A stretch of 39,930 bases of DNA from Halorubrum ezzemoulense DSM 17463 (GTDB lineage Archaea; Halobacteriota; Halobacteria; Halobacteriales; Haloferacaceae). The translations under genes and the position numbers were made by a program. Position 1 is the stretch's first letter. The number at the start of each line of letters is the position of its first letter. This document shows positions 1 to 39,930 of the stretch, piece after piece. The notes under the pieces were generated by a model, which was not told the origin of the DNA, did not search any database, and saw nothing but the letters and a program-made list of their open reading frames with translations. Location: the NCBI RefSeq assembly GCF_002114285.1, contig NZ_NEDJ01000028.1, forward strand, positions 1 to 39,930, written 5' to 3'.

Positions 1-4
1 CCGA

Positions 5-1309
5 CTACGGCTCCAGCCGGTTGGGGTCGCGCGGGAACATGATCGCCTCCTTGATGTTGTCGAGGTCGGCGACCTTCTGGACGAGGCGGTCGATACCGAG
101 CCCGTAGCCGCCGTGGGGGGGCGTGCCGTAGCTCAGCGCCTCGATGTAGAACTCGAAGTTCGCGGTCTCGACGCCCTCCGCCTCCATGACCTCGACCATG
201 CGCTCGACGTCGTGTTCGCGCTGGCCGCCCGAGGAGAGCTCTTGGCCCTTGTAGATGAGGTCGAACTTCCGGGAGGCGATCTCGTCGTCCGGCACGTCCT
301 GCATGTAGTAGAACTTCTCGTCGGGGTAGCCGACGACGAAGAACGCCGGATGCCCCTGCTCCTCGAAGTGCTCGCCGAGCAGCTTCTCGCCCTTCGTGTC
401 GAGGTCCGTCGGGTCGTCGGGGAAGTGGCCGAACTCGGTTTCGAGGATGTCGAGCGCCTCGTCGAAGGTGATCCGCGGGAAGTCGTCCTCGGGGACCTCC
501 AGGTCCACGTCGAGAAGGTCGAGTTCGCGCTCGGCGTTCTCGGCGACCTCGCGGAGCGCGTAGCGCAGCGACTCCTCTTGGACGTCCATCACGTCGTCGT
601 GGTCGTCGATGTAGGCCAGCTCCACGTCGAACATCGCGATCTCGGAGACGTGGCGAGAGGTGGCGAAGTCCTCGGCGCGGAACGCGGTCCCCGTCTCGTA
701 GACGGCCTCGTAGCCCGAGGCCATCAGCATCTGCTTGTACAGCTGTGGGCTCTGCGAGAGGAACGCGTCCTGGTTGTAGTAGAGGATCGGGAACAGCTCG
801 GCGCCGCCCTCAGCGCCGCCCTTCGAGATCAGCGGCGTCTTGATGTCGACGTACCCCTCGGCTTCGAACCACTCCTCCATCGCGGTGATCAGCTCGGAGC
901 GCAGAGTGAACACCGCCAGCGTCTCCGGCTTCCGGAGGTCGAGCGCGCGGTTGTCGAGCCGGGTCGAGAGATCGACCTCGATGTCCTTCGAGATCTCCAG
1001 CGGGAGCGGGGACTCCGCCTCGTCGATGACCTCGTACTTGGTCGGCGCGATCTCGACGCCCCCGGGCGCCTGATCGCTCTCCAGCGGTTCGCCGACGACG
1101 CGGACAACGTCCTCGGCGCCGACGTCCTGAACGGCCTCGAACAGCTCGGGCTCGCGCTCCTCTTTGAAGACGATCTGGATGAGCCCCTCGCGGTCCCGCA
1201 CGATGAGGAACACGAGGCCCCCTAGGTCGCGGATCTCGTGGACGTGGCCGGCGATGGCGACCTCGTCCGCGTCCGGTTCGACGTCCGACGTGTGAATTCG
1301 CTCGATCAT
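5..1309 (-). CDS. aspS: Aspartyl-tRNA synthetase, nondiscriminating type (Asp-tRNA(Asp/Asn) ligase)
   Basis: Class II aminoacyl-tRNA synthetase of 434 aa, the usual archaeal length. An N-terminal OB-fold anticodon-binding domain (about residues 15-100) is followed by the catalytic core. Motif 2 lies around [11 protein letters not shown] and motif 3 is GLGIDRLV near the C-terminus. The anticodon domain has His22 and Pro82 where discriminating Thermococcales enzymes have Trp and Lys. In known archaeal AspRS this combination goes with charging of both tRNA(Asp) and tRNA(Asn), so Asn-tRNA would be completed by the GatCAB amidotransferase. It acts in the cytoplasm. The gene is complete, with its stop four bases inside the window edge. 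Identification is near certain; tRNA specificity is inferred. Confidence 0.96.
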
Positions 1310-1858
1310 GGCGGTGACTGCTTACGCGCAACTGGTCGGGCGGCCGGCATAGGCCTGTCGTCTCGGGGGCGACTGAACGGGTCGCCCGCGGCCGCTCCGG
1401 CGGATTATCGGCGGCTTCCGGACCGAATTAGCCATGTCATGAGGTAGCATAACTAACATAATTTTAATACGAAACCGGTACTGAGGTTGGACGACGGCGC
1501 ATTCAGCGCCTCGGAGACCGACCATGACCCGTTCCACCCTCCCGACGCTCGTGCGGTCCGTGAGCGTCGCGTCCCTCGGGTGGATCGGGATCGGGTATTC
1601 GGCTCCGAACTCACGGTCCGTCCGCCCGACCGCGTGACGCGCGTCGGCTGGGGAGGTTTCCCCGCGGGACGGACCACACCCGTTCTCTCCAGCCGCCGCG
1701 TTCGTCGCGCGGGTCGAACCGGACGACCGTTGCCCTCGCGAGCGCTGCCGCCGGCGACCTCGCCGCCGGCGCGTTCGAGGCCGCGGACCGGTCGCGTTCC
1801 GGGTTGCGACCCCGGGCGGCCGACCGACCGCACCGCGTTCGACTCGCGGCGGGGGCGT
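1310..1858. other. Gene-poor gap of about 550 bp with a plus-strand TATA-like site and a short hairpin
   Basis: No convincing coding sequence is seen. Open frames here translate to Arg/Pro/Ser-rich, out-of-phase protein on either strand. An AT-rich patch at about 1450-1470 contains a plus-strand TATA-like box (attttaat, 1461-1468). About 30 bases later is a perfect hairpin, GGCGC-ATTCA-GCGCC (1496-1510). The gap could hold a long leader for the gene at 1859, a non-coding RNA, or decayed sequence. A 37-codon frame (1524-1637) is too short to call. The aspS promoter probably lies at 1345-1353 (reverse strand, ctatgcc). Confidence 0.4.
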
Positions 1859-2182
1859 ATGGCGGCAGCCATCCACACGCCGTCGGTCGAGGCCACGGTG
1901 GCCGTCCGCGTCTCGCAGGCGGCCACCGGCGACCTCGTCGCCGGCGCACGAGCACAGATCGAGCGAATCGACGGCCTCCGCGTCGAGGAGATCGAGATCG
2001 CCGGCCTCCGTCCCGGCCTCAACGACACCACGGTCGAGGCGGTCGCCACCCTCGCGGTCGGCGAGGAGGCGGGCCTCAACGAGGACGCCGAGGAGTTCGT
2101 CGTCGATCGCGTCCGCGAGCGCCTCGCCGACGGCTTCGGCGTCGACCCCGAGCGCGTCGAGCGGGTCGAGCCCCCCGACTGA
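1859..2182 (+). CDS. Small haloarchaeal protein of unknown function
   Basis: This 107-aa protein is not one I recognise. Its sequence alternates plausible strands and amphipathic helices (TVAVRV, then [49 protein letters not shown]), which would fit a small alpha/beta domain. The acidic composition and codon use are normal for the genome from the ATG at 1859 onward. In the same frame upstream the translation becomes Arg/Pro-rich, so this ATG was chosen. No TATA box lies at the leaderless distance. Expression may come from the TATA-like site near 1461 with a long leader. It ends 28 bases before the convergent larC stop. Confidence 0.7.
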
Positions 2183-2210
2183 CGGGGGTGCCGGGGCGTC
2201 ACCTCCCGGC

Positions 2211-3587
2211 CTATTCTCGCGGGAGCTGCTCCCGCACCTCGGCTTCGACGCGGCGAAGCACCTCGCGGATCGGGAGGCCGGTCGCCTCCGCGACCGCGGC
2301 CGCGTCGTCGTACTCCCCGCTGACGTCGTACACCTCCCCGTCGGTCGTCGAGGCGACCTTCACGTCAACCTCGTGGTCCTCGCCGTCGACCCGGAGCGTC
2401 GCCGTCTCGAACGCGCGGTCGGCGATCCAGCGGTGGCTCGCGCCGGACTGGCGCACCCCGAGCGTTCCCGTCTCGCGGGCGAGGCGCTCGGCGACGGCCT
2501 CGGCGTCCGCCGGCTTACAGATCACCTTCACGAGGTGTCCCGGGCGCGACTTCTTCATCGTCGTCGGGACGATCGTCACGTCCCGCGCCCCGGCCCGCGA
2601 GAGCGTCTCCTGAAGCCCGCCGAGCACCTCCGGCGCGGCGTCGTCGAGGTTCGTCTCCAGGATGGCGATGTCGTCGTGTGCGAGCCGTCCGTCGACGGGC
2701 TGCCCGGCTCGGGCTCGGTCATCGTCGCGTTTCTCGCGGTCGCCGTCAGGTCCGGGTTCTCTCCCGTCGCCGACGAGCGCGCGGAGGACGTTCGGGTGGC
2801 GCTCGAAGTCGGCGTCGCCCGCGCCATAGCCCGCGCGTTCGACCGCGAGGTCCGGGACCGCGTCGAAGCCGTCGGCGACCGCTCCCAGTATCGCCGCGCC
2901 GGTCGGCGTGAGCAGTTCGCGGTCGATCGGCCCGCCGGCGATCCGGAACCCGGCCCGGCTCGCGATCTCGGTCGTCGCCGGGGCCGGGACGGGGTACGTC
3001 CCGTGGCTCATCTCGACCGTCCCCCCGCCGGCGGCGACCGGCGTCGTGACGACTCGCTCGGGACCGAGGTCGGCGAGCAGCAGCGCGGCGCCGACCACGT
3101 CGGCGATCGCGTCGTCCGCGCCCACCTCATGGAAGTGCGTCTCGTCGAGGTCGGTGCCGTGGACCGACGCCTCGGCGCGGCCGAGCAGCTCGAAGGCGTC
3201 GAGCGCGGTCGACTCGACGGCCGGCGGAAGGCCCATCGACTCGACCAGATCGACCACTTCGCGGTAGCTCCGGTGGACGCCGGCCCCCTCGGCCGGTTCG
3301 TCAGATCCGGAGGTGCTCGGATCGTTGTCGGGGCCGTGGTCGTGGCCGTGGCTGTGGTCGTGGCCGTGGTCGTGGTCTCCGTCGGTCTCGACCGTCCTGT
3401 CATCGACGAGGACATCGACCGTCGTCGCGCGGATCCCGTTCTTCTCGACCTCGCCGACGGCGTACCGGACCGGAAGCGCGTCGCTCACGGGGGCGAGCGC
3501 GTCGGGGTCCGCCCCGGCGGCGATCAGCGCGGCGCAGATCATGTCGCCGGCGGCCCCGGTCCGACCGTCGAAGACGAGCGTTCGCAT
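2211..3587 (-). CDS. larC: LarC, nickel-pincer cofactor biosynthesis (nickel insertion) protein
   Basis: A 458-aa LarC/UPF0272 family protein. In the known pathway LarC is a CTP-dependent cyclometallase that inserts nickel into the pyridinium dithiodicarboxylate cofactor of lactate racemase-type enzymes. Seen here: the N-terminus [16 protein letters not shown], the [18 protein letters not shown] block, the [10 protein letters not shown] block, and a central linker with repeated His-Asp/His-Gly (about residues 75-95) that fits nickel binding. The start was placed at the ATG at 3587, in front of the conserved MRTLVFDG; an in-frame ATG nine codons upstream is less likely. No larA, larB or larE is present in the window, so partner and target enzyme lie elsewhere. 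Confidence 0.93.
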
Positions 3588-3659
3588 GCTGGTTCCGACG
3601 CGACTGCCGGACAAATACCTCCGGATTCGATCGCGGGCGGGCGGCGAGGCTCGGGCGAG

Positions 3660-3848
3660 TTACACCCCTTGGCCGGCCGCGAACAGGTACAGTTCGCCGA
3701 TCACCAGCAGCGCCACCACCGCGAGCGGGACGGCCAGAATCCCGGCGACGCCGAGCGCGTACAGCGCCGCCCCGACGAGCGCGCCGGCGACGAGGAAGGC
3801 GAGCCGAGCGAGGAGGGACCGCATTGGGCCGGAGAGGGAGTCGAACAC
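3660..3848 (-). CDS. Small two-helix membrane protein
   Basis: A 62-aa protein, unrecognised. After a short charged N-terminus ([15 protein letters not shown]) come two hydrophobic segments (about residues 17-37 and 38-57) ending in a short polar tail. A reverse-strand TATA-like box (about 3874-3881) lies 29 bases before the ATG at 3848, supporting a leaderless transcript and this start over the internal Met9. It is divergent from cdc48. Function is unknown. The real coding potential is supported by promoter spacing and clean hydrophobic segments. Confidence 0.6.
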
Positions 3849-3930
3849 GGCCGAAAGTCACCTCGGACGGGCAAAAAACGTCCGTTGCGGCCGCCGCAGA
3901 TCCACGGCGAAAACGCACGCTTACGACGAG

Positions 3931-4067
3931 GTTTTAAGAACGGACGCCTAACCGTGCTATATGATAACACAACCTGCCGCGGCCGCCGACAGATCGGTGC
4001 GGAGCGGCGGCACGGGCAACAGGCTTATTCCCGGACCGGGTCCAGATACGACCATCCCCCGCGAGGA
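3931..4067 (+). promoter_or_regulatory. Candidate promoter and leader region of cdc48
   Basis: Three TATA-like boxes precede cdc48: gttttaag (3931-3938), ctatatga (about 3957-3964) and cttattcc (about 4024-4030). The last would give a leader of about 20 bases that includes a Shine-Dalgarno-like GAGGA four bases before the ATG at 4071. Unlike many genes here, cdc48 therefore probably has a short leader. Which box is used cannot be told from the sequence. Confidence 0.45.
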
Positions 4068-4070
4068 ACT

Positions 4071-6293
4071 ATGAACGAAGTCCAACTCGAAGTGGCGAAG
4101 GCGTACCCGAACGACTCGGGGCGCGGCATCGCCCGACTCGACCCCGATACCCTGTTACATCTGAAGCTCTCGCCCGGCGACATCATCGAGATCGAGGGCG
4201 CGGAGACCACCGCGGCGAAGGTCTGGCGCGCCGACCGCCAGGACTGGAACACCGACACCGTCAGGGTGGACGGGTTTACCCGCCAGAACGCGGACGTCGG
4301 CATCGGCGAGCGCGTCACCATCCGGAAGGCGGAGGCCGAGAAGGCCGACAAGCTCGTCTTGGCCCCGCCCGAGGAGGCGTCCGTCCAGTTCGGCTCCGAC
4401 GCCGCCGGCATGGTGAAACGCCAGATCCTCAAGCGGCCGGTCGTCGAGCGCGACATCGTCCCCGTGATGTCGTCGACGAACCACCCGTTCATGCGGTCGC
4501 CCGGGCAGGCAATCCCGCTGATCGCAGTCGAGACGGAGCCCGATGGCGTCTGTCTCATCACGGAGGACACCGAGGTCGAGCTGCGCGAGGAGCCGATCTC
4601 CGGGTTCGAGAAGACCGGGGGCGGAATTACGTACGAGGACATCGGCGGCCTCCAGTCGGAGATCCAGCGCGTCCGCGAGATGGTCGAGCTGCCGATGAAA
4701 CACCCGCAGATCTTCTCGAAGCTCGGGATCGAGCCGCCGCAGGGCGTCCTGCTCCACGGCCCGCCCGGCACCGGGAAGACGCTGCTCGCGAAGGCGGTCG
4801 CCAACGAGACTTCGGCGTCGTTCTTCTCGATCGCCGGCCCCGAGATCATCTCGAAGTACTACGGCGAGTCCGAACAACAGCTCAGGGAGATATTCGAGGA
4901 CGCGAAGGAGGAGTCGCCCTCGATCATCTTCATCGACGAGCTCGACTCGATCGCGCCGAAACGGGAGGACGTCACCGGCGAGGTCGAGCGCCGCGTCGTC
5001 GCGCAGCTGCTGACGATGATGGACGGGCTGGAGACCCGCGGGCAGGTAATCGTCATCGGCGCGACGAACCGTGTCGACAGCGTCGACCCCGCGCTCCGCC
5101 GCCCCGGGCGCTTCGACCGCGAGATCGAGATCGGCGTCCCGGACGAGGTCGGCCGCAAGGAGATCCTCCAGATCCACACCCGCGGGATGCCGCTCTCGGA
5201 CGACGTGAGCCTCGACCACCTCGCCGACGAGACGCACGGCTTCGTCGGCGCCGACATCGAGAGCCTCACGAAGGAGGCCGCGATGAAAGCGCTCCGGCGC
5301 TACCTCCCCGAGATCGACTTAGACGAAGAGGAGGTGCCGCCGAGCCTCATCGACCGGATGATCGTCAAGCGCGACGACTTCTCGGGCGCGCTGAACGAGG
5401 TGGAGCCGTCGGCGATGCGAGAGGTGCTCGTCGAGCTCCCGAAGATATCTTGGGACAACGTCGGCGGACTCGAAGAGGCCAAACAGCAGGTCCAGGAGTC
5501 GGTCGAGTGGCCGCTCACCTCTCCCGAGAAGTTCGACCGGATGGGCGTCGACGCGCCGAAGGGCGTGCTGCTGTACGGCCCGCCCGGGACGGGGAAGACC
5601 CTGATGGCGAAGGCGGTCGCCAACGAGACGAACGCGAACTTCATCTCGGTGCGGGGGCCGCAGCTGCTCTCGAAGTGGGTCGGCGAGTCTGAGAAGGCGA
5701 TCCGGCAGACCTTCCGGAAGGCCCGGCAGGTGAGCCCGACGATCATCTTCTTCGACGAGCTCGACAGCCTCGCGCCCTCGCGCGGCCAGGAGATGGGGAA
5801 CAACGTCTCCGAGCGCGTCGTCAATCAGCTCCTGACGGAGCTCGACGGCCTCGAAGACATGGGCGACGTGATGGTGATCGGCGCCACGAACCGCCCGGAC
5901 ATGATCGACCCCGCGCTGCTCCGCTCCGGCCGGTTCGACCGGCTCGTGATGATCGGCCAGCCCGCTCAGGAGGGCCGCGAGCAGATCCTCGACATCCACA
6001 CCGAGAACACGCCGCCCGCGCCCGCCGTGAGCCTGCGTGAGGCCGCCGAGATCACTGACGGCTACGTCCGCTCCGACCTGGAGGGGATCGCCCGCGAGGC
6101 CGCCATCGAGGCCCTGCGCGACGACGACGACGCCGAGGAGGTCGAGATGAAGCACTTCCGGCGCGCCATGGAGTCGGTGCGGCCGACGATAAACGACGAC
6201 ATCCTCGCGTACTACGAGGATGTCAGAGAGCAGTTCAAGGGCGGCGGCGGCGAGTCGCTGCGCGACACCGGCGGTCGGATCGGGTTCCAGTAA
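4071..6293 (+). CDS. cdc48: Cdc48/VCP-type AAA+ ATPase
   Basis: A 740-aa double-ring AAA+ unfoldase of the CDC48 subfamily, which unfolds proteins and is thought to feed the archaeal proteasome. Domains: N-terminal double-psi barrel (about 1-90) and four-stranded barrel (about 95-185), then D1 and D2 ATPase rings. Both rings have Walker A GPPGTGKT (about 230-237 and 503-510), Walker B ([10 protein letters not shown] and [10 protein letters not shown]) and the sensor/arginine-finger region ([18 protein letters not shown]). The C-terminus is Gly-rich rather than the hydrophobic HbYX proteasome motif. The open frame extends far upstream antisense to larC; the ATG at 4071 begins the conserved [16 protein letters not shown]-terminus and has GAGGA ahead of it. 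Confidence 0.97.
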
Positions 6294-6323
6294 CGCGGCC
6301 GGCGGTCGATCTCCTGCGGGGAC

Positions 6324-6331
6324 GTTTTGAG
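6324..6331 (+). promoter_or_regulatory. TATA box for the 76-aa acidic protein gene
   Basis: The box gttttgag is centred 27 bases before the ATG at 6354, the normal haloarchaeal leaderless spacing. It lies only 30 bases after the cdc48 stop, so the small gene has its own promoter. Confidence 0.6.
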
Positions 6332-6353
6332 TGTCGCGCGCGTAGCGATGCTC

Positions 6354-6584
6354 ATGTCCGACGACGTGACCGTCGACGTGGAGGTCGAGGTGGAGGTCGA
6401 CCGGGACGAACTGGAGATCGAGCGCGACGACGCCGAGTCGATCGAGGCGACCTACGAGGCGAACGGGATCGAGATCGAGGTCGAAGCGGAGGTGGAGACG
6501 GACGGCGGAGACGGCGAGTCCGCCGAAGAGGAGGACGAATCCGCCGAGAGCGGCGGAGAATCCGGCTACGAGGACTCCGAGTAG
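6354..6584 (+). CDS. Very acidic small protein of unknown function
   Basis: A 76-aa protein, unrecognised. The first half alternates Val with Glu/Asp (VTVDVEVEVEVDRDELEIE and IEIEVEAEVE), a pattern typical of exposed beta strands. The second half is a disordered-looking Glu/Ser/Gly tail. The start at 6354 is preferred over upstream TTG and ATG codons because of the TATA box 27 bases before it and the MSDDV beginning. It lies between cdc48 and a DUF5815-like gene, all on the plus strand with separate promoters. Confidence 0.65.
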   Translation: MSDDVTVDVEVEVEVDRDELEIERDDAESIEATYEANGIEIEVEAEVETDGGDGESAEEEDESAESGGESGYEDSE

Positions 6585-6633
6585 CGGGCGTCGAGTCGCC
6601 GCCGCTCCCCCCGGCGCACCGACCCGTTCCGCT

Positions 6634-6643
6634 CCTTTTAACC
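6634..6643 (+). promoter_or_regulatory. TATA box for the DUF5815-like gene
   Basis: The sequence ccttttaacc is centred 28 bases before the ATG at 6666, consistent with a leaderless transcript. Confidence 0.6.
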
Positions 6644-6665
6644 TCGCCAGCGACCAAAGAGAGCT

Positions 6666-7199
6666 ATGTCCAAGCCCCGCGTCCCCGGCGGCGACGAGAA
6701 CGCGCTGGAGCTACCCTGCGGGGAGACGATCGGCGTCGGCGAACTGGACCTCGGGATGCGCGAGTACGAGTGCGACTGCGGCGAGACCCACGCAGTCGTG
6801 ATGGACGTCCATCCCCCGGAGCGGTTCCTCCCCGACTTCTTGGTCGAGGTGCTCCGGGAGGCGATCGAAACGACCAGCGAGGAGATGCCGGAGTTCGACA
6901 CGCCGCACCTCCTCGGCGTCGTCTTGGAGGAGTTCCCCGGGGCGGTCGTCTCGCACGACGCCAGCGAGAACGCCGACGTGGGGTACGCGATGGTGTGGGT
7001 GACCGAGTTCGACTCCCGCCGGCTCCACGAGGTCGTCGTCGAACTGGTGGTTGAACTGATGGAGCACGCCGTGAGCCACGCCGACGACGACGAGGCGCTG
7101 TCGGCGTTCGAACGAGAGATGGTCGAGTTCGACGTGAGCGAGTTCGTCGAGCAGTACCGCGCGGAGCGCGACCTCGAAGCCGAAGACCCCTACGCCTGA
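6666..7199 (+). CDS. DUF5815-like haloarchaeal protein
   Basis: A 177-aa soluble protein that I recognise as a haloarchaea-restricted family (the DUF5815 name is from memory and moderately sure). The N-terminus MSKPRVPGGDEN is followed by LPCGE and YECDCGETHAVVMDVHPPERFLP, where three Cys could bind a metal. A helical region follows (FLVEVLREAIE, VGYAMVWVTEFDSRRLHEVVVELVVELMEHAVSHA). Length and ends look complete. No function is known to me. Confidence 0.85.
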   Translation: MSKPRVPGGDENALELPCGETIGVGELDLGMREYECDCGETHAVVMDVHPPERFLPDFLVEVLREAIETTSEEMPEFDTPHLLGVVLEEFPGAVVSHDASENADVGYAMVWVTEFDSRRLHEVVVELVVELMEHAVSHADDDEALSAFEREMVEFDVSEFVEQYRAERDLEAEDPYA

Positions 7200-7304
7200 G
7201 CGTCGGACTCACCGCGGTGACGACCGCGAGAATCGCTCAGCCCCCAGAACGCGGCCGCTTCGATGCCTGCGTCTGACAGTCGTCCGACTCCTGTCTCACT
7301 GAAC

Positions 7305-7312
7305 CCTATATG
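7305..7312 (+). promoter_or_regulatory. TATA box for the 74-aa gene
   Basis: The box cctatatg is centred 28 bases before the ATG at 7336, giving a leaderless message. Confidence 0.6.
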
Positions 7313-7335
7313 TTCGGAGACCCTACGTAAGACGT

Positions 7336-7560
7336 ATGAGCGCCGGCGAATACGACCGGTACGACCGAATTCGCGGCGTGCTCGCCGAGGCCGACGAGCC
7401 GCTGACCGCCCGGGAGATCCTCGCGCTCGTCGAGGAGTGCGACGAGTGCGAGGCGATCGACAGCCCGCACAGGGTCGCCACCGTGTTAGGGCGACGGGCC
7501 GAGCGCGGCGAGGTCGAGGTCATCGCGGGCCAACCGTACCGGTACCGGCTGGAGACCTGA
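7336..7560 (+). CDS. Small winged-helix-like protein
   Basis: A 74-aa protein. The pattern (DRYDRIRGVLAEADEPLTAREILALV, then SPHRVATVLGRRAERGEVEVIAGQPYRYRL) matches a minimal winged helix: helix 1, a turn after EPLTAREIL, a recognition helix at HRVATVLGRRAERG and a two-strand wing. The two Cys at EECDECEAID are not arranged as a full zinc site. It may bind DNA or be a regulatory adaptor; the target is unknown. The start is set by the TATA box at 7305-7312. Confidence 0.75.
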   Translation: MSAGEYDRYDRIRGVLAEADEPLTAREILALVEECDECEAIDSPHRVATVLGRRAERGEVEVIAGQPYRYRLET

Positions 7561-7633
7561 GGGGCGGCCGGAGGCCCGGAAGGCAACTGTCCGCGGCCGG
7601 GCGTGCGATCGTTCGGCTGAGCCCGCGAGCGTG

Positions 7634-8644
7634 CTACGGCGTCACGATGAGATCGAACCGATAGACGCCGTCACGGTACTCGACGACGACGTTCCGGAAG
7701 TCGACGCGCTCCTCGTAGCTGTCGATCGGTTCGAGGTCCTCGGCGATACCGAGCGCGCCGAGGGCCTCGCTGAGTTCGTCCGAGGGCGGCGCACCCTCCT
7801 CGTAGCGGCGGGGCTCCTCGGCGATCGCACCGTCAAAGACCCCTTGAGCGGCCTGCGAGAGCCCGGCGTCGGTGAGATTGCGCTCGACGATGGCGTCGCG
7901 CGCGTACGCGATAAAATCGGCCCGCGAGTCGCTGACCTCGCCGATCGCGTACGTCCACTCCGGGACTTCGACGGTCCGGCGCTCCGTCACGGCCTGGAAG
8001 TACTCGTCCTCGTACTCGACGAACTCGAACGGGGGCGAGGGGACGAGGGCGCTCGCATCGGCGTCGAGCCTGTGATGGAACTCGACGGTCTGTAGCTCGT
8101 CGAACTCCGGGTCCCCGAGGAAGCCGTCGTTGCCCGCGTACACGGCGTCGAGCGCCGCGTCGAGCACGCGCTCGTCCTGGTCGGAGAGGTCGAAGGGCGG
8201 TTCCGCGACCGCCGCGCCGTCGGGCGGCGTCTCGTCGACCCGGTCGAGCGCGAAGTGCCAGCGCTCGCGTTCGAGGACGCGCTCGTCGGTGATCCGGACC
8301 TCGTAGAAGGTCTCGTCCCGGCGGAGGAACGTCGGCCGCGGGCGCGTCTCGGTCCCCCACTCGTCTCGACCGACCAGCGGCCACTGTCTAACGGTCACCG
8401 TCCCGGTCTCGAACAGCGCGGAGAGGGACGCGGTCTTGGCTTCGGTCGTGAAGTCGACGCGGGTGGTGGCGTCGATGACCGTGGGATCGGGCCACAGGTA
8501 GGGGGGTCCGATCGACGAGAGGTCCAGTTCGTCCCCGATGAGGGCGTACGAGTCGAGGCTGCCGGGGCTCAGGCACCCGGCCGTCGCGGCGGTCGCGCCG
8601 GCGGTGCCGAGCAGTTGGAGGGCACGGCGGCGGGAACAGGGCAT
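7634..8644 (-). CDS. Tat-exported haloarchaeal lipoprotein of unknown function
   Basis: A 336-aa protein starting MPCSRRRALQLLG. It has a twin-arginine signal peptide (Arg5-Arg7), an Ala-rich hydrophobic stretch and lipobox TAGC with Cys24, so the mature protein should be lipid-anchored outside the membrane. The mature part is acidic, without transmembrane segments and without a motif I recognise. The in-frame ATG 17 codons upstream would put non-signal sequence before the Tat motif, so the ATG at 8644 was chosen. It is convergent with the 74-aa gene and divergent from carB, with a 242-bp gap holding the carB control region. Confidence 0.8.
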   Translation of the reverse strand: MPCSRRRALQLLGTAGATAATAGCLSPGSLDSYALIGDELDLSSIGPPYLWPDPTVIDATTRVDFTTEAKTASLSALFETGTVTVRQWPLVGRDEWGTETRPRPTFLRRDETFYEVRITDERVLERERWHFALDRVDETPPDGAAVAEPPFDLSDQDERVLDAALDAVYAGNDGFLGDPEFDELQTVEFHHRLDADASALVPSPPFEFVEYEDEYFQAVTERRTVEVPEWTYAIGEVSDSRADFIAYARDAIVERNLTDAGLSQAAQGVFDGAIAEEPRRYEEGAPPSDELSEALGALGIAEDLEPIDSYEERVDFRNVVVEYRDGVYRFDLIVTP

Positions 8645-8808
8645 GTCGTCCGGGAGTTCCCGACATCTCGGTAAATTCCTTGCGATGGGCGGCACAGGCC
8701 GTTACGCCGGCGGTGACGCGTCGTACGAGCCGGGCGTCGTGACTCGGTTCCTGACGGCGGTGTCGGCTATCGTGAGATGTCGTAACACTCACCGTGATAC
8801 GGAATAGC

Positions 8809-8842
8809 TTGCGAAAATCGCAAATCTACTGCGAGATTCGTA
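8809..8842. promoter_or_regulatory. Two phased inverted repeats upstream of carB (candidate operator pair)
   Basis: A perfect inverted repeat TTGCGA-AAA-TCGCAA (8809-8823, centre 8816) is followed by a near copy TGCGA-GAT-TCGTA (8830-8842, centre 8836). The centres are exactly 20 bases apart, two helical turns, so two dimers would sit on one DNA face just upstream of the carB TATA box. An outer pair ACGGAATA (about 8799-8806) and TATTCCGT (8872-8879) brackets the region. The bound protein is unknown; an Lrp/AsnC or amino-acid/pyrimidine regulator would fit the position. Confidence 0.55.
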
Positions 8843-8855
8843 CTCTACCGCCGAC

Positions 8856-8862
8856 CTTATTA
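8856..8862 (+). promoter_or_regulatory. TATA box of carB
   Basis: The box cttatta is centred 28 bases before the ATG at 8887, predicting a leaderless or nearly leaderless carB message. Confidence 0.65.
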
Positions 8863-8886
8863 CGATGAGCGTATTCCGTCCGCGTA

Positions 8887-11800
8887 ATGAGCGAAGACCG
8901 CACGATTCTCCTTATCGGCAGCGGACCGATCCAGATCGGACAGGCGGCCGAGTTCGACTACTCCGGCGCACAGGCGTGCCGCGCCCTACAGGAGGAGGGC
9001 GCCCGCGTCGTCCTAGTGAACTCGAACCCCGCGACGATCATGACCGACCCCGAGACGGCCGACCGGGTGTACATCGAGCCGATCACGCCCGAGGCGATCG
9101 CGGAGGTCATCCGGATCGAGGAGCCGGACGGCGTCATCGCCGGGCTCGGCGGACAGACGGGGCTCAACGTCACCGCCGAGCTCGCCGAGGAGGGCATTCT
9201 GGAGGAACACGACGTCGAGGTGATGGGGACGCCGCTCGACACCATCTACGCGACGGAGGACCGCGACCTGTTCCGCCGGCGGATGGAGGACCTCGGCCAG
9301 CCGGTCCCCAAGTCGACGACCATCTCCTTAGACGAGGGCGAGTCGGTCACCGACTTCGACGAGGCGGCGTTCCGGGGGCGCGTCCAGGAGGCTGTCGACG
9401 CGGTCGGCGGCCTCCCGGTCATCGCCCGGACCACCTACACCCTCGGCGGCTCCGGCTCCGGGGTCGTCGACGAGTTCGAGGAGCTCGTCGAGCGCGTCCG
9501 CAAGGGGCTCCGCCTCTCGCGCAACAGCGAGGTCCTCGTCACCGAGTCCATCTCGGGGTGGGTCGAACTGGAGTACGAGGTGATGCGGGACGCCGACGAC
9601 TCCTGTATCATCATCTGTAACATGGAGAACATCGACCCGATGGGGATCCACACCGGCGAGTCGACGGTGGTCACCCCCTCGCAGGTCATCCCCGACGACG
9701 GCCACCAGGAGATGCGCGACGCGGCGCTCGAAGTGATCCGCGACCTCGGCATTCAGGGCGGCTGTAACATCCAGTTCGCGTGGCACGACGACGGCACCCC
9801 GGGCGGCGAGTACCGCGTCGTCGAGGTGAACCCGCGCGTCTCGCGGTCCTCCGCGCTCGCGTCGAAGGCGACGGGCTACCCGATCGCCCGCGTCACTGCG
9901 AAGGTCGCGCTCGGAAAGCGGCTCCACGAGATCGACAACGAGATCACCGGCGAGACGACCGCCGCCTTCGAGCCCGCCATCGACTACGTGGTGACGAAGG
10001 TGCCGCGCTGGCCGATCGACAAGTTCGACGACGTGGACTTCGAGCTCGGCACGGCGATGAAGTCCACCGGCGAGGCGATGTCGATCGGGCGGACGTTCGA
10101 GGAGAGCATGGTGAAGGCGCTGCGCTCCTCCGAGTACGACCCCGCCGTCGACTTCGAGACGGTGAGCGACGACGAGCTAGAGTCGGAGTACCTCGAACGT
10201 CCGAGCCCGGACCGCCCGTACGCGATGTTCGAGGCGTTCGACCGCGGCTACGACGTCGACGACGTGATCGACCTCACCGGCATCCACCGCTGGTACGTCG
10301 AGCGCTTCGAGCGCATCGCCGCCGGGACCGCGGCGGCCGCCGAGGGCGACTTCACCGAGGCCGCGATGGTCGGCCGCACCGACGCGGAGATCGCGGCGAC
10401 CGCCGCCGCCGCCGGCGTCGACGCCGACGTGGGGCAGGTCGAGAGCGCGGTGCCGGACCGGACTTACAAGCAGGTCGACACCTGCGCGGGCGAGTTCGAG
10501 GCTTCGACGCCGTACTACTACTCCGCGCGGCTGCCGGAGTTCCTCCGGGGCGCCGACACCGCGGGCGCGGCGAACGAGGTCCGCGTCGACCCCGACGTGG
10601 AGAGCGTCGTGGTCGTCGGCGGCGGCCCGATCCGCATCGGACAGGGCGTGGAGTTCGACTACTGCGCGGTCCACGCGGTGCGCGCGCTCCGCGAGCTCGG
10701 CATCGACGCGCACGTGATCAACAACAACCCCGAGACGGTGTCGACGGACTACGACACCTCCGACGGGCTGTTCTTCGAGCCCATCTCCGCCGAGGAGGTC
10801 GCCGACGTGATCGAGACGACCGGCGCCGACGGCGTGATGGTCCAGTTCGGCGGGCAGACCTCGGTGAACGTGGGCGAACCGCTTCAGGCGGAGATCGAGC
10901 GCCGCGGGCTCGACTGCGAGATCCTGGGGACGAGCGTCGAGGCGATGGACCTAGCGGAGGACCGCGACCGGTTCAACGTCCTGATGGACGAACTGGGCGT
11001 CGCCCAGCCCGAGGGCGGCACCGCGACGAGCGAGGCGGAGGCGCTCGAACTGGCCCACGGGATCGGCTACCCGGTCCTCGTTCGCCCCTCCTACGTGCTG
11101 GGCGGGCGCGCGATGCGCGTCGTCGAGGACGACGCGGAGTTAGAGGAGTACATCGAGGAGGCGGTCCGTGTCTCCCCCGACAAGCCGATCCTCGTCGACC
11201 AGTTCCTCGACGACGCGGTCGAGCTGGACGTCGACGCGGTCGCGGACGGCGAGGACGTGCTCCTCGGCGGCGTGATGGAACACGTCGAGAGCGCCGGCGT
11301 CCACTCGGGCGACTCCGCGTGCATGATTCCGCCGCGCTCGCTCGGCGACGAGACGCTGGGCCGGGTCCGCGAGGTCACCGAGGATATCGCCCGCGCGCTC
11401 GACACGGTCGGACTGCTCAACGTCCAACTCGCGGTGACGGGGGTCGACGACCCCGACGCCGAGAGCGAGGTGTACGTGCTGGAGGCGAACCCGCGCTCCT
11501 CGCGGACCGTCCCGTTCGTCTCGAAGGCGACGGGCGTCCCCATCGCCAAGCTCGCGGCGAAGGTGATGACCGACGACCTGACGCTCGCCGACCTCGACGC
11601 CGCCGAGCAGATCCCCGAACACCGCAGCGTGAAGGAGGTCGTCCTCCCGTTCGACCGGCTGCCGGGGTCGGACCCGCGGCTCGGCCCCGAGATGAAGTCC
11701 ACCGGCGAGGTGATGGGCACGGCCACCTCCTTCGGCAAGGCGTACGACAAGGCGCAGGACTCGACCGGGAAGCCGATCCCCGAGTCCGGCACAGCCGTCG

Positions 11801-12117
11801 TCGACCTCTCGGCCGAGGAGTTCCCGGACCCGGGCACCGAGGCGGGCGAGGCGCTCGTCGACGGGTACGCGGCGCACTTCGAGCTGAGCGAGGCGACGGA
11901 CCTGATCGAGGCGGCCAAGCGCGGCGAGCTCGACCTCATCGTCTCGCGGCAGCGCGACCTGCTGGAGGTCGCCGTCGAGGAGGAGATCACCTACTTCTCG
12001 ACGCACGCCTCCGCGAAGGCGGCGCTCGAAGCCCTCGACCGCGCGGGCGACGACCTCGACGTGATGGCGGTCTCCGACCGGCCGAAGCGCGTCGAGCAGT
12101 GGGGCGCCGCGGAGTAG
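8887..12117 (+). CDS. carB: Carbamoyl-phosphate synthase large subunit
   Basis: A 1076-aa protein, full family length. It makes carbamoyl phosphate from bicarbonate, ATP and ammonia (from the CarA glutaminase) for pyrimidine and arginine synthesis. Two homologous halves are visible, each starting with a GxGPIxIGQ...EFDY motif (SGPIQIGQAAEFDYSG and GGPIRIGQGVEFDYCA) and each with an ATP-grasp domain (ARTTYTLGGSGSG and VRPSYVLGGRAMR; metal sites VEVNPRVSRSSALASKATGYPIA and LEANPRSSRTVPFVSKATGVPIA). The C-terminal methylglyoxal-synthase-like allosteric domain (about 940-1076) ends in RPKRVEQWGAAE. carA is not adjacent in the window. Local control is probably through the repeats at 8809-8842. Confidence 0.98.
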   Translation: MSEDRTILLIGSGPIQIGQAAEFDYSGAQACRALQEEGARVVLVNSNPATIMTDPETADRVYIEPITPEAIAEVIRIEEPDGVIAGLGGQTGLNVTAELAEEGILEEHDVEVMGTPLDTIYATEDRDLFRRRMEDLGQPVPKSTTISLDEGESVTDFDEAAFRGRVQEAVDAVGGLPVIARTTYTLGGSGSGVVDEFEELVERVRKGLRLSRNSEVLVTESISGWVELEYEVMRDADDSCIIICNMENIDPMGIHTGESTVVTPSQVIPDDGHQEMRDAALEVIRDLGIQGGCNIQFAWHDDGTPGGEYRVVEVNPRVSRSSALASKATGYPIARVTAKVALGKRLHEIDNEITGETTAAFEPAIDYVVTKVPRWPIDKFDDVDFELGTAMKSTGEAMSIGRTFEESMVKALRSSEYDPAVDFETVSDDELESEYLERPSPDRPYAMFEAFDRGYDVDDVIDLTGIHRWYVERFERIAAGTAAAAEGDFTEAAMVGRTDAEIAATAAAAGVDADVGQVESAVPDRTYKQVDTCAGEFEASTPYYYSARLPEFLRGADTAGAANEVRVDPDVESVVVVGGGPIRIGQGVEFDYCAVHAVRALRELGIDAHVINNNPETVSTDYDTSDGLFFEPISAEEVADVIETTGADGVMVQFGGQTSVNVGEPLQAEIERRGLDCEILGTSVEAMDLAEDRDRFNVLMDELGVAQPEGGTATSEAEALELAHGIGYPVLVRPSYVLGGRAMRVVEDDAELEEYIEEAVRVSPDKPILVDQFLDDAVELDVDAVADGEDVLLGGVMEHVESAGVHSGDSACMIPPRSLGDETLGRVREVTEDIARALDTVGLLNVQLAVTGVDDPDAESEVYVLEANPRSSRTVPFVSKATGVPIAKLAAKVMTDDLTLADLDAAEQIPEHRSVKEVVLPFDRLPGSDPRLGPEMKSTGEVMGTATSFGKAYDKAQDSTGKPIPESGTAVVDLSAEEFPDPGTEAGEALVDGYAAHFELSEATDLIEAAKRGELDLIVSRQRDLLEVAVEEEITYFSTHASAKAALEALDRAGDDLDVMAVSDRPKRVEQWGAAE

Positions 12118-12240
12118 CGGGCGGACTCCACGCGGCCGGAGTGCGTGCTCGTGGACAGGAGCGATTCCGTGACGTTCGGAGCGAGCGCGCCCGGCGGCGC
12201 TGAGGGCCGCGCTCCCACGGGCCGGCGCTCCGCATTCGAC

Positions 12241-12248
12241 GTTTTAAG
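12241..12248 (+). promoter_or_regulatory. TATA box of the signal peptidase gene
   Basis: The box gttttaag is centred 22 bases before the first ATG (12267) and 28 before the second in-frame ATG (12273). Leaderless spacing therefore slightly favours the second ATG; both are kept open. Confidence 0.55.
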
Positions 12249-12266
12249 TCCCGACACTTCGTCGGT

Positions 12267-13421
12267 ATGAGCATGTCACGGCAGACGGCGGGAGACGCGA
12301 TCGCCGTCGTGTCCGTGTTAGTCGTCGTCGTGATCGTTGCCGGCCAGCTCGCCGGGCAGCCGGTCCTTCTCGGGTACGTTACCTCCGGAAGCATGGCGCC
12401 GACGCTGGAGGCCGGAGACGGGTTCGTCGCCGTGCCGGCGTCGGCGTCGGGACCCGTCGAGGAAGGGGACGTCGTCGTCTTCGAAGCGATCGAACTCGAC
12501 GGGGGCGGGACGACGACGCACCGAGTCGTCGGAGCGACGCCGGACGGCTATCTCACGAAGGGAGACAACAACCCCTTTCGGGATCAGGACGGCGACGAAC
12601 CCCCGGTGACCGAGGACCGGATCGTCGCAACGGCGCTCCAAGTGAACGGAGAAGTCGTCCGAATTCCGGGGCTGGGGACCGCGATCACCGGCGTCCGAGA
12701 CGTGGCCGCGGGCGCCGTGGTCGGGGTGACAGCCGCAGTCGGTCTCGACTGGTCGCCGGGTCAAAACGGGCTCAGCGGGCTGTTCATCGGCCTCGGTCTC
12801 GCGCTGCTGCTGTTCATCTTCGTCGACGACCTCCGGAACGCCGGTCGGCGGGCTCAGAGCCGAGACCGGTCCCGGGGCGACGACGGGCTCGACGCTCGCT
12901 GGGTCGCGCTCCTCCTGGCGCTGTTGATACTCGTACCGGCCAACGCCGCGATGATCGCTCCTAGCGGCACGCATCACGTGACCGTCGACGGCGGCGACCT
13001 CCCGGCCGGGACGCTCCCGGGCGACCGAGTGGAGAACGAGTTCACCGCGGAGAACAACGGGCTCATCACGATGCTCGTCGTGCTCGAAACGACCCATCCG
13101 GAGAGCGAGTTCGACCGGACTCAGCTGGCCGTTCCGCGGGGAGAGTCGGTGACTGCGACGCTGTCGACGACCGCTCCGGGATCCGGAGAACGCGCGACGG
13201 TCACGGTCTCGGAACACCGGTACTTCCTCGTGGTTCCGCCCTCACTGATCCTCCGGCTCCACTCGATCCATCCGGCCGTCGCGGTCGGCGCGTTCAACCT
13301 ACTCGTCCTCGGGAGCATCGCCACGCTGCTGGGGGCGCTCCTCGGCTCCGGATCGAGGCGGGTTCGAGAACGGAGACGCGGCGCGTCGCTGAGCGTTCAG
13401 CTCCGGCGACTGTTCAAGTAG
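12267..13421 (+). CDS. ER-type (S26B, SipW-like) signal peptidase I fused to an extracellular domain
   Basis: A 384-aa membrane protease. An N-terminal helix (about 10-30) precedes SGSMAPT with nucleophile Ser42, then THRVVG with His85 and KGDNN with Asp100. His instead of Lys as general base marks the archaeal/ER type, the class that includes Bacillus SipW. Two more helices follow (about 168-185 and 207-226), then an extracellular beta-rich domain (about 228-325, ENEFTAENNG to EHRYFLVVP) and a last helix (about 330-355) with a basic tail. The fused domain is not part of a minimal signal peptidase. It converges, with an 8-base gap, on genes for exported proteins, so it is probably dedicated to them. 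The start could be Met3 (12273). Confidence 0.9.
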   Translation: MSMSRQTAGDAIAVVSVLVVVVIVAGQLAGQPVLLGYVTSGSMAPTLEAGDGFVAVPASASGPVEEGDVVVFEAIELDGGGTTTHRVVGATPDGYLTKGDNNPFRDQDGDEPPVTEDRIVATALQVNGEVVRIPGLGTAITGVRDVAAGAVVGVTAAVGLDWSPGQNGLSGLFIGLGLALLLFIFVDDLRNAGRRAQSRDRSRGDDGLDARWVALLLALLILVPANAAMIAPSGTHHVTVDGGDLPAGTLPGDRVENEFTAENNGLITMLVVLETTHPESEFDRTQLAVPRGESVTATLSTTAPGSGERATVTVSEHRYFLVVPPSLILRLHSIHPAVAVGAFNLLVLGSIATLLGALLGSGSRRVRERRRGASLSVQLRRLFK

Positions 13422-13429
13422 CTGAGCGG

Positions 13430-14437
13430 TCAGGAGGTCGAGTTCTGAGTGGGTTTCAGTTCGAAGTAATCGATTTCGGCTTTTTTATTATTTCCACTAC
13501 TCGTCATTCTGAAAATGAGATACAACTTAATTTGTTTCAAGGGGTCGATTTTCTCTTCGTTCAATTCGAATTCGAACCTGTTCAACCCTTTCTTCAGCTT
13601 GTCTTTTTTACCCTTACCTGCCCCAGTCAGTGGGTTCTTGTCGCCGTCGACTACATCGACAACCCAATCTCCACCAGGTGGACTGTCGGAGACAGCGACA
13701 TCAAGCACGTACTTCTCGCTCTCCGGTACGGGTGGGAGAGCGAACCCGATGTTCGCCTCATCTATACTATTACCACCCATATTAGATTCACTTTGAAGTA
13801 TCGCATAGGGATCATTCGGATCATTCTCATTCCTTTGGTTCAGCCTTTCGGGGTTCAACACTTCGCCTTTTGCGTCGTTTCCCGGTGGGATGTCCGAATT
13901 ATCTGTATTCCCCGAATTGTCTCGATAATTAGCGGAATCACCGTAGTCATAAGATTCTGTACCACAATCAAATGAAATTCTATTGTTAGTAGTACGCGTC
14001 GCAGTGATAGTCTGGTCATCATTATCTAACTCAAATAATAGTTTAAGGAAATCATCGTTGAACGTGGTCGGTTCATTTGGGCACGCTGCTTTCACTGAGA
14101 AAGAATTGGGACTCTCCTCGTCTTCGACCACTTCGATCCGGACCGAATCGTTTCCGCTGCCTGTGGTTCCCGAGACAGAGACACGATTAATATTGAACTC
14201 ACCGACGCCATCTTCGATTACATACACCTCCTCGCCGTCAGTTGAATCGACGGTGCCCGCGTTGCCGGAAACGTCGACGAACCGTAGCACGGCATCCTCG
14301 CCGTCGCCCGTATTAACCGTTACATCCCGATTCGAGGTGATCTGCGTCGACCCGCCGGTACCGAACAGCATGAAGCCGCCGCCGCTCACGAGTGAGCCGA
14401 CGGCGGCGCGTCGCGTCCACTTCTTGTTATCGCCCAT
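13430..14437 (-). CDS. AT-rich gene for an exported surface-type protein
   Basis: A 335-aa protein, unrecognised as a family. The N-terminus MGDNKKWTRRAAVGSLVSGGGFMLFGTGGSTQITSN (written here as its motifs: twin Arg at about 9-10, then a hydrophobic run ending in FGTGGSTQ) is a Tat/SipW-style signal region like that of its neighbours. A beta-rich N-terminal half follows. The C-terminal half (about 225-335) looks like a jelly-roll or Ig-like carbohydrate-binding type domain (YVLDVAVSD, NRFEFELNEEKIDPLKQIKLYLIF, AEIDYFELKP). The gene has far lower GC than its surroundings and is rich in Asn, Ser and Lys, a sign of transfer. It overlaps the upstream DUF7344 gene by 11 bases, so the two are one transcript. 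Confidence 0.82.
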   Translation of the reverse strand: MGDNKKWTRRAAVGSLVSGGGFMLFGTGGSTQITSNRDVTVNTGDGEDAVLRFVDVSGNAGTVDSTDGEEVYVIEDGVGEFNINRVSVSGTTGSGNDSVRIEVVEDEESPNSFSVKAACPNEPTTFNDDFLKLLFELDNDDQTITATRTTNNRISFDCGTESYDYGDSANYRDNSGNTDNSDIPPGNDAKGEVLNPERLNQRNENDPNDPYAILQSESNMGGNSIDEANIGFALPPVPESEKYVLDVAVSDSPPGGDWVVDVVDGDKNPLTGAGKGKKDKLKKGLNRFEFELNEEKIDPLKQIKLYLIFRMTSSGNNKKAEIDYFELKPTQNSTS

Positions 14438-14999
14438 CTCTGAGCTCCGGCGGTTTTCCGTCGCTGCCGAGATTCATCTCCCGGTTCTGGTAGGCGTGGA
14501 ACGCCGCGGAGGCGGTGAACAACGCCGCGATTATCCCAGCCCACGCGAGGCTCGGTATCGATTCCGGAAAGACGCCGACCCAGACGGCCGCGACGAGACT
14601 CAGCGACACCGCACCGAGGCCGAGGTAGTACTCGGCCCACGGGATCGAGTCCCCGGGCACGACGTCGACGTACACGTCGAGGTCCCGCGCCTCCTCGGTC
14701 AGCTCGATCGTCCCGCTGTCGTGCGTGATGATGCCCGCGCGCTCTAACTTCGGGATGTGGTTCTGCTGTATCGAACTGTACGCGAGGTGCCGTTCGCCAG
14801 AGGTAATCTCGGAGACCGACTTGCCGTTCTCCCACGCCGCCACCTGTTCGGCGACATCAGAGAGCTCCGTGGTGCCGTCTTCGTTCTTAATCGCGTGGAG
14901 GGAGTAGCGTCTTCGTGGATTGCTTAATATTTCATAAATTTCGTTCCGTGAGAGCGAGGAAGGGTGCTGTTCTCCGGCACCAACTTGATCGGTGCTCAT
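14427..14999 (-). CDS. DUF7344 winged-helix regulator with C-terminal membrane helices
   Basis: A 190-aa protein. The N-terminal domain (about 15-105) is the haloarchaeal DUF7344 winged helix (IYEILSNPRRRYSLHAIK, LSDVAEQVAAWENG, QNHIPKLERAGIITH). Two transmembrane helices follow (about 120-140 and 145-165) and a charged tail. It looks like a membrane-bound one-component regulator: it could sense envelope state directly and bind DNA on the cytoplasmic side. It overlaps the following exported-protein gene, so probably controls or is co-expressed with the surface module. The 137-base gap upstream is AT-rich and contains a palindromic cttataag (about 15064-15071) that may be its TATA box. Confidence 0.85.
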   Translation of the reverse strand: MSTDQVGAGEQHPSSLSRNEIYEILSNPRRRYSLHAIKNEDGTTELSDVAEQVAAWENGKSVSEITSGERHLAYSSIQQNHIPKLERAGIITHDSGTIELTEEARDLDVYVDVVPGDSIPWAEYYLGLGAVSLSLVAAVWVGVFPESIPSLAWAGIIAALFTASAAFHAYQNREMNLGSDGKPPELRDGR

Positions 15000-15136
15000 T
15001 GGCGCCTCGTAACCGCTGATAACTGACTGCTAATGTAAAGAGGCATACTATTCACTTACGATCTTATAAGTTGTCCAACGACTAAAAGGAAACGCTCCAG
15101 ATAAGAATAGTTTATACTGGTGCTGAAAGGGTCGAA

Positions 15137-15886
15137 TTAGCTGCTGCCGCTGATCCTGATCAGCAGGTCCTCTGTCTCCCTGCTCGCCTCTCCGGCCTGA
15201 ACATCGCCACTGAGCGTCACGTTACCGGAACCGGTGAAGCTCGGACTGTTGCTTACGTTATTTCCGTTGACGTTCGTGAGCAGTCCCTCGTCGACGTCCC
15301 CTTTCGCGAACGTGACATCAACGTCACCGTTTCTCACGACGCCGAAGAGCTCGCTTTCACTGAGGTTCGAGTTCGGTGGCAGTTTGCGATCTTCCGGTCC
15401 GAAGACGATAGTCACGTCGTTGGCGACGAGACTGACGTAACTCCGGTCAATGCTATCGTTATCGTACGTGTCATCGAGCGCCGGGTACAGCGATCGGCCG
15501 TCGAACTCCGTTCCCTCTGTGTCTTTCACCGTGACGAAATCCGACGCCGTGTTCACGAGAACGTCAGCAGAACCGTCGTTCCCGATAATCTGGCTCGAGA
15601 TATCGTCTTCAACGTCTTGGATCGACTCATCGTTGTCGTCGCCATCGATATCGGTAGTATCATCTGCGGCCGTGGCGTCATCGTCGGGATTCACACTTCC
15701 GGGTGAATTGTTCAGATGGATGATCCCGTCAGCCCGGAACTCGCCACCGAGAACATTAACCTCCACCTCGCGCTGCGCCTCGACCGTGGTGAACGCTCCC
15801 GACCCGAACGCCGCACCGGTTCCGACGCCGATCATCCCGATGGCCCCCAACACGCTTCTGCGATTCAGCTTCATTGTTACGTCCAT
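15137..15886 (-). CDS. Exported DUF1102/TasA-camelysin-style protein
   Basis: A 249-aa secreted protein. The signal region MKLNRRSVLGAIGMIGVGTG then AAFGSGAFTTVEAQREVEV is the pattern of haloarchaeal DUF1102-type and SipW-dependent proteins: twin Arg, hydrophobic core and cleavage near GSGAF, followed directly by beta strands. The mature part is acidic, with an Asp-rich insert (about 60-90) and many short strands, and no transmembrane helix. A reverse-strand TATA (15905-15916) lies 25 bases before the ATG at 15886; Met5 is an alternative start. It is a candidate substrate of the nearby peptidase and perhaps a fibre or matrix subunit; that role is inferred from layout. Confidence 0.8.
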   Translation of the reverse strand: MDVTMKLNRRSVLGAIGMIGVGTGAAFGSGAFTTVEAQREVEVNVLGGEFRADGIIHLNNSPGSVNPDDDATAADDTTDIDGDDNDESIQDVEDDISSQIIGNDGSADVLVNTASDFVTVKDTEGTEFDGRSLYPALDDTYDNDSIDRSYVSLVANDVTIVFGPEDRKLPPNSNLSESELFGVVRNGDVDVTFAKGDVDEGLLTNVNGNNVSNSPSFTGSGNVTLSGDVQAGEASRETEDLLIRISGSS

Positions 15887-15904
15887 CCATTGGCTAGGTA
15901 CCCA

Positions 15905-15916
15905 CTTACTATTAGG
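15905..15916 (-). promoter_or_regulatory. TATA box of the DUF1102-style gene
   Basis: The reverse-strand sequence cctaatagtaag is centred 25 bases before the ATG at 15886. The large dyad at 15919-16010 starts immediately upstream of it, where an activator or repressor would be expected. Confidence 0.6.
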
Positions 15917-15918
15917 CC

Positions 15919-16010
15919 GCGTTAGCCGGGTTCAGGCGGTCATTGAAGCCGGTGGACGGCTCTAACGCCCCCGGTTAGCCGAGTCAATGCGACGCTGAAG
16001 CGGCTAACGC
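15919..16010. repeat. Nested 92-bp dyad in the divergent promoter region
   Basis: The outer arms GCGTTAGCCGGGTTCAG (15919-15935) and CTGAAGCGGCTAACGC (15995-16010) are inverted copies differing by one base and one insertion. Inside them are CATTGA (15941-15946) against TCAATG (15984-15989). At the centre is CGGCTCTAAC (about 15957-15966) against GTTAGCCG (about 15974-15981). All pairs share one centre, so the whole could fold as one interrupted hairpin or serve as multiple operator sites between the two divergent surface-protein genes. Confidence 0.6.
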
Positions 16011-16149
16011 AGTTCACTACTAACACCCTCGGTGACCTATCCACGAGCGTGAGCGAACGGGCCGCGCCGACGAGAGCGACGACGCCGAGTAGCCTCGGCC
16101 CTGTCGTCGCGCGGCGAGGCTCGACCCGGACGGCGAACTCGGTGGGAAC

Positions 16150-17544
16150 ATGAACCGCGCCCTCGTCGTGCTCGCGGTGCTCGTCGTCCTGCTCGGCGGC
16201 GGCGTCGCGACCACCGGCTCGTTTACCGACGGCGACGAGGTCGCGACCGACTCGGGCGTCTACCTGTCGCCCGCCGACAGCGAGAACGCCGACAGGTACG
16301 TCGCGTACGATGGCGCCGGAGAGCTGCGTCTCCGCTTCGGATCGGTCCCGCCGGACGCGCGGACGAGCGTCGACGACCTGTTTCTCGTCGGGTTCGCCGG
16401 CCACGAGGGCGACGACTCCGCCACGACGGTCGAGATCGACGCCGACGCCGAGGGCGTGACGCTGTACCGGATGGACACCGGCGAGCGAGTCACCGGCGGC
16501 GAGATAACGCTTGAGCCGGAGGCGTCCGTCACGCTCGGCGCGACCGTCCCGCCGACGGTCGGGAGCTACACGGAGAGCGTCCGCTTCACCGTCGACGTCC
16601 CCGAAGACGACACCGGATCCGATCCGGGTGACGGCACCGGCGGTGGCACCGGCGGACCGAGCGATAGCGGTGACGACGGCGGCGGACCAGACGATAGCGG
16701 TAACGGCGACGGCGGACCAGACGATAGCGGTAACGGCGACGGCGGACCAGACGATAGCGGTAACGGCGACGGCGGACCAGACGATAGCGGTGACGGCGAC
16801 GGCGGACCAGACGATAGCGGTGACGGCGACGGCGGACCAGACGATAGCGGTAACGGCGACGGCGGACCAGCCGATAGCGGTGACGGCGACGGCACTGGCG
16901 GCAACGACGGTGGGACCGGGAGGGGCAGCGGTGGCGACAGCGCCGGAGACGGTGACAGTGGGACCGGAAGTGACGGCGGCGACGACGGCACTGGCGACGA
17001 TGGCACCGGCGACGACGGCACTAGTGGTAGTGGCAGCGGGACCGACGGTGGCGACAGCGGAACGGGCGGTGACGCCGACAGCGGTGCGGACGGGGCCGAG
17101 GCCGGGTCCGACGGGGCAGACGGCGACTCCGACGCCGGGGACGGGACTGACGACGGCGAGGCGGACGGTACCGCCAACGATGTCTCCGACTCGGCAGAGG
17201 GCGATCCGACGGCCGAGCCGGCCGGTGGTCAGTTCGAGCTGTTACCCGTCGAGTGGTCCCTGTTCGCGGGCTTCCTCGCCGGGCTCTCGAACTACCTCGT
17301 CCAGACCCGAATCAGGGACGTGGTACCGGCGTTGAAGACCGAACGGTCGGAGCGCAGGGCACGCCTCCGGAGCATCCTCGTCCGCGAGGCGGTGATCACG
17401 CTGGCCGTGATAGCGCTCACCGTGCTGGTAGCGAGCGTGCTCTCCAGCGCCGGCGTCACCGGCACGCCGCAACTCGTCGCGACGTTGGCCTTCTCGGCCG
17501 TCGTCGGCGGCGTGTCCGGCGTCAGAGGGCTCCCGAGAATCTGA
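16150..17544 (+). CDS. Exported DUF1102-like domain on a Gly/Asp repeat stalk with a C-terminal membrane domain
   Basis: A 464-aa protein. A signal or anchor helix (about 4-20) is followed by TTGSFTDGDEVA, which closely resembles the SipW-type junction of camelysin-like proteins. A beta-sandwich-like domain follows (about 30-155; VDDLFLVGFAGHEGDDSATTVEI, VTLGATVPPTVGSYTESV), similar to DUF1102. Then comes a stalk of about 200 residues of Gly, Asp, Ser and Asn, including seven decapeptide repeats GGPDDSGNGD (about 178-247). A C-terminal part has three hydrophobic segments (about 362-384, 410-434 and 438-460). It could display the N-terminal domain beyond the S-layer, or anchor a fibre. The start ATG at 16150 directly precedes the signal helix; no clear TATA lies at leaderless distance. 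Confidence 0.82.
   Translation: MNRALVVLAVLVVLLGGGVATTGSFTDGDEVATDSGVYLSPADSENADRYVAYDGAGELRLRFGSVPPDARTSVDDLFLVGFAGHEGDDSATTVEIDADAEGVTLYRMDTGERVTGGEITLEPEASVTLGATVPPTVGSYTESVRFTVDVPEDDTGSDPGDGTGGGTGGPSDSGDDGGGPDDSGNGDGGPDDSGNGDGGPDDSGNGDGGPDDSGDGDGGPDDSGDGDGGPDDSGNGDGGPADSGDGDGTGGNDGGTGRGSGGDSAGDGDSGTGSDGGDDGTGDDGTGDDGTSGSGSGTDGGDSGTGGDADSGADGAEAGSDGADGDSDAGDGTDDGEADGTANDVSDSAEGDPTAEPAGGQFELLPVEWSLFAGFLAGLSNYLVQTRIRDVVPALKTERSERRARLRSILVREAVITLAVIALTVLVASVLSSAGVTGTPQLVATLAFSAVVGGVSGVRGLPRI
16681..16890 (+). repeat. Seven tandem 30-bp repeats encoding a Gly/Asp-rich decapeptide
   Basis: Seven head-to-tail copies of a 30-bp unit, each beginning ggcggaccagacgatagcgg and ending tRacggcgac. Copies differ almost only at a g/a that makes Asn or Asp; the last copy has Ala for Asp. 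A diverged eighth copy lies at 16651-16680. The near identity in DNA, not just protein, points to recent slippage or recombination, so copy number is probably variable between strains. Confidence 0.95.
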
Positions 17545-17575
17545 GCTCACCCTCCGGATGAACCGGTATCCGACC

Positions 17576-18169
17576 CTACAGCGCCTCAAGCGTCGCGCGG
17601 TCCACCTCGGTGGCGGGCATCGCCTCGCCGCCGTACTCCGCGACGAAGTCCTCCCCGTCGTCCTCGTCGGTGAACGGGACCAAGTCCGGCCCCATCGCGC
17701 CGATCACCTCGCTGCGCGCGACGACCGTGAGGGTCGTCTCGCGGGCGAACGCCTCGCTTTCGACGTGCGAGGAAAACATCGTGTCGCCGCCCTCCTCGAA
17801 CACCTCCTGGTCGACCGCCGAGTAGTCGGTGAGGAAGGTCGCGACCGGCGTCCGTCCCGCGTCCGCCGCGTCGAACCGGTAGGTGTACGTACAGGTGCCG
17901 CTACAGAACTGCGCCGGGCGCCCGCCCTCCGGCTCGTCGTCCTCGAAGTGGACCTGCCCGACCGTTCCGGGGTGGTCCGCGACGATCATCCCGCACTGGT
18001 CGCAGGCTTGGTCGTCGTCGATCGAGACGGGGGACACGGACTCTGACCCTCCGCCGGCACAGCCGGCGACCGCGGCGGCGCCGCCGGCGGCGAGTCCGGC
18101 GAGCAGGCGTCGCCGCGGGATGTTCTCGCGTCGGTCGGGTGCGCTCGTCGGCTGGTTGTCGCTCGTCAT
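17576..18169 (-). CDS. nosL: NosL-type copper-binding lipoprotein
   Basis: A 197-aa protein. In known systems NosL is a Cu(I)-binding lipoprotein that supplies copper to the nitrous oxide reductase assembly machinery. Seen: a twin-arginine signal (RRRLLAGLAAGG), lipobox VAGC with Cys37, the metal motif CDQCGMIVADHP (Cys56, Cys59, Met61) and FCSGTC (Cys89, Cys93). The family tail VIGAMGPDLVPFTDEDDGEDFVAEYGGEAM is also present. It is divergent from nosD with a 104-base shared control region. A reverse TATA (ctaatag, about 18190-18197) lies 25 bases before the ATG, so it is leaderless. Family call is strong; the role in N2O reduction depends on a nosZ outside the window. Confidence 0.92.
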   Translation of the reverse strand: MTSDNQPTSAPDRRENIPRRRLLAGLAAGGAAAVAGCAGGGSESVSPVSIDDDQACDQCGMIVADHPGTVGQVHFEDDEPEGGRPAQFCSGTCTYTYRFDAADAGRTPVATFLTDYSAVDQEVFEEGGDTMFSSHVESEAFARETTLTVVARSEVIGAMGPDLVPFTDEDDGEDFVAEYGGEAMPATEVDRATLEAL

Positions 18170-18187
18170 AGTTGTATTTGGAATACC

Positions 18188-18200
18188 GGGCTATTAGCCC
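18188..18200 (-). promoter_or_regulatory. nosL TATA box inside a 13-bp palindrome
   Basis: GGGCTATTAGCCC is a perfect palindrome around a central T. It contains the reverse-strand TATA-like ctaatag 25 bases before nosL. A protein bound to the palindrome would block TBP, so it could be a repressor site. Confidence 0.5.
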
Positions 18201-18217
18201 CTCTGGACGCGTTCAAC

Positions 18218-18243
18218 GGTTCGTTCGAGGAACGAACCAGACG
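18218..18243. promoter_or_regulatory. Long palindrome and shared regulon element upstream of nosD
   Basis: A perfect 21-bp inverted repeat, GGTTCGTTC-GAG-GAACGAACC (18218-18238), lies between the nosL and nosD TATA boxes. Its 3' part plus the following bases match GTTCGNNGANCGNACCAGA (from 18223), also found before the UreH/SafE-type gene and sco at the same distance from the start codon. It probably binds the activator of the copper/denitrification genes. Confidence 0.65.
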
Positions 18244-18250
18244 TTCTAAG
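18244..18250 (+). promoter_or_regulatory. TATA box of nosD
   Basis: The box ttctaag is centred 27 bases before the GTG at 18274 and immediately follows the palindromic element, the usual place for an activator next to the BRE. Confidence 0.6.
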
Positions 18251-18273
18251 GCGCTGCCGATCGAAGCGGACGC

Positions 18274-20298
18274 GTGGCAGTTTTCGACCCCGCTACCGCC
18301 CGGTCGCGTCGCCTCCGGCTCGCGCTCCTCGGGCTCGTCGCGCTCGCCGCGGTCGCGACCGCGGGCGCGTTCGCCGCGGACCCGAGCGAGTCGGTACCCG
18401 AGCCGGTGCGGTTCGACGACGCGGTCGAGCTGGGGCTCTCCTCGGAGACGGACGCGCTGATGGCCGGCGACGCGACGCTCCCGCGCGTCCAGGTGTTCTA
18501 CTCGCAGCTCCAGTACGTCGTCGGGTACAACGGGATCGCCTCGTTCGTCGACTCGCGCCGCGATGGGCGGACGGAGCGCCAGTTCGGCTATCCGCTCGTC
18601 GCGTACGTCGAGACGTTCGACCATCGGGACCCGGGCACGACCGAGTCGGGGCTGTTCGCCGCGGGCGGCGCGGGCGGCTGGACGCCCGTCGGAGAAGCGC
18701 GGTACGTGGTCGACAGCGACGCGCGGACGCCGGCCGGGCCGGTCGTCGTCCCATTCGCGAGCCGCGACGCCGCGGCGGCGTTCGCCGACGAACACGGCGG
18801 CTCCGTCGTCGGCTGGGCGGCGGTCCGAAGTCGGTCGTTCGACGTCGACTCCGCGGCGACCGTGCGGGCGCTCGCCCCGGACCGCTGGCGGACGGCGAAC
18901 GACCGGATCGCCGCGGCGGAGCGGCGCGCGGACCGCCCGGCCTCCGTCGTCGTCGGCGAGGACGCCCCCACGATCGGCGCCGCGGTCGCGGCCGCGCCGC
19001 CGAACACGACGGTCCGCGTCCCGCCCGGGACCTACGAGGAGACCGTGACGGTGAACCGGTCCGTGACGATCGCCGGCGCGGGCAGCGGCACCGGCCCCGG
19101 AGCGACCCGCGTCGTCGGCGACGGGAACGGGTCCGTGATCACCGTTCACGCGCGCGACGTGGCGGTCACGGGGCTGCGGATCGCGGGCACGGGGAACCGC
19201 GCCCGCGACCCGGAGGCGGCCCGCGCGTCCCGCGAGAGCGAGGGCGGGACGTGGGACACGAACATCCAGCTTGGCTACGGCTACGGCGACGCCGGGATCA
19301 AGGCGGTCGGCGCGCCCGGGCTCGTCGTCGACGACGTCGCCGTCGACACGGAGGCGAGCGGGATCCTGTTGCGCGACGGGTCGCACGCGACCGCGAGCGG
19401 ACTCCTCGTCGAGGGGACCGACGAGTGGCAGGACGGGTTCATGGGCGTCGCCGGGATGAAGTCGCGCGTCACCGTCACCAACAGCCGGTTCGAGGGCGGA
19501 CGCGACGGGATCTACCTCCACCGCGCCGACGGCTCGATCGTGCGGAACTCGACGTTCGTCGACAACCGGTACGGGACGCACCTCATGTACACCGGCGACG
19601 CGCTGGTCGCGGACAACGCCTTCCGGAACGAGCTGTTCGCCGGAGTCACCGTGATGACGCGGCCGGCCGGCCACGCGATCGTCGGCAACGACGTCCGCAA
19701 CTCCAGCGCGGGGATCCAGGCGTCCGGCACGCGGACGTACGTCGGGTACAACACGCGGGTCGGGAACGAGCTCGGCTTCTCGACGAGCGCCCGGGGGTCG
19801 CTGTACGAACACAACGTCGTCGTCGACAACGAGCTCGGCGCGCGAGCGACGACCGTGGTCCCCTCCAGCCGGGTCGTCGCAAACGACTTCGTCGGCAACG
19901 GCGACCACGCCACGGCCGGGGCCGGGGCGCTCCGCGTGTGGGCCGACGGCGACCGCGGGAACTACTGGGACGGCGCGAGCGTCGGCCCGCACGCTCCCGG
20001 GAGCCGGGCGTATCGCCCGACTTCGCCCGTGGACGCCGCGCTCCACCGCCACGTGAGCGCGGCCGCGGTGCGCGAGTCGCCCGCGGCGCGGCTGCTCGAC
20101 GCCCTCCGGGGGACCGTCCCCGGCGCCCGCTCGGGGAGCATCATCGACCCCGCGCCGGCGGCCGCGCCGTACCACCCCGAGCGGGTCGACGCGGTCACCG
20201 GTGCGGGCGCCGACGCCGACGGACCGGTCCGAGCGGACTGGCGGGCCGCCGGCGAGCCCGCCGGAAACGCCACGGCGACCGCGGAGGGGTCGGCGTGA
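18274..20298 (+). CDS. nosD: NosD, copper-site assembly protein with an N-terminal NosL-like domain
   Basis: A 674-aa exported protein; ordinary NosD is about 400-450 aa. A basic signal helix (about 10-33) leads to an extra domain (about 45-205) that resembles NosL (FGYPLVAYVETFDH, EARYVVDSDARTPAGPVVVPFASRDAAAAFADEHGG) but lacks the CGM copper motif. The NosD right-handed beta helix follows (about 220-560; GRDGIYLHRADGSIVRNSTFVDNRYGTHLMYT, NELFAGVTVMT). The tail contains GNYWDG and AYRPTSPVD. NosD works with NosF and NosY in the assembly of copper sites of N2O reductase. The start is GTG at 18274, fixed by the TATA box. Its stop overlaps the nosF start by four bases (GTGA). Confidence 0.92.
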   Translation: MAVFDPATARSRRLRLALLGLVALAAVATAGAFAADPSESVPEPVRFDDAVELGLSSETDALMAGDATLPRVQVFYSQLQYVVGYNGIASFVDSRRDGRTERQFGYPLVAYVETFDHRDPGTTESGLFAAGGAGGWTPVGEARYVVDSDARTPAGPVVVPFASRDAAAAFADEHGGSVVGWAAVRSRSFDVDSAATVRALAPDRWRTANDRIAAAERRADRPASVVVGEDAPTIGAAVAAAPPNTTVRVPPGTYEETVTVNRSVTIAGAGSGTGPGATRVVGDGNGSVITVHARDVAVTGLRIAGTGNRARDPEAARASRESEGGTWDTNIQLGYGYGDAGIKAVGAPGLVVDDVAVDTEASGILLRDGSHATASGLLVEGTDEWQDGFMGVAGMKSRVTVTNSRFEGGRDGIYLHRADGSIVRNSTFVDNRYGTHLMYTGDALVADNAFRNELFAGVTVMTRPAGHAIVGNDVRNSSAGIQASGTRTYVGYNTRVGNELGFSTSARGSLYEHNVVVDNELGARATTVVPSSRVVANDFVGNGDHATAGAGALRVWADGDRGNYWDGASVGPHAPGSRAYRPTSPVDAALHRHVSAAAVRESPAARLLDALRGTVPGARSGSIIDPAPAAAPYHPERVDAVTGAGADADGPVRADWRAAGEPAGNATATAEGSA

Positions 20299-21089
20299 GC
20301 GAGCCGACGCTCGCGGCCGTCGACGGCGTCACCCGAACCTACGGCGGCGTCCCGGTCCTCGATGGCGTCTCGCTGTCGGTCGAGGCCGGCGTCACCGCCG
20401 TCGTCGGCCCCAACGGGTCCGGCAAGTCGACGCTCCTCGGGATCCTCTCGGGCGCCGTCGAGCCCACCGCGGGGAGCGTCCGGTACCCCGAGGGCGGCCC
20501 GCGCGCCGGGTCCGAGAAGCACGTCGGGTACCTGCCGCAGCGGGTGCCGTTCCGCGACGGGTTCACCGCCCGGGAGACGCTCGGGTTCTACGCGGCGCTG
20601 GCGGGCGGCGACCCGGACGCGGCGCTGGCCGGCGTCGGGCTGTCCGACGCGGCCGGAAAGCGGGTGGGAGCCCTCTCGGGCGGGATGCGGCGACTGCTCG
20701 GGATCGCGCAGGCGACGCTCGGCGACCCGGACGTGGTCGTCCTCGACGAGCCGACGAGCGGGCTCGACCCGGAGATGCGGGAGCGGGCCTTCCGGGCGGC
20801 GGCCCGCGCGGGCGACGACGCCGCCGTCGTCGTCAGCTCGCACGACCTCGACCTCGTCGACGCGCACGCGGACGCCGTCGTCGTCCTCCGTCGCGGTCGG
20901 GTCGCCGCGGCGGGGGCGCGCGGCCGGCTCCTCGATGACCACGGGGTCGACGGCGTCGCCGAGCTGTACCGCGCGGTCGCGGGCGGCGCCGAGTCGCCGG
21001 CCTCGCCCGCCGAAAGCGAGTCAGCGGACGACGGAGAGGGGGGTCGGGACGACGGCGAGGTCCACGTCACGGGGGTGTCAGAGCGATGA
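20295..21089 (+). CDS. nosF: NosF, ABC transporter ATPase for copper-site assembly
   Basis: A 264-aa ABC ATPase. Walker A GPNGSGKST (about 38-46), Q-loop YLPQRVPF, signature LSGGM, Walker B VVVLDEPTSGLD and switch VVSSHD are all present. The C-terminal 30 residues are an acidic low-complexity tail. Translation begins at a GTG overlapping the nosD stop, with a GGAGG ribosome site about seven bases ahead; the longer open frame upstream lies inside nosD and was dismissed. It powers NosY, and in studied systems NosDFY is needed to load copper sites of N2O reductase. It overlaps nosY by four bases (ATGA). Confidence 0.93.
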   Translation: MSEPTLAAVDGVTRTYGGVPVLDGVSLSVEAGVTAVVGPNGSGKSTLLGILSGAVEPTAGSVRYPEGGPRAGSEKHVGYLPQRVPFRDGFTARETLGFYAALAGGDPDAALAGVGLSDAAGKRVGALSGGMRRLLGIAQATLGDPDVVVLDEPTSGLDPEMRERAFRAAARAGDDAAVVVSSHDLDLVDAHADAVVVLRRGRVAAAGARGRLLDDHGVDGVAELYRAVAGGAESPASPAESESADDGEGGRDDGEVHVTGVSER

Positions 21090-21949
21090 ACCGGCGACTT
21101 GGCGGGGTCTGGGTCGTCTTCCGCCGTGAACTGGCCACGGTGCGGCGGACGCCCGGGTACGCCGTCCTCGCGGTCGGCCTCCTAGTCGTCCTCGGCGGGC
21201 TCGTCGCGGTCGGCGGCGGCGGCGCGACCGGGTTCGTGCCCGCGGTCGTCGACCTCCTCTTACCGACCGAAGTGTTGGTGCCGCTGCTGGCGGTCGTGCT
21301 CGGCTACCGCGCGCTGTTCGCCGACGCGGCGAGCGGGGAGCTCGGCGTGATCCGGACGTGCCCGGTGAGCGCGGCCGGGTACGTCGTCGGCGTGCTGCTC
21401 GCGCGGACGGCCGCGCTCGTCGTCCTCGTCGGCGGGCCGTTCGCGCTCGTCGGCGCGTACGTGTGGCTCACCGCCGCGCCGGACACGGGGATCTTCGCGA
21501 CGCACTCGGGCGTCGACTCGCCGGTGCTGTTCCTCCGCTTCCTCGCGCTCGTCGTCCCGTTCGGCGCGGCGTACCTCTCGCTGTCGGCTGCGGTGTCGAC
21601 GATCGCGACGACCCGGCGGAGCGCGTTCGCGCTCGGCCTCCTCGCGCTGCTCGCCGGCGTCCTCGGCGGCGACCTCGCGGTGCTCCGGTCGCTGTCGGCC
21701 GGGGCGTCGCCGAGCGGGATCGCCGGCTCGCTCGCCCTCTCGCCGAACGGGGCGTTCAGGGGACTCGTCTTCGAGCACGTCATCGGCGTCTCCTTCGCGC
21801 CGGAGGGCGGGTTCGTCGACACCGGGCGGGCGGTGGCCTCGCTCGTCGGGTGGACCGTCGTCGGGGGCGTCGCGGCCGTCGCCGCCATCGCGCTCGGTCC
21901 CCGCGTCGACGTCGCGGTCGAGCACCTCCGCGCGCGGCTCGACCGATGA
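21086..21949 (+). CDS. nosY: NosY, ABC transporter permease
   Basis: A 287-aa integral membrane protein with about six transmembrane segments (about 22-42, 55-75, 100-125, 150-180, 185-205 and 255-275). The cytoplasmic start VWVVFRRELATVRRTPGYAVLA is typical of ABC-2 type permeases. It is the third gene of nosDFY and overlaps nosF. The motif GELGVIRTCPVSAAGYVVG is the coupling-helix type region of this family. Assigned to NosY by family and strict gene order. Confidence 0.9.
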   Translation: MNRRLGGVWVVFRRELATVRRTPGYAVLAVGLLVVLGGLVAVGGGGATGFVPAVVDLLLPTEVLVPLLAVVLGYRALFADAASGELGVIRTCPVSAAGYVVGVLLARTAALVVLVGGPFALVGAYVWLTAAPDTGIFATHSGVDSPVLFLRFLALVVPFGAAYLSLSAAVSTIATTRRSAFALGLLALLAGVLGGDLAVLRSLSAGASPSGIAGSLALSPNGAFRGLVFEHVIGVSFAPEGGFVDTGRAVASLVGWTVVGGVAAVAAIALGPRVDVAVEHLRARLDR

Positions 21950-21991
21950 GCCGGTCGGTCGAATCGACTTGAAGCAAGCCGGCCGGTCGAC

Positions 21992-22345
21992 TCACTTCGA
22001 GGCCGCGTCGTCGCCGATCGCCCCGGGCGCGTGGGCGTACACCGCGTAGAGGACGAGCGCCGCGATCAGGAAGTCGAGGCTGTGCGCGAGGAGGTGGTGG
22101 CCCGGCATCGGCACGACCCCGAGGACGGTCCCGACGCCCACCACCGAGCGGGCCAAGAGCGCGCCGACGGCGAGGGAGATCAGTCGGTACTGCGCTCGGC
22201 GGCGGCGGCGGTACGCGGCGAGGCTGACGGCGAAGAGGAGGCTCGTCCCGAGTCCGGCGGCGACCACGACCGCCAGGATCGGGAGCGATCCCTCCACGGA
22301 CCAGCCGGCGAGCGTCGTCACCTCCCCCGGGATCGACTGCGTCAC
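21992..22345 (-). CDS. Three-helix membrane protein (DUF7471-like) beside nosY
   Basis: A 117-aa protein with three predicted membrane helices (about 24-46, 56-80 and 90-107) separated by a basic loop AYRRRRRAQYR; two His lie in PGHHLLAHS before the last helix. I associate it with a haloarchaeal family found near nos and regulator genes (DUF7471, moderate certainty). A GTG at 22345 was chosen because a reverse TATA-like cttctta lies about 27 bases upstream; an ATG at 22414 is possible but would add a non-hydrophobic extension. It is divergent from the winged-helix regulator gene and could be its membrane partner. Confidence 0.65.
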   Translation of the reverse strand: MTQSIPGEVTTLAGWSVEGSLPILAVVVAAGLGTSLLFAVSLAAYRRRRRAQYRLISLAVGALLARSVVGVGTVLGVVPMPGHHLLAHSLDFLIAALVLYAVYAHAPGAIGDDAASK

Positions 22346-22406
22346 GGGTCGCCCTTGGGAGGGGACGGATAAGAAGACGTTCCCGTTCGCCGTTCCCAGA
22401 CGGGGG

Positions 22407-22428
22407 GACCGCACGAGCGCCTTTTATT
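22407..22428 (+). promoter_or_regulatory. Promoter of the winged-helix regulator with a partial regulon element
   Basis: The box cttttatt (22421-22428) lies 33 bases before the ATG at 22458. Fourteen bases ahead of it is GACCGCACGAG, matching the right half of the nosD/sco element (GANCGNACCAG) in nine of eleven positions, at the same distance from TATA. The left half is absent, so this is a weak member. Confidence 0.35.
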
Positions 22429-22457
22429 CCAGAGGCGGGTAGAACGGACAGTCAGGA

Positions 22458-22970
22458 ATGTCGGACACCAGAGCCCGGATCCGACGCCACGTCCGTGACA
22501 CGCCCGGCGTCCACTTCAACCGGATCGGTCGCGACCTCGAGATCGCGACCGGGCAGGCGCAGTACCACCTCCGCCGGCTCGTCCGCGACGGCGAGCTCGC
22601 GGTCGAGCGGATCGGCGGGCGGGCACACTACTTCGACCCGACGGTCGACCCGTGGGACCGACGGACCCTCGCGTTCCTCCGGCGGGAGACGGCCCGCGAG
22701 ATCGTCGTCTGCCTCCACGCCGCGGGACCGACGCGGCCGTCGGCGCTCGCGGACGACCTCGACCTCGCGCGGAGCACGGTGTCGTGGCACGTCTCGACGC
22801 TCGCCGACCACGGGATCGTCGAGAAGTCCCCCGACCGGCCGATGACAGTCTCGCTCGCCCGGCCGGACCGCACGGCCGCGCTCCTCGACGAGGTGTCGCC
22901 GTCGCTCCCCGACCGCATCGTCGACCGCTTCGTCCGCACCGTCGACTCGCTCTTCGACGCCGACGGGTGA
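22458..22970 (+). CDS. Two-domain winged-helix transcription regulator
   Basis: A 170-aa cytoplasmic regulator with two winged helices. The first (about 1-55) has FNRIGRDLEIATGQAQYHLRRLVRDGELAVERIGGRAHYF. The second (about 75-135) has PSALADDLDLARSTVSWHVSTLADHGIVEKSPDRPMTVSL. Both recognition helices (GQAQYHLRRL and STVSWHVSTL) are ArsR/MarR-like. There are no cofactor-binding Cys, so it is not an obvious copper or oxygen sensor. Its place between nosDFY and the copper genes with shared promoter elements makes it the leading candidate for their regulator; that is inference. Confidence 0.88.
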   Translation: MSDTRARIRRHVRDTPGVHFNRIGRDLEIATGQAQYHLRRLVRDGELAVERIGGRAHYFDPTVDPWDRRTLAFLRRETAREIVVCLHAAGPTRPSALADDLDLARSTVSWHVSTLADHGIVEKSPDRPMTVSLARPDRTAALLDEVSPSLPDRIVDRFVRTVDSLFDADG

Positions 22971-23026
22971 CGCCGCCGACCGGGTGGCGGCTCCCCCCGG
23001 ACCGACGCCGCGCGCGAACCGCTCCC

Positions 23027-23053
23027 GTTCGCCGATCGCACCAGATCGGTTAG
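23027..23053 (+). promoter_or_regulatory. Shared regulon element and TATA before the UreH/SafE-type gene
   Basis: The element GTTCGCCGATCGCACCAGA (23027-23045) is followed by a weak TATA, ggttag (23048-23053), centred 27 bases before the ATG at 23078. The element starts 51 bases before the start codon, as at nosD. Confidence 0.6.
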
Positions 23054-23077
23054 CGGTCTCCGGCACCTCCGTCCGAT

Positions 23078-23932
23078 ATGGACCTCTCCAGCCTCGGCGC
23101 GCTCCGAGCGCTCGTCGCCACCGGCGGCGGCGCGACGTGCGAGCCGACCGGCTCCCTGTACGCGACCGACTCGCTCGGCCTCGGCGTCTTCCTCCTCATC
23201 GGGCTGCTCGGCGGAGCCCACTGCCTCGGCATGTGCGGTCCGCTCGTCGGCACCTACGCCGACCGGATGCGGTCCGCGGAGGCCGGCGGACGCGACGGGC
23301 GGGACGACCTCACCGTGCGCCAGGTCCGGCAGCACGCGCTGTTCAACCTCGGCCGGACCGCGAGCTACGCGACGCTCGGCGGTCTCTTCGGCCTCGCCGG
23401 GAGCCTCGCGTTCGTCACGGGGCGGACGGTCACGACCCTCGCAGACGACGTCCACGCGCTCACCGGAATCGCGGTCGGCGGGGTGATCGTCGCCCTCGGC
23501 GCGCGCTACGCGCTCCGGCTGGAGTTCGAGTCGCTCCCGATACCGGGGTTCGACCGGGCGGCCGCGGCGGTGAGCGACCGGATCGTCGCCCGCGTCGACG
23601 CGTGGGTCGGCGACTGGCGCATCCTCGGGCTGGGGGCGGCACACGGGTTCCTGCCGTGCCCGCTGCTGTACCCGGCGTTCCTGTACGCGTTCGTTCAGGG
23701 GAGCGCGCCCGGCGGCGCCGTCTCGCTGGGCGTCCTCGGCCTCGGGACGGTTCCGGCGCTCCTGTTGTTCGGGACGGCCTTCCAGTCGATGCGCCTCGAG
23801 ACCCGGCTCCGGTTCCACCGCGTCCTCGGCGTCGCGTTCGTCGCGCTCGGCTACCTCCCGCTCCAGCACGGGCTCGCGACGCTCGGCGTCCCGCTGCCGC
23901 GTCCGCCGATCCCGTACTACACGCCGTTTTGA
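23078..23932 (+). CDS. UreH/SafE-type (DsbD_2) membrane protein, probable copper handling
   Basis: A 284-aa membrane protein annotated in relatives as sulfite exporter TauE/SafE family. It has about six to seven membrane helices and two hallmark motifs, GGAHCLGMCGPLVG (about 46-59) and AHGFLPCPLLYPA (about 188-200). The paired Cys and His are thought to bind or move copper or thiols in the related proteins linked to cbb3 oxidase and metal-enzyme maturation. Its promoter carries the same element as nosD and sco, so a role in copper supply is favoured over sulfite export. The exact substrate is unknown. Confidence 0.85.
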   Translation: MDLSSLGALRALVATGGGATCEPTGSLYATDSLGLGVFLLIGLLGGAHCLGMCGPLVGTYADRMRSAEAGGRDGRDDLTVRQVRQHALFNLGRTASYATLGGLFGLAGSLAFVTGRTVTTLADDVHALTGIAVGGVIVALGARYALRLEFESLPIPGFDRAAAAVSDRIVARVDAWVGDWRILGLGAAHGFLPCPLLYPAFLYAFVQGSAPGGAVSLGVLGLGTVPALLLFGTAFQSMRLETRLRFHRVLGVAFVALGYLPLQHGLATLGVPLPRPPIPYYTPF

Positions 23933-23997
23933 GGGATCGACAGCGCCCCGGGAGCCCGCGCACCCAATATCCCAATTCCCACCCGCCGCGGCCGCTC

Positions 23998-24025
23998 GTT
24001 CGTCGATCGCACCAGACGCGTTATG
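23998..24025 (+). promoter_or_regulatory. Shared regulon element and TATA before sco
   Basis: The element GTTCGTCGATCGCACCAGAC (23998-24017) is followed by TATA-like gttatg (24020-24025), about 27 bases before the ATG at 24050. The element begins 52 bases before the start codon. Confidence 0.6.
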
Positions 24026-24049
24026 CGCCGCTCGGCCCTTCACACGGGT

Positions 24050-24739
24050 ATGAATCGCCGCACGCTGCTCGCCGGGGCCGGAACGGTCGCGTCCGGCTCC
24101 CTCGCGGGCTGTACGTCGCGTCTGTTCGGCGGGACGCCGGACGGCGTCGTGCTCGACCCGCAGGAAGACCAGATCGCGGACAGCGAAGACCTCGCGTACC
24201 CCGCGTACGGCCAGCCGCTGCCGTCGTTCGAGCTGTCGGCCCCGCTCGCGGAGAAGACGTTCGACAGCGACGCGCTCGACCGGACCGCGCTCGTGACGGG
24301 CGTGTTCACCTTCTGCCCCGCGGAGTGTTCGATCCTGCTCCGACAGTGGGCTCGGATTCAGGGCCGCGTCGCGGACGCGGGGCTGACGGAGGACGTGTAC
24401 TTCCTCCCGATCACGTTCGATCCCGAGCGCGACGACGCGGCCGCGCTCCGAGAGAACGCCGCGTCGGTCGGCGCCGACCTCGACGCGGGCAACTGGCTGT
24501 ACCTCCGGCCCGAGACGCCGGCCCGCGCGAAGACGGTGGTCGAGGACCGACTGGGGATCGCCTTCGAGCGGACGACCGAGAGCGAGCGTCTCCCCGGGTA
24601 CGACTTCACGCACATGGTGGTGACGTTCCTCGTCAACCCCGACGGGATCGTCGAGCGCGCCTACCGCGGCGAGCGGGTCGACCGGGACCGCGTCGTCGCG
24701 GACATCGAGCGGGTCGCGTCGGCGTTCGCCGACGAGTGA
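24050..24739 (+). CDS. Sco-family copper chaperone lipoprotein
   Basis: A 229-aa SCO1/SenC family protein. In known systems Sco delivers copper to, or reduces, CuA sites such as those of cytochrome oxidase and N2O reductase. Seen: a twin Arg signal NRRTLLAGAG, lipobox LAGC with Cys21, a thioredoxin-like fold with copper motif TFCPAEC (Cys89, Cys93) and the conserved His in YDFTHMVVTFLVNPDG. The ATG at 24050 was chosen over an in-frame codon nine residues upstream because TATA spacing and signal peptide fit. Shared promoter elements tie it to the nos genes. Confidence 0.92.
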   Translation: MNRRTLLAGAGTVASGSLAGCTSRLFGGTPDGVVLDPQEDQIADSEDLAYPAYGQPLPSFELSAPLAEKTFDSDALDRTALVTGVFTFCPAECSILLRQWARIQGRVADAGLTEDVYFLPITFDPERDDAAALRENAASVGADLDAGNWLYLRPETPARAKTVVEDRLGIAFERTTESERLPGYDFTHMVVTFLVNPDGIVERAYRGERVDRDRVVADIERVASAFADE

Positions 24740-24835
24740 CGCGGCGACCGGGGCTGACGGCTCGGCGCTGCGGGTCACCGGGAGTCGCCCGATCGGAGGG
24801 GAACGCACAAGCCCGCGCCGCTCGTTCGGCCCGGC

Positions 24836-25540
24836 ATGAACGTCGATATTCTGGTGTACGACGGGTTCGACGAACTGGACGGTATCGGCCCGTACGAGGT
24901 GTTCGACTACGCGCTCGGCTACGCCGCCGAGGAGGACGACGGGACGACAGGGGACGACGGGGCAATAGGGGACGACGGGACGACAGGGGACGACGGCGGC
25001 CGCGTCCGATACGTGTCGCTCGACGAGCGCGAGACGGTGACCGCGAGCCACGGGACCCGCGTCGGCGTGGACGGAACGCTCCCCGGCCCGAGAGGAGAGG
25101 ACGCCCCGGACCTGCTGGTCGTACCCGGGGGCGGGTGGAACGCGCGCAACCAGGAGGCGAGCGCGTGGGCCGAGGCGCAGAAGGGCGACGTGCCGCGCGC
25201 GCTCGCCGCGCACCACGCGGCGGACACCCGGATCGCCTCGGTGTGTACCGGGTCGATGCTGCTCGCGGAGGCGGGCGTCACCGACGGCCGCCGGGCCGTC
25301 ACGCACGCCTCCGCCGTCGAGGAGCTCCGGGAGTCGGGAGCGGAGGTCGTCGACGCGCGGGTCGTCGACGACGGCGACGTGCTCAGCGCGGGCGGGGTCA
25401 CCTCCGGGATTGATCTGGCGCTGTACGTCGTCGAGCGCGAGTTCGGCGAGTCGGTCGCCGACCGGGCGGCGACCGTCATCGAGTACGAGCGGCGGTACGA
25501 GGTCGCGACGCGGGACGGGTCGCGGCGCGGGGAGAACTAG
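24836..25540 (+). CDS. DJ-1/PfpI family protein
   Basis: A 234-aa protein of the DJ-1/PfpI class I glutamine amidotransferase-like superfamily. Conserved parts: VDILVYDGFDELDGIGPYEVF, LLVVPGGGWN with Glu at about 101, and the nucleophile-elbow Cys in ASVCTGSMLLAEAG, then GGVTSGIDLALYVVEREFG. Members are chaperones, glyoxalases, isonitrile hydratases or AraC-like sensory domains; the reaction here cannot be read from sequence. An acidic low-complexity insert of DDGTTG-type hexapeptides (about 34-56) interrupts the fold near the N-terminus. Its stop codon shares CTAG with the convergent uspA-like gene. Confidence 0.88.
   Translation: MNVDILVYDGFDELDGIGPYEVFDYALGYAAEEDDGTTGDDGAIGDDGTTGDDGGRVRYVSLDERETVTASHGTRVGVDGTLPGPRGEDAPDLLVVPGGGWNARNQEASAWAEAQKGDVPRALAAHHAADTRIASVCTGSMLLAEAGVTDGRRAVTHASAVEELRESGAEVVDARVVDDGDVLSAGGVTSGIDLALYVVEREFGESVADRAATVIEYERRYEVATRDGSRRGEN
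24934..24999 (+). repeat. Short 18-bp tandem repeats inside the PfpI gene
   Basis: About three and a half units of an 18-bp sequence (ggggacgacgggacgaca and a variant with gcaata) encode DDGTTG/DDGAIG. It is in frame, so it lengthens a loop without breaking the gene. Confidence 0.85.
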
Positions 25541-25995
25541 TCGTCCGGGAGCGGCGCGGCGTCGTCGTCGGCGTCGTTCGTCGTGGTCTCTCCGTCCGCG
25601 TCCACGGTGATCACGGTACAGTCGAGTTGGCTGCGGAGGAACGAGTCGATGTCGGGGTCGGAGAGCAACTTCTGGACCATCCGGCGCCACCGCCCCGCCT
25701 GTTTCGACCCGATGACGACCACGTCGGCCCCCTCGGCGACGATCTCTTCGAGGATCGTCTCCTCGACGAGGAAGCCCCGACGGACGACGTACCGCGCCCG
25801 GTCGATCCGGCCGATCCGCTCCTCGGCGGCGCGCTTGAGGTCGCTGCGCGAGACGCCCCCCGAGCGCTGGTATAAGTCGACGTGGAGGACCGTGAGGTCA
25901 GCGTCGCGCTCCGCGGCGACGCGGGCCGCCTCGCGGAGCGTCGCCGCCGAGTGCGACGAGGGAGGGAATCGAACCGGGACGACGACGAGCGTCAT
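25537..25995 (-). CDS. Universal stress protein (UspA family)
   Basis: A 152-aa single-domain UspA protein. The N-terminal strand MTLVVVPVRFPPSSHSAATLREAARVA, the middle LTVLHVDLY and the VVVIGSKQAGRWRRMVQ region correspond to the nucleotide-binding fold. The usual ATP motif G-2x-G-9x-G-S/T is not clean here, so it may not bind ATP. The C-terminal tail is acidic. A reverse TATA (gtatttacg, 26018-26026) centred about 27 bases before the ATG at 25995 supports this start and excludes the much longer open frame. Stress role is by family only. Confidence 0.88.
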   Translation of the reverse strand: MTLVVVPVRFPPSSHSAATLREAARVAAERDADLTVLHVDLYQRSGGVSRSDLKRAAEERIGRIDRARYVVRRGFLVEETILEEIVAEGADVVVIGSKQAGRWRRMVQKLLSDPDIDSFLRSQLDCTVITVDADGETTTNDADDDAAPLPDD

Positions 25996-26190
25996 GTCGG
26001 GTCGGAGGGGTTGGGGGCGTAAATACGCTGTCGGTGTGGCCCCCGCTCTCGGTCGGTCGCGGTCGTCACTCTCACTCAGTCCTGACCGCCGATCGGCGGC
26101 GGCTCGGCTCACCGCGCTCACCGCCAGCGCATTTTTCCCTGCGCTCTCGAATGAACCGTTGTGGACCGCAGTTCGGCCGCGTGAGACATC

Positions 26191-26832
26191 ATGGACCGAC
26201 TTCCCACGGACCGGCTCTCGCCGCTGGCGAGCCGCGTCGACGACGTCCTCGCCCTGTACGGCTACGAGATACGACCGGCGATCGACGCCATCGACGACGC
26301 GGTGACCGGGTACGGCGGGCTGTTCGGCCCGACGACGACCGACGCCGAGATCCGGACCGCGGTCGAGTCGGTCCTCGCCGCCGACCCGCCGCGATCGGGC
26401 GACGACCGCGGCGAGTCCGCCGACGACATCGTTCTCTACGTCGACGGGAGCTCGCGCGGAAACCCCGGACCGGCCGGCGCGGGGGCCGTGCTGCTGGTCG
26501 ACGACGACCCCCTCGTTCGGCTGGGCCGACCCGTCGGGGCTCGCGCCGAGAACAACACCGCGGAGTACGCGGCGCTCCACCTCGGACTGGAGGCGCTGGC
26601 CGCGCGCTGCGACCCTGCGGCCGTCGAGGTCCGGATCGACTCGCGGACCGTCATCGACGACATCTGGGGCAGCGGTGACGGGATCGCGTCGGCCGCACCG
26701 TACCGGCCGGCCATCCGGGACCGCATCGCCGCGCTACCCGCCTGCGAGTGGACGCATCTGGCCGACAGCGACCCGAACCCGGCCGACGCCCGCGCGGCGG
26801 TCGGAGCCGATATCGCGGCACTCGGTCCGTAG
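26191..26832 (+). CDS. rnhA: Ribonuclease HI
   Basis: A 213-aa archaeal type 1 RNase H, which degrades RNA in RNA-DNA hybrids. The four catalytic acids are in place: Asp85 in YVDGSSRGNPGPAG, Glu125 in ENNTAEYAAL, Asp150 in RIDSRTVI and Asp199 in NPADARA. An N-terminal extension of about 75 residues (SRVDDVLALYGYEIRPAIDAIDDAV) is helical and not part of the catalytic core; haloarchaeal homologues have such extensions. No clear leaderless TATA was seen. Confidence 0.93.
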   Translation: MDRLPTDRLSPLASRVDDVLALYGYEIRPAIDAIDDAVTGYGGLFGPTTTDAEIRTAVESVLAADPPRSGDDRGESADDIVLYVDGSSRGNPGPAGAGAVLLVDDDPLVRLGRPVGARAENNTAEYAALHLGLEALAARCDPAAVEVRIDSRTVIDDIWGSGDGIASAAPYRPAIRDRIAALPACEWTHLADSDPNPADARAAVGADIAALGP

Positions 26833-26854
26833 CGGAGGGGAAGCGGCTGCGGTG

Positions 26855-27208
26855 TTACGACCGGTCCCCGTCGTCTCGCGGCGAGACGGCTTCGACCGCT
26901 CCCGTTGGCGGGTCGAGCCGGACGGTGTGACGCGTGTGGCGCGCGTGCGTCTCCGCCCAGCGCCGCGCCGGACGCTCCGCGAGGAAGCGCTCCCCGTCCG
27001 GGCAGCGGTCGCACCGGGCGACCCACGGGGTCACGCCGTCCGGGTAGTGGCCGGTGTGGCGCTCGTGGTCGAGCGCGAACTGCTCGATCGCGTGGCTCCC
27101 GGGGTCGAGGTCGTCGACCTCGCGGTCGAGCACCCACTCCCGGTCGCACCGCTCGCACGCGACGGTCGGTGCGTCTCGCTCGTCGTCGGGACGCGCGTCG
27201 TCGGTCAC
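26855..27208 (-). CDS. Haloarchaeal zinc-finger-like protein
   Basis: A 117-aa protein with two CxxC pairs, VACERCDREW (about 15-24) and RCDRCPDG (about 64-71), and His-rich spacers (DHERHTGHYPDG, HARHTRHT). It looks like a small zinc-binding protein; no function can be assigned. A GTG at 27208 was chosen because the protein pattern begins at TDDARPDDE; an ATG at 27265 would add a basic, unlikely extension. It lies downstream of trmB on the same strand, about 60 bases after its stop, and converges on rnhA. Confidence 0.7.
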   Translation of the reverse strand: MTDDARPDDERDAPTVACERCDREWVLDREVDDLDPGSHAIEQFALDHERHTGHYPDGVTPWVARCDRCPDGERFLAERPARRWAETHARHTRHTVRLDPPTGAVEAVSPRDDGDRS

Positions 27209-27266
27209 GGGTCCGCTTCGGTCCGCCCGCACTTGAACGGCGACGCCGGGACGACCCGAGCGCACC

Positions 27267-28319
27267 TCACAGCGCCGGCGGCTCGCCGCGGCCGATCACG
27301 ATCTCCTGGCCCTCCACGTCCTCCAAGGCGGCGACGCGGCCGCCGATCTCGACGCGGCCGTTCTCGGTCTCGACGACCAGCGACGCCACCTCCTCCGTGT
27401 CGACGAACGCGACGTCGACGACCTTCCCGCGGACAGTGACCTCCTCGCCGGTCTCGATGTCGCGGCCCTCGACGGTCGCGTAGAACTCCTCGTCGCCGAA
27501 CTCGCGGACGTCCTTCACGGCCCGACGGATGGAGGCGTAGCGGCGCGGGAAGGGCCGGTCCTCGCCGTCGGCGGCGAGCGATTCCGCGGTCGTCCACAGG
27601 ACGGTGCCGAAGAAGCCGGAGACGAGGAAGCCGAGCGCGGAGCGGTTGAAGATGACACCGTAGCGCTCGCGGTCGTCGCGCAGCGCGTCCTGCGTTGCGT
27701 ACACGGAGTACTCGCCGTCGCCGACCGCGAGGACCGGCGTGGTGATCCCGCGGCGCGCGCGGGCGATCGTCGCGACCTCCAAGTAGTCGAACTCCGTCGG
27801 GTCGGGCGCGTTCGACGCCGGCGTGACGAGCAGTTCGACGGTGACGCCCTCGGCGACCTTCGCGGCGAGTTCGTCCCGGAACCGCCGCAGGAGGCCGGGG
27901 GTGAGCGACAGCGCGAGCTCGTACTCCGCGTTCGCGATCACCTCTTCGAGGTACCGGAGGATCGTCGAGCGCGACTTGACAAGCGACACCGCCTCCGTCT
28001 CCCGCGTCGGCGCGGTGTACCGCGCCTCCAGCTCGTCGACCATCTCCGTGAACGACGACCGCAGATCGCCGAAGGCGTCCTCGGGGTCGACGGCGACGAT
28101 CTTCATCGGCCGCGACTCGCGGAGCTCGACGAGCCCGCGGTCCGAGAGGCTCCGGACCGTGTCATACACCCGCGGCTGCGGGATCTCGGTCCGGTCGGCG
28201 ATGTCACTCGCCGTCAGTTCGCCGTGTTCCAACACCGCGAGGTACGCGTCAATCTCGTACTCGCCGAGGTTGAATCGGTCCCCCACGCGGTCGAGCGTGT
28301 CCCGGAGATCGTCAGTCAT
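27267..28319 (-). CDS. trmB: TrmB-type sugar-responsive transcription regulator
   Basis: A 350-aa protein, about the length of Halobacterium TrmB, which controls the switch between glycolysis and gluconeogenesis. The N-terminal winged helix (about 10-80) shows [48 protein letters not shown]. The linker and phospholipase D-like domain (about 110-240) and the C-terminal sugar-binding beta domain (about 250-350; [28 protein letters not shown]) follow. A reverse TATA (gctataat, 28342-28349) lies 26 bases before the ATG. Just upstream is a near-consensus TrmB site (28354-28369), suggesting autoregulation. Confidence 0.93.
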
Positions 28320-28341
28320 GTACCGAAGAACGGGACCGGGG

Positions 28342-28369
28342 ATTATAGCTTTTTACTATGAGACGAGTT
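28342..28369 (-). promoter_or_regulatory. trmB promoter with a candidate TrmB binding site
   Basis: The TATA box gctataat (28342-28349, reverse strand) is preceded by TACT-N7-GAGTT (28354-28369 on the plus strand). The published Halobacterium TrmB motif is TACT-N7/8-GAGTA, so this differs at one base and lies directly against the TATA/BRE. It fits autoregulation. Confidence 0.5.
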
Positions 28370-28393
28370 GTACGCGTTTTCAGAGCCCGGTCC

Positions 28394-28733
28394 TCACGGT
28401 CGGGACAGCCGGGGGCCACATGTCCATGCGGTCGTGGTCCCCTCCGGCTCCCGCTCCTCGATCCGCTCGGCGACGAGGACGGTGCCGTCGCGGTCCGAGT
28501 CGGTGTACAGCCGGAGCGGGTGGCGCGACGTCCCCTTTCGCAAACGACGTGATCGACGGGGCGCCGTCGATCCGGACGCGGCCCGTCTCCTCGAGATCGA
28601 GGTCGTCGACCAAGTAGTGGACGGCGGTCAGGCCGGCGAGCCCGAACGAGGGGAAGCCGGCGAGCAGCGCGTCTCCCGGCTTGGTGTCGTGTTCGACGCC
28701 GAACCTCGTTGGGTCCGCAGGCGGTTGGCCCAT
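28394..28733 (-). pseudogene. Truncated, frameshifted PAC2-family (proteasome assembly chaperone-like) gene
   Basis: The first 67 or so codons read a clear PAC2 N-terminus (MGQPPADPTRF, then DALLAGFPSFGLAGLTAVHYLVDDLDLEETG and APSITSF). At GCGAAAGGGGACG the frame breaks. Dropping one base of the AAAGGGG run restores KGTSRHPLRLYTDSD, then GTVLVAERIEERE, the expected continuation, until a stop at 28394. Even corrected it is about 113 codons, half a normal PAC2 protein, so the C-terminal half is missing. Both a frameshift and a truncation make a sequencing error alone unlikely. It lies between trmB and the MscS gene. Confidence 0.8.
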
Positions 28734-28820
28734 ACCGCCCGTTCGCTCAGCGGAGTCACAGTGGTTGCCCCGTCTCTCGTTCGAAGCGACTCGTTCGCCG
28801 CCGGTCGTGCGCGTGGAGAA

Positions 28821-28830
28821 ACGCTTTTTC
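28821..28830 (+). promoter_or_regulatory. TATA box of the MscS gene
   Basis: The sequence acgctttttc is centred about 26 bases before the ATG at 28853, supporting that start and a leaderless message. Confidence 0.55.
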
Positions 28831-28852
28831 CGATGGCCGACAGCGGGTTCCC

Positions 28853-29911
28853 ATGGTCTTCCCGGGGGGAACGCCGATCGCGGGGGCCGTCTCGCGGCTC
28901 GCCGATATCGGCTCTCGGCTCGCGGACCTGCCGGGAACGGGCGTGTTGACCGTCCTCGCGTCACTGGCGGTCGGCGTCGTCCTCGCGAACTTCCTCGTCC
29001 GGCTGATCGGTCGCCCCGTCGCCCGCCGCGTGTCGCGACAGAGCGTCGCGCAGACGATCGTCCGCGGGGTCCGGGTCGGCACGATCGCCGCCTCGGTGCT
29101 GGTCGGCCTGGGCGCCGGCGGCTTCCGGTTCGCGGACCTCCTCCTCGGGACCGCAGTGTTCTCGGCCGTCATCGGTATCGTCCTCGCGCCGCTCGTCGGG
29201 AACTTCATCAACGGCGTGTTCATCCTCGCGGACCAGCCGTTCGAGATCGGCGACATGATCGAGTTAGAGGACGGGACGACCGGGTTCGTCGAGGACATCA
29301 CGATCCGCTACACGAAGATATTCACTCTGGATAACACCTTCCTCGTCGTGCCGAACGGGACGATGCGCGAGCGCGACGTGACGAACTTCTCGGCCGAGGA
29401 CGAGCGGACCCGGCGCTCGATCGACGTGCTCGTCACCTACGAGAGCGACATCCCCGAGGCCCGGCGGCTCATCGAGCGCGCGGCGCGCGACTCCGAGGCC
29501 GTCGTCGACGGCGGCCCCGACATCCGGATCGGCGTGGCGCGGTACATGGCGGGCCCCGACTGCCGCCTCCACGAGTTCGCCGACGACGGGGTCCTCCTCC
29601 GGCTGCGGTACTGGGTGAAGAAGCCGTACAAGCTCGCGAAGGTCCAGTCGGACGTGAACACCGAGATCCGCGAGCGCCTCGCCGACGCGGACGTCGAGAT
29701 GGCGTACCCGCACCGCCACCTCGTCTTCGACGACACCTCCGGCGTCGCCCGCGTCGACGCCGCCACCGAGACGTCCGGTGCCGACGGAGTACACGGCGCC
29801 GCCGATCCGACCCCGGGCGACGGAGCAGGCGCCACGGAGACGACCGAGGGCGGGCCTTCGGACGCGGACAATCCCGCCGGATCCATAGACGGTAGCGACG
29901 GGCGCCGGTGA
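28853..29911 (+). CDS. MscS-family mechanosensitive channel
   Basis: A 352-aa small-conductance mechanosensitive channel that would open under hypo-osmotic shock. Membrane helices lie at about 25-47 and 65-83, and the pore helix TM3 is in GTAVFSAVIGIVLAPLVGNFINGVFI (about 92-118). The beta domain follows at once (QPFEIGDMIELEDGTTGFVEDITIRYTKIFT, VVPNGTMRERDVTNFS), then the alpha/beta domain ending near YPHRHLVFDD. The last 55 residues are an acidic Gly/Asp/Thr tail. Upstream in-frame codons extend into the PAC2 pseudogene and were not used. Confidence 0.92.
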   Translation: MVFPGGTPIAGAVSRLADIGSRLADLPGTGVLTVLASLAVGVVLANFLVRLIGRPVARRVSRQSVAQTIVRGVRVGTIAASVLVGLGAGGFRFADLLLGTAVFSAVIGIVLAPLVGNFINGVFILADQPFEIGDMIELEDGTTGFVEDITIRYTKIFTLDNTFLVVPNGTMRERDVTNFSAEDERTRRSIDVLVTYESDIPEARRLIERAARDSEAVVDGGPDIRIGVARYMAGPDCRLHEFADDGVLLRLRYWVKKPYKLAKVQSDVNTEIRERLADADVEMAYPHRHLVFDDTSGVARVDAATETSGADGVHGAADPTPGDGAGATETTEGGPSDADNPAGSIDGSDGRR

Positions 29912-29955
29912 CCGGATCGGAAGCCTGATAGAGCGCGCCCGGCTTTTCAACCGCA

Positions 29956-31623
29956 GTGAGCGACGAGCCCGCTGCCGACCCCTCCGACCCGTCGGATTCC
30001 TCCGAGCCGCCGGACCCCTCCGGTGGACCGAGCGGCGATACCATGGGCGGCGACGACGGCCGCGACGGGGACGACGACCCCGAAGCTGCGTCCGACGCCC
30101 CCGAGCCCGCGCCCGACGACCCAGTCGGCGAGGAGTCGATCACCGAGGGGAGCCTCCTCCGACCGCTGTTCCGCCTGGCGTGGCCGATCGTCGTCATCCA
30201 GCTGCTCCAGGTGACGTACAACATCGTCGACACCCTGTACCTCGGCCGGCTCTCGGCGGAGGCCGTCGGCGCGATCAGCCTCGCGTTCCCGCTGATCTTC
30301 CTCCTGATCGCGGTCGCCGGCGGGTTCACGACGGCGGGCGCGATCCTCGTCGCGCAGTACACCGGCGCCGACGGCGAGGGCTCCGCCGGGCTCGTGGCGG
30401 GACAGACGATCTTCACCGTCTCCGTGCTGTCCGTGCTCATCGGGATCGGGGGCTACTTCTACACGCGCCCGGCCCTCGAGATCCTGCCGAGCGACGCGGA
30501 GACCGCGGCGACCGTGATCCCGCTCGCGGCAGACTACATGGAGGTGATCTTCGCCGGGATCCCCCTGATGTTCGGGTTCTTCGTCTTCTCGGCGCTGATG
30601 CGCGGCTACGGCGACACGCGGACGCCGATGGCCGTCATGTTCATTTCCGTCCTCCTGAACGTCCTCTTGGACCCGTTCTTCATCTTCGGGTTCGAGGGGA
30701 ACCCGGTGTTCGAGTGGCTCGCCGCGGTTCCCGGCCTCGCGGCGCTCGACCCGGTCGCGCTGGAGGCGACGCTGCTCTCGGCGACGGGAGTCACCGGGAT
30801 CGGCATCCAGGGCGCCGCGCTCGCGACGATCCTCTCGCGGGGCGTCGCGACCGCCATCGGCCTCTGGATACTGTTCGGCACCGGGTACGGCCCCGACGTG
30901 ACGCTCGGGCACCTCGCGCCCGACCTCGATTTTATCCGGGACATCTTCCGGCTCGGGCTCCCCTCCAGCGTCGAGCAGACGACGAGCGCGCTCGCGATGA
31001 TCACGCTCACCGCGATGATCGTCACGTTCTCGCCGCCGGTCGTCGCCGCATACGGGCTCGGCAACCGGCTCATCTCGCTCGTCTTCCTGCCCGCGATGGG
31101 GCTCGGCCGCGCTATCGACACGATGGTCGGGCAGAACCTCGGCGCGAACCGCGCCGACCGCGCCGGCAGGGCTGTGAAGTTCGCGGCCACGACCGGCGCG
31201 GGCGTGATGTTCCTCGTCGCGGTCGTCGCCGTGACGTTCACCGAACCGATCGTCGGCGCGTTCCTCGGCGACGTGCCGGACGCGCCCGCGACGATCGGCT
31301 ACGCGGTGGAGTACGTCCGGATCCGGTCGGTCGAGTTCGCCTTCATCGGCGTCTCGCAGGTGATCTTAGGCGCGTTCCGCGGCGCGGGCAACACGAAGAC
31401 CGCGATGGTCATCTCGATCCTCACCCTCTGGGTGGGCCGGGTCGCGAGCGTCGGGTACCTCGTGTTCGTCGCCGGGTGGGGCGAGACCGGAGTCTGGGTC
31501 GGTATGGCACTCGGAAACGTCCTCGGCGCCGTCATCGGCGTCGCGTGGTTCTCGCGCGGCACGTGGACCGAGCGGTACATCGACGAGCCCGAGCCCGGCG
31601 GCGACCCGGTGGGAGACGACTGA
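29956..31623 (+). CDS. MATE-family multidrug/toxin efflux transporter
   Basis: A 555-aa protein with about twelve membrane helices, of the MATE (NorM/DinF-like) family, which exports organic cations or drugs using an ion gradient. Typical blocks: LFRLAWPIVVIQLLQVTYNIVDTLYLGRLS, GAILVAQYTGAD, MRGYGDTRTPM, VGQNLGANRADRAG and GAFRGAGNTKTAM. A 60-residue acidic Pro/Asp/Ser-rich leader precedes helix 1, so the true start may be a later ATG (30043) instead of the GTG at 29956. It is separated from mscS by 44 bases and may be co-transcribed. Confidence 0.9.
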   Translation: MSDEPAADPSDPSDSSEPPDPSGGPSGDTMGGDDGRDGDDDPEAASDAPEPAPDDPVGEESITEGSLLRPLFRLAWPIVVIQLLQVTYNIVDTLYLGRLSAEAVGAISLAFPLIFLLIAVAGGFTTAGAILVAQYTGADGEGSAGLVAGQTIFTVSVLSVLIGIGGYFYTRPALEILPSDAETAATVIPLAADYMEVIFAGIPLMFGFFVFSALMRGYGDTRTPMAVMFISVLLNVLLDPFFIFGFEGNPVFEWLAAVPGLAALDPVALEATLLSATGVTGIGIQGAALATILSRGVATAIGLWILFGTGYGPDVTLGHLAPDLDFIRDIFRLGLPSSVEQTTSALAMITLTAMIVTFSPPVVAAYGLGNRLISLVFLPAMGLGRAIDTMVGQNLGANRADRAGRAVKFAATTGAGVMFLVAVVAVTFTEPIVGAFLGDVPDAPATIGYAVEYVRIRSVEFAFIGVSQVILGAFRGAGNTKTAMVISILTLWVGRVASVGYLVFVAGWGETGVWVGMALGNVLGAVIGVAWFSRGTWTERYIDEPEPGGDPVGDD

Positions 31624-31638
31624 CGAGCCCCCGGTCGC

Positions 31639-31866
31639 TCAGTGTCGGAAGAGGTACACCGCGTCGTCGGAACGCAGTAGGCAGAACCGCGCGCCGTCGT
31701 TCTCGGGGAACGTCGTCCCGGACTGTCGCGTGACGAAGAGCCGCGAAAAGGCGTCGTCGCACACCGGGCACGCCATCCCTTCCCTGTTCTCCCAGAGGCT
31801 CGTTCGGCCCGAGTCGCGGAGCTGTTTCAGTTCGTGACGGTGGTCGTGAACGTCGAACTCGCTCAT
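31639..31866 (-). CDS. Small CPxC-containing protein (DUF7385-like)
   Basis: A 75-aa protein starting MSEFDVHDHRHELKQLRDSGRTSLWENREGMACPVCDDAF. Relatives in haloarchaea have been labelled flagella cluster protein or DUF7385 (from memory). One CPVC pair plus upstream His (HDHRH) and a late Cys (RFCLLRSDD) could bind zinc. The ending AVYLFRH is typical. No flagellar (archaellum) genes are near, so that label has no support here. It converges on the MATE gene with a 15-base gap. Confidence 0.78.
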   Translation of the reverse strand: MSEFDVHDHRHELKQLRDSGRTSLWENREGMACPVCDDAFSRLFVTRQSGTTFPENDGARFCLLRSDDAVYLFRH

Positions 31867-31931
31867 GTGCGGGAGTCCGACCGGGGACTGTTGAACGTGT
31901 CCTCGCGAGTCTCAGTTCGGAGAACGCGGGG

Positions 31932-33134
31932 TCAGTCTTTCAGCCGCAACGGCTGTGCCTCCCCGTAGGTGAGCGTCCGCCACACCCACTCGACGGGACC
32001 GAACCGGAAGTACCGGAGCCAGATCACGGACAGCGGGACTTGGACCGCCCAGATCGCGACGACGATCCCCATTGCCTCGACGCGGCTGACGGAGCCGAAC
32101 AGCCCGAGGCCGTGACCGTAGAACACCGTCGTCGCGATCACCGTCTGGAGCAGGTAGTTGGTGAACGCGGTGCGGCCGACCGCGGCGAGCGCGCGGGCCA
32201 CGAGCCCCTCACCGCGCCGCCGGACGAACAGCGTGACGAGGCCGACGTACCCGCCGGCGACGAGCAGACTCCCGACGTAGTTGAACTGCCGCCAGTACAG
32301 CGCGGCGCCGGCGCTCCAGTCGTTCGCCTCGATATACGCGACGCCGGCGACGACGATTCCGACGCCGACGACGCCGCCCGCGACGAGCCGGCGGTAGAAC
32401 GCGGTCGAGCGCTCGCCGGTCAACACGCCGCGCCTGTACAGTGCCATGCCGAGCAGCATGACGCCGCCCACGCGCCAGAAGCTCGACCCGATGAACCCGG
32501 ACGTCTGTCGCTGGAACGACGAGGAGACGCGGTGGCTCATCTGGTCGAGCCAGCCGCCGCGGTAGGCGGCCACCTGGTCTCGGACCGCGGCCTCCGCGGG
32601 CAGCCACTGGCCGGCGATCGCCTCGCCGCCGATCGAGGTCGCGGCGAACAGCTCGATCGCGGGGACGAAGAGCAGGAATATCCCGGCGAGCCCGCCGAGC
32701 CGACGCGCGTCGAGGTCGCGGACGAAGAGGAGGAACAGCCCGAGCAGCCCGTACGTGACGAGGATGTCCCCGTACCACAGCAGGTACGCGTGAAGGAGGC
32801 CGATCGCGATCAGCACCGCGGTCCGGCGGAGGTGGAGGCGGACGGCGTCTTGGCCCTTCTCCTCTTTGCTCTCGATGAACAGCAGGACGCCGGCGCCGAA
32901 CAGCGCCGAGAAGACGGTGATGAACTTCGACTGCGCGAACACGTGGCCGACGAACCAGGTCCAGTAGTTGAGCCCGGTGAAGTCGCCGTACACGGTGGGG
33001 TTGAGCAGGGTCTGCTCCGGCATCGAGAAGACGCGGATGTTGATGACGAGGATGCCGAGCAGCGCGAAGCCGCGGAGCGCGTCGAGGCTGGTGATCCGTT
33101 CGGAGGGCGGCGTGGGGCCGGGATCGCTGGTCAC
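31932..33134 (-). CDS. DUF418/YeiB-family membrane protein
   Basis: A 400-aa membrane protein with about nine to ten helices. The opening RITSLDALRGFALLGILVINI is the family hallmark, and the C-terminal DUF418 region (TAFTNYLLQTVIATTVFYGHGLGLFG to FRFGPVEWVWRTLTYGE) is complete. The relation to acyltransferase-3 type proteins is known but the function is not. The start is a GTG at 33134; a reverse TATA-like ctattcgg (about 33164-33171) lies 33 bases away. Confidence 0.88.
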   Translation of the reverse strand: MTSDPGPTPPSERITSLDALRGFALLGILVINIRVFSMPEQTLLNPTVYGDFTGLNYWTWFVGHVFAQSKFITVFSALFGAGVLLFIESKEEKGQDAVRLHLRRTAVLIAIGLLHAYLLWYGDILVTYGLLGLFLLFVRDLDARRLGGLAGIFLLFVPAIELFAATSIGGEAIAGQWLPAEAAVRDQVAAYRGGWLDQMSHRVSSSFQRQTSGFIGSSFWRVGGVMLLGMALYRRGVLTGERSTAFYRRLVAGGVVGVGIVVAGVAYIEANDWSAGAALYWRQFNYVGSLLVAGGYVGLVTLFVRRRGEGLVARALAAVGRTAFTNYLLQTVIATTVFYGHGLGLFGSVSRVEAMGIVVAIWAVQVPLSVIWLRYFRFGPVEWVWRTLTYGEAQPLRLKD

Positions 33135-33212
33135 GAGTTGTCCGCGGTGACGGTCCCCAGCACCGAATAGGTTCCCATCGCGGCTCCCGGGTCGGCCTGC
33201 TCGGTCGGCGGC

Positions 33213-34277
33213 TCAGTCCAGCCGCACCGCCGCGCCGGTCTCCGCGGAGCGGTAGATCGCGTCGATGACGCGCTGGACGCGTAACCCCTCCTCGACGGTG
33301 TTTATCGACGGCGCCTCGCCGGCGGCGGCCGCTTCGAGGAACGTCGCCTGCTCGGCGGCGTGCGCGTCGCCGTCGCGCGTCTCCACGCTCGCGTCCGTGA
33401 GGTGGTGGCCGCCGCCGACGCCCGCCTCGTGGACCGTGAGGTCGCCGCTACCGCGGTCGAGCGTCGCGCCCGCCTCGGTGCCCCGGACGACGAACTCGTC
33501 GGTCGCCGGCCGGTTCGTCGCCCACGCGACCTCCAGCGAGACGGTGCTCCCGTCGGCGCCGCGGATGAACGCGGACGCGGAGTCGTCGACATCGAACCCC
33601 TCCGGCCCCGCGTCGTCGCCCCACATGTGGACGTACGCGTAGTCGTCGCGACCGCCGAACTCCGAGCGCGTGTCCCCGGACACCTCGACGACCTCGGGGT
33701 GATCGAGGAGGTAGAGCGCCAAGTCGATCGCGTGGACGCCGATATCGATGAGCGCGCCGCCGCCGGCGACGTCCGCCGACGTGAACCACGAGCCCCGGCC
33801 GGGGACGCCGCGCCGCCGGACGTAGTTCGCCTCGACGTGGGTGGTCTCGCCGAACCTCCCCTCGTCTTGGTAGTGTTTGATCACCTGAACCGGCTCCGCG
33901 AACCGGTTGTTGAACCCGACCATACAGAACCCGTCGGCGTCGCTGGCGGCGTCGGCGATCCGCTCGGCGCTGTCGAGCGTGTGCGCCAGCGGCTTCTCCA
34001 AGAGCACGTCGAGGCCGGCCGAAAGCGCCGAGGTCGCGTACGCTTCGTGGAAGCGGTTCGGGGTGGTGACCAGCACGGCGTCGCAGTCCTCGTAGAGGTC
34101 CGTCTCGTCCTCGTAGGCGGGGACGCCGAACTCCTCGTGGAACCGTGCCCGCGCGTCGGCATCGACGTCCATCCCGCCGACGAGGTTCGCGCCGCGCTCG
34201 GTCAGCTTCGTCGCGTGGTGGGACCCGATGCCGCCGAGGCCGACGATGCCGACGGCGACGTCGTTCGGATGCGTCAT
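33213..34277 (-). CDS. Gfo/Idh/MocA-family NAD(P)-dependent oxidoreductase
   Basis: A 354-aa sugar dehydrogenase-like enzyme. The Rossmann domain has GIVGLGGIGSHHA (GxGxxG, about 9-21). The catalytic Lys lies in LLEKPLAHT (about 91-99), and the substrate domain has GGALIDIGVHAIDLALYLL with the Asp-His pair. Members oxidise glucose, xylose, inositol or similar polyols. The substrate cannot be set from sequence, though haloarchaeal xylose dehydrogenases are in this family. The ATG at 34277 is the only start giving the full Rossmann fold. No pentose pathway genes are adjacent. Confidence 0.9.
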   Translation of the reverse strand: MTHPNDVAVGIVGLGGIGSHHATKLTERGANLVGGMDVDADARARFHEEFGVPAYEDETDLYEDCDAVLVTTPNRFHEAYATSALSAGLDVLLEKPLAHTLDSAERIADAASDADGFCMVGFNNRFAEPVQVIKHYQDEGRFGETTHVEANYVRRRGVPGRGSWFTSADVAGGGALIDIGVHAIDLALYLLDHPEVVEVSGDTRSEFGGRDDYAYVHMWGDDAGPEGFDVDDSASAFIRGADGSTVSLEVAWATNRPATDEFVVRGTEAGATLDRGSGDLTVHEAGVGGGHHLTDASVETRDGDAHAAEQATFLEAAAAGEAPSINTVEEGLRVQRVIDAIYRSAETGAAVRLD

Positions 34278-34380
34278 GGGCGGGCTTCACCACGGGTGTT
34301 GTTAAGGCTCCCGTCCCGCGGGACGCGCCGGAACCCGCCCGCGCGTGGGGACGGGCGTCACGACCCCGCTGGCGGTCGGC

Positions 34381-34893
34381 TCACGCGATCGGGACGCCGA
34401 CGGCGACGGCGATCGCGCCGTCGACCGCTACCGCCGCGGCGTCGGCTACCCCCGTCACGCCGTCGATCGCGCCGGGCGCCATCGAGTCGACGAAGTCGAA
34501 GAGGTCGCCGAGCGAGCCGGCGTTCTCGGCGAGGCTCTCGCGCGCGTCGAGGAGCCCCCGGAACCGCTCCGGTTCGCGGGCGATCACGAACCGGCCGACC
34601 CCGGCGCTGGTGCCGAGGAAGGCGAGGAGGGCGAGCGCCCGCGAGATGGTGAGCAGTTTCAACAGGACCGGGAGCGCCAGCGCGAGCGCCAGCGCGGCGA
34701 CGACGCCCGTGACGACCTCGCCGAACGACCCGCCGTCGGCGAGGTCGATGACGCCCGCGCCGGAGAGGATGACGAACCCCCCGACGCCGAGGGCCAACGT
34801 CCCCCACATGAACGCCGCCAGCAGGCGGACGGGACCGTCGTACCCACTCCCGGCGTCGTCCGGGACATCGTCGTGAACCCACGGGTTGCGCAT
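34381..34893 (-). CDS. Haloarchaeal membrane protein of unknown function
   Basis: A 170-aa protein with about three to four helices (about 22-45, 60-78, 82-103 and a weak Ala/Val-rich C-terminal segment 145-168). Between them is a charged stretch AREPERFRGLLDARESLAENAG. I do not recognise the family. A strong reverse TATA (ctatatac, about 34916-34923) lies 27 bases before the ATG at 34893, good support for a real, separately transcribed gene. Confidence 0.72.
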   Translation of the reverse strand: MRNPWVHDDVPDDAGSGYDGPVRLLAAFMWGTLALGVGGFVILSGAGVIDLADGGSFGEVVTGVVAALALALALPVLLKLLTISRALALLAFLGTSAGVGRFVIAREPERFRGLLDARESLAENAGSLGDLFDFVDSMAPGAIDGVTGVADAAAVAVDGAIAVAVGVPIA

Positions 34894-34915
34894 ACGGGAA
34901 ATTCAGACCCGACGA

Positions 34916-34923
34916 GTATATAG
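34916..34923 (-). promoter_or_regulatory. TATA box for the 170-aa membrane protein gene
   Basis: The reverse-strand box ctatatac is centred 27 bases before the ATG at 34893; one of the best TATA matches in the window. Confidence 0.65.
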
Positions 34924-34965
34924 ATCGCTTCAGATCTCGGAAACGCTCGGCGTGAAACGGACCGG

Positions 34966-36720
34966 TTAGGACCGGGGGTGCGGGCCGGTCATCCACTCGC
35001 TCGCCTGCGGTTCGTCCGGATCGGTGACGACCTCGACGAGGGCCGGGCCGTCGCGGTCGCGGGCGCGCTCGACGGCGTCGCCGACCGCGCCGCGCGCATG
35101 GACGCGCTCCGCGGGCAGGCCCATCCCCGACGCGACCGCGACGAGGTCGAGGCCGGTCTCCGCCCACCCGTAGCTCTGGTCCGGGAAGTCGTACGACCGC
35201 GACGCCTCCTCGCTGATGATCGCGTAGTCGTCGTTGTTGAGCGCGACGACGGTGACGTCGATCCCCTCGCTCGCCAGCGTGTGGAGCTCGTGGACGCACA
35301 TCATGAGCCCGCCGTCGCCGGTGAGCGCGACCACGTCGCGGTCCGGGTTCGCCAGCTTGGCGCCGAGCGCCGACGGGAGCCCGGTACCCATCGTCGCCCA
35401 CGAACCGGGGTTGACGTACGACCGCGGCCCCGCAGCGGGGAACGAGACGAGCGTCCACAGCCGGAACCCGCCCGCGTCGGCGGCGACGACCGCGTCCGCC
35501 GGGACCGCGTCGCGAACCGCCGAGAGGGCCTCGACGGAGCGGAGCGGGCGCTCCTCGCGGTCGTCGGCCGTCGACTTCCCCGAACCGTCGGCGCTCTGCT
35601 CGGACAACGCCGCGAAGCGCTCGCGGTCGGCCGCGCGGACCGACTCGACGCGCTCGGCGCCGTCGGCGCCGCGGGGCGCCACCCCCTCGTCGTTGAGGCG
35701 GTCGGTGAGCGCCCGGAGGAAGCGGTCCGCGTCAGCGACGACGCCGAGGTCCGCTTCGTAGCCGAACCCGACGTCGTCCCCGTCGAGCGTGACGTGGATC
35801 AGCGTCTCGGGCATCGCGACGGACCACGAGGCGGTCGCGACCGCGTCGAGGTCTGAGCCGACGACGAGGCCGACGTCGGCGTCCGCGAGGAGTCCCCGGA
35901 GCTCCGCGCTGGCCCCGCCGCAGAGCACGCCCGCCGACAGCTGGTGCGTCTCGGGGAGCGTCCCCTTCCCCTTGTACGTCGTCACGACCGGCGCGCCGAG
36001 CCCCTCGGCGACCGACCGGAGGGCGTCGCTCGCGTCCGCGCGCCTGACACCGCCGCCGGCGAGCACGACGGGCGCTGTGGCATCGCCGAGCAGGTCTGCG
36101 GCCTCGCGCACCGCCGCCGCGGGCGGTGCCGGCGGCGGTGACGGCTCGCGCTCGCCGACCGCGGGCTGCGGGGTCCGACCGGCGAGGAAGTCCTTCGGGA
36201 TCCCCACGCGGACCGGTCCCTGCGGGTGTTCGCGGGCGGTCCGGATCGCCTCGACGACGGCGGGGACCGCGCCCGCGGGCGAGTCGACAAGGACGTTCTC
36301 CTTGACGACGGTGTCGTACGTCTCCGGCGGCGTCTCGTGGATGCCGTCGCCGCCGCGGACCGACCGTTCCGTCTCGACGGCGAGGTGGAGCAGGGGGACG
36401 CAGTCGTTCAGGGCGTTCTTCAGCCCGTTCATCGCGTTCGTGTCGCCCGGGCCGGGGACGACGCAGGTGGCTGCCATCGCGCCGGGCTCGCTCGTCTCGG
36501 CGTACCCCCACGCTTGGTGCGGGACGGCGGTCTCGTGGCGGGCGACGACGAACCGCGCGTCGCGATCGGCGAGCGCCCGGTTCAGCGGGAGGGTCTGCTT
36601 GCCGGGGATCCCGAAGACGGTGTCGACGCCGCGGTCGAGCATCGCGTCGACGACCGCCTCGGCGACGGTCGGTGGGTCGTCGTGCCTATCGGCGGCGGGC
36701 GAGGGCTCGTCAGCGTCCAT
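34966..36720 (-). CDS. Thiamine diphosphate-dependent enzyme (acetolactate synthase-like)
   Basis: A 584-aa ThDP enzyme with the three-domain pyruvate oxidase/decarboxylase architecture. The N-terminal Pyr domain has RHETAVPHQAWGYAE with the cofactor-activating Glu (about residue 59). The central domain has PVVLAGGGVRRADASDALR. The C-terminal PP domain has the ThDP motif GDGGLMMCVHELHTLASEGI through ALNNDDYAII. No regulatory subunit is adjacent and the sequence is not a canonical IlvB, so it is probably a 2-oxoacid decarboxylase or related carboligase. The ATG at 36720 follows a reverse TATA (ctttcaac, 36745-36752) by 28 bases. Confidence 0.88.
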   Translation of the reverse strand: MDADEPSPAADRHDDPPTVAEAVVDAMLDRGVDTVFGIPGKQTLPLNRALADRDARFVVARHETAVPHQAWGYAETSEPGAMAATCVVPGPGDTNAMNGLKNALNDCVPLLHLAVETERSVRGGDGIHETPPETYDTVVKENVLVDSPAGAVPAVVEAIRTAREHPQGPVRVGIPKDFLAGRTPQPAVGEREPSPPPAPPAAAVREAADLLGDATAPVVLAGGGVRRADASDALRSVAEGLGAPVVTTYKGKGTLPETHQLSAGVLCGGASAELRGLLADADVGLVVGSDLDAVATASWSVAMPETLIHVTLDGDDVGFGYEADLGVVADADRFLRALTDRLNDEGVAPRGADGAERVESVRAADRERFAALSEQSADGSGKSTADDREERPLRSVEALSAVRDAVPADAVVAADAGGFRLWTLVSFPAAGPRSYVNPGSWATMGTGLPSALGAKLANPDRDVVALTGDGGLMMCVHELHTLASEGIDVTVVALNNDDYAIISEEASRSYDFPDQSYGWAETGLDLVAVASGMGLPAERVHARGAVGDAVERARDRDGPALVEVVTDPDEPQASEWMTGPHPRS

Positions 36721-36744
36721 GTCGCGAAGTCGGCGGAGCGTATG

Positions 36745-36752
36745 TTGAAAGC
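36745..36752 (-). promoter_or_regulatory. TATA box of the ThDP enzyme gene
   Basis: The reverse-strand ctttcaac is centred 28 bases before the ATG at 36720 and rules out the longer frame starting at 36831. Confidence 0.5.
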
Positions 36753-36859
36753 TTCGTCCGCCGCCGGGCCCGCGGGCGAGCGCGGGACGCGGCGCGGCGG
36801 GGAGGGGAACGCATCGGAGGGGCGGCGACACTCCGCGTCACAACGGAACGAGGGGGTAA

Positions 36860-36879
36860 CCCGCGACTTCGGTCGCGGG
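36860..36879. repeat. Stem-loop with an eight-pair stem and TTCG loop
   Basis: CCCGCGAC-TTCG-GTCGCGGG forms a perfect stem closed by the very stable UUCG tetraloop if transcribed rightward. It lies 16 bases before the TATA box of the DUF5789 gene and 140 bases upstream of the divergent ThDP gene, where neither gene needs a terminator. Confidence 0.75.
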
Positions 36880-36894
36880 GCACTGACATGTACA

Positions 36895-36902
36895 CTTATG
36901 CT
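36895..36902 (+). promoter_or_regulatory. TATA box of the DUF5789-adkA operon
   Basis: The sequence cttatgct is centred about 28 bases before the ATG at 36927, indicating a leaderless operon start. Confidence 0.5.
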
Positions 36903-36926
36903 AGCGTGTGCTGTCATGTGTCATGT

Positions 36927-37211
36927 ATGCGCTTACCAGAGACTCGTGACCTGTTCGCGAGGAAACTACAGTTTCCGGCGCCCCGAAGCGAGGTGCTGGA
37001 GACGGTCGGTGACACGGAGTTGTCGCCGCCCGACGGAGAGTCCACGACGATCCGGGCGGTCATCGACCGGTCGGAGGTCGAGACGTTCGACTCGGCCGAC
37101 GACCTCTACGACACGCTGATGATGCTCGTCGGCGCGCAGTTCATCGGCCGCCGGTACTACGACGACCGCGGCGGGATGCCGGGCGACGAGGAGAACGAGG
37201 TGAGCTTCTGA
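36927..37211 (+). CDS. DUF5789-family protein
   Basis: A 94-aa protein starting MRLPETRDLFARKLQFPAPRSEVLE, with SADDLYDTLMMLVGAQFIGRRYYDDRG later, recognised as the haloarchaeal DUF5789 family (DUF2795-like). No function is known. Upstream in-frame Met codons exist (as far as 36672), but the TATA box and conserved MRLPETRDLF fix the start at 36927. Its stop overlaps the adenylate kinase start (TGATG), so the two are translationally coupled. A strong ribosome site for the next gene, GAGGTGA (37197-37203), lies within its last codons. Confidence 0.85.
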   Translation: MRLPETRDLFARKLQFPAPRSEVLETVGDTELSPPDGESTTIRAVIDRSEVETFDSADDLYDTLMMLVGAQFIGRRYYDDRGGMPGDEENEVSF

Positions 37212-37765
37212 TGTCAGTCACGATCGTGTCGGGAGTCAACGGCGTCGGCCTTTCCAGCGTCTGTCAGGCGGTCAGGCGCGGACTCGGAGATGGGTACAAG
37301 CTGATCAACTTCGGCGACGTGATGCTCGAACAGGCGGCGGCGATGGGGCTCGCGACCGAGCGGGCCAAGCTCGGCACGCTCTCACAGCCCGAGACGCGGC
37401 GGCTCCAGCGCCGCGCAGGCGAGTTCGTCGCCGAGGAAGCGGAGACGACGAACGTGATCCTCTCGACGCACCTCGCGGTCGAGACGCTGACCGGCTACGT
37501 CCAAGGGCTTCCAGTCGAAGTGCTCGAAGACGTCTCGCCTGACGCGTTCGTCCTCGTGGAGGCGGAACCGGCGACGATCCTCGAACGCAGGCGGGCGAGC
37601 GACCGCGACCTCGACGGGGTCACCGAACGCCAGATCGACTTCGAGCAGGACCTCAACCGGTCCGCGGCGCTCCAGTACGCGCGCGACCAGAACGCGCCCG
37701 TCCGGTTCGTCGAGAACGAGGGGGAGATCGAGGGGGCGGCCGAGCGCTTAGCTGACGCGCTCTGA
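37211..37765 (+). CDS. adkA: Archaeal-type adenylate kinase
   Basis: A 184-aa archaeal adenylate kinase, which interconverts ATP, ADP and AMP. The P-loop region is SGVNGVGLSSVCQAV, followed by YKLINFGDVMLEQA, LSQPETRRLQRRAGEFVAEEA, NVILSTHLAVETLTGYVQGLP and VEVLEDVSPDAFVLVEAEP, the order of the AdkA family. The P-loop lacks the usual Lys-Thr, which is also seen in methanogen AdkA and is not a defect. It starts one base inside the DUF5789 stop with GAGGTGA seven bases ahead, matching the 16S rRNA end closely. The substrate nucleotide is inferred from the family. Confidence 0.88.
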   Translation: MSVTIVSGVNGVGLSSVCQAVRRGLGDGYKLINFGDVMLEQAAAMGLATERAKLGTLSQPETRRLQRRAGEFVAEEAETTNVILSTHLAVETLTGYVQGLPVEVLEDVSPDAFVLVEAEPATILERRRASDRDLDGVTERQIDFEQDLNRSAALQYARDQNAPVRFVENEGEIEGAAERLADAL

Positions 37766-37816
37766 GCGAGCGGCGCGATTCGGCACGCGTCCGGTCCGGC
37801 GGCGTCGGGCCGCGGA

Positions 37817-39718
37817 CTACTCCGCGACGTTCGTCTCGCGGACGCGGACGCCCTTCCGCCCGAGGTGCCGCATCTGTCGCTGGGCGAACTCCTCCTCGCT
37901 CGACCCGCGCGTCGCGAGGACGTAGACCAACGCGGAGCCGGTCGGCCGCATCGTCCGTCCCGCCCGCTGTGAGCCCTGTCGTCGAGAGCCGCCGAGCCCG
38001 CTCGCGACGACGGCGAGTTCGGCGTTCGGGAGGTCGATCCCCTCGTCGCCCACCCGCGAGACGACGAGGACGTCGAGGTCGTCGTCGGCCGCCCCGCCGC
38101 CCGAACCCTCCGCTTCGCCGTCCGCCCGGAACCGGCGGAACAGCTCCGCGCGCTCGTGGTGCGGCGTCTCGCCGCTGATGAAGGGGACGCCGAGCGCGTC
38201 GGCGATCGCGGCGCCCTGGTCGAGGTACTCGACGAAGACGAGCGTCTTCTTGTCGCGGTGGGCCGCGAGCAGGTACCGGATCTCCTCGACCTTCGCGGGG
38301 TTCTCGGCCGCGAGCCGTCTGCGGTCCCGGCCGTCCGCGGCGGCGTACTCGTTGCGCGCCGTCTCGTCGCGCCACGGGACGTAGCGGATCTCGACCTCGG
38401 GCTCCTGAACGAAGCCGGCCTCGAACAGCGCGTCCCAGTCCGCCCCGATGGGCTGGCCGATGAGGGTGTAGATCTCTTCCTCGCTGCCAGTCTCGCTGAC
38501 GGGCGTCGCCGAGAGTCCGAGCCGGTGTTTGCTCTGGAGCTCGGCGGTCCGCGAGTACACCGGGGCGGTGACGTGATGGCATTCGTCGAAGCAGATCAGC
38601 CCCCATTCGCGGGAGTCGAAGAGGCTCCGGTGGCGGTCCATCCCGGCGATCTGGTAGGTCGCGATCGTGACGGGGCGGATCTCCTTGGTCCCCCCGTGGT
38701 AGAGTCCGATGTCGGCGGGGTCGACCGTGGAGTGCTCCAGCAGCTCCTCGCGCCACTGGTCGGCGAGCTCGCGTGAGGGGACCAAAATCAGCGTTTCGCC
38801 GCCGACCGCGGCGATCGTCGCGATCCCGGCGACGGTCTTGCCGGAGCCCGGCGGCCCGACGTACACGCCGGACTTGCGGTCGAGGAACGTCTCGACCCAC
38901 GTCTCCTGGTAATCGCGGAGGTCGGTCGCGAGGTCGATCTCGACCGGGTCGCCGGTCTCGAGGTCGCGGTCGTCCTCGACCGGGTAGCCGGCGTCGTAGA
39001 GCGTGCGCTTGACCGCGGCGACCGCCGCCTCGTTCACCCACGCCTCGGTGTCCGAGATTGGCGCGCGGAGGTGGTCGTCGTCGAGGTGCTGGTCGGCGAC
39101 GTTCCCCATCAGGTTCTCGGAGGCGGCCTCGAGGACGACGTACCCGTCCGCGTGGGTGTACAGCCGGAAGCGGTGCGCCCGACGCCACTGGTCGCGCACC
39201 CACGCTTCGAGGTGTTCGTACCGCCGCGGCAGCACCGACCGGAGCGCGCCCACGAGCGCGTCGGCGTCGTCGAACGGTGCTGCCCACACGTCCTCCTGGC
39301 GGATCCGATAGAGATACCCGCGGGTCCCGGGCTCGGTGCCGGTGGTGTCGACGAGGTTCGCGAACTGCGAGAGCCGCGCGCGGGTGTACTGCGTGGGGCG
39401 GTCGACGACGATCTCGCGGCGCTTCGGGAAGGTCACGACGCGCTCGCGGCTCGCCAACGCGCCCCAGTCGCGGGGGTAGAATACGACGGGGTCGGCCTCG
39501 ACGTCGAGTCGGTCCACGTCGCCGCGGTCAACGAGCGCAGCGAGCGCGTCGCGCGCTGCCGCCTGCGACGTTCCGAGCCGGCGGGCGACCTCGCTCGCCG
39601 TTGCGACCGGTCGCTCCTCGGCCTCGAGCGCCTCGTGGAAGCGATCTAAGGAGAGGTCTTCAGCGTCGTCCTCGCTGGAATCGTCGCCGGCGTCGTCGCC
39701 GGTGTCGTCGGTCATCAC
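37817..39718 (-). CDS. XPB-type (Rad25) DNA helicase
   Basis: A 633-aa superfamily 2 helicase. After a winged-helix-like N-terminus (about 25-75, TASEVARRLGTSQAAARDALAALVDRG) and a damage-recognition type region come the helicase domains. Motif I is GPPGSGKT (about 287-294), motif II DECHH (about 375-379), motif III LGLSATP, motif V VLVVSRVGDEGIDLP and motif VI QRAGRTMRP. Archaeal XPB is linked to DNA repair and is thought to partner the nuclease Bax1; bax1 would be expected nearby but is not in the window. A start at Met1 or Met2 (39715) is possible; a reverse TATA-like gctatcc (39745-39751) lies about 30 bases upstream. Confidence 0.93.
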   Translation of the reverse strand: MMTDDTGDDAGDDSSEDDAEDLSLDRFHEALEAEERPVATASEVARRLGTSQAAARDALAALVDRGDVDRLDVEADPVVFYPRDWGALASRERVVTFPKRREIVVDRPTQYTRARLSQFANLVDTTGTEPGTRGYLYRIRQEDVWAAPFDDADALVGALRSVLPRRYEHLEAWVRDQWRRAHRFRLYTHADGYVVLEAASENLMGNVADQHLDDDHLRAPISDTEAWVNEAAVAAVKRTLYDAGYPVEDDRDLETGDPVEIDLATDLRDYQETWVETFLDRKSGVYVGPPGSGKTVAGIATIAAVGGETLILVPSRELADQWREELLEHSTVDPADIGLYHGGTKEIRPVTIATYQIAGMDRHRSLFDSREWGLICFDECHHVTAPVYSRTAELQSKHRLGLSATPVSETGSEEEIYTLIGQPIGADWDALFEAGFVQEPEVEIRYVPWRDETARNEYAAADGRDRRRLAAENPAKVEEIRYLLAAHRDKKTLVFVEYLDQGAAIADALGVPFISGETPHHERAELFRRFRADGEAEGSGGGAADDDLDVLVVSRVGDEGIDLPNAELAVVASGLGGSRRQGSQRAGRTMRPTGSALVYVLATRGSSEEEFAQRQMRHLGRKGVRVRETNVAE

Positions 39719-39836
39719 CGCCGCTTCGGTCGCGACGCGGAAATGGATAGCGTCAGCGGACGAGACGGAACGGAGGTCTTACACATGTCGTACGGGGTTG
39801 CTCTCTGAGGAGCGACCGACAACATCTCCAAAGCCC

Positions 39837-39925
39837 CAGTCGTGCGGCCGCAGTACGCTTCGTTGCGCTCCTCGCTCGCGTCGCCCGCCGCGGTGCTTAC
39901 GTCGCCTACTGCGGCCGCACGACTG
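39837..39925. repeat. 19-bp inverted repeat with a 51-bp spacer at the window end
   Basis: Left arm 39837-39855 (begins CAGTCGTGCGGCC) and right arm 39907-39925 (ends GGCCGCACGACTG) are perfect inverted copies. The spacer is rich in CGCTCCTCGCTCGCG-type sequence. No gene is seen from 39719 to the end. It could be a dispersed haloarchaeal repeat, an intergenic hairpin RNA, or the terminator of a gene beyond the edge. Confidence 0.85.
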
Positions 39926-39930
39926 CCCCT

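Follow-up and report, generated by a model that had tools for sequence, protein, structure and literature searches.

Do five adjoining genes of Halorubrum ezzemoulense DSM 17463, encoding a signal peptidase, a membrane-bound regulator and three exported proteins, belong to a known surface-filament system, and if so, to which one? The genes lie in a window of 39,930 nucleotides (contig NZ_NEDJ01000028.1, designated C76) of the 3.6 Mb genome. All five are intact open reading frames with the same boundaries as in a first-pass annotation made from the sequence alone (Table 1).

Table 1. Features of the locus, with positions in the window
Feature	Position	Strand	Profile match or remark
carB	8887-12117	+	
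Accessory insertion between convergent carB and nosL	12118..17575	.	Empty sites in other Halorubrum
Five-gene cluster, very probably variant tafi	12267-17544		Order: peptidase (+), TafC-like (-), DUF7344 (-), TafA (-), TafF-like (+)
ER-type (archaeal) signal peptidase	12267..13421	+	TIGR02228 54.9 bits (cut-off 51.85), PF10502 25.4 bits (cut-off 22.9)
TafC-like minor subunit	13430..14437	-	NF052521 47.6 bits over residues 4-150 only (cut-off 410)
DUF7344 regulator, two TM helices	14427..14999	-	PF24035 80.1 bits (cut-off 27.8)
TafA, major fimbrial subunit	15137..15886	-	NF052520 220.2 bits (cut-off 190)
tafA-tafF divergent intergenic region, tafE position in other genomes	15887..16149	.	263 bp
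TafF-like anchor	16150..17544	+	NF052523 316.5 bits, E 2.6e-94 (cut-off 420)
nosL	17576-18169	-	

Assignment to the tafi family

A profile scan of the window proteins showed that NCBIfam directly names three of the five genes, as TafA, TafC and TafF. These are components of tafi (Tat-fimbria), a haloarchaeal filament system from 2025 (Galeva et al., iScience 28:111793, via PMC12687288); as summarised in PMC12687288, the thin filaments of haloarchaea have components that leave the cell by Tat, and TafA is the core. The NCBIfam models NF052520-NF052523 (TafA, TafC, TafE and TafF) were used as references. The five genes very probably represent a variant tafi cluster, and the family assignment is solid. 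The cluster is described as a variant and not as a complete canonical tafi because it has no TafE and because its TafC and TafF score below their curated cut-offs. Neither the TafF cut-off nor a full-length TafC match was taken as defining membership. Several TafF proteins adjoining a clear TafA also score under 420 bits, and in other Halorubrum with a clear TafA the match to the TafC model is likewise confined to the N-terminal 150 residues. The TafC-like protein of the window matches this model with an E-value of 1.3e-12.

The tafi assignment bears out several points of the first-pass annotation: that the genes make up a surface-filament module, that a peptidase of its own and a regulator in the membrane belong to it, and that the stalk protein looks like an anchor. 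The Gly/Asp stalk protein is indeed anchor-like and matches TafF: it has an N-terminal domain, a Gly/Asp/Ser linker and, by hydropathy, a C-terminal transmembrane segment at residues 406-439. That annotation had recorded neither the twin-arginine (Tat) motifs nor the family names already in use, and neither the absence of TafE nor the insertion between carB and nosL.

Signal peptidase and regulator

The ER-type Ser-His-Asp peptidase is encoded beside its candidate substrates. A count along the sequence confirms the proposed catalytic residues Ser42, His85 and Asp100, and each is conserved in 97% or more of 31 relatives. Hydropathy predicts an N-terminal transmembrane segment, central ones at 166-190 and 206-235, a soluble domain and a weak C-terminal segment at 333-352, so that in the C-terminal part predicted transmembrane segments flank a soluble stretch. 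The DUF7344 protein, whose gene overlaps the start of tafC, was likewise correctly recognised as having two membrane helices, predicted at 124-146 and 148-166. A literature search on DUF7344 returned nothing.

Export signals and probable cleavage motif

TafA carries the Tat signal NRRSVL and the TafC-like protein the Tat signal WTRRAAV. The two arginines are invariant in 26 TafA homologues (NRRSVL) and in five TafC sequences (WTRRAA). The TafF-like protein has a plain hydrophobic Sec-type signal without RR. The signals end in the related motifs GSGAFT (TafA), GSFT (TafF) and TGGST (TafC), and the similarity of these regions, noted at first pass as FGSGAFTT, TTGSFTDGDE and FGTGGSTQ on the three exported proteins, holds up in homologues of TafA and TafF. 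Residues G28, G30, A31 and F32 are invariant across 26 TafA proteins and GAFT/AAFT-like motifs occur at the matching position of TafF homologues, so the motif is not due to chance.

A search of PDB sequences with the TafA profile yielded a single credible match, 9p0a ("Structure of Natrinema sp. J7-2 Tafi pilus"), a beta-rich pilin that shares the signal region of TafA (E 2.7e-17); TasA was not found by this search, and a literature search found no paper on 9p0a. The 9p0a sequence has 215 residues, and its model has 188 residues ending at residue 215. If contiguous, the model starts at F28, right after GTGA, which by analogy suggests that TafA is cleaved inside the motif, at GSGA|F.

The first-pass annotation had proposed a SipW/TasA-like system, taken here as a Sec-exported fibre of the TasA/camelysin type cut by a SipW peptidase. 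Such a reading could draw on the ER-type peptidase next to exported proteins, on the GSGAF motif, similar to the TasA cleavage region, on a sub-threshold match of the TafF N-terminus to the SipW-cognate signal TIGR04088, and on the presence of Pyrobaculum bundling pili (7ueg) among the fold matches of TafA. This reading did not survive the profile tests and is very improbable. The invariant twin-arginine motifs make Tat export of TafA and TafC likely, judging from their sequences, and argue against the SipW/TasA route. None of the three exported proteins exceeded the TIGR04088 cut-off of 19 (the best, TafF, reached 13.5 bits) or matched camelysin (PF12389) at E-values up to 1. The window peptidase scored 41.3 bits against a cut-off of 190 for the SipW equivalog NF046067, and the PDB sequence search led to 9p0a and not to TasA. 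Moreover, a distinct locus of this kind exists in the same genome: TIGR04088 passes its cut-off in four genes, all on contig C44, where the exported proteins have GTTAYFNDTE signals (one with a clear VWA domain, another just under the VWA cut-off) and are accompanied by two DUF7344 genes and their own peptidase, which scores 93 bits to SipW compared with 41 for that of the window. Tafi and the SipW-cognate system of C44 thus coexist in one genome and share a regulator family. The peptidase half of the SipW analogy may still hold in the sense of "works like", because the GSGA|F position resembles the TasA site, where a Phe near the cut is handled by SipW (PMC10269814).

Structure prediction gave a beta sandwich for TafA at moderate confidence (pLDDT 64; the other four models stayed below 40). 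Foldseek found no match to the TafA model with E < 0.001. VIA-align listed 7ueg (Z 5.2, rmsd 4.3, 119 aligned residues), 9p0a (Z 4.2) and, at Z about 5, the pilin domains of CfaB and FimH, yet unrelated PapD-like folds scored equally with the best PDB matches. None of TasA, camelysin or the Sulfolobus thread filament was among the matches listed, which excludes nothing. The predicted fold would fit a donor-strand pilin but is no proof of one.

TafC and its C-terminal domain

An AlphaFold model of TafC (pLDDT 63) has two beta domains, an N-terminal one at 39-157 and a C-terminal one at about 160-332. The latter resembles, among PDB structures, CBM4/16/27/29 and similar carbohydrate-binding modules as well as galactose-binding-like jelly rolls (Z 8-9.4, rmsd about 3). 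Within one genus the N-terminus of TafC is constant and the C-terminal domain varies in fold. By alignment, the CBM-like form occurs in Halorubrum sp. Hd13, H. coriense, H. salipaludis and strain 48-1-W; LamG domains (63-88 bits, cut-off 27.6) occupy this position in Haloarcula, Haloferax and H. tebenquichense, and a bactofilin domain (64 bits) in genome G013. In the peptidase tree, the CBM-like pair of the window and Hd13 and the LamG pair G006/G177 form sister groups at modest support (81/81), and the bactofilin carrier G013 is nested among CBM-like carriers (98/98). Such a difference of C-terminal folds between carriers joined by the peptidase tree is expected of a modular tip adhesin, and we propose this role, with an exchangeable C-terminal domain, for TafC.

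Distribution and gene order

Of 391 Halobacteria genomes, 24 have a full-length TafA at or above the cut-off, and in this set strong TafF matches adjoin TafA; TafA above the cut-off was absent from all 14 control genomes. Named tafi carriers include Halorubrum, Haloarcula, Haloferax larsenii, Haloferax elongans and Halovenus. The order signal peptidase / TafC-DUF7344-TafA / TafE / TafF recurs in Halorubrum, Haloarcula and Haloferax and is conserved in other genera too. A DUF7344 gene is close to TafA in 28 of 31 loci examined. The co-occurrence of the peptidase with these genes in other genomes, expected at first pass, was observed in 30 of 31 loci, at a distance of up to about 9 kb from TafA. 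Co-occurrence of the peptidase alone is a weak test, since the subtype is common (302/391 genomes) and only the closest clade tracks tafi: the 16 closest matches to the window peptidase all lie within taf loci.

Absence of TafE

Neither tafE nor a remnant of it was found in the 263 bp between tafA and tafF, and no protein of the genome exceeded the 155-bit TafE cut-off (best score 71 bits); a frameshift in tafE or its relocation was therefore rejected. All other compact taf loci that include TafF have a gene in the TafE position between TafA and TafF, and the four such genes tested scored 178-231 bits. Halorubrum sp. Hd13 has the same layout and also lacks TafE, so the absence is not an assembly gap. 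TafE, termed an adapter by NCBIfam, was counted here as an accessory subunit, and the cluster was therefore filed as a variant. A separate candidate, contamination or misassembly of the low-GC block at 13.4-15.9 kb, was rejected, since Hd13 shows the same pattern (TafC GC 0.50 and TafA GC 0.52, flanked by high-GC genes).

The loss of TafE could mark a tafi locus that no longer produces filaments, given that the gene has gone without a remnant and that TafC (43% identity to Hd13) and TafA (62%) diverge fast, being the fastest genes of a cluster in which the peptidase and the DUF7344 protein are each 86% identical. Against such decay speak the five open frames in two species, the identical TafE-less layout retained in Hd13 and the occurrence of the short TafC form in species that keep TafE. 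In addition, pN/pS relative to Hd13 is 0.27-0.52 across all five genes (dS is saturated for TafC), so all five are maintained under selection, and decay is improbable. A reading that goes further than the variant tafi assignment has a somewhat less than even chance: that a two-species Halorubrum lineage makes a working TafE-less tafi filament with a modular TafC tip adhesin, in which a constant, Tat-exported N-terminal domain is joined to exchangeable binding domains (CBM-like, LamG or bactofilin), encoded as an accessory cluster at carB-nosL. As a sub-case of the variant tafi assignment, the function of TafE might be supplied by related pilins encoded on contigs C10 or C123, which score 63-71 bits against the TafE model and have the Natrinema Tafi pilin as a relative (E 1e-11 to 2e-16). 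However, these scores are far under the cut-off passed by the TafE proteins of other clusters, and C10 carries a TafF-like gene, a DUF7344 gene and a peptidase fragment of its own and looks like a separate module. This substitution is therefore doubtful.

Insertion between carB and nosL

Comparison of carB-nosL positions in 52 genomes showed that the cluster occupies the gap between these genes (5.1-6.6 kb) in four Halorubrum: the window, Hd13, H. tebenquichense and G006. In ten other Halorubrum the stop codons of carB and nosL, read directly, are 3-126 bp apart, and nine further genomes have a gap of less than 150 bp by coordinates. In G148 the two genes are separated by about 1 kb of different sequence. 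In G198, G357 and G013 the cluster is on other contigs, and their carB-nosL site is without taf genes. Given the empty sites in other Halorubrum, the cluster is accessory at a fixed carB-nosL site here. Inspection of the insertion ends by eye revealed no obvious repeats.

Proposed mechanism and implications

TafA and TafC would fold in the cytoplasm and be exported by Tat, while TafF would be exported by Sec and held in the membrane by its C-terminal transmembrane segment. The dedicated archaeal signal peptidase would cut all three at the common GSGA|F-type motif. TafA could then polymerise, probably via an N-terminal strand handed between beta-sandwich subunits, with TafC capping the tip and its exchangeable C-terminal domain binding a surface ligand, probably a glycan. 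At the base, TafF with its Gly/Asp linker would anchor the TafA filament, and the DUF7344 membrane protein would regulate transcription of the cluster. With TafE lost in this lineage, TafA might bind directly to TafF or TafC, or else a pilin paralogue might substitute. The cleavage site, the mode of polymerisation, the tip and base roles and the regulation are all inferred.

Three features go beyond what is known of tafi: the absence of TafE, the swapping of TafC C-terminal domains, and the accessory nature of the cluster, which is inserted at one fixed site between carB and nosL. The variant suggests that TafA, the TafC N-terminus, TafF, the peptidase and the DUF7344 gene are the essential parts and TafE an optional one, and it points to TafC as an exchangeable adhesin at the tip. 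Strains whose carB-nosL site is empty form natural plus/minus pairs with carriers for testing fimbria function, and the SipW-cognate locus of the same genome allows two peptidase-linked export systems to be separated.

Comparison with known systems

The SipW/TasA system of Bacillus and the haloarchaeal SipW-cognate proteins resemble the cluster in having a dedicated ER-type peptidase beside its substrates and a similar motif in the cleavage region; the cluster differs from SipW/TasA systems in its Tat signals, in the lack of a TasA/camelysin sequence match and in SipW-cognate signal scores below the cut-off. The bundling pilin of Pyrobaculum calidifontis (7ueg) is a weak fold match of TafA, tied with unrelated folds and without a sequence match. 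The Natrinema sp. J7-2 Tafi pilus has the same signal region and motif as TafA and a beta-rich pilin, but the mature part of that pilin has its match in the C10/C123 paralogues encoded elsewhere in this genome and not in TafA. Compared with the tafi system, the cluster is without TafE, has a CBM-like jelly roll in place of LamG at the TafC C-terminus and a TafF below the cut-off, while it shares with that system a TafA above the cut-off, a TafF-like anchor, the TafC N-terminus, twin-arginine signals and a gene order that includes the peptidase and the DUF7344 gene.

The carB–nosL insertion site

In Halorubrum, the region between carB and nosL serves as an insertion site and occurs in three states: empty (3–150 bp), filled by the Tat-fimbria (taf) genes, or, as in the Halorubrum genome G148, holding unrelated sequence of about 1 kb. 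Within the cluster, a low-GC block lies between the high-GC peptidase and TafF (anchor-like protein) genes; GC3 is 0.55 in TafC vs 0.96 in carB. The same low-GC block between high-GC genes was found in Halorubrum sp. Hd13. Next to the cluster lie nosL–nosD, followed downstream by DsbD-type and SCO1-type genes, and this region looks like one for nitrous-oxide reductase maturation.

TafC types and related loci

The TafC of L074 has a bactofilin C-terminus (PF04519, 64 bits), a cytoskeletal polymer fold that Tat apparently exports to the surface. Two TafC-type proteins of about 765 aa each (L067 and L079) had no Pfam match past the Tat N-terminus and may represent a fourth tip type.

In the genome carrying the cluster, the peptidase of the C44 locus matched SipW with 93 bits. 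Four exported proteins are encoded there, one with a clear VWA domain; their signals are of the GTTAYFNDTE type and also contain twin arginines (SRRKVL type). Two DUF7344 genes are located nearby. The peptidase homologue at C10 is cut by the contig end, and the pilins of C10 and C123 are relatives of PDB 9p0a, the Tafi pilus of Natrinema sp. J7-2.

Coordinates of the window regions, TafC variants, and same-genome loci
Feature	Contig	Positions	Content
carB–nosL intergenic region	Window	12118–17575	
Low-GC block	Window	13430–15886	
nos region	Window	17576–24739	
L074		9953–11125	TafC
L067		2383–4671	TafC-type
L079		9653–11947	TafC-type
L130, SipW-cognate, separate from window cluster	C44	2147–10212	
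L018, tafi-like	C10	1–6759	TafF-like anchor, pilin, DUF7344 gene
L020, tafi-like	C83	1632–6912	TafF-like anchor, DUF7344 gene
L019, tafi-like	C123	2322–3532	Pilin
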